The translations under genes and the position numbers were made by a program. DNA of 64,000 nucleotides. Source: Actinokineospora sp. NBRC 105648. GTDB taxonomy: Bacteria; Actinomycetota; Actinomycetes; Mycobacteriales; Pseudonocardiaceae. Every line of letters starts with the position of its first letter. The stretch's first letter is position 1. Under the pieces are notes generated by a model. It was not told where the DNA came from. It was given only the letters and a program-made list of their open reading frames with translations, and made no database searches. The stretch covers positions 1 to 64,000 of the forward strand of contig NZ_BSTR01000024.1 of assembly GCF_030269645.1 (NCBI RefSeq), written 5' to 3'. Shown piece by piece: positions 1 to 64,000 of the stretch.

Positions 1-2
1 CC

Positions 3-128
3 ACCCCGTACAACCGCGTCGCGACCTGGGCCTGGTCCCACTGGCGCCGGCGCCACCAATACCGCGCCCAACAAGCCCACTACCAGCGCAGACAGACCCA
101 ATACTACGAAGTGCGGCTGGAGTACTAA
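3..128 (+). CDS. C-terminal end of a probable transposase (partial)
   Basis: Only the last 41 codons lie in the window, in the frame starting at base 3 and ending with TAA. The tail is very rich in Arg, Gln, His and Tyr ([20 protein letters not shown]) and resembles the basic C-terminus of IS4/IS701-type transposases of actinomycetes, as I remember them. A strong hairpin follows 10 bp after the stop. The catalytic part is outside the window, so family and integrity cannot be judged. It could also be the end of an unrelated basic protein. Confidence 0.45.
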
Positions 129-138
129 GCCGTAGCGA

Positions 139-168
139 CCGCCGAGGACGGGACACCGTCCTCGGCGG
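139..168 (+). terminator. Hairpin terminator after the partial transposase
   Basis: A perfect 13-bp inverted repeat (139-151 with 156-168) with a GACA loop is followed by CTTTC. It separates the upstream gene from serS. There is no long T-run, as is common for actinomycete terminators. Confidence 0.75.
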
Positions 169-223
169 CTTTCGGCGGTATCCCGGTCGAGGACCGCGAG
201 CGCGCGGACTACGCTCACGACCC

Positions 224-1486
224 GTGATTGACCTCAAGGTTCTGCGCGAAGACCCGGAGACCGTGCGTGCCTCGCAGCGCGCCCGCGGTGAGGACCAGGC
301 CGCCGTCGACGCCCTGCTCTCCGCCGACGAGCGCCGCCGCTCGGTGATCTCCCGCGCCGACACGCTGCGCGCCGAGCAGAAGCAGTTCGGCAAGCAGGTC
401 GGCAAGTCGCGCGGCGAGGAACGCGACGCGCTCCTGGTCAAGGGCAAGGAGCTCGCCGCCGAGGTCAAGGCCGTCGAGGCCGAGCAGTCCGAGGCAGAGA
501 CAGCTTTCGAGCAGGCCCACCGCGCCCTGCCCAACCTGGTCCACCCCGCAGCCCCGGTCGGCGGCGAGGACGACTACACGGTCCTCGACCACATCGGCAC
601 CCCGCGCGACTTCGACTTCACCCCACTCGACCACCTCGACCTGGGCGTCCGCCTCGGCGCCCTGGACATGGAACGCGGCGCCAAGGTGTCCGGCTCGCGG
701 TTCTACTTCCTCACCGGCATCGGCGCCCAGCTCCAACTGGCCCTGCTGAACATGGCCGCCGCCCAGGCCACCGCGGCGGGCTTCACCCTGGTCATCCCCC
801 CGGTCCTGGTCCGCCCGGAGATCATGGCGGGCACCGGCTTCCTCGGCGAACACGCCAGCGAGATCTACCGCCTGCGCGACGACGACCTCTACCTGGTCGG
901 CACCTCCGAGGTCGCCCTCGCCGGCTACCACGCCGACGAGATCATCGACCTGACCGCAGGCCCCCGCCGCTACGCGGGATGGTCGACCTGCTTCCGCCGC
1001 GAAGCGGGCTCCTACGGCAAGGACACGAGGGGCATCATCCGCGTCCACCAGTTCGACAAGATCGAGATGTTCTCCTACTGCAAGCCCGCGGAAGCCGAAG
1101 CCGAACACCAGCGCCTGCTCGACTGGGAGAAGGAGATGCTGGCCAAGATCGAGGTCCCCTACCGGATCATCGACACCGCCACCGGCGACCTCGGCACCAG
1201 CGCCCACCGCAAGTTCGACTGCGAGGCATGGATCCCGACTCAGCAGGCCTACCGGGAACTGACGTCCACATCGAACTGCACGACCTTCCAAGCCCGCAGG
1301 CTCGGAGTCCGCTACCGCGACGAGAACAACAAGCCGCAGACCGCCGCGACCCTGAACGGGACACTGGCGACCACCAGGTGGATCGTGGCTATTCTGGAGA
1401 ACCACCAGCAGGCAGATGGCTCGGTAGTGGTCCCGGAGGCACTACGACCATTCCTGGGCCTGGAAGTCCTCAAGCCGGTCAACTGA
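224..1486 (+). CDS. serS: Seryl-tRNA synthetase
   Basis: Charges tRNA-Ser with serine in the cytoplasm, using ATP through a seryl-adenylate. The 420-residue protein has the expected layout. Residues 1-110 form the long antiparallel coiled-coil arm that holds the tRNA, rich in Glu, Arg and Ala. The class II catalytic core follows: motif 2 around [14 protein letters not shown], the TSEVAL stretch, and motif 3 as GTLATTR near the C-terminus. Length matches bacterial SerRS. The start is GTG at 224, beginning [10 protein letters not shown], the normal SerRS N-terminus. It stands alone, followed by a gap full of repeats. A tRNA-Ser(UGA) gene lies far away at 53.7 kb. Confidence 0.97.
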
Positions 1487-1523
1487 TTTCCATCCTGGGC
1501 GCTGGTTTCTGACTTGGCTAGAT

Positions 1524-1579
1524 TGCTCCCTGCTCCCTGCTCCCTGCTCCCTGCTCCCTGCTCCCTGCTCCCTGCTCTG
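1524..1579. repeat. Heptamer tandem repeat (TGCTCCC)n
   Basis: Seven perfect copies of TGCTCCC (1524-1572) are followed by a degenerate copy TGCTCTG. They lie 37 bp after the serS stop, within the 637-bp gene-free gap between serS and lhgO. The rest of that gap holds two palindromic elements and no convincing gene. Confidence 0.9.
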
Positions 1580-1648
1580 TTCTCGGTTCTTCTGCTTTCA
1601 GCTCCCTAATAGCTAAGCCCTACGGAACGCAACACCCGTTACGGATGT

Positions 1649-1789
1649 GCTCGATCTGGCGGACTCCCTTTGTGTGGGGGAGGAGTGCCGCTAACCTTGA
1701 CCTGGTGGTGGGGATGCCCTTCACCCCACGCTTTTTCCCCACAGCGGTGCTCTAGGGGCCCCGCGCAAAGGGAGTTCGCCAGATCGAGC
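1649..1789 (+). repeat. Palindromic interspersed element, copy 1
   Basis: A 141-bp element bounded by 26-bp terminal inverted repeats (24/26 matching) that start GCTCGATCTGGCGGACTCCC. Inside are G/C-rich blocks and a second inverted repeat (GTGCCGCT with AGCGGTGC) around a T-rich apical region, so the whole unit can fold as one long hairpin. It lies between convergent serS and lhgO. Compared with copies 3-5, its stem carries changes on both arms that keep pairing (CTGGCG with CGCCAG instead of CTAGTG with CACTAG). It has no coding capacity. Confidence 0.85.
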
Positions 1790-1871
1790 CTGCGTCTTAG
1801 TCGGGCAACCTGTACGAGCTACGCGTCCTGAACCGGGTGTAGCTCATCCAGGTTGCCCGACTTAAGAGCGA

Positions 1872-2011
1872 GCTCGATTCAGTGAACTCACTTCGTGCGG
1901 GGCCCCTAGAGCACCGCGGTGGTGAAAAAAGGGCGGGTGAAGGGCATCCCCACCACACGGCAAGTTTAGCGGTGCTCTCCCCCCACACGAAGTGAGTCCA
2001 CTGAATCGAGC
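1872..2011 (-). repeat. Palindromic interspersed element, copy 2 (inverted)
   Basis: A 140-bp copy of the same family in opposite orientation to copy 1; its terminal repeats match at 25 of 26 positions. The arm sequence GATTCAG pairs with CTGAATC, another compensated variant. Copies 1 and 2 with their flanks (about 1637-2026) make a palindrome of palindromes. The 82 bp between them is itself inverted (AGTCGGGCAACCTG at 1799 with its complement at 1849-1862, and GAGCTAC at 1816 with its complement at 1839). Confidence 0.85.
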
Positions 2012-2123
2012 ACATCCGTAGCGGGTGTTGTGTAGCGTTGGGCTTGATTTTTCGAGACAAAGACAAAAGAGTAATAGCCAGCAGGGCCGGGGAATTCTTC
2101 AATTGGGGATTGCGAGTCGGGTG

Positions 2124-3326
2124 TTAGGCGTTTTCCAGCACCTGATTTGCGATGTGGTTGCCGATTTCCAGGGCGCTCGTGGCTGCCGGTGATGGTGCGT
2201 TGAGCACGTGCACCTGGTCGCGGGCCGTCTCGATCAGGAAGTCGTCCACAAGGGATCCGTCTGGCAGCAGTGCCTGTGCTCGCACCCCTGCTCCACTTCG
2301 GACCAGATCATCCGCCGTCACCGCAGGGACCAGTCTGGCCAGGCTTGCGGCGAAGCGGGTCTTGGACAGGGAGCGGCGGACTTCGTCCAGTCCGACCGGG
2401 TACGCGTACTTGCGTGCCAGTCGCCAGGTGCCTGGGTAGCGGGCGGTGTCGACCAGGTCTGCCAGGGACACGTCTCGCCAGCGGTAGCCCTCGCGGCGTA
2501 GGGCGAGGACGGCGTTCGGGCCTGCGTGGACGCTGCCGTCGAGCATTCGGGTCAGGTGGACGCCGAGGAAGGGGAGGGTCGGGTCGGGGACCGGGTAGAT
2601 CAAGCCCCGGACCAGGGAGGCGCGTTCGGGTCGGAGCTCGTAGTACTCGCCCCGGAAGGGGACGATGCGGGCGCGCGGGGTCAGGCCCGCCATCTGGGCG
2701 ACCCGGTCGCTGTGCAGTCCTGCGCAGTTGACCAGGGCGTCCGCTCGGATGACGGCGTCGCCGGTGGCCACCTCGACACCGCCGCCCAGGCCGGCGCGGA
2801 TCGCCAGTGCCGGGGTGTCCAGTCGCAGGTCCGCGCCCGCCGCCGACAGTTCGCGCACGATCGCGGCGCAGACGGCCGGGAAGTCGATGATGCCGGTGCT
2901 CTCGACCCGCAGTGCCGCGACGGCCGCCACCTCGGGCTCGTACTCGCGTGCTTCCTCGGGGGTGATCAGCTTGGCCGGTACGCCGTTGGCCTCGGCGCGC
3001 TCGGCCAGGACGCGCAGCGCGGGGAGTTCGTCGGTCGAGGTGGCCACCACGAGTTTGCCGCACACCTGGACCGGTACGTCGTTGGCCTGGGCGTATTCCA
3101 CCATCGAGTGGTTTCCGGCGACGGACATCCGCGCCTTCAGCGAACCCGGCTTGTAGTACAGCCCGGCGTGCACGACGTTGGAGTTGTGGCCGGTCTGGTG
3201 GGCGCCCCAGCGGTCTTCCTTCTCCAGGACCGTGACCGAGAGTCCACGACTTACCAACGATCGGGCGACCGCCAGTCCGACGATCCCCCCGCCAATGACG
3301 ACTACGCTCCGCAACAAATACCCCAT
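2124..3326 (-). CDS. lhgO: L-2-hydroxyglutarate oxidase family FAD enzyme
   Basis: Predicted to oxidise L-2-hydroxyglutarate to 2-oxoglutarate with FAD, a metabolite-repair reaction linked to the TCA cycle. The N-terminus has a classic dinucleotide fold (VVVIGGGIVGLAVA, residues 8-21), followed by the LhgO hallmark GHNSNVVHAGLYYKPGS. The C-terminus holds the second FAD contact (GAGVRAQAL, then NAPSPAATSALEIG). Length (400 residues) is normal. ATG at 3326 is taken as the start although the ribosome site is weak; TTG codons four and five residues in are alternatives. Divergent from the membrane glycosyltransferase at 3403 and convergent with serS. Confidence 0.9.
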   Translation of the reverse strand: MGYLLRSVVVIGGGIVGLAVARSLVSRGLSVTVLEKEDRWGAHQTGHNSNVVHAGLYYKPGSLKARMSVAGNHSMVEYAQANDVPVQVCGKLVVATSTDELPALRVLAERAEANGVPAKLITPEEAREYEPEVAAVAALRVESTGIIDFPAVCAAIVRELSAAGADLRLDTPALAIRAGLGGGVEVATGDAVIRADALVNCAGLHSDRVAQMAGLTPRARIVPFRGEYYELRPERASLVRGLIYPVPDPTLPFLGVHLTRMLDGSVHAGPNAVLALRREGYRWRDVSLADLVDTARYPGTWRLARKYAYPVGLDEVRRSLSKTRFAASLARLVPAVTADDLVRSGAGVRAQALLPDGSLVDDFLIETARDQVHVLNAPSPAATSALEIGNHIANQVLENA

Positions 3327-3402
3327 CCCCGGTTACGCAATGGAAACACCCGGCCTCTAGCTTTGCGCGATCTGCTACCCATCGAAGGAAGCGGGTTCCA
3401 TC

Positions 3403-5151
3403 GTGAGCGCCACCGAGACCGAGGATCGGCTCGAGAAACCGGCCCCAGAGCGAAGTGTCGCACCAGCCCGGCCCGCCGTTTCTGTGAGACATCGCATCGG
3501 TGCGGTCGCCGCCGTGGTCACCGGGGTCGTCCTGCTCGCCGGGCACGCCGCGCTCTACGGGCACTGGATCATGGACGACGCGGCCATCACCTTCGGCTAC
3601 GCCCGCAGTGTGGCCGACGGCCTCGGGCCGGTGCTGCAGCCCGGCGCGGAACCGGTCGAGGGCTACTCGAACCCGGTCTGGCTGCTGCTGCTCGCCCTGG
3701 GCTCGGTGCTGGGCCTGTTCGACCACGGCACGATCCTCGGCGTCCCCGACTACGTGCTCTTCCCCAAGGCGCTGGCCCTGGCCTGCTGCGCCGGGGTGCT
3801 GACCCTCTTCTACTTCACCGCCAAGGCCATCACCGCCCGGCCGCGGACTGCCACGCTGCTGGCAGGCGGCGCGCTCGCGGCCACGCCGTCTTTCGTGATC
3901 TGGTGCTTTTCCGGCCTGGAGAACTCCGTCTACGCGCTGTTCGTCACCGCGATCGCCGCGGTCCTGGTCCGTGCGATCGCGTCCGACCGCCTGCTGCGCC
4001 CCGGCACCGCCGCGCTGGCCGGTGTCCTCGCCGCGGGCGCCGCGTTGAGCAGGCCGGACGGCGCGATCTACGCGGGCGCGTTCAGCCTGGTCGCCCTCGT
4101 CCTGCTCCGGCGCGAACGGCTCCGGGCCACCCTGGTCGCCGCCGCGGTGTCCGTCGCGGCCTTCGCGGTGCCCTTCGGCGGGTACGTCGCCTGGCGGTGG
4201 TCGGTGTTCGGCCTGCTGGTGCCCAACACCGCGGTGGCCAAGTCCCAGCCGCTCCCCGAGATCGAGGACCTCGGGACCGCTGGCAACCTGGTCGTCTACG
4301 CGGGCTGGCCGATCGTGCTGCTGGTCGTGGGCTGTCTCGCCGCCGTGCTCACCCGGCCCGTGCCCGAGCGCGCGCGGTTCACCGGGCTGCTCGTGCCGCT
4401 GGCCCTGGCCGTCGTCGCGTTCTGCGTGCTGCTGCCGGACTGGATGGGGGAGTACCGCTTCGCCACCCCGGTGTGGGTGCTGGGCGCGCTCACCGGCGCG
4501 ACCACGGTCACCGCGGTGTGGGACACCGTCCGGCCGCGGTCGAAGGTGCTGCTCGCCGGTGGGCTGGTGATCGCCGCGGTGCTCTCGCTCACCCAGCTCG
4601 TCGCCGCGGGCCGGGCGTTCCGGGCCGCGGTCAAGACCCCGATGTGCGTCGTGGTGGAGCGCGACGCGCGCACCCTCAACGGCTTGGCCGACATCCTCGG
4701 CGGCGACGACCTCAGCGCGGGCGTCATCGACCTGGGCGGCGTGGCGCTGGTCAGCAGGCTCCGGCTGGTCGACCTGGCCGGTCTGGGCGACCGGCGGATC
4801 GCGCGGTACCTCGGCGCGGGCGACCTGCCGGGCTTCCGCGACTACGTCCTCACCGAGGCCAAGCCCGATTTCATCACCCTGATCGGCACCTGGGACCGCA
4901 CCCTCGGTCTCCCCGCCGACCCCCGCTTCGCGCAGGCGTACGACCTCGTCTACCACTCGCCACCTGCGGAGGTCCTGAGCCTGGCCACCGACAACGTCGG
5001 CTTCTGGGTGCGCAAGGACCGCGTGCCCGACCCGGCCACCCTCGACGAGATGCGCGCCTACGCCGCCGCCCGGGTCGGCTCGCTGCCCGCCCGCAACGCG
5101 GCGGCCCCGCGGCGCGCCTGCGGCCCGGTGCTGCGCCGTGGTCAGACGTGA
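3403..5151 (+). CDS. GT-C type membrane glycosyltransferase (AftB-like)
   Basis: A 582-residue polytopic membrane protein. After about 30 cytoplasmic residues comes the first membrane helix and then an extracytoplasmic acidic loop, HWIMDDAAITFGYAR, the DD/DE loop typical of GT-C enzymes that use polyprenyl-phosphate sugars. The following PVEGYSNPVW is shared with AftB-like arabinofuranosyltransferases and related GT-C proteins, as I recall. Around ten hydrophobic segments follow, then a soluble C-terminal domain from about residue 405. Donor and acceptor cannot be read from the sequence; transfer of a pentose or hexose to a wall polymer is plausible in this neighbourhood. It may be transcribed with the sugar-nucleotide genes 76 bp downstream. 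Confidence 0.75.
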   Translation: MSATETEDRLEKPAPERSVAPARPAVSVRHRIGAVAAVVTGVVLLAGHAALYGHWIMDDAAITFGYARSVADGLGPVLQPGAEPVEGYSNPVWLLLLALGSVLGLFDHGTILGVPDYVLFPKALALACCAGVLTLFYFTAKAITARPRTATLLAGGALAATPSFVIWCFSGLENSVYALFVTAIAAVLVRAIASDRLLRPGTAALAGVLAAGAALSRPDGAIYAGAFSLVALVLLRRERLRATLVAAAVSVAAFAVPFGGYVAWRWSVFGLLVPNTAVAKSQPLPEIEDLGTAGNLVVYAGWPIVLLVVGCLAAVLTRPVPERARFTGLLVPLALAVVAFCVLLPDWMGEYRFATPVWVLGALTGATTVTAVWDTVRPRSKVLLAGGLVIAAVLSLTQLVAAGRAFRAAVKTPMCVVVERDARTLNGLADILGGDDLSAGVIDLGGVALVSRLRLVDLAGLGDRRIARYLGAGDLPGFRDYVLTEAKPDFITLIGTWDRTLGLPADPRFAQAYDLVYHSPPAEVLSLATDNVGFWVRKDRVPDPATLDEMRAYAAARVGSLPARNAAAPRRACGPVLRRGQT

Positions 5152-5227
5152 CTTGGAGCGGGTGAACCCGGACGGGGTACCTTCGCCCGGACGTACAGCC
5201 CGGGTGTGAACAACCAAGGAAGATCCC

Positions 5228-6325
5228 ATGATCCCGATCTCCGCCGTCGATGTCGTCGGCGCTGAACCGTTGGTCCTGGAAGTCCTGCGGTCCGGAATGA
5301 TCGCGCAAGGACCGATGGTCAAGCGGTTCGAAGACGCGTTCGCCGAGGTCGCCGGTGTGCCCCACGCGGTGGCGGTCAACAGCGGCACCACGGCTCTGGT
5401 CGCCGCGCTCCAGGTGCTCGACCTGCAGCCGGGGGACGAGGTGGTGACCTCCCCGTTCACCTTCGTCGCCACGCTCAACGCGATCCTCGAGGCGGGCGCC
5501 ACCGCGCGCTTCGCCGACATCGGCGAGACCGACTTCGCCCTGGACCCGGACGCGGTGGCCACCGCCGTCGGCCCGCGCACCAAGGTCCTGATGCCGGTGC
5601 ACCTCTACGGGCAGATGGCCGACATGGGCAAGCTCGCCCCGCTGGCCGAGGAGCACGGGCTGGCCGTGGTCGAGGACGCCGCGCAGGCCGTCGGCGCGTC
5701 CTTCGGGGGCCGCCAGGCGGGCAGCTTCGGGCTCGGCTGCTTCTCCCTCTACGCCACCAAGAACGTCACCACGGCCGAGGGCGGCGTGATCACCACCGCC
5801 GACGACCAGCTGGCCGACCGGCTGCGCGTGCTGCGCAACCAGGGGATGCGGGCGCGCTACCAGTACGAGGTCGCGGGCCACAACTACCGGATGACCGACC
5901 TGCACGCCGCCGTCGGCATCCCGCAGCTGGAGCGGCTCACCGAGCTGACCGCCGCCCGCCGGGCCAACGCGATCGCGCTGACCGCCGGGCTCGCGGGAAT
6001 CCCGGGCCTGCGCACCCCCGACGTGCTTGCGGGCCGCACCCACGTGTGGCACCAGTACACGGTGCTGCTCACCGACGAGGCCCCCGTCGACCGCGACGAG
6101 TTCGCCGCCAAGCTCGCCGAGCGCGGTGTCGGCAACGGCGTGTACTACCCGAAGCTGGTCTTCGACTACGACTGCTACCGCGACCACCCCGGGGTGATCT
6201 CCTCCCCGGCCCCGGTGGCCGCCTCCGTCGCCGCGCGGGCGCTGTCGCTGCCGGTGCACCCGAAGGTCACCGCCGAGAACATCGACCACATCGTCGCGAC
6301 CGTTCGGGAGGTGTTGGGCGCGTGA
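5228..6325 (+). CDS. DegT/DnrJ/EryC1/StrS sugar aminotransferase
   Basis: PLP-dependent aminotransferase of 365 residues that aminates a keto-sugar nucleotide. The PLP lysine lies in SLYATKNVTTAEGG, the cofactor-binding Asp in VVEDAAQAVGA, and the N-terminus has the usual NSGTTALVAAL phosphate cup. ATG at 5228 has a good ribosome site (AAGGAAG). It overlaps the next gene by 4 bp (GTGA) and forms an operon with a Gfo/Idh dehydrogenase and an LpxA-like acyltransferase. In the GnnA/GnnB and WbpB/WbpE pairs this enzyme installs the 3-amino group on a UDP-3-keto-GlcNAc(A). That role is inferred from context; the fold assignment is firm. Confidence 0.9.
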   Translation: MIPISAVDVVGAEPLVLEVLRSGMIAQGPMVKRFEDAFAEVAGVPHAVAVNSGTTALVAALQVLDLQPGDEVVTSPFTFVATLNAILEAGATARFADIGETDFALDPDAVATAVGPRTKVLMPVHLYGQMADMGKLAPLAEEHGLAVVEDAAQAVGASFGGRQAGSFGLGCFSLYATKNVTTAEGGVITTADDQLADRLRVLRNQGMRARYQYEVAGHNYRMTDLHAAVGIPQLERLTELTAARRANAIALTAGLAGIPGLRTPDVLAGRTHVWHQYTVLLTDEAPVDRDEFAAKLAERGVGNGVYYPKLVFDYDCYRDHPGVISSPAPVAASVAARALSLPVHPKVTAENIDHIVATVREVLGA

Positions 6326-7284
6326 GCACCGGTCCCCGGATCGCCCTCGTCGGCGTCGGCTCGATGGGTTCCCTGCACGCCAGGGTCATCGCCCAGTCAC
6401 CGGACTGCGAGCTGGCCGTGCTGGTCGACCCGCGCGAGGAGATCGGCACCGCGGTCGCCGAGCGCTTCGGCACCCGCTGGCGGCCCGAGCTCGGCGATCT
6501 GTCCGATGTGGACGCCGTGGTGGTGGCCGCGGCCACCGAGGCGCACCACGAGCTCGCCCTCCAGGTGCTCGGCCAGGGCACGCCGCTGCTGGTCGAGAAG
6601 CCGGTGTGCGCCAACCTCGAGCAGACCACCGAGGTGCTCGAGCTGGCCGAGTCCGCCGGTGTGCCGATCATGTGCGGGCTGCTGGAGCGCTACAACCCGG
6701 CGGTGATGACCGCGCTGAGCCTGATCGACGCGCCGGTGCACGTCGCGGCCAAGCGGCACTCGCCGTACGCGTCCCGGATCAAGACCGGGGTCGCCTGGGA
6801 CCTGCTGGTGCACGACGTGGACATCGCGCTGCGCTGCTTCGGCGGCGCCGAGCCGGTGGCGGTCTCGGCCGAGGTGGGCCAGTTCCACCCGGAGTCGGTG
6901 CCCGGCGCCGAGGACGTCGTCGACGCGGTGCTGCGCTTCCCGACCGGCGTCGCGGCTGTGTCGGCCAGCCGGATCGGCCAGCGCAAGATCCGCACGCTCG
7001 CGGTCTACGAGCTCGACCGGCTCATCGAGGTCGACCTGATCAGCCGCACGGTGACCATCAACCGCAGCGTCGCCCAGGACGCGTTCACCCCGGACGGCCG
7101 CGGCTACCGGCAGCAGAGCATCATCGAGATCCCCGAGCTGCTCACCGCCCGCGAGCCGCTGGCCACCCAGCTCGACCGGTTCCTCGACCTGGTCGCCGGC
7201 CGGGTGGACGCCGACGAGGAGCGCCGCTCGATCCTGCCCGCGCACCGCACCGTGGCCGCCGTCATGGCGCGCACCCAGGGCTGA
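6322..7284 (+). CDS. Gfo/Idh/MocA family sugar-nucleotide dehydrogenase
   Basis: NAD(P)-dependent oxidoreductase of 320 residues. The N-terminal Rossmann motif is VGVGSMGSLHARV, and the family signature EKPV appears in LLVEKPVCANLEQT. GTG at 6322 is chosen because it overlaps the aminotransferase stop (GTGA) and places the Rossmann fold at the N-terminus; an in-frame upstream extension to 6046 would run inside the previous gene. Predicted to oxidise the 3-hydroxyl of UDP-GlcNAc or a relative, as GnnA or WbpB do, supplying the ketone that the upstream aminotransferase uses. Substrate is inferred. Confidence 0.88.
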   Translation: MSTGPRIALVGVGSMGSLHARVIAQSPDCELAVLVDPREEIGTAVAERFGTRWRPELGDLSDVDAVVVAAATEAHHELALQVLGQGTPLLVEKPVCANLEQTTEVLELAESAGVPIMCGLLERYNPAVMTALSLIDAPVHVAAKRHSPYASRIKTGVAWDLLVHDVDIALRCFGGAEPVAVSAEVGQFHPESVPGAEDVVDAVLRFPTGVAAVSASRIGQRKIRTLAVYELDRLIEVDLISRTVTINRSVAQDAFTPDGRGYRQQSIIEIPELLTAREPLATQLDRFLDLVAGRVDADEERRSILPAHRTVAAVMARTQG

Positions 7285-7285
7285 C

Positions 7286-7972
7286 ATGGGCAACCGCATC
7301 CACCCGACGGCGATCATCGGGCCGGGCGTCGAACTGGGCGAGGGCAACGTCATCGGCCCGTTCTCGGTGCTGGTCGGCCCGGCCCGGATCGGCGACGGCA
7401 ACTGGTTCGGCCCGCGGGTCGACATCGGCCAGCCCGCCGACTACCGGGGCGGACCGCACCCGGTCGGCTGGGACGGCGAGACCGAGGGCGGCGGGGTCGT
7501 CATCGGTGACCGCAACACCCTGCGCGAGTCGGTCTCGATCACCCAGGGCATGTTCGCCACCACCGTCCTGGGCGACGACTGCTACCTGATGGGCCGCTCC
7601 TGGATCGCGCACGACTGCGTGGTCGGCAACGCGGTGACGATCACCAGCGGGGTGCAGGTGGCCGGGCACTGCTCGGTCTGGGACGGGGCGAACCTGGGCC
7701 TGGGCACGGTCGTGCACCAGCGGACGAACATCGGCCCGTGCGCCATGGTGGGCATGGGCGCGGTGGTGACCCGCGAGGTCGGCGCGTTCGCCAAGGTCGT
7801 GGGCAACCCGGCCCGCTCGATCGGCTTCAACACCGTGGGCCTGTCCCGCCGCGGCTGCGACGACGAGACCGTGCTCGCCCTCCAGCCCTACCTGTCGGGG
7901 GAGTCCGAGGTGCTGCCCGCGGGCGTGCCCGCCGAGGTCGTGGACCTGCTCAAGGCCTGGTCAGAGCGCTGA
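7286..7972 (+). CDS. LpxA-like left-handed beta-helix acyltransferase
   Basis: A 228-residue hexapeptide-repeat transferase. It reads as a full LpxA homologue rather than a generic acetyltransferase: it starts with IHPTAIIGPGVELGEGNVIG, has SWIAHDCVVGN, where His109 corresponds to the catalytic His of LpxA, and ends with VVGNPARSIGFNTVGLSRRG, which matches the LpxA segment that closes the helix. LpxA adds a hydroxyacyl chain to UDP-GlcNAc in lipid A synthesis, but this organism should have no lipid A. With the upstream GnnB/GnnA-like pair it probably N-acylates or N-acetylates a UDP-3-aminosugar. It begins 1 bp after the previous stop and ends at a strong hairpin. Confidence 0.85.
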   Translation: MGNRIHPTAIIGPGVELGEGNVIGPFSVLVGPARIGDGNWFGPRVDIGQPADYRGGPHPVGWDGETEGGGVVIGDRNTLRESVSITQGMFATTVLGDDCYLMGRSWIAHDCVVGNAVTITSGVQVAGHCSVWDGANLGLGTVVHQRTNIGPCAMVGMGAVVTREVGAFAKVVGNPARSIGFNTVGLSRRGCDDETVLALQPYLSGESEVLPAGVPAEVVDLLKAWSER

Positions 7973-7974
7973 AA

Positions 7975-8019
7975 CGCCGTTCGCCCGGTCGCGTGAGCAC
8001 GCGAACCGGGCGAACGGCG
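7975..8019. terminator. Bidirectional hairpin terminator
   Basis: A 15-bp GC-rich stem (CGCCGTTCGCCCGGT with its complement) plus five further pairs after a one-base bulge, around a GAGC loop. It fills the 66-bp gap between the convergent LpxA-like and WecB-like genes and can serve both. Confidence 0.85.
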
Positions 8020-8038
8020 ACCAGGCGTCAGAGCAGGC

Positions 8039-9142
8039 TCAGCAGTGGCCGAGGCGCTGCAGCGTCTCGGCGATGATCTCGCTCGGCTGGTACTGGTCGA
8101 CCAGCGACGGGCCGCGGCGGTTCTGGTAGGTCGAGAGGAAGTCGGTCAGCTTGTCCTGGCGCATCTCGGTGAGCACCACGGTCTCGCCGATGTGCTGCGG
8201 CGACTCGGTCCGCTCGCGGTGGATCGCGCACGGCAGGCCGAGGTAGTAGCACTCCGCGCCCAGGCCGCCGGAGTCGGTGACCACGAACTTCGCCCGGGCC
8301 ACCACCGGCAGGAACCGCAGGTAGCGCAGCTTCGGCTGGATGATGAACCGCTTGTCGTCGAACAGCCCGCCCAGACCCAGCCGCTCGATGCGCTCGCGCT
8401 CGGGGCCACCGGCCATGTACAGGATCGGGATCTTCTCGCTGTGCGCCCGCAGCGCCTCCAGCGCCTCGCGGTACTTGTCCGCGCGCGACACCAGCTCGAA
8501 CCGGTGCAGCGTGGCCAGGCCGTACTCGTCGGGCAGGTTCAGATCGGCGGGCGGCGGCTCGCTGACCGCCATCCGCAGCGCGTCGATCGCGGTGTTCGCG
8601 CCGGTGTCGACGACCGCGCCGCGGGCGTGGCGCAGGTTGTGCGCCTCCCGCTCGCTCGGCGCGAAGTGCAGGTCGACCAGCTTCGCGGCGACCTTGCGGT
8701 TGATCTCCTCGGGCAGCGGGCTGAGCAGGCTGCCGCTGCGGCACCCGGCCTCGACGTGGGCGACCCGGGCGCCGAGGAAGCGCTTGCCGACGAACGCGCC
8801 GCCGGGGGTGGTGAAGGTGTCGCCGTGCACGATGACCAGCGGCGGCTTGCCGTCCTCGGCCAGGATCGCGCGCAGCTCCGCGCGCCTGCTCCAGGCCGTC
8901 CTGGCCACCGTCAGCGCCCAGCCCGGCACCTGCTTGGGCGTCTCGAGCCCGTGCGCCTTGGAGCGCGGCACGAACCACATGTCCGGCTCCGGCAGCCGCA
9001 GGTCGGACAGGACGTCGGCGACCTCGTCGACGTGCTGGGCGGTGAACCAGATCTTCGGCTTGGTGCCCCGGTTGACGAGCGCGTGGTACACCGGGGCGAT
9101 CTTGATCAGCTCAGCCGTGGTGCCGAGAATGAAGGAGATCAC
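8039..9142 (-). CDS. UDP-N-acetylglucosamine 2-epimerase family protein
   Basis: A GT-B fold epimerase of 367 residues related to WecB and WbpI, which invert C2 of a UDP-HexNAc to give the manno sugar. Visible family features are the N-terminal FILGTTAELIKIAPV, VIVHGDTFTTPGGA (cf. VHGDT in WecB), VEAGCRSGS, and TDSGGLGAECYYLGLPC near the C-terminus (cf. SDSGG..EE). Convergent with the aminotransferase-dehydrogenase-acyltransferase operon, so the four enzymes could act as one pathway: oxidise, aminate, acylate, epimerise, as in di-N-acetyl-mannuronic acid synthesis. No UDP-GlcNAc 6-dehydrogenase is seen here, so a uronic product is not shown. Confidence 0.85.
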   Translation of the reverse strand: MISFILGTTAELIKIAPVYHALVNRGTKPKIWFTAQHVDEVADVLSDLRLPEPDMWFVPRSKAHGLETPKQVPGWALTVARTAWSRRAELRAILAEDGKPPLVIVHGDTFTTPGGAFVGKRFLGARVAHVEAGCRSGSLLSPLPEEINRKVAAKLVDLHFAPSEREAHNLRHARGAVVDTGANTAIDALRMAVSEPPPADLNLPDEYGLATLHRFELVSRADKYREALEALRAHSEKIPILYMAGGPERERIERLGLGGLFDDKRFIIQPKLRYLRFLPVVARAKFVVTDSGGLGAECYYLGLPCAIHRERTESPQHIGETVVLTEMRQDKLTDFLSTYQNRRGPSLVDQYQPSEIIAETLQRLGHC

Positions 9143-9228
9143 GGGTCAACCCTTTGGGCTCGACGGTGAAGAGTGGCCAGAATAGGTGAGCACCGCGCGC
9201 CCGCGGCCCCCGGGTATCCTCGCGGCCG

Positions 9229-10245
9229 ATGTCCACCAACGGCCCCGCGCCCACCCTGAGCGTCATCATCCCCGTCTTCAACGAGGAGACCTGGATCGTC
9301 CGCTGCGTCGAGGCGCTGGTCGCCTCGCTGGCCCGTGCCGACTGGTCCGCCCAGGTCGTGGTGGTCGACGACGGCAGCACCGACGGCACCGCCGACGTGC
9401 TGGCCGACCTCGCCCGCAGGCATGGGCTGACCGTGGTGAGCCAGGCCAACCTCGGCCGGTTCGAGGCCCGCAAGGCCGGGCTGGGCAAGGCCACCGGCGA
9501 GCGCGTGCTGCTGCTCGACAGCCGGGTGATCGTCGAGCCGGAAGCCCTGGGCTACCTGCGTGACCAACTCGTGGCGCACCCGGAACGGCTGGTGTGGAAC
9601 GGGCACATCACCGTCGCCTCGGCGGGCAACCCGTACGCCGGGTTCATGGCCGGGCTGGTCAAGATCCCGTGGCGGGCCTACACCGCCGACCCCAGGCTCA
9701 CCTCGTTCGGCGAGGACGAGTTCGACCTCTACCCCAAGGGCACCGGTTTCTTCGTCGCCCCGCACGCCATGCTCGTGGGCGCGATGGCCGAGTTCGACTC
9801 GCTCTACGACGACATCAAGCTCGCCAGCGACGACACCAAGGTGCTGCGCTGGATCGTCGAGCGCGAGCGCATCCACCTCTCGCCCGGTTTCGCCGCCGTC
9901 TACAACGGCCGCGACACCCTGCGGAAGTTCGCCGCGCAGTCGCTCTACCGCGGTACGACCTATGTGGACAGTTACCTCACCTCGGCTGGCCCGGCCCGCA
10001 CGGCGCTCTTCGGCGCGCTCGGGGTGGGTGCGCTTTCCTTGGCAGCGCTGGTGAAGCGGCCCAAGTCGACCATCGCGGCCGGGGTGGTCGGCTGCGCCGC
10101 GGCCGGGGTCGCGGTGCGCCGCTGCGGTGCGACGCCGGGGGAGGCGCGCGCGGTCAGCGCGCTGCTGCCGCTGTTCGCGGGCGGCTTCGGCCTCGGCGTG
10201 CTGCGCGGGCTGCTGATGGCGGCGAAGGCGCGGTTGCGCAAGTGA
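9229..10245 (+). CDS. Family 2 glycosyltransferase
   Basis: A 338-residue GT2 enzyme. The N-terminal GT-A domain has SVIIPVFNEE, VVVDDGSTDGT and LLLDSRV in place of the usual DxD region. Two or three hydrophobic segments near the C-terminus (about residues 255-330) suggest membrane anchoring. It starts 86 bp from the divergent epimerase and overlaps the following flippase-like gene by 4 bp (GTGA), so it belongs to the envelope-glycan operon running to 14.8 kb. Donor and acceptor are unknown; it is a candidate user of the amino sugar made next door. Confidence 0.85.
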   Translation: MSTNGPAPTLSVIIPVFNEETWIVRCVEALVASLARADWSAQVVVVDDGSTDGTADVLADLARRHGLTVVSQANLGRFEARKAGLGKATGERVLLLDSRVIVEPEALGYLRDQLVAHPERLVWNGHITVASAGNPYAGFMAGLVKIPWRAYTADPRLTSFGEDEFDLYPKGTGFFVAPHAMLVGAMAEFDSLYDDIKLASDDTKVLRWIVERERIHLSPGFAAVYNGRDTLRKFAAQSLYRGTTYVDSYLTSAGPARTALFGALGVGALSLAALVKRPKSTIAAGVVGCAAAGVAVRRCGATPGEARAVSALLPLFAGGFGLGVLRGLLMAAKARLRK

Positions 10246-11543
10246 GCACCGAGCCCGAGGTCGCCACCACGGTCACGGGCCGCTCGGTCGGGCGGATCAG
10301 CGGCGCCATCCTGATCGGCTCGGCACTGGGCTTCGCGGTCGTCATCCTCACCGGTCGGGTCTTCAGCCCCGCCGACTACGCGGTCTTCATGACCTTCTGG
10401 GGTCTGCTGTTCGGCCTCGGCAGCGCGCTCTCGCCGCTGGAGCAGGAACTGGCCCGGGTGTCCGCGGTCGCCACCCAGAACCAGGCGAAGATCAGCCGCG
10501 ACGCGGTGACGGCGCTGCTGGTCGGTCTGGGCGCGGTGGCCGTGGTCGGGCTGGTGCCGCTGGTCCCGGCGGTCAGCGACCGGCTGTTCCTCGGCCACTA
10601 CGGGCTCGGCGTGGTCGTGCTCGTCGCCGGGGTGGCCTTCGCGGCGCAGTTCGCCGTGCGCGGCCTGCTGATCGGCAACGACCAGGTCGGCTCGTACGCC
10701 GGGCTGATCGTCGTCGAGGCGGCGGTCCGGCCGCTGCTCATCCTCGCCGCGGTGCTGGCGGCCGTGGCGGATCTGGTGCCGGTGGCCGTGGCGGTGGCCG
10801 TGGGCTCGTTCGCCTGGGTGCTGTTCGTGCCCAAGGTCCGCGCGCACATCGACCCCGCGCTGCCCGGCGACCCGTCCGGCGTGGTCGTGCGCCGGATGCT
10901 GATGCTGCTCTCCAGCGCCGCGCTCACCGCCAGCGTGATCACCGGCTACCCGGCGATGGTCAGCCTGCTGGCCCCCGGCGGCGACCCGAACGCGCTCGGC
11001 GGGCTCTACGCCGCGCTCGGCGTGGCCAGGGTGCCGCTGCTGCTGTTCGCCGCCGTCCAGGCGCTCGCCGTGCCGGTGGTGGTCCGGCTCTCCGCCTCGC
11101 CGGAGGGGTTGCGCAAGCTGCGCAGGCTGCTCGCGGCGGGCACCGTCGGCGCGGTGGCGCTCGGCGCGCTCGGCGCCCTCGTCGGCTACCTCGTCGGCCC
11201 GTGGCTGGTCGACCTGGTCTTCGGCCACAAGTACGTCGTCGCCGACTGGGCGGTCGCGGGCCTGGTGTGGTCCTCGGTGATCGTGGCCATCGTGCAGCTG
11301 CTCGCCGCGGTGCTGGTCGCGCGGGTGCGCCCGGCCCAGGTCCTGGCCATCTGGGCGGTGGTCGCGGTCGCCTCCGCGCTGGTCCTGGCCCTCGGCCCGG
11401 GCGACACGATCGCCCGCGCGGTGCTCGGCCTGGTGACCGGTCCCACCCTCGGCCTGCTGGTCGCGGTGGGCTTCGTGGCCAAATCGGACCCCCGGGACAT
11501 CTCGGTGCAGGTCGCCGGCCCGGCGGCCGAACCCCCGCGCTAA
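10242..11543 (+). CDS. Flippase-like polytopic membrane protein (Rv3630-like)
   Basis: About 12 hydrophobic segments in 433 residues, resembling polysaccharide flippases of the MOP superfamily. GTG at 10242 is chosen because it overlaps the GT2 stop and gives a short hydrophilic N-terminus before the first helix; a longer in-frame extension would lie inside the GT2 gene. In M. tuberculosis the PpgS gene (Rv3631) is preceded by a membrane protein of this size, and the same order occurs here: flippase-like, large membrane protein, PpgS-like, DUF2304. A role in moving a polyprenyl-linked sugar across the membrane is inferred. Confidence 0.75.
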   Translation: MSTEPEVATTVTGRSVGRISGAILIGSALGFAVVILTGRVFSPADYAVFMTFWGLLFGLGSALSPLEQELARVSAVATQNQAKISRDAVTALLVGLGAVAVVGLVPLVPAVSDRLFLGHYGLGVVVLVAGVAFAAQFAVRGLLIGNDQVGSYAGLIVVEAAVRPLLILAAVLAAVADLVPVAVAVAVGSFAWVLFVPKVRAHIDPALPGDPSGVVVRRMLMLLSSAALTASVITGYPAMVSLLAPGGDPNALGGLYAALGVARVPLLLFAAVQALAVPVVVRLSASPEGLRKLRRLLAAGTVGAVALGALGALVGYLVGPWLVDLVFGHKYVVADWAVAGLVWSSVIVAIVQLLAAVLVARVRPAQVLAIWAVVAVASALVLALGPGDTIARAVLGLVTGPTLGLLVAVGFVAKSDPRDISVQVAGPAAEPPR

Positions 11544-11630
11544 GGTGTTCGGGCGCCGGGTACCGCTGAGCTGTCGCACGGGCGCGGAGAAGCCGTGATC
11601 GGCCGTCGACCGACTGTGGGTAGTTACTAG

Positions 11631-13595
11631 ATGAATGTCCTCGTGGTTCTCCTGGCGTTCTGGCTCCCCGGGCTCGTCCTGGGCACCGCCATCCGACTGC
11701 GCGGCTGGACGCTCGCCGCGATCGCCCCGGCCCTGACCTTCGGCGGCGTCTCGCTGGGCGTGGTCTTCTTCGGCAAGCTCGGCATCACCTGGAACCTGCT
11801 CACCGTCGCCGCCTGGTTCGTCGGGCTCTCGGCCCTCGGTGCCCTGGTCGTCTGGCTGGTCGCGCGCCGCTCGCCCGCCGAGCCGGTCGAGGAGTACGAG
11901 ACCGAGCTGAGCCCGCGCAGGCTCACCACCGGCGGCCACCTGGTCATCGGGCTCGGCGTGGCCGCGGGCATCGGCGTCGGCGTGCTGACCTTCCTGCGCG
12001 GCATCGGGAACCTGAACTGGCTCAACCAGGACTGGGACGCCCCGTTCCACGCCAACGCGATCCGCTGGATCGCCGAGCACGGCAACGCCTCGCCGTCCGG
12101 GCTGGGCACCATCGCGAACCTGCCCGCGCAGTCCGACTACTTCTACCCGGACACCTACCACGCGCTGCTCTCGCTGGTCCTCGACCGCGTCGGCATCGAC
12201 ATGCCGCACCTGCTCAACTTCGGCGCCATGGCCGGGGTCATCGCCTGGCCGCTCGGCGTCGCCGCGCTCGGCGTGGCGTGGCGGATGCCCTCGGTCGGCG
12301 TCGCCGCCGCCGCGGCCGTGTCCACCTGGTTCGGCACCTTCCCCTACGACTCGCTCTGGCGCGGTCCGCTGTGGCCCTACGTCGCGGGCATCGCGCTGGT
12401 CCCGGCCGTGCTGGCCGCCGTGCGGCTGCTCTTCGTCGGCCGCGGCGTCGGCGGCCCGATCGCGATCGCGCTGGCCACCGCGGGCCTGGTCGGCCTGCAC
12501 ACCAGCATCGCGTTCGTGCTCGCGGGCTACTTCGCGGTGATCCTGCTGACCGTGCTGATCCGGCTGGAGCCGATCGACTGGGCCCGGTCCTGGAAGCCGC
12601 TGGTCGGCACCGCGGTGCTCGGGATGGTGTTCGTGGTCATCCTGGTGCTGCCGTCGCTGTACAACGCCGCGGGCGTCACCTCGGCGATCTGGCCGTCGGA
12701 GGCCACCCCGGCCGAGGCGTTCGGCCAGTTCGTGCTGTTCTCCCCGTCGAGCGCGTTCCCGCAGTGGTGGCTGGGCATCCCGGCGGCCATCGGCCTGATC
12801 CTGATGTTCCGGCACCGCAGCATGGTGTGGCTGGCGCTGTCCTACCTCGCCTTCGGCGGCCTCTACGCGGTGACCGTGTCGCTGGAGTCCCCGCTCATCC
12901 AGAAGATCACCGGCCCGTTCTACAACGACGCCTGGCGGCTGGCCGCGCTGATGGCGCTCGCGGGCGCGCTGGCCATCGGCGAGTTCGTCTGGACCATCAC
13001 CGAGGCAGCCGTCGCCCAGTGGCACGTCTTCGCCGACCGGTCCAAGACCACCCCGTACATCGCCGTCGGCGCCGCCGCCCTGGTGCTGCTGATCCTCGCC
13101 GGTCTCAGCGGCGCCTACGTCAACCGCAACGCCACCCGCCTGGCCGCCCAGCACCACGACGGCCCCACGGTCAGCACCGGCGAGCGCGAGGCGTACGCCT
13201 GGCTCGGGCAGCACGTCAAACCCGGTGAGCACGTCATGAACGACAACCTCGACGGCTCGGTCTGGATGTACGCCCTGGCCAAGGTCCAGCCGGTCGAGTG
13301 GACCTACTACGGCAACGTGGCGGGCACCGACGCCGCGCTGCTCACCCAGGACCTCAACAAGCTCGACTCCGACGAGGACGTGCGGGCCGCGGTGCGCAGG
13401 CTCGGGGTGCGGTACGCCATCCTGGGCTCCGGCTACGTCCGGCCGGGCAAGAGCCGGGCGGCGGGCCTGATCGAGCTGCCCAGCGTCCCCGGGGTGAAGC
13501 AGGTCTTCGAGAACGCCGACGCGATCATCTTCGAACTGCCCGACGTCTCGGGCGACCCGGTGCCCCGCGGCCAGGCCGCGGTCGGGAACAAGTGA
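11631..13595 (+). CDS. Large polytopic membrane protein (DUF6541-like)
   Basis: A 654-residue protein with roughly 12-14 membrane segments over residues 1-470 and a C-terminal soluble domain. The first extracytoplasmic loop contains LNQDWDAPFHANAIRWI, with acidic residues placed as in GT-C glycosyltransferases. It resembles a family of actinobacterial wall-associated membrane proteins (DUF6541, from memory). No Shine-Dalgarno precedes ATG 11631; the upstream GGTAGTTACTAG could be part of a promoter for a leaderless or short-leader transcript. It lies between a flippase-like gene and the PpgS-like gene, suggesting it transfers a polyprenyl-phosphate-linked sugar outside the membrane. Confidence 0.7.
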   Translation: MNVLVVLLAFWLPGLVLGTAIRLRGWTLAAIAPALTFGGVSLGVVFFGKLGITWNLLTVAAWFVGLSALGALVVWLVARRSPAEPVEEYETELSPRRLTTGGHLVIGLGVAAGIGVGVLTFLRGIGNLNWLNQDWDAPFHANAIRWIAEHGNASPSGLGTIANLPAQSDYFYPDTYHALLSLVLDRVGIDMPHLLNFGAMAGVIAWPLGVAALGVAWRMPSVGVAAAAAVSTWFGTFPYDSLWRGPLWPYVAGIALVPAVLAAVRLLFVGRGVGGPIAIALATAGLVGLHTSIAFVLAGYFAVILLTVLIRLEPIDWARSWKPLVGTAVLGMVFVVILVLPSLYNAAGVTSAIWPSEATPAEAFGQFVLFSPSSAFPQWWLGIPAAIGLILMFRHRSMVWLALSYLAFGGLYAVTVSLESPLIQKITGPFYNDAWRLAALMALAGALAIGEFVWTITEAAVAQWHVFADRSKTTPYIAVGAAALVLLILAGLSGAYVNRNATRLAAQHHDGPTVSTGEREAYAWLGQHVKPGEHVMNDNLDGSVWMYALAKVQPVEWTYYGNVAGTDAALLTQDLNKLDSDEDVRAAVRRLGVRYAILGSGYVRPGKSRAAGLIELPSVPGVKQVFENADAIIFELPDVSGDPVPRGQAAVGNK

Positions 13596-13625
13596 CCCAC
13601 CTGCCGACGAGGATAGGTCTTCCCC

Positions 13626-14363
13626 ATGACTGAGGTTGCCAGCAGGCGAATCCTCATCGTGCTACCCGCCCTGAACGAGGAGAACAACGTCGGCCCGGTC
13701 GTGCGGCACGTCCGCGAGACGCTCCCGGACGCCGGTGTCCTGGTCGTCGACGACGGTTCGTCGGACCAGACCTCGGCCAAGGCCCGCGAGGCGGGCGCCA
13801 CCGTCGCCCGGCTCGCGGTCAACCTCGGCGTCGGCGGCGCGATGCGCACCGGCTTCCGCTACGCGGTGGCCAACGGCTACGACGTGGTGGTCCAGGTCGA
13901 CGCGGACGGTCAGCACGACCCGGAGCACGTGCGCGAGCTGGTCGACAACCTGGTCGACGCCGACCTCGTGATCGGCGCCCGGTTCGCGGGCAAGGGCGAG
14001 TACCGCGCCCGCGGCCCGCGCCGGTGGGCGATGTGGGTGCTGGCCTTCGTGATCTCCCGGCTGGCCCGGACCAAGCTCACCGACGTCACCTCCGGCTTCA
14101 AGGCCGCGGGTCCGCGCGCGGTGAAGATGTTCGCGCAGTACTACCCGGCCGAATACCTCGGCGACACCGTCGAGTCGCTGGTGCTGGCCATCCGCGGCGG
14201 GCTGGTCGTCAAGCAGGTCCCGGTCGAGATGCGGGTGCGCAGCGGCGGTCAGCCGAGCCAGACCCCGATCCGGGCCGCGGTGTACCTTGTCCGTGCCGGT
14301 TTGGCCTTGCTCCTGGCGCTGGTGCGCCGTCGTCCGTCGGTCGAGTCGGCTGACGCTGCCTAG
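13626..14363 (+). CDS. Polyprenyl-phosphate glycosyltransferase (DPM1/PpgS-like GT2)
   Basis: A 245-residue GT2 enzyme of the dolichol-phosphate-mannose synthase type: ILIVLPALNEENNVGPV, LVVDDGSSDQT, VVQVDADGQHDPEH (metal-binding DAD) and the conserved TSGFKA. In M. tuberculosis, PpgS (Rv3631) makes polyprenyl-phosphate-GalNAc for the galactosamine of arabinogalactan and works with the small membrane protein Rv3632; here the next gene, 9 bp away, is of that type. The same function is a reasonable inference, but sugar specificity cannot be read from the sequence. Confidence 0.85.
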   Translation: MTEVASRRILIVLPALNEENNVGPVVRHVRETLPDAGVLVVDDGSSDQTSAKAREAGATVARLAVNLGVGGAMRTGFRYAVANGYDVVVQVDADGQHDPEHVRELVDNLVDADLVIGARFAGKGEYRARGPRRWAMWVLAFVISRLARTKLTDVTSGFKAAGPRAVKMFAQYYPAEYLGDTVESLVLAIRGGLVVKQVPVEMRVRSGGQPSQTPIRAAVYLVRAGLALLLALVRRRPSVESADAA

Positions 14364-14372
14364 GAGGTCGCA

Positions 14373-14810
14373 ATGGCTGGATGGCGTTTGCTCAGCGTCG
14401 TCGTCGCCTGCCTGGTGCTGCTCGTCGTCGTCGAGATGATGCGCCGCCGCAAGCTGCGCGAGAAGTACGCGGGCCTGTGGATCCTGGTCGGCATCGGCGT
14501 GGTCGTGTTCGGGATCTTCCCGAACACCGCGCAGGGGCTGGCCGACATGGTCGGGGTGCAGACCGCGTCCAACTTCGTGTTCTTCCTCGCCGGGACCGTG
14601 CTCGCGATCGTCTGCCTGCACCTGAGCAGTGAGGTCGGCCACCTCGAGGAGGAGACCAGGACCGCGGTCGAGGAGATCGCGCTGCTGCGCACCGAGCTGG
14701 AGCGCGCCCGGGCCGAGCTGGACGCCCGGATCACCGCCGTCGAGGACACCCGGGCACCGGCTGCGACCAGGGTCAACGGCACACACGCCACGACCGCGCA
14801 GCGCACGTGA
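14373..14810 (+). CDS. DUF2304 small membrane protein (PpgS partner, Rv3632-like)
   Basis: A 145-residue protein with an N-terminal membrane helix, then REKYAGLWILVGIGVVVFG, the recognisable DUF2304 segment, a third helix, and a charged coiled-coil tail (about residues 85-130, Glu/Arg-rich). It directly follows the PpgS-like GT2, 9 bp away with an AGGAGG ribosome site. Such partners raise the activity or membrane docking of polyprenyl-phosphate glycosyltransferases. A 207-bp non-coding stretch follows before glfT2. Confidence 0.82.
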   Translation: MAGWRLLSVVVACLVLLVVVEMMRRRKLREKYAGLWILVGIGVVVFGIFPNTAQGLADMVGVQTASNFVFFLAGTVLAIVCLHLSSEVGHLEEETRTAVEEIALLRTELERARAELDARITAVEDTRAPAATRVNGTHATTAQRT

Positions 14811-15017
14811 GCGCGCCGGGTCCGCGGCCGACCCGCCCGGTCTGCGGCCGACCGGGTCGGACTCGGGCGAGCAGGTAGCCTTGGAGTGCCTCGGGCGCCG
14901 TGGAGCGCCCGCACCAGCCCCACGATCGGTCACCCATCGCGCCCGAGACCGCGGGTCCTGTGACCGGTCGACGACTGAGAAGGCCGCCCGGCGGCTCTCT
15001 GGAGGACCGAACCCGTC

Positions 15018-16922
15018 ATGTCCCGTAGTGCGCCCAGTGCTGCTGTCAATGCCGACCCTGTCGTCGTGACCGAGGCGCCCGCACGCCTGGTCGCCCAGCG
15101 CGGTCTCTTCCGCGGGCCGGACCCGGTGTGCCCGGACGGGCTCTACACCACGGTGGTCTCCGGCGCGGCCGACCGCGAGCGCGCCCGGCTGACCGTGCGG
15201 CCCTACTCCGCGGTCAGCACCGACACCTACTTCGGCCGCTTCCCCGCCTCGTACTGGCAGCGCTGGACGGTCGTGGCCGAGGTCACCGTCGAGCTGGTCG
15301 TCACCGGCTCGGCCCGGCTGGCCCTGGTCGCCTCCGACTTCCGCGGCGAGTCCCGGCCGGAGAGCGTGCTCGACGTCGAGGGCGCCGAGGCCGAGACCGT
15401 CACGCTGACCGCCAAGCTGGACAAGTTCCTCGACGGCGGCTTCCTCTGGCTGGACATCACCACCGAGGGCAGCGCGCTGGCGGTCGAGCGGATGAGCTGG
15501 ACGGTCGAGGCCCCGGAGCGGGCCAGGCAGACCTCGGTGGTCATCTGCACCTTCAACCGCGCCGACGACTGCGTGCGCACCCTGGGCGCGCTCGCCGCCG
15601 ACGCCGACGCGCTCGCGGTGATCGACGCGGTCTACGTCGTCGACCAGGGCACCGACCTGGTGCAGTCCCGGCCGCAGTTCGGCGAGGTCGAGCTGGGCCT
15701 GGGCGACAGGCTCAACTACCTGCGCCAGCCCAACCTCGGCGGCGCGGGCGGCTTCGGCCGTGGCATGTACGAGGTCACCAAGTCCGGTGACGCGAACATC
15801 CTGCTGATGGACGACGACGTGCTCTGCGAGCCGGAGATCGCCGTGCGGCTCTCCGCGTTCGCCAACCGCAGCACCCGGCCCACCCTGGTCGGCGGCCAGA
15901 TGCTGCGCCTGCTGCACCCCACCCGGCTGGTCGCGGGCGCCGAGTACGCCGACTTCGAGCAGCTCGTGCCGGGCAAGGTCGTCTACAACGGCCTCGACGA
16001 CGTCGACCTGCTCGAGGAGGAGATCGACGAGGAGGGCGAGTCCACCGGCCGCCCGCCGCGCGGCGACCGGCGCGTCGACGCCGACTACAACGCCTGGTGG
16101 TCCTGCCTCATCCCGAACGAGGTCGTCCGGGAGCTGGGCCTGCCGATCCCGCTGTTCTTCCAGTGGGACGACGTCGAGTACGGCTACCGCGCCCGCGCGC
16201 GCGGCTACGCGACGGTGACGTTGCCCGGCGCGGGCCTGTGGCACGCCGACTTCGACTGGAAGGACGGCGACAAGTGGAACGAGTACTTCGCCGTCCGCAA
16301 CGCGATGATCATCTCCGCGCTGCACTCGCCGTTCCCGCCCAAGCAGATCGCCCGGGTGATCATGTCCCGGGTGGCCCGCGCGCTGCTGGGCATGCAGTAC
16401 GGCTTCGCCGCCACGATCATCAAGGCGGTCGAGGACTTCCTGGAGGGCCCGGCCATCCTGGCCGACGGCGGCCAGCAGGCGGCCGCGGCGATCCGCAAGC
16501 TGCGCGCCGAGTACCCGGACACCATCGCGCACCCGGTCTCCGCGCTGCCCGAGCTCGGCCTGGGCACCGTGCCGCTGGTGGCGGCCCAGCCGGAGCCCAA
16601 GCTGCCCCGCCTGGTGCTGCTCAAGCGGCTGGCCTACCTGACCCTGGGCAAGTCCGCGCACACCGTCGGCGCGGTCCCCGCGGTCGACTCCGCGTGGTGG
16701 CACATCTCCCAGTTCGAGAAGGCCGTGGTCACCGACGCCGCGCAGGACAGCGTCCGGCTGCGGGTCCGGGACAAGGCCATGACGATCGAGCTGGGCAAGC
16801 GGACCGCGGCGCTGGCCAAGCGGCTGCTCACCGAGTCGCCCCGGCTGCAGCAGGAGTACCGGGCCGCCATCCCGGAGCTCACCGGCGAGGACAACTGGGA
16901 ACGGCTGTACGGACTGCGGTAG
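15018..16922 (+). CDS. glfT2: Galactofuranosyltransferase GlfT2
   Basis: Polymerises the galactan of arabinogalactan with alternating beta-1,5 and beta-1,6 galactofuranose from UDP-Galf at the inner membrane face. The 634 residues match the M. tuberculosis enzyme in length and layout: an N-terminal beta-sandwich (1-165), a GT-A core with VVICTFNRADDC, the metal triad LLMDDDV, the catalytic FFQWDDVEYG and LWHADFDWKDGDKWNEYF, and a helical C-terminus. ATG at 15018 has an upstream GGAGG. It is followed by a second gene of the same family 86 bp downstream. The UDP-Galf donor is made by glf at 23.7 kb. Confidence 0.93.
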   Translation: MSRSAPSAAVNADPVVVTEAPARLVAQRGLFRGPDPVCPDGLYTTVVSGAADRERARLTVRPYSAVSTDTYFGRFPASYWQRWTVVAEVTVELVVTGSARLALVASDFRGESRPESVLDVEGAEAETVTLTAKLDKFLDGGFLWLDITTEGSALAVERMSWTVEAPERARQTSVVICTFNRADDCVRTLGALAADADALAVIDAVYVVDQGTDLVQSRPQFGEVELGLGDRLNYLRQPNLGGAGGFGRGMYEVTKSGDANILLMDDDVLCEPEIAVRLSAFANRSTRPTLVGGQMLRLLHPTRLVAGAEYADFEQLVPGKVVYNGLDDVDLLEEEIDEEGESTGRPPRGDRRVDADYNAWWSCLIPNEVVRELGLPIPLFFQWDDVEYGYRARARGYATVTLPGAGLWHADFDWKDGDKWNEYFAVRNAMIISALHSPFPPKQIARVIMSRVARALLGMQYGFAATIIKAVEDFLEGPAILADGGQQAAAAIRKLRAEYPDTIAHPVSALPELGLGTVPLVAAQPEPKLPRLVLLKRLAYLTLGKSAHTVGAVPAVDSAWWHISQFEKAVVTDAAQDSVRLRVRDKAMTIELGKRTAALAKRLLTESPRLQQEYRAAIPELTGEDNWERLYGLR

Positions 16923-17008
16923 ACCGCTCGCGCACGCAGGTTGGACACGCACAGCTCCCGGGGGGACGGTCTCGCCGGGTATCAGTCAGGCTCGCTGGAG
17001 GAGCGGAA

Positions 17009-18901
17009 GTGACCGAGCAGGACAGTACGAGGCGCAGCGGTGCCCAGGTGGTGCTCCAGCGGGTGATCCTGCCGCGCGACACCGACCCGGTGGATGTGCG
17101 GCCGCTCTACCTGGACGAGCCGGAGACCGCGCACTGCCACGTGTCCTCGCGCACCGCGGTGACCGTGCCCGCCTCCGCGCGGGTGTCGTTCGCGGCCTAC
17201 TTCAACGCCTTCCCGGCTTCCTACTGGAAGCGCTGGACCCGGCTCACCGAGGTCATCCTGCGGCTGGACCTGCGCGGTGGCGGCCGGGTCGACGTCTACC
17301 GGTCCAAGCCCAATGGTGACCAGGTTCACGTCGCGGGCCAGGCCGTGCGCACCGGCGCGGACGCCGAGACGGTCGAGTTCCGGGTCGACCTGGCCCCGTT
17401 CGAGGACGGCGGCTGGATCTGGTTCGACGTGTTCACCGACGAGCGCCCACTGGTGATCTCGGACGCGTTCTGGGCCACCGACCTGGACCTGCCCGCCAAG
17501 CGGCTCTCGATCGGCACCACCACGTTCAACCGGCCGGACGACTGCGTGGCCGCGCTGCTGGCGCTGGGCGAGGACCAGGCGGTGCTCGACGTGCTGGCCA
17601 AGGTCTACGTGGCCGACCAGGGCACGAAGAAGATCGTCGCGCACCCGCGCTTCGCCGAGGCCGCCGCGCTGCTCGGTGCCCGGCTAGAGGTGATCGACCA
17701 GGGCAACCTGGGCGGCTCCGGCGGGTTCAGCCGGGCGCTCTACGAGTCCGTCGAGCACTCCGACGTCGACCAGATCGTGCTGATGGACGACGACATCGCC
17801 CTGGAGCCGGACAGCATCCTGCGGGCCAGCGCGTTCGCCCGCGCGGCGACCAGCCCGCTGGTGGTGGGCAGCCAGATGCTCAACCTGCAGGCCCGCTCGC
17901 GGCTGCACAGCATGGGCGAGGTCGTCGACCTGGGCAGCTGCACCTGGGGCCCGGCGCCGGGCGCGGTCACCGACCACGACTTCGGCACCGACTCGCTGCG
18001 CAAGACCAGGGCCCTGCACCGGCGGATCGACGCGGGCTACAACGGCTGGTGGATGTGCCTGTTCCCGCGCGAGGTCGTCGAGGCCAACGGCCTGCCGCTG
18101 CCGCTGTTCATCAAGTGGGACGACGCCGAGTACTCGCTGCGCGCGCTGGAGAAGGGCTACCCCACGGTCACCCTGCCCGGCTCGGGCGTGTGGCACATGC
18201 CGTGGACCGACAAGAACGACCTGTCGGACTGGACGGTGTACTTCCACCTGCGCAACCGGCTGGTGATCGCCGCGCTGTACAGCCCGCACGACCAGCGCAA
18301 GACGCTGCTCAAGCAGGGCCTGCGCTCGACCATCCGGCGGCTGCTGTCGATGGAGTACTCGACGGTGGCCATCGAGCTCAAGGCGATCGAGGACTTCCTC
18401 GCCGGGCCGGACCGGTTCTTCGAGCTGCTGCCGACCGCGTTGCCGCAGGTGCAGCAGCTGCGCAAGCGCTACACCGACGCCCAGCTGCTCGCCTCGGCCA
18501 GTGAGGTGCCGCCGCCCACCCTGGACGCCGCGCATGCCGAGCGGATGCTGCGACCGCCCACGCACCCCGCCAGGATCGCCGCACAGGCGTCCAAGGCCGT
18601 TCTGCGCAACCTGCGCCCACCGGCGCCGACGGCGCAGGAGCGGCCGCAGGTGAACGTGCCCGCGGGCAGTGCGCTGTGGTTCCTGCTGGGCAACCTGGAC
18701 AGCGCCACCGTCTCGACCCCCGACGGCAGCGGTGTCGCCTTCCGGCGGCGCGACCCGGAGGTGTTCCGGGACCTGTCCAAGCGGGCGGCGGCCACCTACC
18801 GGCGGCTGGTGGCCGAGTGGCCGCAGGCCCAGGCGACCTGGAAGGCCGCCCTGCCGGAGCTGACCTCCACCGAGTCCTGGCGCAAGGTCTTCGAGAACTA
18901 G
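17009..18901 (+). CDS. Second GlfT2-like galactofuranosyltransferase
   Basis: A 630-residue paralogue of the preceding gene with the same architecture. It keeps every landmark of an active enzyme: TTFNRPDDC, LMDDDIALEP, IKWDDAEYS and GVWHMPWTDKNDLSDWTVYF, though the segment around the catalytic His differs (HMPW against HADF). GTG at 17009 has GGAGGAGCGGA upstream; in-frame coding further upstream would run inside glfT2. Mycobacteria as I know them carry only one GlfT2. The paralogue may set a different linkage, length or acceptor, or add galactofuranose to another glycan. Two hairpins follow the stop. Confidence 0.88.
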   Translation: MTEQDSTRRSGAQVVLQRVILPRDTDPVDVRPLYLDEPETAHCHVSSRTAVTVPASARVSFAAYFNAFPASYWKRWTRLTEVILRLDLRGGGRVDVYRSKPNGDQVHVAGQAVRTGADAETVEFRVDLAPFEDGGWIWFDVFTDERPLVISDAFWATDLDLPAKRLSIGTTTFNRPDDCVAALLALGEDQAVLDVLAKVYVADQGTKKIVAHPRFAEAAALLGARLEVIDQGNLGGSGGFSRALYESVEHSDVDQIVLMDDDIALEPDSILRASAFARAATSPLVVGSQMLNLQARSRLHSMGEVVDLGSCTWGPAPGAVTDHDFGTDSLRKTRALHRRIDAGYNGWWMCLFPREVVEANGLPLPLFIKWDDAEYSLRALEKGYPTVTLPGSGVWHMPWTDKNDLSDWTVYFHLRNRLVIAALYSPHDQRKTLLKQGLRSTIRRLLSMEYSTVAIELKAIEDFLAGPDRFFELLPTALPQVQQLRKRYTDAQLLASASEVPPPTLDAAHAERMLRPPTHPARIAAQASKAVLRNLRPPAPTAQERPQVNVPAGSALWFLLGNLDSATVSTPDGSGVAFRRRDPEVFRDLSKRAAATYRRLVAEWPQAQATWKAALPELTSTESWRKVFEN

Positions 18902-18905
18902 CGCG

Positions 18906-18941
18906 GGTGGCGGGCCGGTCTAGGTGACCGGCCCGCCCACC
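18906..18941 (+). terminator. Hairpin after the second GlfT2-like gene
   Basis: GGTGGCGGGCCGGTC pairs with GACCGGCCCGCCCACC (one bulge) around TAGGT, starting 5 bp after the stop codon. It is the terminator of the glycosyltransferase side of this convergent gap. Confidence 0.75.
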
Positions 18942-18955
18942 AGCGGAGAAGACGA

Positions 18956-18988
18956 ACGGGCCCGCCCCCTTGTGGGGAGCGGGCCCGT
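18956..18988 (-). terminator. Hairpin at the end of the cold shock gene
   Basis: ACGGGCCCGC (18956-18965) pairs with GCGGGCCCGT (18979-18988), extended by CCCC/GGGG with a one-base bulge. It lies 16 bp beyond the cold shock stop on the minus strand. Confidence 0.78.
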
Positions 18989-19004
18989 CGTCAACGAACG
19001 AAGA

Positions 19005-19208
19005 TCAGACGGCGCGGACGCCGGTGGCCTGCGGGCCCTTCTGGCCCTGGCCGATCTCGAACTCCACGCGCTGGTTCTCGTCCAGGCTCTTGAAGCCCGA
19101 GCCCTGGATCTCCGAGTAGTGCACGAAGACGTCGGCGCCGCCGTCGTCCGGCTGGATGAAGCCGAAGCCCTTCTCGGAGTTGAACCACTTCACTGTGCCC
19201 TGTGCCAC
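19005..19208 (-). CDS. Cold shock domain protein
   Basis: A 67-residue single-OB-fold protein that binds single-stranded RNA and DNA and melts RNA secondary structure. RNP1 (KGFGFIQ) and RNP2 (VFVHYSEI) are intact, and the start [16 protein letters not shown] is standard for actinomycete CspA-type proteins. GTG at 19208 has a strong GAGGAG site six bases upstream. The gap on its 5' side is 255 bp, enough for the long leader typical of cold shock genes. Confidence 0.95.
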
Positions 19209-19463
19209 GTCTATCTCCTCAACAGGTACCGCTTGGGACTGGGCGGGCGCCCAGACCCTGGTCGGTTTCAGACGGCGACTTCTCCGGCTTGACCTGGAGG
19301 AAAACCGCGCGCCCGCAACGATCTCTTGCGAGCGTGATCTAACACGTACTCAAGAAAATTCACGACCGGATACAGTCAACCACACACCTGATCGCTTCCG
19401 CACGTGTGTGCCGCCACGGACCCGGGGGTTGCGGCGGTCAACCGGCTGGGAGACGCTGTCAAG
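19209..19463. promoter_or_regulatory. Non-coding gap with probable csp leader and divergent promoters
   Basis: This 255-bp divergent gap between the cold shock gene and the next plus-strand gene has no convincing ORF. The middle (about 19325-19390) is clearly AT-richer than its surroundings, with AAGAAAATTCACG and GGATACAGT, as expected for promoters. I cannot fix a transcription start or a specific thermosensor. Confidence 0.4.
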
Positions 19464-19820
19464 GTGAGCGAGCTCGCCAGCACCAACACCGAGTCCATCG
19501 CACTTCGCCTCGACGACGCCGGGGTCTCCGTAGACCTGCCGCGCCCGGCACACCAGGGTGACCAGGTCCAGGGCGTGCCGTACCGCCCGGTCGAGTTCCG
19601 CGACGACGACCTGCCCGCCGCCCTGGAGCGGGCCGCCTCGTGGCTGCGCAGCACCCAGGATTGGCTGGGTGAGCCGGTGGACGTCATCGCCATCCACCTG
19701 GACTACGACGACGGCGAGGGCAAGCCGTATTACGACGTCAAGCTCCTGTGCAACGAGGAAGACCTCGCCGGGGCCCCGATCGCGATGCGCGCGCACTCCG
19801 CCAAGGCCGTGAGCGGCTAG
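19464..19820 (+). CDS. Small acidic protein of unknown function
   Basis: About 118 residues, not recognised. Rich in Asp and Glu, with LERAASWLRSTQDWLGEP followed by VDVIAIHLDYDDGEGKPYYDVKLL, which looks like a compact alpha/beta domain. GTG at 19464 is preferred (GGGAG about 12 bases upstream); GTG at 19404 is possible but lacks a ribosome site. Its stop TAG overlaps the start GTG of plsC by one base, so the two are translationally coupled, which suggests a link to lipid or membrane work, but no function can be stated. Confidence 0.7.
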   Translation: MSELASTNTESIALRLDDAGVSVDLPRPAHQGDQVQGVPYRPVEFRDDDLPAALERAASWLRSTQDWLGEPVDVIAIHLDYDDGEGKPYYDVKLLCNEEDLAGAPIAMRAHSAKAVSG

Positions 19821-20542
19821 TGGCCGATCTCGTCTACCCGCCGGTCGTCCTGGCCGCGAAGACCCTGTTCCGGGTCATGGACTACCGGCTCGACATCCAG
19901 GGCACCGAGCACATCCCCGCCACCGGCGGGGCGCTCATCGCCTGCAACCACGTCAGCTACCTGGACTTCATCTTCTGCGGCTACGGCGCCCAACCGGCCA
20001 AGCGGCTGGTCCGGTTCATGGCCAAGCAGGAGATCTTCGCCAACCGGGTCGCGGGCCCACTGATGCGTGGCATGCGCCACATCCCGGTAGACCGCTCGGC
20101 AGGCGCGGCTTCGTACCAGGAAGCCCTGGCCAAACTGCGCGCGGGCGAGGTGGTCGGGGTGTTCCCGGAGGCCACCATCAGCCGCTCCTTCACCGTCAAG
20201 GAGATCAAGAGCGGCACGGTCCGACTGGCGGCGGAAGCGGGCGTCCCGATCGTGCCGATGGCACTGTGGGGCACCCAGCGGCTCTGGACCAAGGGCAGGC
20301 CCAAGGACCTCAAGCAGCGCCACATCCCCATCTCGATCCTGGCGGGCGAACCCTTCACGGTCGACGGCGACCTGGACGAGGCAACCAGGGACCTGAGGCT
20401 GCGCATGACGGCCCTGCTGGACCGCGTCCAGAAGGACTACCCAGAGGCCCCGGCAGGCGCCTGGTGGCAACCAGCCCACCTTGGCGGCACCGCACCGACA
20501 CCGGACGAAGCAGCAGAACTGGACCGCCGCAAACCCGAGTAG
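19820..20542 (+). CDS. 1-acyl-glycerol-3-phosphate acyltransferase family protein
   Basis: PlsC-type acyltransferase of 240 residues that adds the second acyl chain to lysophosphatidic acid or a similar lysolipid at the membrane. The HX4D catalytic motif is NHVSYLD, and block III is VGVFPEATISRSF (FPEGT in classic members, here FPEAT). Block IV VPIVPMALWGT follows. GTG at 20820 minus 1000 (19820) is set by the TAGTG overlap with the previous gene. A 10-bp GC hairpin (20556-20580) closes the unit. Substrate specificity is not evident. Confidence 0.88.
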   Translation: MADLVYPPVVLAAKTLFRVMDYRLDIQGTEHIPATGGALIACNHVSYLDFIFCGYGAQPAKRLVRFMAKQEIFANRVAGPLMRGMRHIPVDRSAGAASYQEALAKLRAGEVVGVFPEATISRSFTVKEIKSGTVRLAAEAGVPIVPMALWGTQRLWTKGRPKDLKQRHIPISILAGEPFTVDGDLDEATRDLRLRMTALLDRVQKDYPEAPAGAWWQPAHLGGTAPTPDEAAELDRRKPE

Positions 20543-20555
20543 CGAACCGGGACAG

Positions 20556-20580
20556 GCCTGCCCGGGTCCACCGGGCAGGC
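20556..20580 (+). terminator. Hairpin terminator after the acyltransferase
   Basis: A perfect 10-bp stem GCCTGCCCGG/CCGGGCAGGC with loop GTCCA, 13 bp after the stop. Confidence 0.75.
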
Positions 20581-20779
20581 ATCTGCCTGGAAGGTCGCCA
20601 TTCCGGCTGCCCCAACCAGCCACTCCCAGCCCACGAGTCAGCCCACCAGACCAGAGCGAGCTCCCCACCCACCCACAGGACCGCAGCCGCAGACCACCCC
20701 GCCGGTGTCGCAGCGAAAGGTCGCCCTTGCTGGTGCCGGAGGGGAACTTTCGCCCCTCTTGGCTGGCGCCGCACCTGAA

Positions 20780-21105
20780 GGCCGCCCCCACCCACCAAAC
20801 CGCAGCGGTGAGGCCGCCCCGCTGGTGAGGCCGACCGGCTGGTTCCGCAAAGGGGAAGCCACCTTCGCTGGTCCCGCAGCAGTCTGGTTCCGCAGCGGTG
20901 AGGCCGCCCCCATTGGTTCCGCAGAGGAGAAGCCGCCTTCGCTGGTTCCGCAGCGGTGAGGCCGACCCCACTGGTTTCCGCAGAGGACAAGCCGCCCTCG
21001 CTGGTTCCGCACAGGAGAAGCCCCGCTGCTTTCGCAGCGGCTGGGCCGACCCGGCTGGTTCCGCAGCGGTGAGGCCGACCCCGCTGGTACCGCCGGCCCC
21101 GCTAC
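20780..21105. repeat. Degenerate ~28-bp tandem array next to palindromic element copy 3
   Basis: A run of imperfect units built on GCTGGTTCCGCAGCGGTGAG followed by GCCGACCCC, alternating with a variant having GCAGAGGACAAGCCG. Clear cores (GGTTCCGCA or GTTTCCGCA) recur near 20840, 20883, 20914, 20945, 20974, 21001 and 21055, with more decayed copies upstream to about 20700. The array ends in GCTGGTACCGCCGGCCCCGC, the same junction found before element copy 5. Reading frames across it are artefacts of the repeat. The gap 20543-21591 holds no gene. Confidence 0.8.
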
Positions 21106-21109
21106 GGAT

Positions 21110-21249
21110 GCTCGATCTAGTGGACTCGCTTCGTGTGGGGGGAGAGTGCCGCTAACCTGGCCCGTTGGTGGGGATGCCCTTCTCCCCACGCTTTTTCCCC
21201 ACCGCGGTGCTCTAGGGGCCCCGCACGAAGTGAGTTCACTAGATCGAGC
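21110..21249 (+). repeat. Palindromic interspersed element, copy 3
   Basis: A 140-bp copy with 26-bp terminal repeats beginning GCTCGATCTAGTGGACTCGC. The two mismatches between the arms are G opposite T, which would be G-U pairs in RNA. The flanks GCTACGGAT before and a tail ending CAACGAAGACGGCAACGCC after are shared with copies 4 and 5. It lies between convergent plsC and the HAD phosphatase. Confidence 0.87.
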
Positions 21250-21591
21250 CCCGCTTGTAAGCCGGGCCACGCAGGGCAGCAACCCCACCAGACCGATCCC
21301 ACGCATGCGACCCCGGCCAACGAAGACGGCAACGCCGAGCCGAGCGAGCCCCCGCTTCCACACCCTCGCGCGCAGAGAACCCCCAATATCAATCCTTCCA
21401 GGCCACCCCGACGGAAACCCGGTCACCAACCGGAGTTATCCACAGGGCGCCAACAGCCCACAGCAGCCCCAAACACAGCCCACCGCAGGCCCCGGTCAGC
21501 CCAGAGCAGCTCAAAGCGACCCGGAACCGGCCCGGAGAAACCGGCCTGGAGAACCGGCCCTGAACCGCCCCGCAGCAGCCCCGAACCAGGC

Positions 21592-22401
21592 TCAGAACCA
21601 GCGCTCCAGGACCAGTGCCACGCCGTCCTCGCTGTTCGGTGCCGTGATCTCGTCAGCGGCCGCCTTCACCTCGTCGTTCGCGTTCGCCATCGCCACTCCG
21701 TGCCCCGCCCAGCGGAGCATCTCGATGTCGTTGGGCATGTCGCCGAACGCGATGGTCGACTCCTGGGTCGCGCCCACCGCGAGGGCCACTTCGGCCAGGC
21801 CTGTGGCCTTCGTCACGCCGCGGGCCGAGATCTCGATCAGGCCCCGGTTCGTGGAGTAGGTGATGTCCACGGCGTCGCCGAGCAGTTCGCCCGCGGCTGA
21901 GGCCATCTCCGCGCTGGTCATGCCCTGGTGGCGGACCAGCAGCTTGGTCGCCGGGTGTCCGAGCACCTCCGCCCGCGGGTGGAAGTTGTTCTCCTGGTCG
22001 CCCCACGGGTTGCTGAAGCCCGGTTCCATCCGGTACGCCTCCAGGCCCAGCGCGGGGCCGGTGAACGCCCGCTCGGTCGCCAGGAACATCCCGGGCAGGG
22101 CCTTGTCCAGGACCCTCGCCACGTCGTGCAGCACGATCGGGTCGAGGGTGTGCGCGGAGAGCACGTGCCGGGTGCTGATGTCGTAGATGATCGCGCCGTT
22201 GGCGCACACCGCGTACCCGTGCAGTCCCGCCTGGTCGGCCACCGGTGGGATCCAGCGCGGCGGGCGGCCGCTGACCAGCACGAACGGTGTCCCGTCGGCC
22301 AGGATCCGGCTGATCGCGGCCAGCGTCCGCGGGGTCAGCTCCTCCTGGGGCGCGAGCAGCGTGCCGTCCACGTCCGAGGCGACCAGAGCGGGCTTGTCCA
22401 C
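21592..22401 (-). CDS. Cof-type HAD hydrolase (phosphatase)
   Basis: A 269-residue HAD-superfamily phosphatase with a C2-type cap. Motif I is ASDVDGTLL near the N-terminus (Asp nucleophile), motif II is VSGRP, the motif III Lys is in ATKLLVRHQG, and motif IV is IAFGDMPNDIEML. Such proteins dephosphorylate small sugar phosphates or cofactors; the substrate here is unknown. GTG at 22401 is chosen because it puts motif I about seven residues in; the longer form from 22467 adds a non-conserved Pro/Gly-rich leader. Divergent from the luciferase-like oxidoreductase. Confidence 0.87.
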   Translation of the reverse strand: MDKPALVASDVDGTLLAPQEELTPRTLAAISRILADGTPFVLVSGRPPRWIPPVADQAGLHGYAVCANGAIIYDISTRHVLSAHTLDPIVLHDVARVLDKALPGMFLATERAFTGPALGLEAYRMEPGFSNPWGDQENNFHPRAEVLGHPATKLLVRHQGMTSAEMASAAGELLGDAVDITYSTNRGLIEISARGVTKATGLAEVALAVGATQESTIAFGDMPNDIEMLRWAGHGVAMANANDEVKAAADEITAPNSEDGVALVLERWF

Positions 22402-22547
22402 GGGCCACACCTTCCCAGAGCGTCGAGCGCCGGACGGTCCGATATCACCGGGGTCACACCTGTCCACTTCCTTACCGGTAATGAAACCTCGGACGGGTGA
22501 CGGCGAGCGCTACCGGCTGTGCTGGTGTTGACCGCTATGTTCGTCGC

Positions 22548-23522
22548 GTGCGCGTAGGCATCGTCATTCTCCCCGAGCACCGCTGGTGGGCAGCCGAGCC
22601 GCGGTGGCGGGGCGCGGAGGAGTACGGCTTCGACCACGCTTGGACCTATGACCACCTCGGCTGGCGGACGCTGGTCGACGGGCCCTGGTTCGACGCCGTC
22701 CCCACCCTGACCGCGGCGGCGATGGTGACCTCGGAGATCCGGCTGGGCACCTTCGTCGCCTCCCCCAACTTCCGGCAGCCGGTCCCGTTCGCCCGGGAGG
22801 TGCTGGCCCTCGACGACATCTCCGACGGCCGGTTCCTGCTCGGCCTCGGCTCCGGCCAGAGCGGTGTCGGCGGGTACGACCGCCAGGTCATGGCCGCCCC
22901 CGAGCTCACCCCGGCCGAGGTCGCCGACCGGTTCGCCGAGTTCGTCGAGCTCACCGACGCCCTGCTGACCAGACCCAAGACCACCTTCGAGGGCACCCAC
23001 TACTCGACCACCCAGGCGCGCAGCGCGCCCGGCTGCGTGCAGCGGCCCCGGGTGCCGTTCCTCGTCGCCGCCAACGGCCCGAAGGCGATGCGGGTGGCCG
23101 CGGAGTTCGGCCAGGGCTGGGTCACCACCGGCCTGCGCGAGGCGCCCTCGCTCGACGCCTGGTGGGCCGACGTCACCCGTCGCGCCGCGCGGTTCGACGA
23201 GGCGCTGGCCGCCGAGGACCGCGACCCGGCCACCGTCGACCGCTACGTCAGCGTCGACGCCTCGCCGCTGTTCGCGCTGGAGAGCGTCGGCGCCTTCACC
23301 GAGCAGATCGGCCGCGCCCGCGACGCCGGGTTCACCGACGTGGTCACCCACTGGCCGCGCCCGGACGGCCCGTACGCCGGCCGTGAGACCGTGCTCGAGC
23401 AGGTCGCCGCCGACGTGCTGCCGGTGATGGGCGGGCGCGCGACGCGAATGGCGGCCGCCGAGAGCAACGACAGCGGGGTCTTGGGCGTCCGTGATGGTGG
23501 GGGAGGCAGTTCGGAGGGGTAG
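22548..23522 (+). CDS. LLM-class flavin-dependent oxidoreductase
   Basis: A 324-residue TIM-barrel protein of the bacterial luciferase / F420-dependent reductase superfamily. Family features: start VGIVILPEHRWW, YDHLGWRT, IRLGTFVASPNFRQPVPFARE, and FLLGLGSGQ, the usual flavin-binding stretch. In actinomycetes many members use F420. GTG at 22548 gives the standard N-terminus; upstream in-frame codons have no ribosome site. The last ~25 residues (Gly/Ser-rich) are atypical and probably unstructured. Reaction unknown. Confidence 0.85.
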   Translation: MRVGIVILPEHRWWAAEPRWRGAEEYGFDHAWTYDHLGWRTLVDGPWFDAVPTLTAAAMVTSEIRLGTFVASPNFRQPVPFAREVLALDDISDGRFLLGLGSGQSGVGGYDRQVMAAPELTPAEVADRFAEFVELTDALLTRPKTTFEGTHYSTTQARSAPGCVQRPRVPFLVAANGPKAMRVAAEFGQGWVTTGLREAPSLDAWWADVTRRAARFDEALAAEDRDPATVDRYVSVDASPLFALESVGAFTEQIGRARDAGFTDVVTHWPRPDGPYAGRETVLEQVAADVLPVMGGRATRMAAAESNDSGVLGVRDGGGGSSEG

Positions 23523-23538
23523 GGGATCGCAGGGGTAA

Positions 23539-24885
<1,347 letters not shown>

Positions 24886-24897
24886 GCGAAACACCGC

Positions 24898-24931
24898 GGC
24901 TGTTCCCCCGATCCCACACCGGGGGACAGCC
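24898..24931 (+). terminator. Hairpin between glf and the PAP2 gene
   Basis: GGCTGT and CCCCCG (one bulged T) pair with CGGGGG and ACAGCC around ATCCCACAC. It lies 13 bp after the glf stop and 15 bp before the next start, so it may be a terminator or an attenuator that lowers expression of the two downstream genes. Confidence 0.6.
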
Positions 24932-24945
24932 ACAACTGGGAGGTC

Positions 24946-25476
24946 ATGCACGTGAACCGCAGCACGTCCGGCGCCGGGCGGGAGACCGCGGCGCTGAGCC
25001 GGGTACAGGGCGCCATCGGCAAAGCCCCGGTGGTGAAGGCGGCACGTGGGCTCTCCCTGTTCGGTGAGCACAGCGCGGGGTGGTTCGCGCTCGGCCTGGT
25101 CGGCGCCGCCGTGGACAAGAAGCGGCGCAAGGACTGGCTGGTCGCCGCGGGCGGTGTGGTCGCCGCGCACGCCGCCTCGATCGCGGTCAAGCGCGTGGTG
25201 CGCAGGCCGCGGCCGGACGACCCGTCCGTGCAGGTGCTGGTCAGCACGCCGAGCAAGCTGAGCTTCCCGTCCTCGCACGCCACCTCGACCACCGCGGCGG
25301 CCGTGCTGTACTCGGGCCTCACCGGGCGCTCGCTGGTCCCGGTGCTGGTCCCGCCGATGCTGCTCTCGCGGCTGGTGCTCGGCGTGCACTACCCGAGCGA
25401 CGTGCTCGCCGGCTCCGCCCTGGGCGCCGTCCTCGGCGGCGTGCTCCGGCGCAAGCTGCGCGGGGGCAAGCGGTGA
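24946..25476 (+). CDS. PAP2-family phosphatase (Rv3807c-like)
   Basis: A 176-residue membrane phosphatase of the PAP2 superfamily. All three motifs are present: KRVVRRPRPDD, FPSSHATST and SRLVLGVHYPSDV. In M. tuberculosis the corresponding gene sits between glfT2 and ubiA and is thought to dephosphorylate decaprenyl-phosphoryl-5-phosphoribose to decaprenyl-phosphoryl-ribose, the substrate of DprE1. It overlaps ubiA by 4 bp (GTGA), supporting that role. ATG at 24946 follows TGGGAGG. Confidence 0.9.
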   Translation: MHVNRSTSGAGRETAALSRVQGAIGKAPVVKAARGLSLFGEHSAGWFALGLVGAAVDKKRRKDWLVAAGGVVAAHAASIAVKRVVRRPRPDDPSVQVLVSTPSKLSFPSSHATSTTAAAVLYSGLTGRSLVPVLVPPMLLSRLVLGVHYPSDVLAGSALGAVLGGVLRRKLRGGKR

Positions 25477-26423
25477 GCCGCGCGGTCGAGGAGGACCCGG
25501 TGTCGGAGTCGGAGTCGGAGTCGGAGTCCACGAAGGTCGAGACCGCCAAGCCGAACATGCTGGTCGGCCTGGTCAAGACCGCCCGCCCGCGGCAGTGGGT
25601 CAAGAACGTGCTGGTGCTGGCGGCGCCGTTCACCGCCCAGCGGATCTTCGAGCAGGGCGTGCTGGTCGACGCCGCGATCGCGTTCGCGGCGTTCTGCCTG
25701 GTGTCCTCGGCGGTCTACCTGGTCAACGACGCGATCGACGTCGCGGCCGACCGCGAGCACCCGAAGAAGCGCAACCGGCCGATCGCGGCCGGGATCGTGC
25801 CGGTGCGGCTGGCCTACGTGGCCTCGGGCGTGCTGTTCGTGGCGGCCATGCTGGTCGGGCTGCTGGCCGGCTGGCCGCTGGCGATCGTGCTCGCGGTGTA
25901 CGCCGCGGTGCAGCTGGGCTACTGCCTGGGGCTCAAGCACCAGCCGGTGATCGACCTGTGCATCGTGGCCTCCGGGTTCCTGCTCCGCTCGATCGCCGGT
26001 GGCGTGGCCGCGGGCATCCCGCTGTCCCAGTGGTTCCTGCTGGTCACCGCGTTCGGCTCGCTGTTCATGGTCTCCGGCAAGCGCTACGCCGAGATCATGC
26101 TCTTCGAGCGCACCGGGGCCAAGATCCGCGCGTCGCTGTCGAAGTACTCCAGCAGCTACCTGCGCTTCGTGTGGGCCACCGCGGCCGCGATCATGATCAC
26201 CACGTACTCGCTGTGGGCGTTCGAGATCCGCGAGCGCAACCCGCACAACTCGGTCTGGGCGGTCATCTCGATCGTGCCGTTCGTCATCGCCGTGCTGCGC
26301 TACGCGGTCGACGTGGACAGCGGGCACGCGGGCTCGCCGGAGGACATCGCGCTCAAGGACCGGGTGCTCCAGGTCCTCGGCTTCTCCTGGGTCGCCTGCC
26401 TGGCCCTCTCGATCTACCTCTGA
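25473..26423 (+). CDS. ubiA: Decaprenyl-phosphate phosphoribosyltransferase (UbiA/Rv3806c-like)
   Basis: Membrane prenyltransferase of the UbiA superfamily that joins decaprenyl phosphate to PRPP, the first committed step to the arabinose donor DPA. The Asp-rich motif is NDAIDVAADREHPKKRNRP. A second conserved block is LLRSIAGGVAAGIPLSQW. There are eight to nine membrane segments in 316 residues. The N-terminal ~25 residues include a Ser-Glu repeat (SESESESES), which is unusual and probably disordered. GTG at 25473 overlaps the PAP2 stop; GTG at 25500 is an alternative start. It ends only 10 bp from a convergent gene. Confidence 0.92.
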   Translation: MSRAVEEDPVSESESESESTKVETAKPNMLVGLVKTARPRQWVKNVLVLAAPFTAQRIFEQGVLVDAAIAFAAFCLVSSAVYLVNDAIDVAADREHPKKRNRPIAAGIVPVRLAYVASGVLFVAAMLVGLLAGWPLAIVLAVYAAVQLGYCLGLKHQPVIDLCIVASGFLLRSIAGGVAAGIPLSQWFLLVTAFGSLFMVSGKRYAEIMLFERTGAKIRASLSKYSSSYLRFVWATAAAIMITTYSLWAFEIRERNPHNSVWAVISIVPFVIAVLRYAVDVDSGHAGSPEDIALKDRVLQVLGFSWVACLALSIYL

Positions 26424-26432
26424 GCGGCGCCC

Positions 26433-26891
26433 TCAGACGATGTTGAGGTAGCGGTACGGCTGGTAGTGCCGGGACGAGTTCTCGTACGGGTACCGGATCC
26501 GCCGCCGTACCGCGCCCAGGCCGGGGCGCTGCTCCAGGCCCCAGAAGCTGTTCCCGGCCTGGTCCACCCAGTCCTCGAAGATCGCCACGTGGCCCGGCCC
26601 GGTGGCCCGCAGCAGCACGTCGCCCGCGGCCAGTTCGGTCTTGGTGATCGGCGAGCTGAGCTCGGCGATCACCTCGACCCGCGGGCCGCCCTCGGTGCCC
26701 TCGGTCAGCCGCCAGGCCATCGCCACGTAGCCCGCGCAGTCGGTCCGGTAGTCGCCGAACTCGTTGCGGTGCCTGGCCCGCCTGCTGTGCGGCACGGCCG
26801 ACACCACCCAGCTGTGGGCGCGTTCCATGACCTCCGCCCTGGTGACCAGGGGGTCCTCGCCGGATATCGCCATGCCGCCAGGCTGGGCCAC
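26433..26891 (-). CDS. Small papain-like (NlpC/P60 or CHAP type) protein
   Basis: A 152-residue protein with the signature of papain-fold amidases: DCAGYVAMAW with a possible catalytic Cys, then AAGDVLLRATGPGHVAIFEDW with the His, and FWGLEQRPG. NlpC/P60 enzymes usually cut wall peptides outside the cell, but no signal peptide or anchor is visible, so it may act inside, be exported by another route, or have another substrate. Its stop is 9 bp from the ubiA stop. ATG at 26891 gives MAQPGGMAISGEDP; ATG six residues in is an alternative. Confidence 0.7.
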   Translation of the reverse strand: MAQPGGMAISGEDPLVTRAEVMERAHSWVVSAVPHSRRARHRNEFGDYRTDCAGYVAMAWRLTEGTEGGPRVEVIAELSSPITKTELAAGDVLLRATGPGHVAIFEDWVDQAGNSFWGLEQRPGLGAVRRRIRYPYENSSRHYQPYRYLNIV

Positions 26892-26955
26892 CCGGGTGGA
26901 GAATTCCTCCAGGAACCGGACCGGGGCCTATAGATCGCCTACAGGCCCCGGCCGG

Positions 26956-29900
26956 TCACGGGTTCGGCAGCGTGGCCCGGCTGGTGCTGCCCGCGCGGAC
27001 CGCGCTCAGCCAGGCCGCGGGGGACAGGTCGGCCAGCTCGGTGGTCTCCCTGGTGGCGGCCTCGGTGAACAGCTCCACCGCCCGCCGCCAGTGCGCCTGC
27101 GCCGCCTCCGGGGCGTCGGTGGCCTCGGCCGCCGCCAGGTCGCGCAGCGTCCGCGCCTGCCACAGCGGCAGCGCCAGCTCGGTCCAGCGGGTCAGCGCGT
27201 CCGACAGCAGCGCCCGGGCGTTGAGCAGGTCGCCCTGGGCCAGCGCCAGCTCGCCCAGGGTCCGGGTGACCAGCGCGACGCCGAACCGGTCGCCCTGGCG
27301 CGCGCACAGCCGCAGGCAGTCCGCCAGCGCCTCGGCCACCCCGGCGGGCTCACCCAGCCGGATCCGGGCCTTCGCCGAGGACTGGGCCGCGTACGCCGCG
27401 CCCAGCACGTCCCCGGACGCGCGCAGGATCACCTCGGCCTCCTCGCTGAGCCGCGCCGCGCGGCCCCACTCGCCGACCGCGCGGTGGCACAGGCTCAGCC
27501 CGCGCAGGGCCAGGCCCTCGCCGCGGCTGTCGCCCAGCGCCCGGTAGCTGTGGGCGCAGTGGGTGAACCGGTCGATGGCCTCCGGGATGTCGCCGAGGTC
27601 GCGCTGGCTCGCGGCCAGCCCGTAGCACGCGGCGGCGACCACCCCGGTGTCGCCGATCCGCTCGGCGATCTCGGTGGCCCGGGCGAGGTGGTCGCGGGCC
27701 AGCGGGAAGTCACCCAGGTCGCGGTAGACCGTGCCGATCCCGACCAGCGCGACCGCCAGCGTGGCGTCGTCGCCGACCTGCGCGGACCGCTCGGAGGCCT
27801 GCGCGAAGTAGGACAGCGCCAGCGGGAACTCGTCCTTCTCGTAGTAGAGCTGCCCCAGCCCGGCCAGCACCGTCGCCTCGGCCTGGGTGTCGCCGCTGCC
27901 GCGGGCCGCGGCCAGCGCCACCTCGTGGGTGCGCTGCCAGCCGTCGAACTCGTTGCGGGCGGCGAACGGCGAGGACAGCAGCGAGGTGATCAGCATCGTG
28001 GTCATCTCGGCGATGCCCAGCTCGTGCGCGCGCTCCACCGCGCGCACCACCGCCGAGGTCTCGGACTTGAACCAGCCGGATGGGTCGTCCTCGGTCTCGG
28101 CCACCAGCCGCGGGTCCAGCTCGACGCCGGGCTGCACCGTCGGCCGCAGGCCCAGGGTGACCCTGGGCAGCTTGCTCGCGCCCGAGTCGACCAGCGCCAT
28201 CCAGGTCGCCAGCGTCCGGCAGACCGCCGCGGCCACCGCGTCGGCGGGCTCGTCGCGCACCGCGTGCTCGGCGCCGAAGAGCTGCACCAGGTCGTGGAAG
28301 CGGTAGCGGACCCGGCCGATCGCGTCGATCCCGGCGACCTCCAGCAGCCGCAGGTCGACCAGCGCCTCGACCACGTCCTCGGCGTCGTCGAGCGGGATCT
28401 CCAGCAGCGGCGCGGCCAGCCAGGAGCCGAAGTCCGGCAGGTCGAGCAGGGTCAGCAGGTGGAAGGCGTGCCGGTGCAGGTCGTCGAGCTCGACGTAGTT
28501 CAGCCGCAGGCTCGAGCGCACGGCCAGGTCGCCGACGGCCAGCTCGTCGAGCCTGCGCCGCTCGTCGGAGAGCCTGCTCGCCAGCGCGCGCAGCGGCCAG
28601 TGCGGGCGGGCCAGCAGCTTCGCGCCCGCGGCCCGCACGGCCAGCGGGATGCCGCCGCAGAGCGCGGCGATGGTGTCGGCGGCGGCGGGCTCGTCGGCCA
28701 CCCGACCGGCGCCGACGATCTTGCTGAGCATCCGCACCGAGGTCTCGGCGCTGAAGAAGTCCAGCTCGACCGGCACCGTCTCGGGCAGGCCGGTCAGCCG
28801 CGACCGGCTGGTGACGATCACCAGGCAGTTCGGGTCGCCGGGCAGCAGGCTGCGCACCTGCCGCTCGCTGCGCGCGTTGTCCAGCACGATCAGCAGCCGC
28901 TTGCCGTTGACCTGCCTGCGGAACAGGTCCGCCCGGTCGTCGGTGTCGGCGGGCAGGTCGGCGCCCGCCACGCCGAGCGCGCCGAGGAAGCGGCCGAGCA
29001 CCTCGAACGCGCCCAGGTCGCGCTCGCAGCCGCGCAGGTCGGCGAAGAGCTGGCCGTCGGGGTAGTGCGCGCGCAGCCGGTGGGCGGCGTGCACGGCCAG
29101 CGCGGACTTGCCCGCCCCGGCGAACCCGGACACCACGACCGTCGGCGTGCCCGCGGCCCCGGCCTCGCGCAGCCGGGTGATCGTCGCCAGCTGCTCGTCG
29201 CGGCCGGTGAAGTCGCTCACGTCCGGCGGCAGGTGCCGGGGGACCGCCCGCTGCTCCTCGGTCCGCGCCCGCACCTCGGCGGCCCCGGCGCCCCGGCGCT
29301 TGGGCTCGGCGCCGTCCATCGGGCGCAGCGTGCCGTCGAGGATCGCGCTGTGCAGCCTGCGCAGCTCCTCGCCCGGCTCGACCCCCAGCTCGTCGAGCAG
29401 GTGCGCCCGGCCCTCCCGGTAGACCGCGAGCGCGTCGCCCTGGCGGCCGCTCTCGAACAGCGCGCGCATCAGCAGCCCGCGCACCTGCTCGCGCAGCGGG
29501 TGCGCGCTGACCAGCCTGCGCAGGTGCGTGGCCACCTCGCCCGCGCGGCCCTGCCGCAGGTGGCAGCGCGCCCGGCCCTCCTCGGCGCTGAGCAGCTCCT
29601 CGGCCAGCGAGGCCGACTGCGACCGCGCGAAGTCGGCCTCGATCCCGCCGAACGCGGGCCCCCGCCACAGCCGGATCGCCTGGTCGTAGAGGCCCGCGGC
29701 GGTCTCGTGGTCCACCTGCCGCTCGGCGTGGCGGGCGGCGTAGAGGTTGTTCTCGAAGCTCTCCAGGTCGCTGTCGGTCGGGTCGACGTCGAGCAGGTAC
29801 CCGGGTGCCCGGGTGGCCAGCGCGGCTCGCCGGTCGGCCGTGGCGAAGCCGCGGCGCAACAGCGAGACGTAGGTGTGCACCAGGGCGTTCGCCGACGCCG

Positions 29901-30069
29901 GTGGCGACTCGTCCCAGATCAGATCGATCAACCGCTCGGTCGAGACCACCTGTCGGACCTGCAACAGCAGCGCGGCCAACAGCGCCTTGGGCTTGGGTCC
30001 GCCCAGGTTGACCGAATCACCCGAATCGTCCGATCTCAGCTCGACCGGCCCCAAGACCAGTATGCGCAC
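26956..30069 (-). CDS. AfsR/SARP-type regulator with NB-ARC and TPR domains
   Basis: A 1037-residue transcription activator. Residues 1-95 are an OmpR-like DNA-binding winged helix (LGPVELRSD, ALLAALLLQ), 96-245 the bacterial transcriptional activation domain, 290-600 an NB-ARC ATPase with Walker A GFAGAGKS (315-322) and Walker B RLLIVLDNA, and the remainder TPR helices. This matches AfsR-like STAND regulators that couple ATP turnover to promoter activation. GTG at 30069 is the start. It lies 88 bp downstream of a type VII-like operon on the same strand and could control it, itself or a distant cluster. No antibiotic cluster is visible here. Confidence 0.92.
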   Translation of the reverse strand: MRILVLGPVELRSDDSGDSVNLGGPKPKALLAALLLQVRQVVSTERLIDLIWDESPPASANALVHTYVSLLRRGFATADRRAALATRAPGYLLDVDPTDSDLESFENNLYAARHAERQVDHETAAGLYDQAIRLWRGPAFGGIEADFARSQSASLAEELLSAEEGRARCHLRQGRAGEVATHLRRLVSAHPLREQVRGLLMRALFESGRQGDALAVYREGRAHLLDELGVEPGEELRRLHSAILDGTLRPMDGAEPKRRGAGAAEVRARTEEQRAVPRHLPPDVSDFTGRDEQLATITRLREAGAAGTPTVVVSGFAGAGKSALAVHAAHRLRAHYPDGQLFADLRGCERDLGAFEVLGRFLGALGVAGADLPADTDDRADLFRRQVNGKRLLIVLDNARSERQVRSLLPGDPNCLVIVTSRSRLTGLPETVPVELDFFSAETSVRMLSKIVGAGRVADEPAAADTIAALCGGIPLAVRAAGAKLLARPHWPLRALASRLSDERRRLDELAVGDLAVRSSLRLNYVELDDLHRHAFHLLTLLDLPDFGSWLAAPLLEIPLDDAEDVVEALVDLRLLEVAGIDAIGRVRYRFHDLVQLFGAEHAVRDEPADAVAAAVCRTLATWMALVDSGASKLPRVTLGLRPTVQPGVELDPRLVAETEDDPSGWFKSETSAVVRAVERAHELGIAEMTTMLITSLLSSPFAARNEFDGWQRTHEVALAAARGSGDTQAEATVLAGLGQLYYEKDEFPLALSYFAQASERSAQVGDDATLAVALVGIGTVYRDLGDFPLARDHLARATEIAERIGDTGVVAAACYGLAASQRDLGDIPEAIDRFTHCAHSYRALGDSRGEGLALRGLSLCHRAVGEWGRAARLSEEAEVILRASGDVLGAAYAAQSSAKARIRLGEPAGVAEALADCLRLCARQGDRFGVALVTRTLGELALAQGDLLNARALLSDALTRWTELALPLWQARTLRDLAAAEATDAPEAAQAHWRRAVELFTEAATRETTELADLSPAAWLSAVRAGSTSRATLPNP

Positions 30070-30157
30070 GTCTCTACCCCCAGGTCAGTGTGCTCAATGA
30101 CCACTATCGGCGCTCACGGGGAATTAGTCACCCACAATGTCGCGCCCCGCCCGGCGC

Positions 30158-30802
30158 TCACTCGATCAAGTCGCGCGGCCCCGTCCGCCCGTAGAGCACC
30201 GACCCGTCCACGAAGTCCACCCGCAGCACCCGGGCGAACGGGAACCCGCGCCCGATCAGCACCGGGGACCAGCCGAGCACCCGCTCCACCTCGATCTCCC
30301 ACACCGACACCACCCGGTCGCCGACCAGCCACGAACCACGGCCGATGAAGTCGTTCACGTGCGACGCGGCCTGGCGCAGGAGGCCCTTCTCCCGGCGGGC
30401 GGTCCGCAGCTCCTCCTGCCTGCTCACCAGGAACTTCGCGGGCAGCAGCACGGCGAACCGCCGGGTGGTGATCGCGATCCCGGTCTCGCCGAGCCCGATC
30501 GCCAGGGCGTCGGCGGCGCGCACCGCGTCCCGGTCGGGATCGGCCGCCTGCGCCCACCAGGACAGGGTGTCGTCATCGGCCCACTCGTTCGCGGCGAACC
30601 GGCCCGCGGTGGTGAAGCTGCTGGGGTCCGGGTAGCTCCGGTCGATCCCGGTGGTCTCCTCGGCACCGGCCGGGACGGGGTGCGGCACCCGGACCCGCCC
30701 GGCGACCCGGGAACCCACGTTCCGCCTGCTGGCGTCGGTCGCGACCCGGACCACCTCGCCGGGCTCGGTCCACCACCGCCTGAGGTCCTCATCGATGTGC
30801 AT
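30158..30802 (-). CDS. Unknown protein of a type VII-like cassette (possible PH-like domain)
   Basis: A 214-residue soluble protein, not recognised by family. The N-terminal half is Asp/Arg-rich and the C-terminal half contains TGIAITTRRFAVLL and VLRVDFVDGSVLYGR, a pattern seen in bacterial PH-like domains (two beta-rich blocks where a strand ends in DGS). It is the last gene of a four-gene operon, 3 bp after its neighbour, which has a similar pattern. The PH-like idea is an inference from pattern only. Confidence 0.7.
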   Translation of the reverse strand: MHIDEDLRRWWTEPGEVVRVATDASRRNVGSRVAGRVRVPHPVPAGAEETTGIDRSYPDPSSFTTAGRFAANEWADDDTLSWWAQAADPDRDAVRAADALAIGLGETGIAITTRRFAVLLPAKFLVSRQEELRTARREKGLLRQAASHVNDFIGRGSWLVGDRVVSVWEIEVERVLGWSPVLIGRGFPFARVLRVDFVDGSVLYGRTGPRDLIE

Positions 30803-30805
30803 TCG

Positions 30806-31546
30806 TCACTCCGGGGCGCCGTTGGTGAGCGCCAGCAGGCGCTCGTACTGGTCGGGCTCCTTACCCGCGCCGAAGAACAGGTCGAAACCGGAGCCGTCGA
30901 CCAGTTGCATCCGCAGGCACGCGGACCGCTTGTGCGCGAACCCCCGCGCCGCGACGGAGAAACCGGCGATCTCGGTGCGCGGGACGTCCAGCACCGGGGT
31001 CAGCGCGCGGACCTCGGGCGAGGGCTCCAGCTTGTCGATCGGCTTGGTCAGCGCGGCCGCGGCGTCCTTGCCCACCTCGACGCCCGCTTCGACGATGTCG
31101 CCGAGGATCCCCCACCTGGACTTCTTCGCGGGCTCCGGCGGCGGCGGTGGTGGTGCGGGCAGGGGCGGCTGCTCTCGGATGGCGATGTGCAGCCGGTTCG
31201 GCGTCAGCACCCACAGGTGGTCGCCGTAGCCGATCAAGCGCAGGGCGTACCGCATCGCCAGCGCGTCCTTGTCGCGGCCCACGATCACGACGTCCGGGGT
31301 GGGTCTGTCCGGGGCTCCCCCGTCGCCCTCCTCGGAGTCGAAGTCGAGGAGGGCGTCGAGGGCGCGCTTGCCGAGGTCCGGTTTGACCCGGAAGTTGACC
31401 TGCGGCCTGCCCGCTGCCTCGAACGGCCGGTTGTCGACGCCGTAGGCGCAGGCGGCAGCGGCCCAGAGCAGGGGTTCCGGCGAGTCGCCGAGCAGGGTCC
31501 GAGCGTGGATGGCCGGACCTGCGACGTCGGCGTAGAGGGATGTCAT
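30806..31546 (-). CDS. Unknown protein of a type VII-like cassette with Pro-rich linker
   Basis: A 246-residue protein, family not recognised. Residues 1-130 end in YGDHLWVLTPNRLHIAIRE. A run of prolines (about 133-142) is followed by AKKSRWGILGDIVEAGVEVGKDAA, an amphipathic helix. The C-terminus has TEIAGFSVAARGFAHKRSACLRMQ and DGSGFDLFFGAG, again reminiscent of a PH-like strand pattern. It lies 15 bp after the WXG-like gene and is a candidate chaperone or membrane-associated partner of that protein. Confidence 0.72.
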   Translation of the reverse strand: MTSLYADVAGPAIHARTLLGDSPEPLLWAAAACAYGVDNRPFEAAGRPQVNFRVKPDLGKRALDALLDFDSEEGDGGAPDRPTPDVVIVGRDKDALAMRYALRLIGYGDHLWVLTPNRLHIAIREQPPLPAPPPPPPEPAKKSRWGILGDIVEAGVEVGKDAAAALTKPIDKLEPSPEVRALTPVLDVPRTEIAGFSVAARGFAHKRSACLRMQLVDGSGFDLFFGAGKEPDQYERLLALTNGAPE

Positions 31547-31561
31547 CGGTTCCCGGCGGTC

Positions 31562-33148
31562 TCAGTCGGTGGTGAAGCCGCGCTGCTGCGCGGCCTTGCG
31601 TTCCTCGGGGGTGGACGGGTCCGCGGCGTGGTCGTAGACCTCGCCCGCACCCCATTCGACGGCCGCGCCGGGCACGTTCTCCAGCGTGCCGCGCCAGACC
31701 GCCGTGCCGGTTCTGGTCGTACCTGTGGGGCCCAGGTATCCCAGACCCGCCTTGACGACCTGCTGGGCCAGGGCCTCCTCGCCGGTGGCGTCCTTGCCGA
31801 ACCGGGTGTGCGTCGAGGTCGTCCGGCGGTCGGCGGCGTTGCGCATCTTCTTGTTCGCCGCGGCCAGCACGCCGTCCTCCACCTCGCGGATCTTCGCGCT
31901 GTTGCCGGTAGCGCGGGCGGCGTCCATGGCCTCGTTCGCCTTGTCCAGGGCGCGCTGCGCGTCCCGGGTGTTGTCGAAGGCGGACGCGGTGTTGGTGATC
32001 GGGTTCGCCTTGATCCGCCTGCCGATCACCTTCGCGCCGCGCAGCTGGCTGGCCTTGTCCATGACCCCGCTGAGCTTGCCGCCGCGCAGCCCCTTGAGCA
32101 GGTCCTCCAACTTGGTGATCAGCGGCTTGAGCTGGTGCGCCAGCTTGGCGACCTTCTGCCCGAGCCGGGTGGCGGTGAGCGCGGACTGCGTCGCGGTCAG
32201 CCCGGTGGCCACGCCCGCCGAGGCGCCGAAGGTGATCCAGGAGGCGGCCAGCGCGGCCAGCCACTCGATGATCAGGCCGAGCACGAGCTCCTGGATGATG
32301 TCCACCACGACCTGGACGAACGTGTCGAAGATCGTGGCGGCGGTCTCCAGCACCCCGGCGATCTCGTCGATGTCGCCGGACATCGCGCGGGCGCCGTCGC
32401 CGAACTCGGTCATCTGGGCGCGGAAGGCGTCACCCGCGGCGCCCTGCCAGGCCGGTCCGGTGGACTGGGCGCGGGTGTCCTCGTGGTCGGCGACGGTGTT
32501 GAGCCAGTCGGCGACGTCCTGCCACCCCTTGGCGGTGCTGCGCATCTGCTCGGGGTCGCCGAGCGCGGGCTCCAGCACCAGGTTCACCAGCGGGCTGATC
32601 ACGATCGAGATGAGCCAGCCCAGGCCGTTGTCGATGAACGCCTGCCCGGGGCTGGTGACCAGCTGGATCTGCTCCACCCGCGCGTTGAACGCGGCGAAGG
32701 CGGCGGCGGGCGGGTCGGACGCGTCGGCGGTGGCGGCGTTGTAGCCCGCGTCGGCCCAGGAGCTGCCGTAGGTGCTCGCCTGGGTGAAGTCGGACTTGCG
32801 GTCGGCGTCACCCGCGTGGTTGAGCTTGCCCAGGTCGCCCACGCCGGTGTCGATGTCGGCGAGCCCGGAGGCGTTGTCCGACTCGGTCGCGCCGTAGGCG
32901 GTGGCGGTGTCGCGGACCGCCCCCGAGATCTCCTCCAGGTAGGCCGCCGCCTGCTTGGCCATGCCCTGGCACTCCTGCAGGGAGTCGGCGTACTTGTCCT
33001 TGAAGTAGAAGAACAGCGGCCCGAAGCAGTCGTCGCTGACCCGGGCCTGTTCCAGCAGGCTCGCCAGCCCGGCGAGGTTCTCGGACTGCTTGTGCGACCC
33101 CTCGCTGTGCGCGAGCAGGGCGCCGCCGCCGACGCCGAAGCCGGTCAC
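31562..33148 (-). CDS. WXG100-like multidomain protein, candidate type VII secretion substrate
   Basis: A 528-residue alpha-helical protein. Residues 20-100 form an ESX-type helical hairpin (EISGAVRDTATAYGATE is typical of actinobacterial type VII targets). Residues 200-270 form a second one carrying a W-x-G turn (PAWQGAAGDAF, 234-236). Residues 275-320 are strongly hydrophobic, and the rest is basic and helical with a polar C-terminus. There is no signal peptide. The double WXG-like arrangement with a C-terminal extension fits a polymorphic effector or pore-forming secreted protein, but no toxin motif is evident. It overlaps the YbaB-like gene by 4 bp. No EccC ATPase lies in the window. Confidence 0.75.
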   Translation of the reverse strand: MTGFGVGGGALLAHSEGSHKQSENLAGLASLLEQARVSDDCFGPLFFYFKDKYADSLQECQGMAKQAAAYLEEISGAVRDTATAYGATESDNASGLADIDTGVGDLGKLNHAGDADRKSDFTQASTYGSSWADAGYNAATADASDPPAAAFAAFNARVEQIQLVTSPGQAFIDNGLGWLISIVISPLVNLVLEPALGDPEQMRSTAKGWQDVADWLNTVADHEDTRAQSTGPAWQGAAGDAFRAQMTEFGDGARAMSGDIDEIAGVLETAATIFDTFVQVVVDIIQELVLGLIIEWLAALAASWITFGASAGVATGLTATQSALTATRLGQKVAKLAHQLKPLITKLEDLLKGLRGGKLSGVMDKASQLRGAKVIGRRIKANPITNTASAFDNTRDAQRALDKANEAMDAARATGNSAKIREVEDGVLAAANKKMRNAADRRTTSTHTRFGKDATGEEALAQQVVKAGLGYLGPTGTTRTGTAVWRGTLENVPGAAVEWGAGEVYDHAADPSTPEERKAAQQRGFTTD

Positions 33149-33651
33149 GGTGTGCCCCCGTAGACGCTCTCGTCGGAGAAGTCGCCGTCGTCGTCGGGCC
33201 GCGCGGGCCGGGGCGGCCGGGGTTGGCGGACCGGCCCGGGGTCGCTCGCCGCCGGTACCGGCAGCGATCCCGGCGGGGGCGGTGTCGTGGGCCCGAGTGG
33301 TTCGACGGCCGGTGCGTGCGCGCGCAGGGCGTCCTGGAACTGCTGGTAGTACGCGTCCCCCACGACCGGGCGGACGGTCTCCTCCACCAGCGCGGCGGCC
33401 TGCTGGGTCGCCTGCCTGATGGCGCCGAGGATCTCCTGGGTCAGCTGGGTGTGCGACCGGTTCATCGCCGCCGGGGTGAGCGCCAGGCCCAGCACCGCGC
33501 CCGACGGGGCCACGGTGACCGTGACCGAGCCGTCGGTGTTGCGGGCACTGCCCTTGAGCTCGGCGATCCGGTCCTTGAGCCCCGCCGCCCGCGCGGCCTG
33601 GTCCTCGAAGTGGCGCATGGCCTGCTGGAAATTGGCGTCGTCGATCGCCAT
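33145..33651 (-). CDS. YbaB/EbfC-like protein of a type VII-like cassette
   Basis: A 168-residue protein whose first ~100 residues match the YbaB/EbfC fold: an N-terminal helix (FQQAMRHFEDQAARAAGLKDR), then beta strands DGSVTVTVAPSGAVLGLALT, then a long helix. The last 60 residues are Pro-rich and disordered. YbaB-like proteins of this kind accompany ESX loci (EspL in ESX-1 is one) and are thought to act as cytosolic partners rather than nucleoid proteins. First gene of the four-gene operon; ATG 33651 follows a GGGGGC site. Confidence 0.8.
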   Translation of the reverse strand: MAIDDANFQQAMRHFEDQAARAAGLKDRIAELKGSARNTDGSVTVTVAPSGAVLGLALTPAAMNRSHTQLTQEILGAIRQATQQAAALVEETVRPVVGDAYYQQFQDALRAHAPAVEPLGPTTPPPPGSLPVPAASDPGPVRQPRPPRPARPDDDGDFSDESVYGGTP

Positions 33652-33713
33652 CAGCCCCCCTGACTCGTCCGGGTGATGTTATCGGCGGCCCAGGGGGCGC
33701 ACGGCCGGATTCG

Positions 33714-34469
33714 TCAGATGGGCAGCCTGCGGAAGATCGGCCGCGGGATGTGCCGCAGCACGGACATCACCGCGCGCCACTGACCGGGCGCCCACACCAG
33801 GTCCTTGCGCCTGCGCACCGCCTCGACGGCGATCTCGGCGACCTTCTGCGGGGTGGTGGCCATCGGCGCGGCCTTCATGCCCTCGGTCATCTTGGTGTGC
33901 ACGAAACCGGGCCGCACCACCGTGACGGTGATGCCCTCCGGCCGCAGCGCCTCGCCCAGACCGAGGTAGAAGCCGTCGAAGCCGGCCTTGGTGGAGCCGT
34001 AGACGAAGTTCGAGCGGCGCACCCGCTCCCCGGCGACCGAGGACAGCGCGATCACCGAGCCGTGGCCCTGCTTGCGCAGCCGCTCGGCCAGCGCGATGCC
34101 CAGCGACACCGGCGCGGTGTAGTTGACCTGGGCCAGCTCCACCCCGCTGGCGTGGTCCTGCCAGGCCTGCTCGGCGTCGCCCAGCAGACCGAAGGCGACC
34201 ACCGAGACGTCGATGTCGCCGTCGCTGAACGCCTCCTCGACGACCTTGGGGTGCGAGTCGAGGTCGCGGGCGTCGAAGGCCACCGTGCGCACGGTGGCGC
34301 CGAGGCCGCGCAGCTTGGCCACCGCGGCGTCCAGGCGCTCGGACGGCCGCGCGGCCAGCACGACCTTGAGCGGGCGCTGGCGGGCGTAGTTCTCCGCGAT
34401 GGCGAGCCCGATCTCGGACGTGCCGCCGAGCAGGAGCAGGGACTGCGGGGTGCCGACTGCGTTGATCAA
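33714..34469 (-). CDS. dprE2: Decaprenylphosphoryl-2-keto-ribose reductase
   Basis: NADH-dependent short-chain dehydrogenase that reduces DPX to decaprenyl-phosphoryl-arabinose, the sole arabinose donor of the wall. Visible features: [19 protein letters not shown] (Rossmann), [26 protein letters not shown] (Ser-Tyr-Lys catalytic set) and [14 protein letters not shown]. At 251 residues it matches Rv3791 in length. The start is TTG at 34469, overlapping the dprE1 stop (TTGA) and giving [16 protein letters not shown], close to the mycobacterial N-terminus. Translationally coupled to dprE1. Unlike M. tuberculosis, no aftA or emb gene follows. Confidence 0.93.
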
Positions 34470-35833
34470 AGTCCGAGCCTTCGCGATTGGTCCGAGGTGA
34501 ACAGGCCGTCCGGGTCGACCGCGTCGCGCACCTTGCGCCACTCGTCGAGCCTCGGGTACATCCGGTGGAAGGTCTCCGGCGCGGTGCGGGATTCCTTGGC
34601 CAGGTAGAGCCGACCGCCCGCGGCGAGCACCTGCTCGTCGAGCCGGGCGCAGAACTCGTGCAGCCCGGGCACGATCGGGAAGTCGACGGTGATCGTCCAG
34701 CCCGGGGTGCCGAAGGACAGCGGGGCGCGGTTGCCCGCGCCCATCCGCTTGAGCACGTTGAGGAACGACACGTGCCCGGACTCGGCCATCTGCCGCACGA
34801 TCGAGCGCAGCTCGGCGTCGGCGCTGAACGGGATGATGAACTGGTACTGCAGGAAACCGTGCGAGCCGTAGGCCCGGTTCCACTCGCCGAACAGGTCGAG
34901 CGGGTGGTAGAACGCGGTCAGGTTCATGACCTGGCCGCGGCCCTGCTTGGGCGCCTTGCGGTACCAGGCCTCGCCGAGCAGCCGGAAGGTCAGCTTGTTG
35001 GCCAGCCCGTTGGGGAACACGTCCGGCAGGGTCAGCAGCTGCGGCGCGTCGAAGCGCAGCGGGTTCTTCCGGTACTTCGCGGGCAGCTCGTCCAGCTTCG
35101 CCAGCGAGCCGCGGGAGAACACCGCGCGGCCGAGCCTGCCGTCGGTGGAGATCGAGTCGAACCACGCCATCGAGTAGTCGTAGTTGTCGTCGGAGCCGTT
35201 GGAGAACATCGCCAGCGTCTCGTCGAGGTTGGCGGTGCGGTCGGTGTCGCTGATGAAGTACGCCGACTCGGTGTGCTTGAGGGCGACGGTGGCGCGCAGG
35301 ATGACGCCGGTCAGGCCCATGCCGCCGACGGTGGCCCAGAACAGCTCCGCCTCCGGGCCGTCGGGGGTCAGCGTGCGCACCTGGCCGTCGGCGGTGAGCA
35401 GGTCCAGCGCGCGGACGTGGTTGCCGAAGCTGCCCGCCGAGTGGTGGTTCTTGCCGTGGATGTCCGAGCCGATGGCCCCGCCGATGGTGACCTGGCGGGT
35501 GCCCGGCAGCACCGGCACCCACAGCCCGAACGGCAGCGCGGCCCGCATCAGCTGGTCGAGGTTGACCCCCGCGTCGAGCACGGCCAGGCCGGTGTCGGCG
35601 TCGATGGAGTGGATCCGGTTGACACCGTTCATGTCCACGACCAGGCCGCCCGCGTTCTGCGCCGGGTCGCCGTAGGAGCGGCCGAGGCCGCGGGCGATGA
35701 CCCCGCGCGGGCCCGCCGCCGCGACCGCGGCGATCACGTCGTCGGCGGTGCGGGGCTGGGCGACCGTGGCCACCGAGGGCGCGGTCCGTCCCCAGCCGGT
35801 CAGCGTGCGGGTCTCGAACTCTCCTGGCTCCAC
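34466..35833 (-). CDS. dprE1: Decaprenylphosphoryl-beta-D-ribose 2-oxidase
   Basis: FAD enzyme of the vanillyl-alcohol oxidase fold that oxidises decaprenyl-phosphoryl-ribose to the 2-keto form in the periplasmic wall pathway. The 455 residues align throughout with Rv3790: [29 protein letters not shown] (FAD domain), and [23 protein letters not shown] with the active-site Lys. The key oddity is [11 protein letters not shown]. The benzothiazinone-target Cys387 of the M. tuberculosis enzyme (PGWNICVDFPI) is Thr382 here, codon ACC on the minus strand at 34688-34690. GTG at 35833 is the start, 82 bp from the divergent gtrA. Confidence 0.95.
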
Positions 35834-35914
35834 CGGGTCCAGGGTAGCGGGGCCGCCGGGCGCTCCTAGACTTGTCCCCGCGGTCGGGTGGTGCCACACA
35901 CAGGACGGGACGTC

Positions 35915-36385
35915 ATGACCGAGGTGCGGAACGACAGCGGTATCGAGAGCGCGGCCAGTGCGCGCTCCGGGCTGCTCCAGCAGCTGGTGCGCTTCGTCCT
36001 GGTCGGCGGGTTCTGCGCGCTGGTCGACTCGGGCAGCTACTGGCTGCTGCTGCAGAGCGGCCTGTGGGTGCACGCGGCCAAGGCCATCAGCTTCATCCTG
36101 GGCACGACGACGGCGTACTTCCTCAACAAGCGGTTCACCTTCACCGACGCGGCCGACCGCGGCGCGAGCCAGGCGGGGGCGTTCGCGCTGCTCTACACGG
36201 TGACGTTCTTCGTCAACGTGGGCACGAACGCGCTGATGCTCACCGTGCTGCCGACCTTCCGCTGGGAGTACGCGGTGGCCTGGATCGTGGCCCAGGGCGT
36301 CGGCACCGCGATCAACTTCGTGCTGCTGCGCACGGTCGTCTTCCGCAGCCAGGCCCCAACCGGCGGCGAGCCGGTCGGGGCCTGA
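35915..36385 (+). CDS. GtrA-family membrane protein (Rv3789-like)
   Basis: A 156-residue protein with four membrane helices and the GtrA landmarks [20 protein letters not shown] and [12 protein letters not shown]. In M. tuberculosis Rv3789 lies beside dprE1 and has been linked to arabinan assembly, either as a flippase for the arabinose donor or as an anchor for wall enzymes. Here it is divergent from dprE1 with an 81-bp shared promoter region. ATG 35915 has AGGACGGG upstream. Confidence 0.88.
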
Positions 36386-36413
36386 TCGGCCGCGACGGGG
36401 CACGAGGGCCCGC

Positions 36414-36447
36414 ACAGCCCTGACGGCGCTGACAGCCCTGACGGCGC
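36414..36447. repeat. Two direct copies of an 18-bp unit
   Basis: ACAGCCCTGACGGCGCTG (36414-36431) is followed immediately by a second copy lacking the last two bases. It sits in the short convergent gap after gtrA, which has no other obvious terminator. Confidence 0.7.
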
Positions 36448-36492
36448 AAGCGACTCAGTCGGCTCAGGCGGGTTCGGTTCGGCGCGAGCCGC

Positions 36493-36759
36493 TCAGGTGC
36501 CGAAGCCGCTCTTCTTGTTCGGGGTGCCGTAGACGCGCACGTGCGCGGGCAGCACGTCCAGGTGGGCGGTGGCCACGTGCGCGAAGCTCACCGCCACCGT
36601 GGTGCCGTCGGCCAGTTCCAGCGTGTCGACGCCGCCGGAACCGAGCAGCACCGGCAGCCGGGCGGCCAGGCTCTTGGCGCTCTTGTCGGACAGGGAGAAC
36701 ACCAGCGGCTCGCCGCCACTGGCCAGGTGCAGCAGCAACGCTTGCCTCGAATCGCTCAT
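36493..36759 (-). CDS. Small conserved-looking protein of unknown function
   Basis: About 88 residues from ATG 36759 (MSDSRQALLLHLASGG); ATG 36834 would add 25 residues of lower quality. The protein alternates strands with LELADGTTVAVSFAHVATAHLDV and ends GTPNKKSGFGT, suggesting a compact beta-rich domain. Not recognised. It lies between convergent gtrA and divergent 36852. Confidence 0.6.
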   Translation of the reverse strand: MSDSRQALLLHLASGGEPLVFSLSDKSAKSLAARLPVLLGSGGVDTLELADGTTVAVSFAHVATAHLDVLPAHVRVYGTPNKKSGFGT

Positions 36760-36851
36760 GGACTGACTGGACCACAGGAAACCGTTGGCGTGCAAGGAAA
36801 GTTCACTATCAGCGGATCCGCTGACAGCGGACACGGCGTAACCTGCGGATC

Positions 36852-37358
36852 ATGATCGAGGAGTTCTTGGCCGCCAGGGGAGCGCGGGAACTGGCCCACC
36901 CGGGGGGCACCCTGCTCGCCCACCTCGGCCGCACCCGCGACGCGCTGGCCGATTGGGGCGCCCGGCCCGCCCTGCAGACCGCCGGGTTCGCGCACGCCGC
37001 CTACGGCACCGACGGCTTCCCGCACGCGCTGGTCTCCACCGACGAGCGCGCGGTGCTGGCCGACCTGCTCGGCGCCGAGGCCGAGTCGATCGTGTACTCC
37101 TACGGCGCGCTGGACCGCGACTTCAGCTACCCCCGACTGCTCACCGGCGTGCTGCGCGACCGGTTCACCGGCCGGGAGTCACCGGTGGAGGCGGCCCGGC
37201 TGCGCGACATCGTGGAGCTGACCTACGCCAACGAGCTGGACATCATGGGCCACAGCCCGCACCTGCGCAGGCGCTACGCGACGAGTGTGAAGAGCAGGCT
37301 CGGCGCCTGGTCGGCGTACGCGAGCCTGCCCGCGGTGGAGGCGCTGGAGCGCCTCTAG
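36852..37358 (+). CDS. DUF6817-like protein
   Basis: A 168-residue helical protein. HPGGTLLAHLGRTRDALADWGARPALQTAGFAH (shown in part) is typical of a family, DUF6817 as far as I recall, with HD-like His and Asp spacing (AGFAHAAYGTDGF). A metal-dependent HD-type phosphohydrolase fold is possible but not shown. ATG 36852 is 92 bp from the divergent small gene. It ends 65 bp from convergent glfT1. Confidence 0.65.
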   Translation: MIEEFLAARGARELAHPGGTLLAHLGRTRDALADWGARPALQTAGFAHAAYGTDGFPHALVSTDERAVLADLLGAEAESIVYSYGALDRDFSYPRLLTGVLRDRFTGRESPVEAARLRDIVELTYANELDIMGHSPHLRRRYATSVKSRLGAWSAYASLPAVEALERL

Positions 37359-37423
37359 CCGAGCTGCTCCCCAGGTGGCCCGCCGCCGCGTGGTCGTGCG
37401 GAGGACGCCGTGGCAGCGGCGGC

Positions 37424-38323
37424 CTAGTGCCGGAAGAAGCGTTCCCGCCTGCCCTTGCGCACCAGCTTGAGCCACTCCAGGAAGGCCTTCGGGTCGCGCT
37501 TGGTGCCCAGGAAGTACAGGCCGAACCGGAACACCTCGAGCGCGCCGAGCTTGCGCATCCCCGGCTGGGAGAGCAGGTACCCGCGGTTGCGGTAGGTGTA
37601 GTACCGCTTGACCTCGTTCTCCGGGTCCTGCGCGTGCAGCTTGCCGCCCAGCATCGGCTTGAACTCGTCGGAGCCGTCCGGGTGCAGGTAGGCCGCGCGC
37701 AGGCAGGTGCCGAACGCCAGCCCCGAGCGCACCAGCCTGCGGTGGATCTCCACCTCGTCGCCGCGGAAGAACAGCCGGTAGTCCGGCACGCCGACCACGT
37801 CGAGGGTGTCGGCGCGGAACAGGGCGCCGTTGAAAAGCGAGGCGATGCCGGGCAGGAAGTCCTCGCCGAGCTGGTCGGCGCTGCGCTTCCAGGTGAGGCC
37901 GCGGCGCAGCGGGAAGGCGAGCTTCTCCGGCTGGTCGATGTTGGTGACCACCGGCGACACCTCGGCCAGCCCGCGCCGCTCGGCCACCTCCAGCAGGGTC
38001 GCCAGCACGTTCTCATCGGCCGGGCGGCCGTCGTCGTCGGCCAGCCACACCCACTCCGCGCCCAGCGCGAGCGCCTGCAGCATGCCCAGGGCGAACCCGC
38101 CCGCGCCGCCGAGGTTGCGGTGCGAGACGACGTAGGTCGAGGGCAGCGGGCAGGACTCGACGATGTCGCGGGCCGGGTCGTCCGGGCCGTTGTCCACCAC
38201 GATGAGGTGGTCCGGCGGCCGGGTCTGGGCGGCGATCACCTTCAGCGAGTCCGACAGCAGCCCCCGGCGGTGCCGGGTGACCACGACCGCGACGACCGCC
38301 CCGGCGGCCAGCGGGGTGCTCAC
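37424..38323 (-). CDS. glfT1: Galactofuranosyltransferase GlfT1
   Basis: GT2 enzyme that adds the first galactofuranose residues to the rhamnose-GlcNAc linker of arabinogalactan. 299 residues, close to Rv3782. Features: VVAVVVTRHRRGLL, LIVVDNGPDD, the metal site WLADDDGRP, LFFRGDEVEIHRRLV and YYTYRNRGYL. GTG at 38323 overlaps the stop of the ABC ATPase gene (GTGA); upstream in-frame codons belong to that gene. It is the last gene of wzm-wzt-glfT1, the same three functions as Rv3783-Rv3781-Rv3782. Confidence 0.92.
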   Translation of the reverse strand: MSTPLAAGAVVAVVVTRHRRGLLSDSLKVIAAQTRPPDHLIVVDNGPDDPARDIVESCPLPSTYVVSHRNLGGAGGFALGMLQALALGAEWVWLADDDGRPADENVLATLLEVAERRGLAEVSPVVTNIDQPEKLAFPLRRGLTWKRSADQLGEDFLPGIASLFNGALFRADTLDVVGVPDYRLFFRGDEVEIHRRLVRSGLAFGTCLRAAYLHPDGSDEFKPMLGGKLHAQDPENEVKRYYTYRNRGYLLSQPGMRKLGALEVFRFGLYFLGTKRDPKAFLEWLKLVRKGRRERFFRH

Positions 38324-39111
38324 CGGGTTTCCCCGATCCGCTCCAGGACGTCCTCGCTGAGGCTTTCGAACGGGTCGCGGCCCTTGTAGGCGGTCAGCAC
38401 CTCGCGCAGCGAGCCGTGCATCTTCACCCGGCCCTCGTCCATCCAGATCGCGGTGTTGCACAGCTCGAAGAGCAGGTCGTCGGAGTGCGAGGCGAAGACC
38501 AGCATGCCGGAGCGGCGCACCAGGTCGACCAGCCGGTCGCGGGCTTTGGCCATGAACGCCGCGTCGACCGCGCCGATGCCCTCGTCGAGCAGCAGGATCT
38601 CCGGGTCGATCGAGGTGACCACGCCCAGCGCCAGCCGCACCCGCATGCCGGTGGAGTAGGTGCGCAGTGGCAGGTTCAGGTAGTCGCCCAGCTCGGTGAA
38701 CTGGGAGATGTCCTCGACCCTGGCCTCCATCTGCTTGCGCGACATGCCCAGGAACAGGCCGCGGATCATGATGTTCTCCAGGCCGGAGATCTCCGGGTCC
38801 ATGCCGACCGCGAGGTCGAACACCGGCGCGATCTTGCCCTTGATCTCGGTGGTGCCGATGGTCGGCTCGTAGATCCCGCCGAGCAGCCGCAGCAGCGTGG
38901 ACTTGCCCGCGCCGTTGTGCCCGACCAGGGCGACCCGGTCACCCTCGTTGAGGGTGAGGTTGATGTCGTGCAGGGCCTCGATGATCGGGACCCGGGAGTC
39001 GGTGCCGATCTTGCCGCCGACCTTGCCGAGCACGGCTTTCTTCAGCGACCGCGTCTTCGCGTCGAAGATCGGGAAGTCGACGGAGGCGTTGCGCACCTCG
39101 ATGCTGACCAT
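38320..39111 (-). CDS. ABC transporter ATPase for galactan export (Wzt/Rv3781-like)
   Basis: A 263-residue ATPase. Walker A is GHNGAGKS, the signature is YSTGMRVRLALG, Walker B is ILLLDEGIGAVD, and the switch His lies in FASHSDD. The region before Walker A (SLKKAVLGKVGG) and the layout match the TagH/RfbE-type exporters of polysaccharides. It would power the flipping of lipid-linked galactan. ATG at 39111 leaves a 17-bp gap to the permease gene. Confidence 0.92.
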   Translation of the reverse strand: MVSIEVRNASVDFPIFDAKTRSLKKAVLGKVGGKIGTDSRVPIIEALHDINLTLNEGDRVALVGHNGAGKSTLLRLLGGIYEPTIGTTEIKGKIAPVFDLAVGMDPEISGLENIMIRGLFLGMSRKQMEARVEDISQFTELGDYLNLPLRTYSTGMRVRLALGVVTSIDPEILLLDEGIGAVDAAFMAKARDRLVDLVRRSGMLVFASHSDDLLFELCNTAIWMDEGRVKMHGSLREVLTAYKGRDPFESLSEDVLERIGETR

Positions 39112-39128
39112 GGTGTTTGCTGCCTCGC

Positions 39129-40043
39129 TCAGACCCAGTAGGGAACACGTGCACGGTAGTTCCGCATGGCCACGAAGGCCAAGGCCCAGCCGATGACGGT
39201 GACGCCGCCCGCGACCGCCCAGTGGTGCCAGCTCTGCTCGCTGCCGATCAGCGGCGCGCGCAGGATCTGGATGAAGTGGTAGAGCGGGTTCGCCTCGATG
39301 AGCAGCAGCTTCCAGTCCCCGGAGCCCAGCTTCTTGGTCAGGATGTCGACCGGCCAGACGATCGGGGTCATGAAGAACAGCAGCTGGATCAGCGCGCCGA
39401 TGACCTGCGGGATGTCGCGGTAGCGGGTGCTGATGATGCCGAAGAGCAGCGTCACCCAGGCGCCGTTGAGCGCGATCAGCGCGAACGCCGGGATGGCGAA
39501 GACGATCGTCCAGCTCAGGCCGGGCTGCGGGACGCCGCCGCCCTGGGAGAGCGTGTAGCCCGGGGTGCTCAGCGGCCCGAAGAAGATGGCCAGCACGACC
39601 AGGTACACGAGCATGTTGTGCATCAGCATCAGCGTCTGGCGCCACACCGTGCGCAGCGCGTAGACCGTCAGCGGCGCGGGCAGGTGCTTGATCAGACCCT
39701 CGTTGGAGATGAAGGTGTCCGACCCCTCGGTGAGGCAGCCGAGGATGAAGTTCCAGACGATGAACCCGACCGTGAGGTACGGCAGGAAGGTACCGATCGG
39801 GCTGCCGAACAACTGTGAGTAGAGCAGGCCCAGGCCCAGCGCGGTGATCGCCATGCTCAGGGTGATCCACAGTGGACCGATCACCGAACGGCGGTACCGC
39901 TGCTTGATGTCCTGCCACCCGAGGTGGCCCCAGAGCTCGCGGTTGGCGATGCCCTCACGGATGTCCTGCGCCGCGCGCGCCCAACTGCGGCCCGAGTGGA
40001 CCACGGGCACAGGGGGGATCTCTATCGCGCTGATTGCTTGCAC
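39129..40043 (-). CDS. ABC transporter permease for galactan export (Wzm/Rv3783-like)
   Basis: Six membrane helices in about 304 residues, with the family region LWGHLGWQDIKQRYRRSVIGPLW (shown in part) just before the first helix and FFMTPIVWPVDIL later. It pairs with the ATPase 17 bp downstream. GTG at 40043 is the best start (VQAISAIEIPPVPV) although the ribosome site is weak; the in-frame extension to 40151 is Arg/Pro-rich and unlike the family. Divergent from the neuA-like operon, with 95 bp between the starts. Confidence 0.9.
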   Translation of the reverse strand: MQAISAIEIPPVPVVHSGRSWARAAQDIREGIANRELWGHLGWQDIKQRYRRSVIGPLWITLSMAITALGLGLLYSQLFGSPIGTFLPYLTVGFIVWNFILGCLTEGSDTFISNEGLIKHLPAPLTVYALRTVWRQTLMLMHNMLVYLVVLAIFFGPLSTPGYTLSQGGGVPQPGLSWTIVFAIPAFALIALNGAWVTLLFGIISTRYRDIPQVIGALIQLLFFMTPIVWPVDILTKKLGSGDWKLLLIEANPLYHFIQILRAPLIGSEQSWHHWAVAGGVTVIGWALAFVAMRNYRARVPYWV

Positions 40044-40138
40044 GATCGTTGAGCCTACCGGCGAGCGTTGTGGCGCCTGTGCTGGGCGCGCGTCTGCTGC
40101 CCGGTGCGGGCCGGTTCGCCGTGGCAGCATTGCACGCC

Positions 40139-41311
40139 GTGACAGTCTCACCGGCGGTAGTCGCCGTCATCCCGGCGCGCGGCGGCTCCAAGGGCGTGCC
40201 CGCCAAGAACCTGGCCACGGTCGGAGGGGTGCCACTGGTCGCCCGAGCCGTGCGCGCGCTGGTGACCGCCGATCGAGTGGATGTCGTCATCGTGAGCACG
40301 GACAGTGACGACATTGCCGCGGCCGCGGCCGCCGCCGGGGCGGTGGTCGTGCGCAGGCCCTCGGAGCTCTCCGGTGACACCGCTACGTCCGAGTCGGCCG
40401 TGCTGCACGCCCTCGACGAGACCGGCCTCGAGCCCGAGACGGTGGTGCTGGTGCAGTGCACCTCGCCGTTCATCGCCCCCGAGACCGTCGACGCGGTGGT
40501 CGCCAAGGTCCGCGACGACGACTACGACGTCGCCTTCACCGCGGTCCGGGTGCACGAGTTCCTCTGGCGGGTGGCCGGGGGCACGGCCGCCGGGGTCAAC
40601 CACGACCCGGCCTACCGCCCGCGCAGGCAGGACCGCGACCCGGAGTACCGCGAGACCGGCGCGGTCTACGCCATGCGCACCGCGGGCTTCCGGGCCGCCC
40701 GGCACCGGTTCTTCGGCCGGGTCGGCCTGGTCGAGGTGCCGCAGGCGGACGCCATCGAGATCGACACCGCCGCCGACCTGGACCTGGCCACCCGGCTGGC
40801 GGTGAGCCGGGCGGTGCGCGGGCCGGTGCCGGTGCGCGCCCTGGTCACCGACTTCGACGGCGTGCACACCGACGACCGGGCGATCCTGCTGCAGGACGGC
40901 ACCGAGGCGGTCGTGGTCAGCCGCTCGGACGGCGCCGGGGTGGCCGCGCTGCGCGCCGCCGGGGTGCCGGTGATGATCCTCTCGGTCGAGGTGAACCCGG
41001 TGGTCGCCGCCCGGGCGCGCAAGCTCGGCGTCGAGGTCGCGCACGGCGTGGCGGACAAGGCCGAACGGCTGCTGACCTGGCTCGACGAGCACGGGCTGGA
41101 CCCGGCCGAGGTGGCCTTCGTGGGCAACGACCTGCGCGACATCGGCTGCATGCGGCTGGTCGGCTGGCCGGTGGCGGTGGCCGACGCCCGGCCGGAAGTC
41201 CTGGCGGTGGCTAGGGTCGTGTTGGAAAGCAACGGCGGCGCCGGTGCGGTGCGCGAGATCGCCGACCTGATCCTGGCCGCCCCCCTCGCCCAAGGGAGTA
41301 CTCGGACATGA
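40139..41311 (+). CDS. CMP-nonulosonate cytidylyltransferase fused to a KdsC-like phosphatase
   Basis: A 390-residue bifunctional enzyme. Residues 1-225 are a NeuA-type cytidylyltransferase: AVIPARGGSKGVPAKNL (CTP loop), VSTDSDDIAA, LVQCTSPF and ETGAVYAM. Residues 233-390 are a HAD phosphatase close to KdsC: DFDGVHTDDR (nucleophile), SRSDGAGVAALRAAG, VGNDLRDIGCM and GGAGAVREIADLIL. The same fusion order exists in vertebrate CMP-sialic acid synthetases. Predicted to remove the 9-phosphate of a nonulosonic acid and activate it as the CMP sugar. Overlaps the next gene by 4 bp (ATGA). GTG 40139 gives the proper N-terminus. Confidence 0.88.
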   Translation: MTVSPAVVAVIPARGGSKGVPAKNLATVGGVPLVARAVRALVTADRVDVVIVSTDSDDIAAAAAAAGAVVVRRPSELSGDTATSESAVLHALDETGLEPETVVLVQCTSPFIAPETVDAVVAKVRDDDYDVAFTAVRVHEFLWRVAGGTAAGVNHDPAYRPRRQDRDPEYRETGAVYAMRTAGFRAARHRFFGRVGLVEVPQADAIEIDTAADLDLATRLAVSRAVRGPVPVRALVTDFDGVHTDDRAILLQDGTEAVVVSRSDGAGVAALRAAGVPVMILSVEVNPVVAARARKLGVEVAHGVADKAERLLTWLDEHGLDPAEVAFVGNDLRDIGCMRLVGWPVAVADARPEVLAVARVVLESNGGAGAVREIADLILAAPLAQGSTRT

Positions 41312-42186
41312 GCACAGCCGCGCCCCCGGTGGTCCTCGGTGACCGGGCGGTCGGCGCGGGTCAACCGGCGTACCTGGTCGCCGAGGCGGGTATCAACCAC
41401 AACGGCGACGTCGAGGTGGCCAAGCGGCTGGTCGACGTGGCCGCCGACGCCGGTGCCGACGCGGTCAAGTTCCAGAAGCGCACCCCGGAGATCGCCACCC
41501 CGCCGGACATGCGCGACACCCGGCGGGACACCCCGTGGGGCGAGATGAGCTACCTGGACTACCGGCACCGCGTCGAGTTCGGCGCCGAGGAGTACGCCGA
41601 GATCGACCGGCACGCCCGCGCGCGCGGCATCGCCTGGTTCGCCTCGCCGTGGGACGTGCCCAGCGTGGCGTTCCTGGAGCGCTTCGAGGTGCCGGTGCAC
41701 AAGGTGGCCTCGGCCTCGCTCACCGACATCCCGCTGCTGGAGGCGCTGCGCGACACCGGTCGCCCGGTGATCGCCTCCACCGGGATGTCCACGATGGCCG
41801 AGGTGGACCGCGCGGTCGAGGTGCTCGGCACCGAGCGGCTGGTGCTGCTGCACTCGACCTCGACCTACCCGTGCCCGCCGGAGGAGTCGAACCTGCTGGG
41901 CATCGCCACCCTGCGCGAGCGCTTCGGCGTCCCGGTCGGGTACTCCGGCCACGAGCGCGGGCTGCAGGTGTCCATCGCCGCGGTGGCGCTGGGCGCGTGC
42001 CTGGTGGAGCGGCACGTGACCCTGGACCGGGCGATGTGGGGTTCGGACCACGCGGCGTCGCTGGAGCCCGACGGGCTGCGCAGGCTGGTCCGCGACATCC
42101 GGATCGTGGAGACCGCGATGGGGGACGGCGTGAAGCGCGTCTTCCCGGGTGAAGAGGCTCCTCGAAAGCGCTTGCGCCGCGCCTGA
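41308..42186 (+). CDS. NeuB-family nonulosonate synthase
   Basis: Condenses phosphoenolpyruvate with a six-carbon sugar to form a nine-carbon acid (Neu5Ac, Kdn, Pse or Leg type). The TIM barrel has VAEAGINHNGD, DAVKFQKR, STGMSTMAEVD, LHSTSTYPCPPEESNL, GYSGHERG and the pair ERHVTLDR / GSDHAASLEP. At 292 residues it ends right after the barrel and lacks the C-terminal SAF (antifreeze-like) domain of many NeuB proteins, like shorter synthases. Since the partner carries a phosphatase, a 6-phosphorylated substrate is likely (inference). Confidence 0.88.
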   Translation: MSTAAPPVVLGDRAVGAGQPAYLVAEAGINHNGDVEVAKRLVDVAADAGADAVKFQKRTPEIATPPDMRDTRRDTPWGEMSYLDYRHRVEFGAEEYAEIDRHARARGIAWFASPWDVPSVAFLERFEVPVHKVASASLTDIPLLEALRDTGRPVIASTGMSTMAEVDRAVEVLGTERLVLLHSTSTYPCPPEESNLLGIATLRERFGVPVGYSGHERGLQVSIAAVALGACLVERHVTLDRAMWGSDHAASLEPDGLRRLVRDIRIVETAMGDGVKRVFPGEEAPRKRLRRA

Positions 42187-42278
42187 TCCGGTTCCCGTTC
42201 AGACTTGTGTGCCGCACGGCCAACTCGCGTTCCCCCGTTGGCCACCACGCACCGTCCCCCCGAGGCCTCCCCACACCT

Positions 42279-42953
42279 ATGCGTCCCGCCACCGCCTGCG
42301 CCGATCCCCCGGTGCGCCAGTCCCCGCTCGCGGCGCTGGTCGCCGCCTACGCCCGCCGCGACCCGCCGGCGACGGTGATGATCGTGGGCAACGCCCCGCT
42401 GGCCCCCGACCCGGCGCGCGCCGCCCTGGTCGACGCCGCCGACCTGGTCGTGCGGATGACCACCTTCGCGGTGGACGCGCCCGGCGGGCCGCCCGCGCTC
42501 GGCAGGCGCACCGACGTGGTGGTGCTGCACCGCGGCATCGTGGCGGGGCCGCACACCTTCGCCGACTACACCGCCCGGCTCTACCTGCTGGTCGAACCCG
42601 GGCGGCTGCACTGGGAACCGGAGGTCATCCCGGACTGGTGGCCCACCGACCTGGGGTTCGTGCCGGTGCCCAACGCCGAGTTCACGGTGCCGCTCAACGG
42701 GCTGCTCGGCTTCGACCCGCGGCAGCCGGTGTGGTCGACCACCGGGACGATGGCCGCCTACCTGTTCACCGAGCTGTTCCCGACCGCCACCGTGCGGATG
42801 ACCGGCATGTCGATCGTGGACCGGCCGGACCAGACCACCTTCGCCCACGCCTGGGGCGAGTCGGTGCGGGTCACCGCCGAGCACCGGCTGGCCGCCGAGG
42901 CCGCGCTGCTGCGCGGCTGGATGGAAACCGGAAGGATCGAGGTGCTGTCGTGA
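42279..42953 (+). CDS. GT29-like sialyltransferase
   Basis: A 224-residue protein with the pattern of CAZy family GT29, otherwise best known from eukaryotes. A sialylmotif-L-like block VMIVGNAPLAPD..ADLVVRMTTF is followed by DVVVLHRGI. An S-like block is WSTTGTMAAYLFTELFPTATVRMTGMS. A C-terminal His/Glu region (AHAWGESVRVTAEHRLAAE) then ends in GRIEVL. With NeuA- and NeuB-like genes directly upstream, it should transfer the CMP-activated acid to a glycan. There is no membrane anchor. ATG 42279 is preferred, with a weak GAGG; GTG 42207 is an alternative. It overlaps the next gene by 4 bp. Confidence 0.75.
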   Translation: MRPATACADPPVRQSPLAALVAAYARRDPPATVMIVGNAPLAPDPARAALVDAADLVVRMTTFAVDAPGGPPALGRRTDVVVLHRGIVAGPHTFADYTARLYLLVEPGRLHWEPEVIPDWWPTDLGFVPVPNAEFTVPLNGLLGFDPRQPVWSTTGTMAAYLFTELFPTATVRMTGMSIVDRPDQTTFAHAWGESVRVTAEHRLAAEAALLRGWMETGRIEVLS

Positions 42954-43477
42954 CCGAGGTGGTCGGCGTGAACCAGCGGGTGCTCGATGGCTTACGCGGC
43001 ACGGCCCGACTGGTGACCGCCCCGGTCTGGCGCAGGCTGCGCCCGCGCATCGAGGCCATCGCCCGGGACCAAGCGGCCCCGGCACTGGTCGCGGCCAACC
43101 GGCGGGCCGACCGGACCGACCGGGCGATCGACGAGGTGCGCGGCGAGCTGGTGGGTCGGATCGCCGAGCTCGAGGGCAGGCTCGGCGAGGTGGGCGCGGC
43201 GCTGGCCTGGCTCGACGGCGAGCACCGGCGGATCGCCCCGCAGCTCGCGGCCCTGGAGTCCCGGGTGGCCGAACTCGAACACGCGGCCGCGGCGGTCGAG
43301 CCTGACGCGGTGGTCGAGCCGGTCTCGGCGGCAGCGGTCCTTGAGCCGGACACCGCCTCGGTCGCGGCGCTGGTGGAGGAGATCAGGGTCGAGCACGCCC
43401 GGGTCCGTGCCCGCCTCGGCCTGGTGTCCCGCTACGAGGAGCGCATCACCCGCCTGGAACGCGCCCAGGACTCCTGA
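42950..43477 (+). CDS. Coiled-coil protein of unknown function
   Basis: A 175-residue, Ala/Glu/Arg-rich protein with long heptad stretches (about 45-115 and 140-172; for example ELVGRIAELEGRLGEVGAAL). No membrane segment or catalytic motif. GTG 42950 overlaps the GT29-like stop (GTGA) and the gene ends at a strong hairpin, so it belongs to the nonulosonic acid operon. Possible roles are a scaffold for the soluble transferase or a chain-length ruler; neither is shown. Confidence 0.75.
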   Translation: MTEVVGVNQRVLDGLRGTARLVTAPVWRRLRPRIEAIARDQAAPALVAANRRADRTDRAIDEVRGELVGRIAELEGRLGEVGAALAWLDGEHRRIAPQLAALESRVAELEHAAAAVEPDAVVEPVSAAAVLEPDTASVAALVEEIRVEHARVRARLGLVSRYEERITRLERAQDS

Positions 43478-43485
43478 CCGGAGCG

Positions 43486-43520
43486 GAAGAGGCCACCCCG
43501 GGATCCGGGATGGCCTCTTC
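43486..43520. terminator. Bidirectional hairpin between the nonulosonate operon and bpa
   Basis: GAAGAGGCCA (43486-43495) pairs with TGGCCTCTTC (43511-43520), with a GC-rich loop that can pair further (CCCGGGATCCGGG). It lies 9 bp after one stop and 13 bp before the other. Confidence 0.8.
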
Positions 43521-43533
43521 GAGTAGTGGACTT

Positions 43534-44094
43534 CTAGAGGTACTGCCCGGTGCCGCCGCCCCGCAGGGCAGGGCCCTCGGGCGCCTCCGCCGCCGGGCCG
43601 ACGCCCGGCGGGAGGCCGCGGCGCATCTGCTCGAGTTGGACGCGGGCGGCCATCTGCTGGGCGAACAGGGCGGTCTGGATGCCGTGGAAGAGGCCTTCCA
43701 GCCAGCCGACCAGCTGGGCCTGGGCGATCCGCAGCTCGGCGTCGGAGGGGGTGTGCTCCTCGGTGAACGGCAGCGACAGCCGTTCCAGCTCCTCGCGGAG
43801 CTCGGGGGCCAAGCCGTCCTCCAGTTCGGCGATCGAGCGCTTGTGGATCTCGCGCAGCCGGTTGCGGCTGGCCTCGTCCAGCGGGGCCGCGCGGACCTCC
43901 TCGAGCAGCTGCTTGATCATGGTGCCGATCCGCATGACCTTGGCGGGCTGCTCGACCATGTCGCCGACTGACTCGCCGGGCGTCTGCGCGCCGTCGGGGA
44001 TCCGGGCGGTGCCGAGGGGGGAGCCGTCCGGACCCACCACCATGACGTGGTGTGCCTGGTCGGCGTCGTCGGGTCCGTTGGTGGGTTGAGTCAC
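43534..44094 (-). CDS. bpa: Bacterial proteasome activator Bpa (PafE)
   Basis: Ring-forming, ATP-independent activator that opens the 20S proteasome for unfolded proteins. The protein ends in the diagnostic GQYL motif after a Gly-rich tail. The body has the helical-bundle signature EQPAKVMRIGTMIKQLLEEVR and ELRIAQAQLVGWLEGLFHGIQ. 186 residues from GTG 44094, similar to Rv3780. It sits beside the galactan exporter genes as in M. tuberculosis, though separated by the nonulosonate operon. Implies that proteasome genes exist elsewhere in the genome. Confidence 0.93.
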   Translation of the reverse strand: MTQPTNGPDDADQAHHVMVVGPDGSPLGTARIPDGAQTPGESVGDMVEQPAKVMRIGTMIKQLLEEVRAAPLDEASRNRLREIHKRSIAELEDGLAPELREELERLSLPFTEEHTPSDAELRIAQAQLVGWLEGLFHGIQTALFAQQMAARVQLEQMRRGLPPGVGPAAEAPEGPALRGGGTGQYL

Positions 44095-44173
44095 CCCGCC
44101 GAGGGTAGTCGAGCGGCGCCGCCGCGCCGCCCCAGGCAGCGCCGGATCAGCCGCTTCTCGTACGGTGTGGCGC

Positions 44174-45376
44174 ATGGCGTTCGACGTCGCTCGTATCCGT
44201 GGGCTGTTTCCCGCGCTGGGTGACGGCTGGGTCCACCTCGACTCGCCCGCGGGCATGCAGGTCCCCGAGCAGGTGGCGACCGCGGTGTCGACCGCGCTGC
44301 GCGCCCCGGTTTCCGGCCCGGGCGGGGTGTTCCCGGCCTCGCAGCGCGCCGAGGCCATCGTCGACGCCGCCCGCCGCGCGGTGGCCGACCTGGTCGGCTG
44401 CGACCCGGCGGGCGTGGTGCTGGGCCCCAACAACGCCGTCCTGCTGGCCAGACTGGCCGAGGCCCTGGGCGACGGCTGGCTGATCGGCGACGAGATCGTG
44501 CTGTCCCGCCTGGACCACCAGGGCAACACCGCCCCCTGGCTGCGGGTCGCCCAACGCGCGGGCGCGACGGTCCGCTGGGCCGAGATCGACATCGAGACCT
44601 GCGAGCTACCCGCCTGGCAGTACGAGAACCTGGTCTCCCACCGCACGAAGGTGGTCGCGGTGACCTCGGCCTCGGGCGCCGTGGGCACCAGACCGGACCT
44701 GAACAAGATCGCCGACGTCGCCAAGGCCCGCAACGCGGTCGTGGTGGTCGACGCGTCGTCCTCGGCCCCGTTCGTCCCCCTGGACATCCACGCCATCGGC
44801 GCCGACGTGGTCGCGGTCTCCGCGAGCGCGTGGGGCGGCCCGGCGGTCGCCGCCCTGGCCTTCGCCGACCCGGCGATGCTCGACCGCCTACCGGCCAGCT
44901 CCCTGGACCCACGCGCCCAAGGCCCGGAACGCCTGGAACTGGGCCCACACGCCTACCCACTACTGGCGGGCCTGGTCGCCTCCGTCGACTACCTGGCAGG
45001 CCTCGACGACACCGCCACCGGCACCCGCCGGGAACGCCTGCTCACCTCGCTCAGCTCGGCCAAGTCCTACCAGGCAGGCCTGCTGTCCCGCCTCATCGGC
45101 GACCTGCGGGGACAACGCCACGTGATGGTCATCGGCGACGCCATGCGCCGGATCCCAGCCCTGGCCTTCACCGTGGCCGACCTGAAGGCCCAGGACGCCG
45201 TGGTACACCTGGCAGAGCGCGGCATCTGCGCCTTCGCCGACGACAGCCCGAGCGGCGTATTCGCAACCCTGGGCGTAGGCGAGGTAGGCGGCGCGGTCCG
45301 AGTCGGACTGGCCCACTACACGAACTCGGTAGAGGTGGACCAACTGGTAGAGGCCGTCGCCGCCCTACGCGCCTGA
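44174..45376 (+). CDS. Class-V aminotransferase-like protein (Rv3778c-like), PLP lysine missing
   Basis: A 400-residue protein of the cysteine desulfurase fold, counterpart of Rv3778c by position. It has the N-terminal FPALGDGWVHLDSPAGMQVP, the cofactor-binding Asp in VVVDASSSAPF and the family's C-terminal domain. In active relatives the PLP Lys lies in a Ser-x-His-Lys-x-x-Gly-Pro stretch; here it reads SASAWGGP, so the Lys position is Ala219 (codon at 44828). The protein may be non-catalytic or use PLP differently. ATG 44174 is 79 bp from divergent bpa. Confidence 0.8.
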   Translation: MAFDVARIRGLFPALGDGWVHLDSPAGMQVPEQVATAVSTALRAPVSGPGGVFPASQRAEAIVDAARRAVADLVGCDPAGVVLGPNNAVLLARLAEALGDGWLIGDEIVLSRLDHQGNTAPWLRVAQRAGATVRWAEIDIETCELPAWQYENLVSHRTKVVAVTSASGAVGTRPDLNKIADVAKARNAVVVVDASSSAPFVPLDIHAIGADVVAVSASAWGGPAVAALAFADPAMLDRLPASSLDPRAQGPERLELGPHAYPLLAGLVASVDYLAGLDDTATGTRRERLLTSLSSAKSYQAGLLSRLIGDLRGQRHVMVIGDAMRRIPALAFTVADLKAQDAVVHLAERGICAFADDSPSGVFATLGVGEVGGAVRVGLAHYTNSVEVDQLVEAVAALRA

Positions 45377-45599
45377 CACCCCAAACCGCGCCGCCCCACC
45401 AGGCTCTCACCAGACCCCAGCCAGACCACATCGAGATCCGGAGCCGCTGCCACCGCCAGCACCGCCACGGCCCGATCCTGGCCCTGGCCACAATCAACCT
45501 GCAGCGGAGCACCATCCCACCAACCTCACCCCCTCAGCACCCACCACCCAGCCGCAGCGGTGGGGCCGACCCCGCTGGAAAGCAAGGCCCGCTACGGAT

Positions 45600-45739
45600 G
45601 CTCGATCTAGTGGACTCGCTTCGTGTGGGGGGAGAGCACCGCTAAACTTGCCGGTGGTGGGGAATGCCCTTCACCCGCCCTTTTTTCACCACCGCGGTGC
45701 TCTAGGGGCCCCGCGCGAAGTGAGTTCACTAGATCGAGC
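45600..45739 (+). repeat. Palindromic interspersed element, copy 4
   Basis: A 140-bp copy with the same terminal repeats as copy 3 and an inner stem AGAGCACCGC/GCGGTGCTCT. The apical loop differs (CCCTTCACCCGCCCTTTTTTC). One single unit of the ~28-bp array (GCCGCAGCGGTGGGGCCGAC) precedes it. It lies in the 470-bp convergent gap between the aminotransferase-like gene and the quinone oxidoreductase; the rest of that gap (45377-45846) holds no gene. Confidence 0.86.
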
Positions 45740-45846
45740 CCACTCCCTTACCTGGGCAACGAAGACGGCAACCTCACGACGCACGTCCAAGACCGAGTCC
45801 ACGCTCGCGACCCGGCCAACGACGACGGCAGCGAGCCACAGACAGC

Positions 45847-46809
45847 TCAGCCCTCAACCACCAGCACCAACTTCCCGAACACCCCACCCCCCTCCAACAC
45901 CCCATGCGCCCGTCCAGCCTCAGCCACCGGCAGCACCTCGTGCGTCACCGCCCGGACCCGCCCGTCCGCCACCATCGGCCACACGTACTCGGCCACCTCC
46001 GCCACGATCGCCGCCTTCTCCGCCGCCGGCCGCCCGCGCAGCCCGTTCGCGTGGATCGAGGCGTTCTTGCGCAGCAGCTGCCCGAGATTCAGCTCCCCGC
46101 TGGCTCCGCCCTGCATTCCGATCACGACCAGCCGCCCATTGCGGTTGAGGGCGGCGATGTTGCGCGACAGGTATTTCCCGCCCATGTTGTCGAGAATGAC
46201 ATCTGCCGCCACCTCCTCCTCGAACACACTGTCGCGATAGTTCAGCGTGATGTCGGCGCCCAATTCGGCGCAGCGGTTAAGCCGTTCGGCCGAACCGGCG
46301 GTGACGGCGACGGTCGCGCCCAGTGCTTTTCCGACCTGGATGGCGTGCGTGCCGATGCCGCCCGCGCCGCCGTGCACCAGCAGGGTCTCGCCCGCGCTCA
46401 GCCGCGCGGTCTGGACCACGTTGGACCACACCGTGCAGGCGACCTCCGGCAGACCTGCCGCCGTCACGAGGTCCACTCCGGACGGTATGGGAAGCAGTTG
46501 TCCCACCGGGACCGCGACTTTCTCCGCGTAGCCGCCACCGGCGAGCAGTGCGCACACCTGGTCGCCCACCTGCCAGCCGGTGACGCCCGCGCCGAGCGCG
46601 GCGACCGTTCCCGAGCACTCCAGACCGAGGATGTCCGAGGCCCCGGGCGGCGGCGGGTAGAAGCCCTGCCGCTGCAACAGGTCGGCCCGGTTGACCGCCG
46701 TGGCGGCCACCGCCAGCAGGACCTCGCCGGGTCCGGGCTCCGGATCCGGCGCCGTTGTCCAGTGCAGGACTTCCGGGCCGCCGGGTTCGCTGATCGTAAT
46801 TGCGCGCAT
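45847..46809 (-). CDS. Zinc-free NAD(P)H quinone oxidoreductase (MDR family, Rv3777-like)
   Basis: A 320-residue medium-chain dehydrogenase/reductase. The N-terminus is a GroES-like domain (GPGEVLLAVAATAVNRADLLQR, shown in part; the catalytic zinc Cys is absent as in quinone reductases). The nucleotide fold is VHGGAGGIGTHAIQ. Members reduce quinones or enones with NADPH. It corresponds to Rv3777 in position and type. An inverted repeat TATCCG-N6-CGGATA lies 11 bp upstream of the start and may be an operator. Divergent from the first M28 peptidase. Confidence 0.88.
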   Translation of the reverse strand: MRAITISEPGGPEVLHWTTAPDPEPGPGEVLLAVAATAVNRADLLQRQGFYPPPPGASDILGLECSGTVAALGAGVTGWQVGDQVCALLAGGGYAEKVAVPVGQLLPIPSGVDLVTAAGLPEVACTVWSNVVQTARLSAGETLLVHGGAGGIGTHAIQVGKALGATVAVTAGSAERLNRCAELGADITLNYRDSVFEEEVAADVILDNMGGKYLSRNIAALNRNGRLVVIGMQGGASGELNLGQLLRKNASIHANGLRGRPAAEKAAIVAEVAEYVWPMVADGRVRAVTHEVLPVAEAGRAHGVLEGGGVFGKLVLVVEG

Positions 46810-46819
46810 ACGCCCACGT

Positions 46820-46837
46820 TATCCGGAACTTCGGATA
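46820..46837. promoter_or_regulatory. Operator-like inverted repeat upstream of the quinone oxidoreductase
   Basis: TATCCG and CGGATA separated by six bases, placed 11 bp before the oxidoreductase start on the minus strand. Typical in size for a dimeric repressor; the regulator is unknown. Confidence 0.45.
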
Positions 46838-46858
46838 GTCACAGTCCAACATGAACAC

Positions 46859-46887
46859 TTGACCAGCGGCGATTTGCGAGCAAGAGT
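46859..46887 (+). promoter_or_regulatory. Candidate promoter of the first M28 peptidase
   Basis: TTGACC, 17 bases, then AAGAGT, about 80 bp upstream of the start codon. The same arrangement (TTGACC-17-GAGGGT) with the shared preceding sequence ATGAACAC lies upstream of the second peptidase gene. Confidence 0.45.
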
Positions 46888-46968
46888 CACCGACGCCGGA
46901 TTGTGCGGGTTCGGGTCGGGGGCCTGGTCGACACCGGCACTTTTCACCCCCACGAAGGGAAGTTGCCC

Positions 46969-48516
46969 ATGTCGTCCCCAAGGACACCGGTCCGGGTAGG
47001 CGCCCTGCTGGTCGCCGCCTGCGCCGGGCTCGCGCTGGCCGCGGTGCCCGCCTCCGCCCAGGTCCAGCTGCCCGACGGCCCCGCGCTCGCGCGGAACCTG
47101 GTCAAGAAGGTCACGGTCTCGGGCGTCAACCGGCACCTGATCGCCCTGCAGCGCATCGCCGACAAGAACGGTGGCAACCGCGCCGCGGGCACCAAGGGCT
47201 ACGACCAGAGCGTCGACTACGTCGCGGGTCTGCTGCGCGGTGCGGGCTTCGACGTCAGCACCCCGGCGTTCACCTACCCGGTGCAGATCAGCGACGCCGC
47301 CACGGCCAACGCGGGCGGCACCAAGGTCGACGCGTTCCCGATGGAGGAGTCGCCGCAGACCCCGGTCGGCGGTGTCACCGGACCGCTGGTGACCATCCCG
47401 CAGGACGCCACCCCGGGCTGCGAGGCCAGTGACTTCGCTGGCCTGCCCACCACCGGCGCGGTCGTGCTCGTGCGCCGCGGCGCCTGCACCTTCAACCAGA
47501 AGCAGGCCAACGCGGCCGCCGCGGGCGCGGTGGCGATCCTGGTGGCCAACAACGCCGACGGCCCCCTGCAGGGCGTCACCGTGGGCGAGGGCGCGACCAT
47601 CCCGACCGGCGGCGTGAGCAAGGCCGACGGCGACACCCTGTTCGGCAAGAACGGCGTGTCCACCACCGTGGACATGCGGTTCCACGTCGAGGAGAAGCCC
47701 TCGCGCAACATCATCGCGCAGACCAAGACCGGTCGGAAGAACAACGTCGTGATGGTCGGCGCGCACCTCGACAGCGTCGAGGCGGGCCCCGGCATCAACG
47801 ACAACGGCACCGGCAGCTCCACGCTGCTGGAGACCGCGCTGCAGCTGGGCGCCTCGCCCAAGGTGAGCAACGCGGTCCGGTTCGCCTGGTGGGGCGCCGA
47901 GGAGCTGGGCCTGGTCGGGTCGACCAAGTACGTCCAGTCGCTGAGCTTCGAGCAGCAGCTCGACATCGCGCTGTACCTGAACTTCGACATGCTCGGCTCG
48001 CCCAACTCGGCGTACTTCGTCTACGACGGTGACAACTCCGACGGCACCGGCGCGGGCGAGGGCCCCTACGGCTCGGCGCAGATCGAGGCGCAGCTGGCGG
48101 GCTTCCTCAACGCCACCGGCACCCCGACCGAGGGCACCGACTTCGACGGCCGCTCGGACTACGGCGAGTTCATCGCCAACGGCATCCCGGCGGGTGGCAT
48201 CTTTACCGGCGCCGAGGGCGTCAAGACGCAGGCGCAGGCGGACAAGTGGGGCGGCCAGGCGGGCGTCGCGTACGACAAGTGCTACCACTCCAAGTGCGAC
48301 AACCTGGGCAACATCGACCGCACCGCGCTCGACCGCAACGCCGACGCGGTCGCCTGGGTGACCGCGACCTACGCGATCAGCACCGAGGAGATCAACGGCG
48401 TGCCGCCGAAGAACGCCGTGGCGCAGTCGGCCAAGGCGGCGGCCCGCAAGGTCGCGGTGAAGACGCAGGCGAAGAAGCTGGTCAAGGCCAAGCACGCGCA
48501 CGGCCTGGCCGCGTAG
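46969..48516 (+). CDS. Secreted M28-family aminopeptidase (first copy)
   Basis: A 515-residue zinc exopeptidase. Residues 1-30 are a Sec signal ending ASA; a PA insert (about 135-240) includes CEASDFAGLPTTGAVVLVRRGAC; the catalytic M28 domain has AHLDSVEAGPGINDNGTGS (His, Asp), WWGAEELGLVG (Glu-Glu), NFDMLGS (Asp) and YDKCYHSKCDNLGN with the last metal His and a Cys pair. It resembles Streptomyces aminopeptidase S and BAP-type enzymes, releasing N-terminal residues outside the cell. The basic Lys/Ala tail (KAAARKVAVKTQAKKLVKAK) is unlike the second copy. ATG 46969 follows GAAGGGA. Confidence 0.92.
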   Translation: MSSPRTPVRVGALLVAACAGLALAAVPASAQVQLPDGPALARNLVKKVTVSGVNRHLIALQRIADKNGGNRAAGTKGYDQSVDYVAGLLRGAGFDVSTPAFTYPVQISDAATANAGGTKVDAFPMEESPQTPVGGVTGPLVTIPQDATPGCEASDFAGLPTTGAVVLVRRGACTFNQKQANAAAAGAVAILVANNADGPLQGVTVGEGATIPTGGVSKADGDTLFGKNGVSTTVDMRFHVEEKPSRNIIAQTKTGRKNNVVMVGAHLDSVEAGPGINDNGTGSSTLLETALQLGASPKVSNAVRFAWWGAEELGLVGSTKYVQSLSFEQQLDIALYLNFDMLGSPNSAYFVYDGDNSDGTGAGEGPYGSAQIEAQLAGFLNATGTPTEGTDFDGRSDYGEFIANGIPAGGIFTGAEGVKTQAQADKWGGQAGVAYDKCYHSKCDNLGNIDRTALDRNADAVAWVTATYAISTEEINGVPPKNAVAQSAKAAARKVAVKTQAKKLVKAKHAHGLAA

Positions 48517-48559
48517 GCGGAAATCGTTATCTGCCGCCACTGCGGCATTCGGAGTAGGG

Positions 48560-48592
48560 AAGGGCCCCATGGCGACCACGCCATGGGGCCTT
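48560..48592 (+). terminator. Hairpin terminator after the first M28 gene
   Basis: AAGGGCCCCATGGCG pairs with CGCCATGGGGCCTTT around ACCA (one bulged G), 44 bp after the stop and followed by a short T run. Confidence 0.8.
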
Positions 48593-48650
48593 TCCGCTGC
48601 AGTTGGTCAGCCTCACGGGTGATCCATGCCTGCTTGGTAATGAACACCTC

Positions 48651-48679
48651 TTGACCAGGCCCCTCGTTCAGGTGAGGGT
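48651..48679 (+). promoter_or_regulatory. Candidate promoter of the second M28 peptidase
   Basis: TTGACC, 17 bases, GAGGGT; preceded by ATGAACACC. This mirrors the region upstream of the first copy, so the promoter seems to have been duplicated with the gene. Confidence 0.45.
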
Positions 48680-48758
48680 GTCACTCGCCGGAACACGGAC
48701 CGCGTCGGGGCGGTCACGGGTTGCGGTCGTGCCCACCCGTGAATCCGAGGGGACCTGC

Positions 48759-50339
48759 ATGCACAGAAGTCAGACGCTTCGCGTCGGAGCCGCCATCCTC
48801 GTGGCTGCCGGCGCGCTGGCGTTCACCACCATCCCGTCCTCGGCGGCGCCGATCGCGTCCGCCGAGCTCCCGGACGGCCCGGCGCTCGCGAAGAACCTGG
48901 TCAAGAAGGTGACGGGGGCCGGGGTCAACCGGCACCTCATCGCCCTGCAGCGCATCGCCGACAAGAACGCGGGCACCCGCGCGGCCGGTACCCCCGGTCA
49001 CGTCCAGTCCGCGGAGTACGTCGAGCAGAAGCTGGTCGAGGCGGGCTTCGACGTCACCCGCAACGCCTTCCCGTTCACCTTCACCCAGACGCTGGCCGAG
49101 AAGCTGGTCGTCGCGGGCAAGACGGTGCCGATCTCGATCATGACCTACAGCCTGTCCACCCCGACCGGCGGCATCACCGCGCCACTCGTGGTCGTCCCCG
49201 CCGACGCCACCCCGGGTTGCGAGGCCGCTGACTACGTCGGCGTGACCGGCAAGATCGCGCTCGTGCAGCGCGGTGCCTGCCCGTTCGCGCAGAAGCAGCA
49301 GGCGGCGTTCGACGCGGGCGCGGTCGGCGTGGTCGTCTACAACAACGTCGACGGCCCGCTGACCGGCACGCTGAGCGACCCGGCCGCGGCCAAGCTCCCG
49401 ATCGGTGGCGTCACCAAGGCCGACGGCGAGGCGCTGGTCGCCGCGTCCAACGGCGCCAGCACCACGCTGGAGCTGCGCGCGCTGCGTGAGGACCGCACGT
49501 CCTACAACGTGATCGCGCAGACCAAGACCGGCCGCAAGAACAACGTCGTGATGGCCGGTTCGCACCTCGACAGCGTGGTCGCGGGCCCGGGCCTCAACGA
49601 CAACGGCTCGGGCAGCGCGGCGCTGCTGGAGACCGCGATCCAGCTCGGCGGCTCGCCCAAGGTCAACAACGCGGTCCGCTTCGCCTGGTGGAGCGCCGAG
49701 GAGCTGGGCCTGGTCGGGTCGAAGAAGTACGTCCAGGGGCTGCCGTTCGAGCAGCAGCTCGACATCGCGCTGTACCTGAACTTCGACATGATCGCCTCGC
49801 CGAACACCGGCTACTTCGTCTACGACGGCGACAACTCCGACGGTGTCGGTGCGGGCGAGGGCCCGTACGGCTCGGCGCAGATCGAGGCGGCGTTCGTGAA
49901 CTTCCTGGGCGCCACCGGCACCCAGACGGAGGGCTCGGACTTCACCGGCCGCTCGGACTACGGCGAGTTCATCGCCAACGGCATCCCCTCCGGTGGCCTG
50001 TTCACCGGTGCCGAGGGCGTCAAGACCCAGGCGCAGGCGGACAAGTGGGGCGGTCAGGCGGGGGTGGCCTACGACAAGTGCTACCACGCCAAGTGCGACA
50101 ACCTGGGCAACCTCGACCGGGTCGCCCTGGACCGCAACTCCGACGCGATCGCCTGGGTGGTCGGCACCTACGCGATCAGCACCGAGGAGATCAACGGTGT
50201 CCCGCCGCGCGACCTGCGCGCCAAGGCCCGCGTCGCGGCCAAGTCCAAGATGCGGCTGCAGCTCGCGGCCGAGGACGCCGCCGCCCACGGCGGCAACGAG
50301 GGCGTGGGCTGCATCCACGTCGACCAGGTCTCGGCGTAA
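48759..50339 (+). CDS. Secreted M28-family aminopeptidase (second copy)
   Basis: A 526-residue paralogue of the preceding gene, with long identical stretches around the catalytic site: SHLDSVVAGPGLNDNGSGS, WWSAEELGLVGS, NFDMIAS, and GRSDYGEFIANG. It has a signal peptide (residues 1-31, ending SSAAP) and a PA insert (CEAADYVGVTGKIALVQRGAC). It differs mainly in the insert before the PA domain (residues about 95-140) and in the C-terminus, which ends GGNEGVGCIHVDQVSA in place of a Lys-rich tail. It has its own promoter and terminator, so it is regulated separately from copy one. ATG 48759. Confidence 0.92.
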   Translation: MHRSQTLRVGAAILVAAGALAFTTIPSSAAPIASAELPDGPALAKNLVKKVTGAGVNRHLIALQRIADKNAGTRAAGTPGHVQSAEYVEQKLVEAGFDVTRNAFPFTFTQTLAEKLVVAGKTVPISIMTYSLSTPTGGITAPLVVVPADATPGCEAADYVGVTGKIALVQRGACPFAQKQQAAFDAGAVGVVVYNNVDGPLTGTLSDPAAAKLPIGGVTKADGEALVAASNGASTTLELRALREDRTSYNVIAQTKTGRKNNVVMAGSHLDSVVAGPGLNDNGSGSAALLETAIQLGGSPKVNNAVRFAWWSAEELGLVGSKKYVQGLPFEQQLDIALYLNFDMIASPNTGYFVYDGDNSDGVGAGEGPYGSAQIEAAFVNFLGATGTQTEGSDFTGRSDYGEFIANGIPSGGLFTGAEGVKTQAQADKWGGQAGVAYDKCYHAKCDNLGNLDRVALDRNSDAIAWVVGTYAISTEEINGVPPRDLRAKARVAAKSKMRLQLAAEDAAAHGGNEGVGCIHVDQVSA

Positions 50340-50359
50340 CACGGATAGTGCATGACGGG

Positions 50360-50393
50360 AAGGGCCCCTGCCGGAACTCCGGCAGGGGCCCTT
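50360..50393. terminator. Bidirectional hairpin after the second M28 gene
   Basis: A perfect 15-bp stem AAGGGCCCCTGCCGG/CCGGCAGGGGCCCTT with loop AACT, followed by TTCGC. It ends 4 bp before the convergent membrane protein gene's stop. Confidence 0.88.
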
Positions 50394-50397
50394 TCGC

Positions 50398-51900
50398 TTA
50401 CGCGAGAACGGGTTCCTCGTCCTTGACCACGACCTCGGTCTGCTCGGTCCTCTCCTGCGGCCGGGGGAGCAGGCTGATCGAGGCGAACCCGGCGGCCAGC
50501 AGGGTCGCGAACAGCGCGATCACCTGGTGCTTCACGCCTTCGATGCCCTCGGCCAGCGCCGCGAGCGGGAACTGCCCAACCGCGGTGAGCAGCAGGAACA
50601 GCACCACCACACCGAGCTCGCGCGACCCGCGGCGCAGGGCGCGGATGCCCAGCCAGGCGATCAGCAGCCACAGCGGCAGCAGGGCGAACAGCCCGGCGGG
50701 GGCGATCAGCCCGGTGATCCCGGAGAGGACGGGGACGCGGTACTCCTTGGCCTTGGCGGGCAGCCCGGCGTCGGCGCCGAAGTTGCCCATGTTCGCCGGG
50801 CGCCCGGTCAGCAGGTCCTCGGCGGCCTGGTTGAGGATCTGCGCGGTGCGCACCGGGTGCGAGGCGTAGTAGCGCACGATGTTGCCGTTGCTGATCTTGT
50901 CCCGGTACTTCGGGTACTCGGGGTCGGTGTAGGCGGGCCTCGGGCTCCACCACTGCGTCCCGACGTACTGCGCGAACGACGCGGGCAACCCGAGATCAGC
51001 GAGGTCCTGGGCGGTGTCGTGCTTCCCGTCGACGATGCTGTCGAAGATCGCGTGGTAGGCGTTGGCCTCGCGGTACTCGGTGTTGGCGAAGTCCCCGGTG
51101 TTCTGCAGGGCCAACGTCCCCGCCCCGACGGCGACCACGACCACCGCGGCGGGCGCCCACTTGGCGACCCCACGCCCACGGTCGCCGACGGCCAGCACGA
51201 CCACCGCGATCACCAGCAGCGGCAACACCATCAACGTCTGCGACTTGGCGTTGACCCCGAGCACCCCACCGGCCACGACGACGGCGACCCCCAGCCAGCG
51301 CTGGAAGCCGGGGCGCCGCAGGAGGAGCAGCCCACCGGCCATCAGCAGCAGCCCGGCGAACGCGGCCCCCTCACTGATCACGGAGGTGAGGTACCCGAAG
51401 AAGGCGGAGTCCAGCACGACCAACCCGATCACGAACGCGGCCAGCGCCCGGTACCACCCCCGCACCGGAAGCGCCCAGACCACAACGGTCAACCCCACGG
51501 CCACGACGAGGATGCCGATGGCCCCCACGACCTTCAGGTTCAGCCCAGGCGGGTCCCCGAGCACCTGCCCCAACCACAACGCGACCCGGTCGACCCAGAA
51601 CTGCGACGACACGTACGAACTAGGACACGGCGCCGCGGGGGCGTAGAAGAACTGCACCACGCTCTCGGACACGCGGGCCCGGTCGTTCACCCCGAGCTTG
51701 CACAGCAGGCGCCAGCCGTCACCGTTGTCGGCGATCCCGACCGGCCGGGGCACCAACCACCGCACCACCAACACCGCCACCCACGCGACGAAGGTCCCCG
51801 CCCACTTCCACCGTTTCCACACCCGGCCCAGGGTAACTACCCACCCCCAGGTACCGCGTACGCCCCGCACACCCCACCGCGACCACCGAGCAAGCCCCAT
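50398..51900 (-). CDS. GT-C-like polytopic membrane protein
   Basis: About 500 residues with ten or more membrane segments. After the first helix comes IADNGDGWRLLCKLGV, an acidic extracytoplasmic loop like that of GT-C glycosyltransferases (cf. WsfD-type hexosyltransferases), and a large loop with GTQWWSPRPAYTDPEYPKYRDKISNG. The C-terminal tail is polar. Donor and acceptor are unknown. ATG 51900 is preferred (CAGG six bases upstream); the in-frame extension to 51981 is Arg-rich and unlikely. Monocistronic and convergent with the M28 pair. Confidence 0.72.
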   Translation of the reverse strand: MGLARWSRWGVRGVRGTWGWVVTLGRVWKRWKWAGTFVAWVAVLVVRWLVPRPVGIADNGDGWRLLCKLGVNDRARVSESVVQFFYAPAAPCPSSYVSSQFWVDRVALWLGQVLGDPPGLNLKVVGAIGILVVAVGLTVVVWALPVRGWYRALAAFVIGLVVLDSAFFGYLTSVISEGAAFAGLLLMAGGLLLLRRPGFQRWLGVAVVVAGGVLGVNAKSQTLMVLPLLVIAVVVLAVGDRGRGVAKWAPAAVVVVAVGAGTLALQNTGDFANTEYREANAYHAIFDSIVDGKHDTAQDLADLGLPASFAQYVGTQWWSPRPAYTDPEYPKYRDKISNGNIVRYYASHPVRTAQILNQAAEDLLTGRPANMGNFGADAGLPAKAKEYRVPVLSGITGLIAPAGLFALLPLWLLIAWLGIRALRRGSRELGVVVLFLLLTAVGQFPLAALAEGIEGVKHQVIALFATLLAAGFASISLLPRPQERTEQTEVVVKDEEPVLA

Positions 51901-52031
51901 CCGACCTGGATTGATCTTCAGCGGTACCACCCGCGACCGCTTGCCGCGCACGGCGCCATGCCGGTAGATACCGTGCGCCATACGTCGGGCGGGTAATTAA
52001 GCAGCAGGTACAGGCAGACGTTGGGACCAGG

Positions 52032-53501
52032 ATGAACTCTCCTACGCCACGCGGGACGGCAGCACGCGCGGCCACTAATCGTCGCTGCGCGGGGTGTGCT
52101 GCCGCACTAGCGCTCGACAACACCTCGCGGCTGTGTAACAAGTGTCGTCGGAAAAACTGCGACCGGCTAAACGCGCCTCCGCTGCCCGAACACGACTTCT
52201 GGAGCACCGCTGAGTTTGTCGACGCCTTTGCGACCCAACACATCGGAAAAGTCGTCAAAGTCTACCGACATCACCCGCTACACCTCCGGGTCTTCGGCAA
52301 GGCGTTGAGCCAGGAGCTACTTGGCAGGTGGCTAGGCATCGCCCAGGCCCAAGTCAGCAAGCTGGAGAACGGTAGGCCGAAACAGAACCTTGAAGCGCTC
52401 CGCGCCATTGCTCAGAAACTCCATCTGCCGCAGCATTTGCTGTGGTTTGATCTGCCCGAACAGAGTCGCCTTACCCCACCGCCGGTGCGGACAACAGATG
52501 ACACCGCCGCCGATGTGTTCGGGACGATGACAATCGGGGATCTTGGCGATGTGAAATGTGCTGCCAGCGGGTATGGAGAAGTCCCGACGTGCGCCAGCCT
52601 GCTCGCGAACTACGAGCACCTTACCGACAACTACCGACAGATCGACTATCAGGCGGGTTCGCAGGCCATATACGCCGACACGGTGACTCACTTGCGTCGA
52701 CTGATGGCAGCCTCCGATCAGGTGCCTTCCAGTCTCTATGCGCGATATGTCGGACTACTTGGCGATACCGCCCAACTGGCTACATGGCTTGCGATTGACC
52801 GTCAGGACTACACGGCGGCGCGACACCTCTGTTCCATTGCCTTGTCCAGTTCGGTAGAGAACGAAGACCTCGCCATGCACTCGTACGTGCTGGGTGTCAT
52901 GAGCTACGTCCACTTGCATGCGAAGCGTGGGAACGAGGCCCTTCGACTGCTGGACAGCGGCCTGCGAATCGCCAATACGCCACGCTTCGGCGTTAGCCAC
53001 GCCATCCGATCCTGGTTGTATCAGGCATCGGCGGAGGCGTACGCGTTCGCTGGTGACATGGAAGCAGGAGCAAAAGCGTTGGCTACCGCAGAACGCCTCT
53101 TCGATACCGTGCGAGTAGACGATATACCCGCTTGGCTGGGTTTCTACAACACCCAAGACCACGCAAATCGGCTCAGAGGGCGCGGCTTGCTCCGCCTCAG
53201 CGACGGTCGCGCAGCGATCGCAACCCTGGAGAACGCCTGCGAATCGTTACCCGAGCACTTTGTGCGGGAACGGTCCGGTGCAATGATTGATCTATCTGCT
53301 GCACACCTCTTGAGCGCGGGAAACGCCAAGCCTGAACCCGAAGCAGCCGCAGTCACAGCGCAGGAAGCTTGGCGGCTCGCCGTGATGACCAGGTCCAAGC
53401 GCAATCAGTACCGGGTGATCGAACTCCTTCCATCGTTCAATCCATACGCACACTTGAATGCGGTCCAGTACTTGACGTCTATGATCGACACCTCCGTTTG
53501 A
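52032..53501 (+). CDS. XRE-family regulator with N-terminal Cys4 motif and TPR-like domain
   Basis: A 489-residue protein. Residues 18-43 hold CAGC and CNKC, a likely zinc ribbon. Residues about 78-140 are a helix-turn-helix of the XRE type (LGRWLGIAQAQVSKLENG), and the remainder forms TPR-like helical repeats (EALRLLDSGLRIANTP, GAKALATAERLFDTV). Such Streptomyces-type regulators control development or specialised metabolism. Base composition is clearly lower in GC than neighbours (a sampled 60-base line at 52681 is 58% GC) and codon use is less biased, suggesting later acquisition. It stands next to a tRNA gene. Confidence 0.85.
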   Translation: MNSPTPRGTAARAATNRRCAGCAAALALDNTSRLCNKCRRKNCDRLNAPPLPEHDFWSTAEFVDAFATQHIGKVVKVYRHHPLHLRVFGKALSQELLGRWLGIAQAQVSKLENGRPKQNLEALRAIAQKLHLPQHLLWFDLPEQSRLTPPPVRTTDDTAADVFGTMTIGDLGDVKCAASGYGEVPTCASLLANYEHLTDNYRQIDYQAGSQAIYADTVTHLRRLMAASDQVPSSLYARYVGLLGDTAQLATWLAIDRQDYTAARHLCSIALSSSVENEDLAMHSYVLGVMSYVHLHAKRGNEALRLLDSGLRIANTPRFGVSHAIRSWLYQASAEAYAFAGDMEAGAKALATAERLFDTVRVDDIPAWLGFYNTQDHANRLRGRGLLRLSDGRAAIATLENACESLPEHFVRERSGAMIDLSAAHLLSAGNAKPEPEAAAVTAQEAWRLAVMTRSKRNQYRVIELLPSFNPYAHLNAVQYLTSMIDTSV

Positions 53502-53629
53502 CACTCTTCAATGAAGGCATCACCCGCGCTGGGCCCCCGAGACGCTGAGACAGGTGTCCGGAAGGCCTAGGACGACCCGGTAATCCGGGGTCCGCCACGA
53601 GCGGCTGTCTCGGCCGCCAGTGCGGTGGC

Positions 53630-53659
53630 GGCCGCCCCTGTCCGCGCACAGGGGCGGCC
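53630..53659. terminator. Hairpin between the XRE gene and tRNA-Ser
   Basis: A perfect 12-bp stem GGCCGCCCCTGT/ACAGGGGCGGCC with a CCGCGC loop. It lies 8 bp from the tRNA 3' end and can terminate the tRNA transcript (minus strand) and possibly the XRE transcript. Confidence 0.78.
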
Positions 53660-53667
53660 AAAGGCCG

Positions 53668-53752
53668 CGGAGGCGGAGGGATTTGAACCCCCGGACGGTT
53701 GCCCGTCTTCCGCTTTCAAGGCGGATGCATTCGGCCGCTCTGCCACGCCTCC
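53668..53752 (-). tRNA. tRNA-Ser (anticodon UGA)
   Basis: On the minus strand the acceptor stem GGAGGCG pairs with CGCCTCC. The D arm is GCAGAGCGGCCGAATGC, the anticodon loop CTTGAAA contains TGA, and a long variable arm (GACGGGCAACCGTC) marks a class II tRNA. The T loop is TTCAAAT. CCA is not encoded. It reads UCA codons. Confidence 0.95.
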
Positions 53753-53779
53753 CTACCCGTCCAGACTAGCCAACGGTGG

Positions 53780-54250
53780 CTACGTCAGGTCGAGGTGTTC
53801 GATGACCCGCTCGAAGACCGCGGCGACGACTCGCTGTTCCTCCGGGGTCATCAGGTCCACCAGGTGCTCGCGGACGCCGTTCACGTGGACCGGGGCCGCT
53901 GAGCGCAGGGTGTCCATGCCGTGCGGGGTGAGTTCGGCGATGACGCCGCGGGCGTCCTCGGCGCAGCCGACGCGGCGGACCAGGCCCGCCTTCTCCAGCC
54001 GGGAGATCTGGTGCGACAGTCTGCTCTTCGAGGAGGCCAGTTGGCCCGCGAGCTGGCTCATCCGCATCTGCCAGGCCTCGCACTCGGAGAGGCGGACCAG
54101 CACCTCGTAGTCCGGCAGGGCCAGACCGTGGTTGTCCTGGAGTTCCCGGTTGAGCTGCTGGCGCAGGAGCTCGCCGCCGATCACGTACGCGCGCCAGGCG
54201 CGCATCTCGTCGGGGTCGAGCCACCGGGGGTCGGCTCTCACTGATGTCAC
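53780..54250 (-). CDS. MarR-family transcriptional regulator
   Basis: A 156-residue winged-helix protein. The DNA-recognition region is MRMSQLAGQLASSKSRLSHQISRLEKAGLV and the wing is CAEDARGVIAELTPHG (parts shown). Dimerisation helices flank it. The ligand is unknown. ATG 54250 is divergent from the secreted nucleotidase 112 bp away, so it may control that gene and itself. It lies 28 bp from the tRNA-Ser 5' end. Confidence 0.9.
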   Translation of the reverse strand: MTSVRADPRWLDPDEMRAWRAYVIGGELLRQQLNRELQDNHGLALPDYEVLVRLSECEAWQMRMSQLAGQLASSKSRLSHQISRLEKAGLVRRVGCAEDARGVIAELTPHGMDTLRSAAPVHVNGVREHLVDLMTPEEQRVVAAVFERVIEHLDLT

Positions 54251-54361
54251 GCATCCAGGTTACGGCGTTCACCTCATGGGCCTGGTCTTAGCCATCTGGC
54301 CACGGCAGACTCGCTTGCCTTGCGCTCGGTCGGGTGACCCGGGCGTGCGGACGGAGGACTG

Positions 54362-56062
54362 ATGCTCGTTCCCAAGAGAATCGCGGCGGCGATCGCCACC
54401 GCGTGCCTTGCCGTGACCGGACTGGCGACCACCGCGACCGCGGCGCCGACCGCCACGACGGACCTGCGGCTGATCGCGTTCAACGACTTCCACGGCAACC
54501 TCCAGCCCCCGGCGGGCTCGTCGGGCCGGGTGACGCTGCCCAACGGCACGACGGTGGACGCCGGTGGTGCCGCCTACCTGGCCGCGCACGTGGCCAGGCT
54601 GCGCGGGGAGGCGCCGAACTCGTTGGTGCTCTCGGCCGGTGACGCGGTCGGCGCGTCGCCGCTGACCTCGGCGCTGTTCCACGACGAGCCGACGGTGGAG
54701 TTCCTGAACAAGATCGGCACCGACGCGGCGGTGATCGGCAACCACGAGTTCGACGAGGGCTACCGCGAGCTGCTGCGCCTGCAGTTCGGCGGCTGCCACC
54801 CGACCGACGGCTGCCAGTTCCGCCCGACCTTCCGCGGGTCGCGCTTCCCGTACCTGGGCGCCAACATCACCTTCGACAACGGCCTGCCCGCGGCGCTGCC
54901 GGTGTCGGTCAAGTTCGTCGAGGGCATCCCGGTCGGGGTCATCGGCGTCACGCTCAAGGACCTGCCGTCCGTGGTCACCCCGGAGGCGATCAAGGGCTTC
55001 CAGTTCGGCGACGAGGTGGCCGCGATCAACCGCACCTCGCGGCTGCTGGACCTGGCGGGCATCCGCGCCCAGGTCGTGCTGCTGCACCAGGGCGACAGCA
55101 CCGAGGGCGGCGGCCCGGACGACTGCCGCACCCTGCCCGGCCCGGCCCGGCAGATCGCGACCGCCGCCTCGGCCTCGGTCGACGCCTTCTTCACCGGCCA
55201 CAGCCACCAGCAGTACAACTGCGTGGTCAACGACCCGGCGGGCAACCCGCGGCCGCTGATCCAGGGCGCCTCCTTCGGGCGGCTGCTCTCGGTGGTCGAC
55301 CTCAAGCTCGACCGCAAGTCCCGCGACGTGCTGCGCGCCCGGACCACCGCGCACAACGAGATCGTCACCCGCACCATCACCCCCGACGCGGGCGTGCAGG
55401 CGCTGGTCGACGAGGCGGTGGCCAAGTCCGGCCCGATCGCCAACCGGCAGGTCGGCACGATCAGCGCCGACCTGGTCCGCGCGGCCCCGGTCTCCGGCGA
55501 GTCCCCGATCGGCGACGTGATCGCCGACGGGCAGCTGGCGGCCACCCAGGGCAACCAGGCGCAGATCGCGGTGACCAACCCCGGCGGCATCCGCACCGAC
55601 CTGACCTACGCCGGGTCCCCGGCCGGTGAGGGCAACGGCGTGGTCACCTACGGCGAGGCGTTCGCGGTGCAGCCGTTCAGCAACATCCTGCAGACGATCA
55701 CGCTGACCGGCGCGCAGCTCAAGACCGTGCTCGAGCAGCAGTGGCAGCCGCAGGCCAACGGCACCACGATCACCCGCTTCCTGCAGGTGTCGGACTCGCT
55801 GCACTACTCGTGGTCGCAGTCGGGCACCCAGGGCAACCGGGTCTCCGCGGTCACCGTGGCCGGTCAGCCGCTCGACCCGGCCGCGTCCTACCGGGTGACG
55901 GTGAACAACTTCCTCGCCGCGGGCGGCGACGGGTTCACCGAGCTCGCCAAGGGCACCAATCTCAACGGTGGCCCGGTGGACCTCGACGCGTTCACCGCCT
56001 ACCTCACGGCGCACCCGAACCTGGCGCCCCCGGCGCCCACCCGGGTCACCGTGATCCCGTAG
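54362..56062 (+). CDS. Secreted bifunctional metallophosphatase / 5'-nucleotidase
   Basis: A 566-residue UshA/CD73-type enzyme that releases phosphate and nucleosides from extracellular nucleotides. A signal peptide (1-28, ending ATA) leads to the metallophosphatase domain: LIAFNDFHGNL, LSAGDAVGASP, IGNHEFDEG and FFTGHSHQQYN provide the dimetal ligands. The C-terminal nucleotidase domain contains VTNPGGIRTDL and VNNFLAAGGDGFTEL for substrate stacking and recognition. ATG 54362; a strong terminator follows. Likely part of phosphate scavenging, although no Pho box was identified. Confidence 0.93.
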   Translation: MLVPKRIAAAIATACLAVTGLATTATAAPTATTDLRLIAFNDFHGNLQPPAGSSGRVTLPNGTTVDAGGAAYLAAHVARLRGEAPNSLVLSAGDAVGASPLTSALFHDEPTVEFLNKIGTDAAVIGNHEFDEGYRELLRLQFGGCHPTDGCQFRPTFRGSRFPYLGANITFDNGLPAALPVSVKFVEGIPVGVIGVTLKDLPSVVTPEAIKGFQFGDEVAAINRTSRLLDLAGIRAQVVLLHQGDSTEGGGPDDCRTLPGPARQIATAASASVDAFFTGHSHQQYNCVVNDPAGNPRPLIQGASFGRLLSVVDLKLDRKSRDVLRARTTAHNEIVTRTITPDAGVQALVDEAVAKSGPIANRQVGTISADLVRAAPVSGESPIGDVIADGQLAATQGNQAQIAVTNPGGIRTDLTYAGSPAGEGNGVVTYGEAFAVQPFSNILQTITLTGAQLKTVLEQQWQPQANGTTITRFLQVSDSLHYSWSQSGTQGNRVSAVTVAGQPLDPAASYRVTVNNFLAAGGDGFTELAKGTNLNGGPVDLDAFTAYLTAHPNLAPPAPTRVTVIP

Positions 56063-56075
56063 CAGCTCGAAACGT

Positions 56076-56115
56076 CAAGGGGGACAGGCGAATCCGCCTG
56101 TCCCCCTTGGTTTTT
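56076..56115 (+). terminator. Intrinsic terminator after the 5'-nucleotidase
   Basis: A perfect 15-bp stem CAAGGGGGACAGGCG with its complement (56095-56109), loop AATC, followed by GTTTTTC. It is one of the clearest Rho-independent terminators in the window. Confidence 0.92.
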
Positions 56116-56630
56116 CCCGGACTGTCCGACTGGGACGGGTTCACCCGGTCCGGGCCATGGGGTTGTCCTGCCGGGGTTCGAGGCGCACGATGGGAGGACG
56201 GCCGGCCCGCAGGACCACGCAGTCCGGAGGCAGTGGTCTCGAGCCCGCCGGGAGAGGTCAGGTGGTGCCGTGGCGATGCAGCAACCCCGCGCAGTGACCT
56301 GCCGCCTGCCGCGACCCCGCGGCTGAGCCGACAGCACGACCCAGCCGTGGACGAGAACGGCAGCTCGACGGGCATTCGAGTGCCCCGTGCGCGACGCGCA
56401 CCGGATCCGCACCTCGACGATGTTGAACCCCGCTTCGGGCCGCGTTAGTCGATCCACCCGGCCGGGCTCCACGCCGACCGCCGAAACGGTGGGACCTGCG
56501 ACGTGATGATCACCCGGGTGCGGTAGCCGACCAGGCACCGCACCCGGGTGCGTCCTCGTCCCCGCGGACCGCGCTCGCGCACTATCGTCTACCGCGACAG
56601 CGATGACGACCCGGACGCGGAGTGTGCGGC
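56116..56630. other. Gene-free stretch upstream of the zinc metallopeptidase
   Basis: About 515 bp with no credible gene. Candidate frames here lack codon bias and ribosome sites. The only structured part I see is the hairpin at 56511-56550. A short in-frame run GTGGCGATGCAGCAACCCCG (56269) to a TGA could be a 19-codon leader peptide, but nothing supports its translation. Confidence 0.5.
56511..56550 (+). promoter_or_regulatory. Hairpin upstream of the zinc metallopeptidase
   Basis: CACCCGGGTGCGGT pairs perfectly with ACCGCACCCGGGTG around a 12-base loop; each arm also contains the self-complementary CACCCGGGTG. It lies 80 bp before the start codon and could be an operator pair, an attenuator or a terminator for an upstream transcript. 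Confidence 0.5.
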
Positions 56631-57545
56631 GTGGAGTTCGACGACGATGTGGCGCTGGACACCTCCCAGGTGCAGGACACCCGTGGCTCGGGTGGGGGTG
56701 GTGGTCTAGGCGGCCGGGTCGCCCTCGGCGGCGGTGGCCTCGGGATCGTCGGCTTCATCCTCTACTTCGTGCTCTCCCAGCTCGGTGGCGTCCCCGCGAG
56801 CGTCCCGCTGAACACCGACAACGTCGGCAGCGGCCAGGCGGTCAGCAACACCGACCTCGCCAAGGACTGCCGCACCGGCAAGGACGCCAACACCAAGGAC
56901 GACTGCGCTCTGGTCGCGGTCATCAACTCGATCCAGGGCTACTGGACCGACGAGTTCGCCCGCTCCGGCAGCACCTACCGCCAGGCCCCCACCAACTTCT
57001 TCAGCGGCTCGGTGAACACCGGCTGCGGCGGTGCCACCGCCGACGTCGGCCCGTTCTACTGCCCGGCGGACAAAGAGGTCTACATCGACCTGACGTTCTT
57101 CAAGGAGCTGCAGACCCGCTTCGGCGCCCAGGGCGGCACCTTCGCCGAGGCCTACGTGCTGGCCCACGAGTACGGCCACCACGTGCAGAACCTGCTCGGC
57201 ACCTCGGACAAGGTGCGCCCCGGCAGCGGCGCGAACTCCGACAGCGTCCGCCTGGAGCTGCAGGCCGACTGCTACGCGGGTGTGTGGGCCAACCACGCCA
57301 CCACGGTGCCGACCTCCAGCGGCAAGCCGCTGATCAAGTCGATCACCCAGGACGACGTGAACCGGGCGCTCGACGTCGCCTCCCGGATCGGCGACGACTT
57401 CATCCAGCAGAACCTCGGCGGCGGCCGGGTGGACGAGAGCCAGTTCACCCACGGGTCCTCCGAGCAGCGGGAGAAGTGGTTCACCGCGGGCATCAACAGC
57501 GGCAACCCGGCGCAGTGCGACACCTTCGGCGCCCGCACCCTCTGA
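56631..57545 (+). CDS. Neutral zinc metallopeptidase (YpfJ-like)
   Basis: A 304-residue membrane-anchored zincin. A short acidic N-terminus (VEFDDDVALDTSQVQD) and Gly-rich linker lead into one membrane helix (about 35-55). The extracytoplasmic domain has two Cys pairs (CRTGKDANTKDDC; CGG..FYC) and the zinc site LAHEYGHHVQNLLG, with a downstream Glu in RLELQADCYAGVWA. The family is common in bacteria but its substrates are unknown. GTG 56631 has GGAG eight bases upstream; GTG 56622 would lie on top of that site. Confidence 0.88.
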   Translation: MEFDDDVALDTSQVQDTRGSGGGGGLGGRVALGGGGLGIVGFILYFVLSQLGGVPASVPLNTDNVGSGQAVSNTDLAKDCRTGKDANTKDDCALVAVINSIQGYWTDEFARSGSTYRQAPTNFFSGSVNTGCGGATADVGPFYCPADKEVYIDLTFFKELQTRFGAQGGTFAEAYVLAHEYGHHVQNLLGTSDKVRPGSGANSDSVRLELQADCYAGVWANHATTVPTSSGKPLIKSITQDDVNRALDVASRIGDDFIQQNLGGGRVDESQFTHGSSEQREKWFTAGINSGNPAQCDTFGARTL

Positions 57546-57635
57546 CCGCCCCGGCGGACACCTTCGACGCCCGCGCCCCTCTGACCGACTCGGCCGGCGC
57601 GATCTGCCTTCGCGCTCCTCGGACTGTCTCGACGG

Positions 57636-57700
57636 ATTGTTGAACAATATGACAATTCAGCAATCCTCAGGTTGACTTGTTCGAACATTGACTTGTTCAA
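57636..57700. promoter_or_regulatory. Operator-like repeats upstream of the GntR gene
   Basis: Three related sites: ATTGTTGAACAAT (57636-57648, palindrome), TGTTCGAACA (57679-57688, palindrome) and TTGTTCAACGA (57693-57703). The last two belong to a direct repeat of TTGACTTGTTC. FadR/FCD-type GntR regulators often bind TNGTNNNACNA, which the first and third match. This AT-rich patch ends about 20 bp before the gntR start, consistent with autoregulation. Confidence 0.55.
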
Positions 57701-57720
57701 CGATCTGGGGGCTGGGCATC

Positions 57721-58410
57721 GTGGCGGTGGACGAGGTCGGTGCACGGCTGACGCAGCGGGTCAGCGAGCAGCGGCGCGAGCGCAACTCGGCGGCCGAGAA
57801 CGCCGCGGCGGCGCTGCGCGGGCTGATCATGGACGGCGCGCTGCGGCCGGGGGACCGGGTGAACGAGGAGACCTTCATGGGTCCGCTCGAGGTCTCCCGC
57901 AACACCCTGCGCGAGTCGTTCCGGCTGTTGGCGCACGAGAAGCTGCTCGTCCACAAGCTCAACCGCGGCGCGTTCGTGCGCAGCCCGCAGGTCGACGACG
58001 TCACCGACCTGTTCCGGGTCAGCCGGGTGGTCGAGCTGCCGGCGCTGTCGCACGCCGAGGAACGCCACGTCTCGCGGATGGCCGACATCGTCGCCGAGGG
58101 CCGCGAGGCCGTCCGCGGCGAGGACTGGGCCCGCGCGGGCACCGCCGACCTGCGCTTCCACCAGGCGATCGTCGCCGCGGCGAGCAGCCCCCGGCTCAAC
58201 GAGCTGATCGGCCAGGTCGCCGCCGAGCTGCGACTCGCCTTCGACGCCGTGCCCGACCAGCGCGCGTTCCACGAGAAACACCTGGCCCGCGACGGCGCGA
58301 TCGTCTCGGCGCTGAGCACGGGTGACCGCGCGGGCGCCCACCGCCTCCTCGAATCCGCGCTCGACGACGCCGAGGCCGAACTGGTGACCGCCCTGCGGGC
58401 CCAGCGCTGA
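57721..58410 (+). CDS. GntR-family regulator, FCD (FadR-like) type
   Basis: A 229-residue repressor or activator. N-terminal winged helix: ALRGLIMDGALRPGDRVNEE, then LEVSRNTLRESFRLLAHEKLL and LNRGAFV. The C-terminal all-helical FCD domain contains the metal/ligand residues DLRFHQAIVAAASS and the conserved H of EKHLARDGAIVSAL. Ligand unknown, usually a small acid. GTG 57721 is chosen, with GGGG upstream; GTG 57727 is also possible. Confidence 0.88.
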   Translation: MAVDEVGARLTQRVSEQRRERNSAAENAAAALRGLIMDGALRPGDRVNEETFMGPLEVSRNTLRESFRLLAHEKLLVHKLNRGAFVRSPQVDDVTDLFRVSRVVELPALSHAEERHVSRMADIVAEGREAVRGEDWARAGTADLRFHQAIVAAASSPRLNELIGQVAAELRLAFDAVPDQRAFHEKHLARDGAIVSALSTGDRAGAHRLLESALDDAEAELVTALRAQR

Positions 58411-58419
58411 ATGACCGGA

Positions 58420-58745
58420 CGACGCCCGCTGGTTCCGCAGCCGAAGCCACCCACTAGACCCCAGCGGTGAGGCCACCGTCGCTGGTTCCGCAGAGGACAA
58501 GCCAACTCCGCTGGTTCCGCAGCGGTGAGGCCACCGTCGCTGTTCCGCAGAGGACAAGCCGACCCGCTGGTTCCGCAGCGGTGAGGCCACCGTCGCTGTT
58601 CCGCAGAGGACAAGCCGACCCGCTGGTTCCGCAGCGGTGAGGCCCCCGTCGCGGGTTCCGCAGCGGAGTGGCCGCCCTCGCTGGTAGGCAACAGGATCTT
58701 TCACCCCGCTGGTTCCGCAGCGGATAGGCCGACCACGCTGGTACC
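58420..58745. repeat. ~28-bp tandem array next to palindromic element copy 5
   Basis: Units alternate between GGTTCCGCAGCGGTGAGGCC and TGTTCCGCAGAGGACAAGCC versions, giving a 56-bp higher-order period; one 56-bp unit is repeated exactly (from 58538 and 58594). The array starts about 10 bp after the gntR stop and ends in GCTGGTACCGCCGGCCCCGC, the same junction as at 21080-21100. It has no gene. Confidence 0.85.
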
Positions 58746-58763
58746 GCCGGCCCCGCTACGGAT

Positions 58764-58904
58764 GCTCGATCTAGTGGACTCGCTTCGTGCGGGGGGAGAG
58801 CACCGCTAAACTTGACCAGGTGGTGGGGATGCCCTTCACCCCACGCTTTTTCCCCACAGCGGTGCTCTAGGGGCCCCACACGAAGCGAGTTCACTAGATC
58901 GAGC
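58764..58904 (+). repeat. Palindromic interspersed element, copy 5
   Basis: A 141-bp copy in which the inner stem is perfect over 11 bp (AGAGCACCGCT/AGCGGTGCTCT). The outer arms pair as in copy 3, except that CGAAGCGAG on the right arm restores a pair that is G-T in copies 3 and 4. Followed by the shared tail (GGGCAACCCAGGGCAGCAA, then CAACGAAGACGGCAACGCC). Between convergent gntR and the nucleotidyltransferase-like gene. Confidence 0.87.
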
Positions 58905-59027
58905 CCACGCTTCTAACCCGGGCAACCCAGGGCAGCAAAACCCCTAGATCTCAACCCGAGCAACGAAGACGGCAACGCCAGGACGAGCCGACCAGAGCAA
59001 CTCCGCCCGAAACCCCGGCGCGGTGGC

Positions 59028-59489
59028 TCAGCCGAGCACCTCGCGGTCGGCGGACTCCCAGAACGCGCAGATGTCCACGACGTCCTTGGGGCGCCGCAGG
59101 TCCAGCTTGTAGGCGAGCACGTCCCGCAGGTCGGCGTAGCGCAGCCCGTCGATCACCTCGGCCCGGCGGATGAGCTCCTCCGCCGTGTCGGCGGGCGGGA
59201 TCCAGCGCTGCGAGAACTGGATCCGGCCGCCGTAGAACTGGGTCACCGGGTCGCCGCTGATCGCGCCGACCGCCGCTTCCCCGATGGCGACCACCCGCTC
59301 CCAGGTCCGCCCGGTGGCCACGATGTCGAGGTCGCGGATGTCGGCGCGCAGCCCGTGAGCGAACAGCGGGGCGCTGCCGAAGATGACGAACTCGTCCGGG
59401 TCCAGGTCCAGCTCGCGCAGCCGCCGGATGAGCTCGTTGCCGCGCAGTCGTTCGCGGGCCGGTGGGCTGGGCATGGTTGTCGTCCTCAT
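59028..59489 (-). CDS. Nucleotidyltransferase-fold protein
   Basis: A 153-residue protein with a polymerase-beta type signature: FVIFGSAPLFAHGL then RDLDIVATG, that is GS followed by a D-x-D two strands on, and a further helical region KLDLRRPKDVVDICAFWES as in small MNT-like proteins. No partner HEPN gene is present. It could transfer a nucleotide to a protein or small molecule, or be a non-catalytic sensor. ATG 59489 overlaps the stop of the small membrane protein (ATGA), so it is translationally coupled to a Crp-led operon. Confidence 0.72.
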   Translation of the reverse strand: MRTTTMPSPPARERLRGNELIRRLRELDLDPDEFVIFGSAPLFAHGLRADIRDLDIVATGRTWERVVAIGEAAVGAISGDPVTQFYGGRIQFSQRWIPPADTAEELIRRAEVIDGLRYADLRDVLAYKLDLRRPKDVVDICAFWESADREVLG

Positions 59490-59791
59490 TGGATCCCCTT
59501 GGCGCGCAGCACCATGGCGATGACCGGGTTCGTCGCGGCGGGAGCGGGAGCGGCCGCCGGGTCCGACTCGTTCGCCGCGGCGGGGTCGCCGGTCGAGCGG
59601 TTCTCCAGCTCTCCCTGGGCGCGGATGATATCCGGGCGTTCGTGCGGGCTGCTGCCCTCGATCACCCGGCACAGCCGGACTGTGCGGGAGGTCTCCTCGA
59701 ACCGCTTCGCGCGCAGCGACACGACGTGCTTGGTGACCGCGACGACGGCGAGCGCCACTATCGAGGCCACGGTGGCGATTTCGGACATCAT
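59486..59791 (-). CDS. Small single-pass membrane protein
   Basis: A 101-residue protein with one N-terminal membrane helix (about residues 5-22), a basic and polar stretch (KHVVSLRAKRFEETSRTVRL), and an Ala/Pro-rich C-terminal half. Not recognised. It lies 15 bp after the Crp-like gene and overlaps the nucleotidyltransferase-like gene by 4 bp, suggesting it tethers a partner to the membrane. Confidence 0.68.
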   Translation of the reverse strand: MMSEIATVASIVALAVVAVTKHVVSLRAKRFEETSRTVRLCRVIEGSSPHERPDIIRAQGELENRSTGDPAAANESDPAAAPAPAATNPVIAMVLRAKGIQ

Positions 59792-59806
59792 GGCGGTCCC
59801 CCCGGA

Positions 59807-60484
59807 TCACTGCTGCGCGGTGTACTCGCCCGCCGCGATCAGGCGGAGCGTCTTGTCGTCCATGACCCACAGGGTCTGCCTGCCGGTCTCGACGATCCCG
59901 CGCTCGCGGAACGCGCGGATGATCTTCTTCACCGAGTCGGTGGACAGCCAGGCCAGCGAGGCGATGTCGGGCTGGCTCATGCCCAGCACGGTGGCCCCGT
60001 CCTCGGGTGGCCACGCGCCGCGGTCGACCAGCTGCACCAGCGCGCGGGCGAGCCGCTGCTCGGCGGCCATGTCCGACTCGACGATCTTGCGGGTGACCTG
60101 GTCGAGCCGTTCGTCGGCGTTGTACAGCTGGGCGACCATCGCCCGCGGGTGGTGGTGGAGGAAATCCATCCAGGCGCCCGCGGGCAGGTGCAGGACCTCG
60201 ACGTCGTTGATCGCGACGATGCTCGCCGAGCGCGGTTTGCGCCGGATGGCGGCCATCTCGCCGACCACGTCCCCGGGGCCGCGGATCGCGATGATCCGGG
60301 CGGGTTTGCCCGCGAGTGCCTTGACGTGGCCCGCGCGGATCACCAGGGCGAAGTCCGTCTCCTCGCCCTCGCTGATGAAGATGTGCCCGGCCTGGCGCCT
60401 GATGACGTTGCCCACCAGATCCAGATCGGCGAGTTCTCCCTTGGTGAGGAGCGGTTGCCCGGCTTCAAAGAGGTCTTCGCCCAT
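59807..60484 (-). CDS. Crp/Fnr-family regulator
   Basis: A 225-residue protein. A cyclic-nucleotide-binding beta roll spans residues 20-115 (GHIFISEGEETDFALVI; the phosphate-binding cassette region GDVVGEMAAIRRKPRSASI contains the Gly-Glu and Arg-Ser pair expected for cNMP binding). A winged helix follows (SQPDIASLAWLSTDSVKKIIRAFRERGIV, in part), which resembles the Crp helix-turn-helix. A palindrome GTGTAT-TG-ATACAC lies 8 bp upstream of the start, overlapping a likely -10, so autoregulation is probable. First gene of a three-gene operon. Confidence 0.87.
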   Translation of the reverse strand: MGEDLFEAGQPLLTKGELADLDLVGNVIRRQAGHIFISEGEETDFALVIRAGHVKALAGKPARIIAIRGPGDVVGEMAAIRRKPRSASIVAINDVEVLHLPAGAWMDFLHHHPRAMVAQLYNADERLDQVTRKIVESDMAAEQRLARALVQLVDRGAWPPEDGATVLGMSQPDIASLAWLSTDSVKKIIRAFRERGIVETGRQTLWVMDDKTLRLIAAGEYTAQQ

Positions 60485-60491
60485 GACTTGA

Positions 60492-60505
60492 GTGTATTGA
60501 TACAC
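60492..60505. promoter_or_regulatory. Crp-type palindrome and leaderless promoter region
   Basis: GTGTAT-TG-ATACAC has perfect 6-bp arms. On the minus strand the sequence TACACT lies six bases before the ATG of the Crp-like gene, which fits a -10 element for a leaderless transcript. Binding by the Crp-like protein would then block its own promoter. The site could also serve the divergent TauE gene. Confidence 0.55.
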
Positions 60506-60622
60506 CTTCAATGGGTGCAAGCCACCGATCGGGGGTGGTGGAGCGACGTGCGCCACCAATGCCCGGTGGGGTGCCCACGTCCGGGTTAGGGTCGACGGCG
60601 TGCGGATCACAGGGCGTCGGCG

Positions 60623-61378
60623 ATGACCGGCTGGGAGGCCGTCGGGGTGCTGCTGGCCGGGGTGTTCGCGGGCGGTATCAACACCGTCGTCGGGTCCGGC
60701 ACCCTGATCACCTTCCCGGTGCTGCTGGCGGTGGGGTACCCGCCGGTGGTGGCCAACGTGTCCAACACCCTGGGGCTGGTGCCCGGCTCGGTCGCGGGCG
60801 CCATCGGCTACCGCCGCGAGCTCACCGGTCAGCTGGGTCGGATCCTGCGCCTGGGTGTCGCCTCCCTGCTGGGCGGTGTGGTCGGCGCCGTGCTGCTGCT
60901 CGTGCTGCCGCCGGGGGCGTTCGAGGCCATCGTGCCGGTGCTGATCGTGGTGGCGCTGGTGCTGGTGATCGTGCAGCCGTGGCTCGCGCGCAAGCTCGCC
61001 GAGCGCGAGTCCGAACGCCCGGCCCACGGCGGTGTCGCCCTCTTCGCGGGGGTCTTCGCCACCGGTGTCTACGGCGGCTACTTCGGCGCGGCGCAAGGGG
61101 TGGTGCTCTTGGCGCTGATGGGCATCCTGATGGACGACAACCTGCAGCGCATCAACGGCATCAAGAACGTGCTGGCAGCGCTGGTGAACCTGGTCTCCGG
61201 CGTGATCTTCATCTTCGTCGCCGACGTGGCCTGGCCCGCGGTCGCGCTGATCGCCGCGGGCGCGACGGTCGGCGGCGTCGTCGGCGCCAAGATCGGCCGC
61301 AAGCTCTCGCCCGCGGTCCTGCGCGGGGTGATCGTCGTGGTCGGCACCGCCGCCATCATCCAGCTGCTCACCCGCTGA
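60623..61378 (+). CDS. TauE/SafE-family membrane transporter
   Basis: A 251-residue protein with about eight membrane helices and the family's two half-repeats: GVFAGGINTVVGSGTLITFP near the N-terminus and GVFATGVYGGYFGAAQGV in the middle. Members export or import sulfite, sulfoacetate and related anions; the substrate here is unknown. Divergent from the Crp-like gene across 138 bp and closed by a GC hairpin. Confidence 0.88.
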   Translation: MTGWEAVGVLLAGVFAGGINTVVGSGTLITFPVLLAVGYPPVVANVSNTLGLVPGSVAGAIGYRRELTGQLGRILRLGVASLLGGVVGAVLLLVLPPGAFEAIVPVLIVVALVLVIVQPWLARKLAERESERPAHGGVALFAGVFATGVYGGYFGAAQGVVLLALMGILMDDNLQRINGIKNVLAALVNLVSGVIFIFVADVAWPAVALIAAGATVGGVVGAKIGRKLSPAVLRGVIVVVGTAAIIQLLTR

Positions 61379-61383
61379 ACCCG

Positions 61384-61411
61384 GTGCGGCCCGCCCCGGG
61401 GCGGGCCGCAC
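61384..61411. terminator. Bidirectional hairpin between tauE and hisC
   Basis: A 28-bp uninterrupted palindrome (GTGCGGCCCGCCCC with its complement). It fills the 55-bp convergent gap. Confidence 0.82.
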
Positions 61412-61433
61412 GACCGGGTCCAACGCGGAAGGT

Positions 61434-62501
61434 CTACCGCGGGAAAGCCAGTGCCGCGGCCAAGAACGTGTCGTTCTCCTCCGCGGTCCCGATCGTCACG
61501 CGGGCGCCGTCGCCGACGAACGCGCGCACCACGACCTTGTGCGCCAGGCAGTGCTCGTTGAACTCCGCCGTGCGCGCGCCCAGCGGCAGCCACACGAAGT
61601 TCGCCTGCGTCTCGGGCACCTCGTACCCGGCGTCGACCAGCGCCGACCGCACCCGGCCGCGCTCGGCCACGATCTCGCGGCAGCGGGCGAACAGCTCGTC
61701 CTCGGCCTCCAGCGAGGCCAGCGCCGCCACCTGGGCCAGGGCGTTGACCCCGAACGGCACGAAGACCTTGCGGACCACCGCGGTCACCGCCTCCGGGGCC
61801 ACCAGGTAGCCCACGCGCAGGCCCGCCAGGCCGTACGCCTTGGAGAAGGTGCGCAGGACGGCGACGTTGTCGCGGCCGCGCGCCCACTGCTCCTTGGCCA
61901 CCTCGACGCCGTCGGGGACCTCCGGGTCGGAGACGAACTCGCGGTAGGCCTCGTCGATCACGACCAGCACGTCGGCCGGGACGGCGTCGATGAAGCGCTC
62001 CAGCTCCTCGCGGCGCAGCGCGGTGCCGGTCGGGTTGTTCGGCGTGCAGACGAACACCAGCCGGGTCGCCGGGGTGATCGCGGCGATCATCGCGTCGACG
62101 TCGAGGGCGTGCCCCCCGGTCAGCGGGACCCGCACCTGCGCCGCCCCGACGACCTGCGTCACGACCGGGTAGGCCTCGAACGAGCGCCACGGGAAGAGCA
62201 CCTCGTCGGCCTCGGTGCAGGTGGCCTGGATGAGCTGCTGGCACAGGGTCACCGAGCCGCAGCCGACCGAGACGTTGTCCTCGGCCACCCCGAGCTTGCG
62301 CGCCAGCGCCGCCACCAGCTCACCCGCCGCGCTGTCCGGGTAGCGGTTGATCCGGCTCGCCGCCTCGGCGACCGCCTTCACCACGCTGGGCAGCGGGCCG
62401 AGCGAGACCTCGTTGCTGGCCAGCTTGATCGCCCCGGGCACGCTCTTGCCGGGGACGTAGCCGGGCAACGCGTCCAGGTCGGCGCGGGTACGCACGGTCA
62501 T
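61434..62501 (-). CDS. Histidinol-phosphate / aromatic aminotransferase
   Basis: A 355-residue class I/II PLP aminotransferase of the HisC branch. N-terminus PGYVPGKSVPGAIKLASNE, VFVCTPNNPTGT, VVIDEAYREF and the PLP lysine in TFSKAYGLAGLRVGY. It is most like the second HisC of actinobacteria (HisC2/Pat, Rv3772), which makes or breaks phenylalanine and related aromatic acids. No other his gene is nearby, which favours the Pat role. ATG 62501; a 7-bp-arm palindrome lies 46 bp upstream. Confidence 0.9.
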   Translation of the reverse strand: MTVRTRADLDALPGYVPGKSVPGAIKLASNEVSLGPLPSVVKAVAEAASRINRYPDSAAGELVAALARKLGVAEDNVSVGCGSVTLCQQLIQATCTEADEVLFPWRSFEAYPVVTQVVGAAQVRVPLTGGHALDVDAMIAAITPATRLVFVCTPNNPTGTALRREELERFIDAVPADVLVVIDEAYREFVSDPEVPDGVEVAKEQWARGRDNVAVLRTFSKAYGLAGLRVGYLVAPEAVTAVVRKVFVPFGVNALAQVAALASLEAEDELFARCREIVAERGRVRSALVDAGYEVPETQANFVWLPLGARTAEFNEHCLAHKVVVRAFVGDGARVTIGTAEENDTFLAAALAFPR

Positions 62502-62546
62502 CGGGGCTCCTCATCGCTCTCGGTCGGGCTCCATGATGCTACCGAG

Positions 62547-62562
62547 CGGACACCAGTGTCCG
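62547..62562. promoter_or_regulatory. Operator-like palindrome in the hisC/hydrolase divergent gap
   Basis: CGGACAC-CA-GTGTCCG, perfect 7-bp arms, in the 160-bp gap between divergent starts. Size suits a TetR or GntR dimer; the regulator is unknown. Confidence 0.45.
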
Positions 62563-62661
62563 GTCTCCGTGCCATGATCGCTGAAAATGGCCTTCTTCCT
62601 GCGGATGGGTGAGCGGGTGATCACGTTGACTGCTATTAACCCGGCCATGGTTGGGTATGTC

Positions 62662-63336
62662 ATGGCCCAGACACGCACTGAGGACTTCCGGCTCGATGAC
62701 GGCCGGGCGCTGCGCCTCAGCTACGCCGAGCCAGACGGGGTGACCCGGGGCGGGCTCGTCGTCCTGCACGAGGCGCGCGGCATCACCGACGCGGTGACCG
62801 GCATCGTCACCGGCCTCGCGGCGGAGGGCTGGCTGGTCGTCGTCCCGCACCTCTACCCCGGTGCGGAGGGCTCGGCCGAGGTCGGCCACGCCGAGGCCGC
62901 CGACAAGGTCAGCGAGCTCTCCGGCGACTCGGCGCTGGCCGCCACCGACATCGCCTTCGCCTGGCTGGCCCGGCACGGCCTGACCGCCGACCGGATCGGC
63001 GTCATCGGCTTCGAGCTCGGCGGCGCGGTCGCCCTGGTGGTCGCGGCGGGCCGGGACATCGGCGCGGCGGTCACCGTCTCCGGCGGCGGCATCCTGGAGC
63101 CGCTGTCACACGGCCTGCCCGCCCTCGTCGAGGTCGCGGGCGAACTGCGCGTCCCGTGGCTGGGCCTCTACCGCGACGACAGCGGCGACGGCATCAGCCC
63201 GGAGCAGGTCGAGAAACTGCGCGAGGCCGCGAGCACGGCCAAGATCGCCACCGACGTCGTGCGCTACCACTTCGACACCGGCGCCTCCGAGGCCTGGCAG
63301 CGCGCCCTCAACTGGTTCGACGCCCACCTGCGGTGA
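62662..63336 (+). CDS. Dienelactone-hydrolase-like protein with altered active site
   Basis: A 224-residue alpha/beta-hydrolase of the dienelactone hydrolase family. The fold is clear from GLVVLHEARGITDAVTGI, VVVPHLYPG and the nucleophile-elbow region VIGFELGGAVALVVA. In active members the elbow is GFCxGG; here the Cys is Glu118 (codon at 63013), and the usual C-terminal GAGHAF His motif is not seen (YHFDTGASEAW). It may be non-catalytic or catalyse something else. ATG 62662 is chosen because upstream in-frame residues (62587-62661) are unlike the family. It overlaps the next gene by 4 bp (GTGA). Confidence 0.8.
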   Translation: MAQTRTEDFRLDDGRALRLSYAEPDGVTRGGLVVLHEARGITDAVTGIVTGLAAEGWLVVVPHLYPGAEGSAEVGHAEAADKVSELSGDSALAATDIAFAWLARHGLTADRIGVIGFELGGAVALVVAAGRDIGAAVTVSGGGILEPLSHGLPALVEVAGELRVPWLGLYRDDSGDGISPEQVEKLREAASTAKIATDVVRYHFDTGASEAWQRALNWFDAHLR

Positions 63337-64000
63337 ACGTCACCGCACTCTCCCGACTCGAGTTCGACCTGGTGTGGGAGTCGCTCGGCCTGGCGGAACG
63401 TCCCTACCCCCTCGACATCCCCTCGTTCGGCGAAACCCTCGACGAACGCTCGACGCTGCGCAAAGAGGTCATCGAGGGCCTGGTCGCCCGAGGACTGCAC
63501 AACGGAACCGACCTGGACCGCAGGTTGGAAGACCAGCTACTCCTGTTGGCCCGCAACGAGTTCAGCGTCGACGCCCTCCTCCAGATCGGCAGAGGGGCGC
63601 GAATCCTAGGTGCGGGCAGGGGAAGCGCGGTGGTGCTGGCGGTGCAGACCGGCGAACGGATCCGCATCGGCCCGCCCGCCGCCGGGGGAGTGGTCGCCGA
63701 GATCGCGGGCATGCTCCCGGACGCCGAAGCGGGCCCGGGAACAGCGGTGACCCTGCCGAAGTCGGTGTTCCACAACGCCATCGACGCCTACGTCGAGTCT
63801 GGTTTCGCGGGCCTGGAAACAATCCTGAACCAGGGTGGCGTGAGCGGCCGGGACATGCGAACCATCGCCACCCTCGTGGAGAACTCCCGCCACGGCGGCG
63901 GCCAAGTGGCGGCCAACTGCGTGGACAGACTCGGCAGACGAACCCGCACAGACGTGGTCAACTGGTTCGACACGACCGCGGGCCGCTACCTGGCCCTACC
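63333..64000 (+). CDS. EspG-family ESX secretion-associated protein (partial)
   Basis: At least 222 codons, running off the window end without a stop. The N-terminus (LSRLEFDLVWESLGLAERPYP, in part) and DERSTLRKEVIEGLVARGL match the EspG family of cytosolic chaperones for type VII substrates; the middle has GSAVVLAVQTGERIRIGP and the later part SVFHNAIDAYVESG. GTG 63333 overlaps the hydrolase stop (GTGA), an unexpected coupling. It may relate functionally to the type VII-like cassette at 30-33.7 kb, but no PE/PPE or WXG gene is adjacent within the window. Confidence 0.82.
   Translation, partial: MNVTALSRLEFDLVWESLGLAERPYPLDIPSFGETLDERSTLRKEVIEGLVARGLHNGTDLDRRLEDQLLLLARNEFSVDALLQIGRGARILGAGRGSAVVLAVQTGERIRIGPPAAGGVVAEIAGMLPDAEAGPGTAVTLPKSVFHNAIDAYVESGFAGLETILNQGGVSGRDMRTIATLVENSRHGGGQVAANCVDRLGRRTRTDVVNWFDTTAGRYLAL

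Follow-up and report, generated by a model that had tools for sequence, protein, structure and literature searches.

Bacterial GT29 proteins, from Proteobacteria, have been in print since 2018 (PMC5811610), and words beginning with 'actinobacteri' are absent from the main text of that report. These precedents mean that an earlier note on the DNA analysed here, which held GT29 to be mostly eukaryotic and a nonulosonic cap made by such an enzyme to be new in an arabinogalactan-bearing bacterium, has to be narrowed. For galactan, contacts between GlfT2 and the exporter have been proposed to bear on chain length and are still being explored (PMC10951656). Our literature search, made by titles and the starts of abstracts and covering few subscription journals, found no report of an actinobacterial GT29 protein or of a nonulosonic acid (NulO) on arabinogalactan.

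We analysed a 64,000-nucleotide stretch of DNA (hereafter the window) from the soil actinomycete Actinokineospora sp. NBRC 105648, in which four plus-strand genes (40139-43477) sit between wzm and bpa. The first, NeuA-HAD (40139..41311; GTG start, with an alternative in-frame GTG at 40079), encodes a fusion of a predicted CMP-nonulosonate synthetase with a KdsC-type HAD phosphatase, and it overlaps by 4 bp the gene for NeuB (41308..42186), a 292-aa nonulosonate synthase without a SAF domain. These are followed by the gene for a putative GT29-type NulO transferase of 224 aa, GT29L (42279..42953), whose last 4 bp overlap the start of CC (42950..43477), a long-helix, coiled-coil-like partner of 175 aa. 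Depending on whether GT29L starts at 42207 (GTG), 42279 (ATG) or 42312 (GTG), the gap behind NeuB is 20, 92 or 125 bp, and GC3 is 0.92-0.97 across the four genes. The two overlaps and the short gap bear out the operon described in the earlier note, and its occurrence is far beyond chance, since homologues of the gene set were found in many genera.

Divergent from the operon, on the minus strand, lies wzm (39129..40010), the membrane subunit of an ABC exporter that we take for the galactan exporter, along with wzt (minus strand, 38320..39111), which encodes the 263-aa exporter ATPase. At E ≤ 1e-5, window Wzt matched ABC_tran, the sole family over its cut-off, and one AAA family below the cut-off, with no match to a carbohydrate-binding module. 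Beyond it, a GT2-type protein (PF00535; 37424..38323, minus strand), which we call GlfT1 by gene order, is presumably the initiating galactofuranosyltransferase. The other flank is formed by the convergent gene bpa (43534..44094, minus strand), encoding a bacterial proteasome activator (PF10759, E = 6.9e-80). That the operon was inserted into a galactan locus agrees with relatives in which the exporter slot is empty, and within the window's own family several genomes have wzm directly adjacent to bpa. The comparison with M. tuberculosis drawn earlier holds less well, because G043 (locus L180), a genome we judge to be mycobacterium-like, has the order bpa-wzt-glfT1-wzm, so that bpa touches wzt; the order of that type is not simply wzm-bpa.

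The family assignments of the first two genes uphold the claim of a NulO operon: the NeuA part matched PF02348 over its cut-off (E = 3.5e-25) and NeuB matched PF03102 (E = 5.6e-84). The TIGR03569 match in NeuB ends at position 277 of 329, and SAF families gave no match at E ≤ 1. In the same frame, the C-terminus of NeuA resembles a KdsC-type HAD (TIGR01670, E = 1e-25; 90.5 bits, below the cut-off of 106.95). The model for KDN-9-P phosphatases (NF058599) has a cut-off of 180 bits and gave only 83.3, and on its sequence NeuA-HAD would be classed as a KdsC-type HAD only, not as a Kdn enzyme. In all 13 loci classed as fused, one of which (L126) was placed there on weak scores (NeuA 169, HAD 83 and NeuB 190 bits), the fused HAD is accompanied by a short NeuB of 272-306 aa, while the other two cassette classes (50 loci) have a NeuB of 325-378 aa. 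A NulO-9-phosphate intermediate, as the earlier note proposed, is thus plausible, although the Kdn-specific part of that proposal missed its model's cut-off. The missing SAF domain and the fused phosphatase are only suggestive of the use of a hexose-6-phosphate by NeuB, and a Kdn-like sugar would be a guess.

The window GT29L alone matched no Pfam family, and PF00777 found nothing either in the window's own genome or in this protein searched singly. Kinship emerged at the level of the family, for which we aligned the window protein with those of 55 of 76 related loci (alignment A3), 21 rows having been dropped by hand as decayed or shortened, near-duplicates and some others. PF00777 was matched at E ≤ 1 by 35 of the 56 members (best E = 2.2e-6), and no other Pfam family was matched by more than two of them. 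Scored singly, one of 18 GT29L proteins (L110, 25.4 bits) passed the PF00777 cut-off of 23, and the other 17 fell below it or gave no match. Comparison by hhalign with the domains of 13 proteins that PF00777 had picked out, eight of them over its cut-off, gave P = 5.8e-13 over 165 columns; the control against CC gave P = 0.78. A profile of 18 GT29L proteins (E = 1.5e-5) and PF00777 (E = 2.2e-8) also picked the same place in the actinobacterial genome G373, where the gene shares 4 bp with a NeuA-HAD gene and NeuB is ~3 kb off. Against PDB sequences, the 56-row profile placed six GT29 sequences first, and 8 of its 12 matches were GT29, the others being one dockerin and three monellins. The dockerin, which topped the matches of the 18-row profile (E = 0.055), was the sole phmmer match of the window protein (E = 0.19) and stood at rank 7 with the 56-row profile, was judged spurious. 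Pfam families for GT42, GT52, GT80 and GT38 were absent from the five Pfam families listed at E ≤ 1 for the 56 members. A profile search of this kind, proposed in the earlier note, therefore drew a blank for the window protein itself and favoured GT29 for its family, whose GT29 kinship is well supported.

The predicted structure of GT29L (pLDDT 90.5) is consistent with this kinship. GT29 chains made up every one of the 19 Foldseek rows with E ≤ 1e-3, with moderate TM-scores on the query (0.39-0.59; rmsd 5.5-9.2), and the best 30 rows were likewise all GT29 chains, from four enzymes. Ranked by Z, the best 14 entries (15.5-11.7) were all GT29 chains of four enzymes, and the GT42 fold came next after GT29; the model thus has the GT29 fold. 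Asn27, Asp41, Asp44, Arg48, Thr144-Gly145, His191 and Glu196 (H-x4-E) are invariant in 56/56 sequences. Aligned to PF00777-type domains, these columns coincide with residues of sialylmotifs L, S and VS: the Asn, Asp and Arg that bind CMP, the TG of motif S and the H-x4-E of VS. Motif III reads HAxG with an invariant His179, where the GT29 type is H-Y-Y-E. The short length and this unusual motif could indicate a sialyltransferase fold whose activity is gone and which serves in regulation or binding. The invariance of the other motif residues argues against such a protein, as do all three Saccharomonospora genomes without a NeuB match, members of one genus, whose GT29L copies lack Asn27, His179 and His191, and we regard it as highly improbable. 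GT29L is very probably a CMP-NulO transferase, presumably soluble and cytosolic.

In 73 of the 76 related loci CC immediately follows GT29L, and the two are a conserved pair. Its AlphaFold model (mean pLDDT 89.7, pTM 0.45) consists of a 113-residue helix (residues 3-115) and a second helix (133-174). Heptad-like periodicity was significant in CC (P = 0.013-0.016; controls 0.36 and 0.18) and not significant in its last 38 residues tested alone. No family scored over its cut-off, and ABC C-terminal and SMC-like proteins, tried as relatives, gave sub-threshold matches only. A role for CC as a ruler or terminator is an idea we hold to be doubtful.

The genes that supply the donor differ among relatives. 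Cassettes at the 76 loci were of NeuA-HAD+NeuB (13), NeuB-NeuC-NeuA (16) or Pse type (34), and 13 were given no class; genes in these fetched loci came from a simple custom gene caller, which leaves starts and some small genes unsure. On a quickly built GT29L tree, which carries a long-branch warning, the cassette changed at least seven times among 62 labelled rows of 70. These 70 rows are the 76 loci minus seven (L090, L100, L120, L121, L137, L138 and L139) plus the window, and eight are without a cassette label. NeuB was present in 18/18 genomes with GT29L and in 4 of 43 without it (61 genomes), counts that are not independent because the genomes are related. GT29L-CC is thus kept while donor genes are exchanged between relatives. 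This suggests that one transferase has been fed at least three different nonulosonic acids in evolution, which would open its donor specificity and its chemoenzymatic use to direct tests.

What GT29L acts on was approached through its neighbours. At least one of wzm and wzt is present in 58/76 loci, and in 13 of 18 relatives GT29L lies within 5 kb of wzm; the other 18 loci lack both in the fetched stretch, several being cut by contig ends. The co-conservation with wzm asked for earlier is thus common and incomplete, since 4 of 11 GT29L genomes checked (two Microbacteriaceae and two small Nocardioidaceae MAGs of 1.8-1.9 Mb) had no Wzm match at E ≤ 1e-20, which rules out galactan as a universal acceptor. 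These genomes, together with the GT29L-CC pairs that stand with a donor cassette away from wzm/wzt in 15 of the 63 loci whose cassette was given a class, favour a different explanation: GT29L would serve a separate wall or capsule polymer, such as a teichulosonic-acid-like polymer or an exopolysaccharide, with the wzm site a mere lineage-specific insertion hot spot. A galactose-Kdn teichulosonic acid has been reported in Streptomyces walls (PMC11481543). Window NeuB is 64-66% identical, and NeuA-HAD 53% and 58%, to the proteins near PF00777 proteins in the actinobacteria G303 and G373, and in some genomes wzm is followed by unrelated genes, such as one for a BrxC/D-like ATPase or lipoprotein-like ones. 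On the other side, Pseudonocardiaceae and Geodermatophilaceae both show the association with galactan or arabinan genes, in differing local arrangements, and an Emb-type arabinosyltransferase lies ~5-6 kb from GT29L in one Blastococcus and one Modestobacter locus. We consider the separate polymer a serious, if less probable, possibility.

Apart from being empty or holding such unrelated genes, the wzm slot of relatives is occupied by a pyruvyltransferase or by a methyltransferase with a coil-like N-terminus, whose heptad-like periodicity was significant in one of three cases. At 8/12 places this methyltransferase gene precedes wzm by 65-106 bp in the same orientation, a position that points to a glycan-linked cargo and speaks against a mere hot spot. 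The modules are not strictly alternative: G029 carries GT29L next to the methyltransferase, and three genomes with the methyltransferase at wzm (G010, G014 and G032) have their GT29L on a different contig or at a distance of 656 kb. It is tempting, though rather unlikely, that arabinogalactan-bearing actinomycetes cap their lipid-linked galactan, and set its length, with an exchangeable module at the exporter (GT29 with its rod, coiled-coil methyltransferase or pyruvyltransferase), a Gram-positive counterpart of O-antigen termination that employs an animal-type sialyltransferase. Donors for the GT29 caps would then come from cassettes of the Kdn-like, Neu5Ac/Leg-like or pseudaminate kind. In other bacteria, flagellin is glycosylated by way of pseudaminate pathways (PMC13317340, PMC3068675), and GT29L might accordingly modify a surface protein or a glycolipid instead of a wall polysaccharide. 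By eye, no flagellar gene was recognised among the neighbours in nine loci, and the genes that recur nearby are those for galactan, arabinan and sugar pathways, which makes a protein or lipid target quite improbable.

As the best explanation of the whole, we think it somewhat probable that the operon makes a NulO which GT29L transfers to a wall glycan, likeliest lipid-linked galactan. Going by their families, NeuB would join a six-carbon sugar phosphate and PEP into NulO-9-phosphate, the HAD half of NeuA-HAD would remove the phosphate and the NeuA half would yield CMP-NulO, from which GT29L would move the NulO onto the glycan. The acceptor would most likely be the lipid-linked galactan made by GlfT1/GlfT2, prior to export by Wzm-Wzt, and the NulO would end up as a chain end group; taken singly, galactan or arabinogalactan as the acceptor seems evenly poised. 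The CC rod could tether GT29L by the membrane complex or fix a distance for capping. Decoration of a wall glycan is the best reading of GT29L, and perhaps capping. If galactan is the acceptor, this would be an arabinogalactan modification for which no report was found and would offer a way into the control of galactan length. The analysis places a compact subfamily of GT29-type sialyltransferases in cultured actinomycetes, earlier bacterial members being those from Proteobacteria (PMC5811610).

With the animal ST3Gal, ST6Gal, ST6GalNAc and ST8Sia enzymes and the proteobacterial ones (PMC5811610), GT29L shares the predicted fold, residues of the sialylmotif L, S and VS type and a supply of CMP-nonulosonate. 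It differs in being shorter (213-224 aa, versus 275-374 for PDB chains), in lacking cysteine in its 213 conserved residues, in its motif III, and in being actinobacterial with a helical partner gene and an exchanged donor pathway. Other actinobacterial proteins share with it a PF00777 match and profile kinship; they occur in 20 of 150 genomes of the genus of G303, which we take to be Streptomyces. The loci in G303 and G373 have, like the window, a NeuA-HAD fusion and a SAF-less NeuB within ~10 kb, whereas their PF00777 proteins are larger, with weak TPR-like matches before the domain (G303) or a GT4-type fusion (G373), and the two 20-kb loci gave no match to Wzm, Wzt or GlfT1. The Streptomyces pathway for Gal-Kdn teichulosonic acid (SCO4873-SCO4882) probably has, judging through G303, the same type of donor cassette, and its product is a separate polymer, unlike the proposed galactan decoration. 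O-antigen chain terminators (WbdD, WbbB and the GT137 protein ORF7 of Klebsiella O4) likewise place a CMP-ulosonate transferase or methyltransferase and a long coil by Wzm-Wzt. Here, however, window Wzt gave no match to the carbohydrate-binding module expected of such systems (PMC11231755), the transferase fold differs, and the coil-like helix is a separate protein of the operon.

Reading the genes of the window, which belongs to a genome of 8.43 Mb, we found all four members of the nonulosonic acid (NulO) operon that the earlier note had described between wzm and bpa. The operon encodes NeuA fused to a KdsC-type HAD phosphatase domain (NeuA-HAD; 40139-41311), a NeuB of 292 residues (41308-42186), the transferase GT29L (42279-42953; alternative starts are possible) and the long-helix protein CC (42950-43477), with 4-bp overlaps between the NeuA-HAD and NeuB genes and between the GT29L and CC genes. 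NeuB lacks a SAF part, as its match to TIGR03569 (329 positions) ends at position 277 and none of the SAF families was matched at E ≤ 1. To the left lie wzm, wzt and glfT1, taken for galactan exporter subunits and the initiating galactofuranosyltransferase, on the opposite strand and pointing away; the proteasome activator gene bpa approaches from the right. Other glycan genes were also seen in the window. A DegT aminotransferase, a UDP-GlcNAc 3-dehydrogenase-like Gfo/Idh protein, a hexapeptide acyltransferase and a WecB-like epimerase cluster at 5228-9142, all with NCBIfam matches under cut-off; we take this set to resemble UDP-diacetamido-mannuronate-type pathways. A second, divergent GlfT2-like protein (15066-16922) adjoins the regular GlfT2 (17009-18901), and a similar paralogue stands immediately ahead of GT29L in a Geodermatophilus (L119:7824-9686). 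A WsfD-family glycan hexose transferase is encoded at 50398-51822 and scores 334 bits (cut-off 80).

Scanned alone, the window's GT29L matched no Pfam or NCBIfam family at E ≤ 1. We gathered its relatives, 18 members in 61 genomes (its own included), and took 76 named GT29L loci from a species-wide contig collection. A PDB profile search with 18 sequences returned five sequences at E ≤ 10, a dockerin in top place and four GT29 proteins; with 56 sequences it returned 12 matches, of which eight were GT29, and GT29 took the first six ranks (best E = 0.0033). Scanned singly, 35 of the 56 members matched PF00777 at E ≤ 1, and the next family was matched by two. Among 18 GT29L proteins whose scores were compared, L110 reached 25.4 bits, above the PF00777 cut-off of 23, and the other 17 fell under it (L112 just, at 22.5) or had no match. 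When 396 genomes from the phylum were searched, the GT29L profile hit a single place apart from its own genome, in G373; PF00777 hit that place too and another in G303. An hhalign profile-profile comparison of GT29L with domains taken from 13 PF00777-detected proteins, eight of them over the PF00777 cut-off, aligned 165 columns (P = 5.8e-13), against P = 0.78 for a control comparison with CC. Asn27, Asp41, Asp44, Arg48, Gly145, His179, His191 and Glu196 were invariant (56/56 sequences), and motif III departs from the GT29 type. In one actinobacterium, a 775-residue protein (L144:9160-11487) joins a GT29-type domain to a GT4-type domain, and its gene overlaps a NeuA-HAD gene there by 4 bp.

The AlphaFold model of GT29L (pLDDT 90.5; pTM 0.90) was compared with known structures. 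By Z score the 14 leading entries were all GT29 (15.5 to 11.7), followed by GT42 Cst-I (10.2) and HPPK (9.9). Foldseek rows 1-30 were likewise all GT29 chains, including all 19 rows at E ≤ 1e-3, for which TM-scores on the query were moderate (0.39-0.59). These rows represent four enzymes, ST6GalNAc2, ST3Gal1, ST8SiaIII and ST6Gal1, which we take to be GT29 members. The GT29 reading of the earlier note was borne out. Because of this profile kinship, these fold matches and the invariant residues, we call GT29L a divergent GT29-type subfamily, a predicted enzyme with an atypical motif III. Sugar transfer by it is very likely.

Across the 61 genomes, NeuB was present in 18/18 with GT29L versus 4/43 without it. 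Of the 76 loci, 65 had NeuB inside the stretch that was fetched, and in 73 CC came directly after GT29L. The donor-sugar cassettes comprised fused NeuA-HAD with a short NeuB (13/76), NeuC-containing cassettes (16/76; the only NeuC scanned, from L053, matched TIGR03568 above cut-off at 355 bits) and PseB-containing cassettes (34/76; of the Pse genes scanned, PseB and PseI (both L059) were above cut-off, and PseC (L059), PseH and PseG (both L057) below). NeuB lengths in the fused class (272-306 aa) did not overlap those in the NeuC (325-378) or Pse (339-371) classes. The remaining 13 loci fit none of the three classes: three reach a contig end (L066, L114, L136), one has NeuB on another contig of its genome, taken as G032 (L070), four from Geodermatophilus have NeuA at the distal end of the fetched region (one with NeuC too), two from Sciscionella lack donor genes nearby (NeuB lies elsewhere in the one genome checked), and three are decayed Saccharomonospora copies. 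On a quick tree built from 70 GT29L proteins, cassette type required at least 7 changes, where the least possible was 2 and the shuffled mean 25.9; the label therefore tracks clades, yet it has changed more than once. Most simply read, GT29L would use whatever CMP-nonulosonate its neighboring genes supply.

The decayed copies came from three Saccharomonospora genomes (two iraqiensis, one halophila) in which the NeuB family PF03102 had no match, against 9/14 genomes matching in a control. Their GT29L frames (L137, L138, L139) are still open, but Asn27, the HA in motif III and the H-x4-E histidine are missing, which fits a loss of function following loss of the donor. Since all three belong to a single genus, this was probably one event.

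As to the sugar, NeuA-HAD was 53% (G303) and 58% (G373) identical to proteins encoded near PF00777 proteins, and NeuB 64% (G303, over a part) and 66% (G373). In the genus of G303, taken to be Streptomyces, PF00777 matched at E ≤ 0.001 in 20/150 genomes, 13 of them over cut-off. A galactose-Kdn teichulosonic acid is reported from Streptomyces walls (PMC11481543), and the S. coelicolor genes named for it are SCO4873-SCO4882 (PMC13011467). Because the window cassette resembles those of G303 and G373, and in light of this Streptomyces polymer, a Kdn-like sugar made via a 9-phosphate would be a reasonable guess. The window HAD domain fell short of the KDN-9-P phosphatase model (83.3 versus 180 bits), and its nearest solved structure, 3mmz, is described merely as a putative HAD hydrolase.

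The predicted structure of CC consists of two helices, the first of 113 and the second of 42 residues; local confidence is high and pTM low (0.45), as would be expected of a rod without a fixed fold. Its hydrophobic periodicity was mildly significant (P = 0.013-0.016; two control stretches, 0.36 and 0.18), with P = 0.17 for the 38-residue C-terminal stretch. Tether, ruler and assembly factor are candidate roles.

GT29L lay within 5 kb of wzm in 13/18 relatives, and wzm or wzt was present in 58/76 loci; in one Blastococcus and one Modestobacter (L125 and L129), GT29L stands apart from wzm, ~5-6 kb from an Emb-type arabinosyltransferase. We read 20 wzm regions, from 14 of the 20 GT29L-less genomes of the window's family, two of a family taken for mycobacterial and four whose GT29L lies in another place. 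In some, including L165 of the window's own genus, bpa directly adjoins wzm and the slot beside wzm is empty. In others the slot holds a PF13578 methyltransferase with a charged, coil-like N-terminus (assigned by scan in L166 and L182 and by similarity in L181 and L183), a PF04230 polysaccharide pyruvyltransferase (L167, L172, L173, L174) or genes without apparent link (L168, L177, L179), among them a BrxC/BrxD-like ATPase after wzm in one relative (L177:8144-9388). At E ≤ 1e-40, compared by eye, the methyltransferase occurred at 12 places in 11/61 genomes, eight of them on the wzm strand and 65-106 bp upstream of that gene, and the pyruvyltransferase at 10 places in nine genomes, four within 2 kb of wzm. 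One such coil-like methyltransferase gene is L166:7502-8371; we know of no description of its kind upstream of wzm.

Methyl, pyruvyl and ulosonate are all plausible as terminal or side groups on exported glycans. In Gram-negative bacteria, Wzm-Wzt exporters operate together with terminators, of the methyl or Kdo kind, that have coiled-coil rulers (PMC11231755), and the capping model is built on this. Galactan is the acceptor candidate in front, and this capping role for the slot would be an extension, bold but testable. Three observations count against a full Gram-negative parallel: we found no carbohydrate-binding module on the window Wzt, whereas in the Gram-negative terminator systems Wzt bears one; in G029 the GT29L and methyltransferase modules are adjacent; and a Wzm match was absent in 4/11 GT29L genomes checked.
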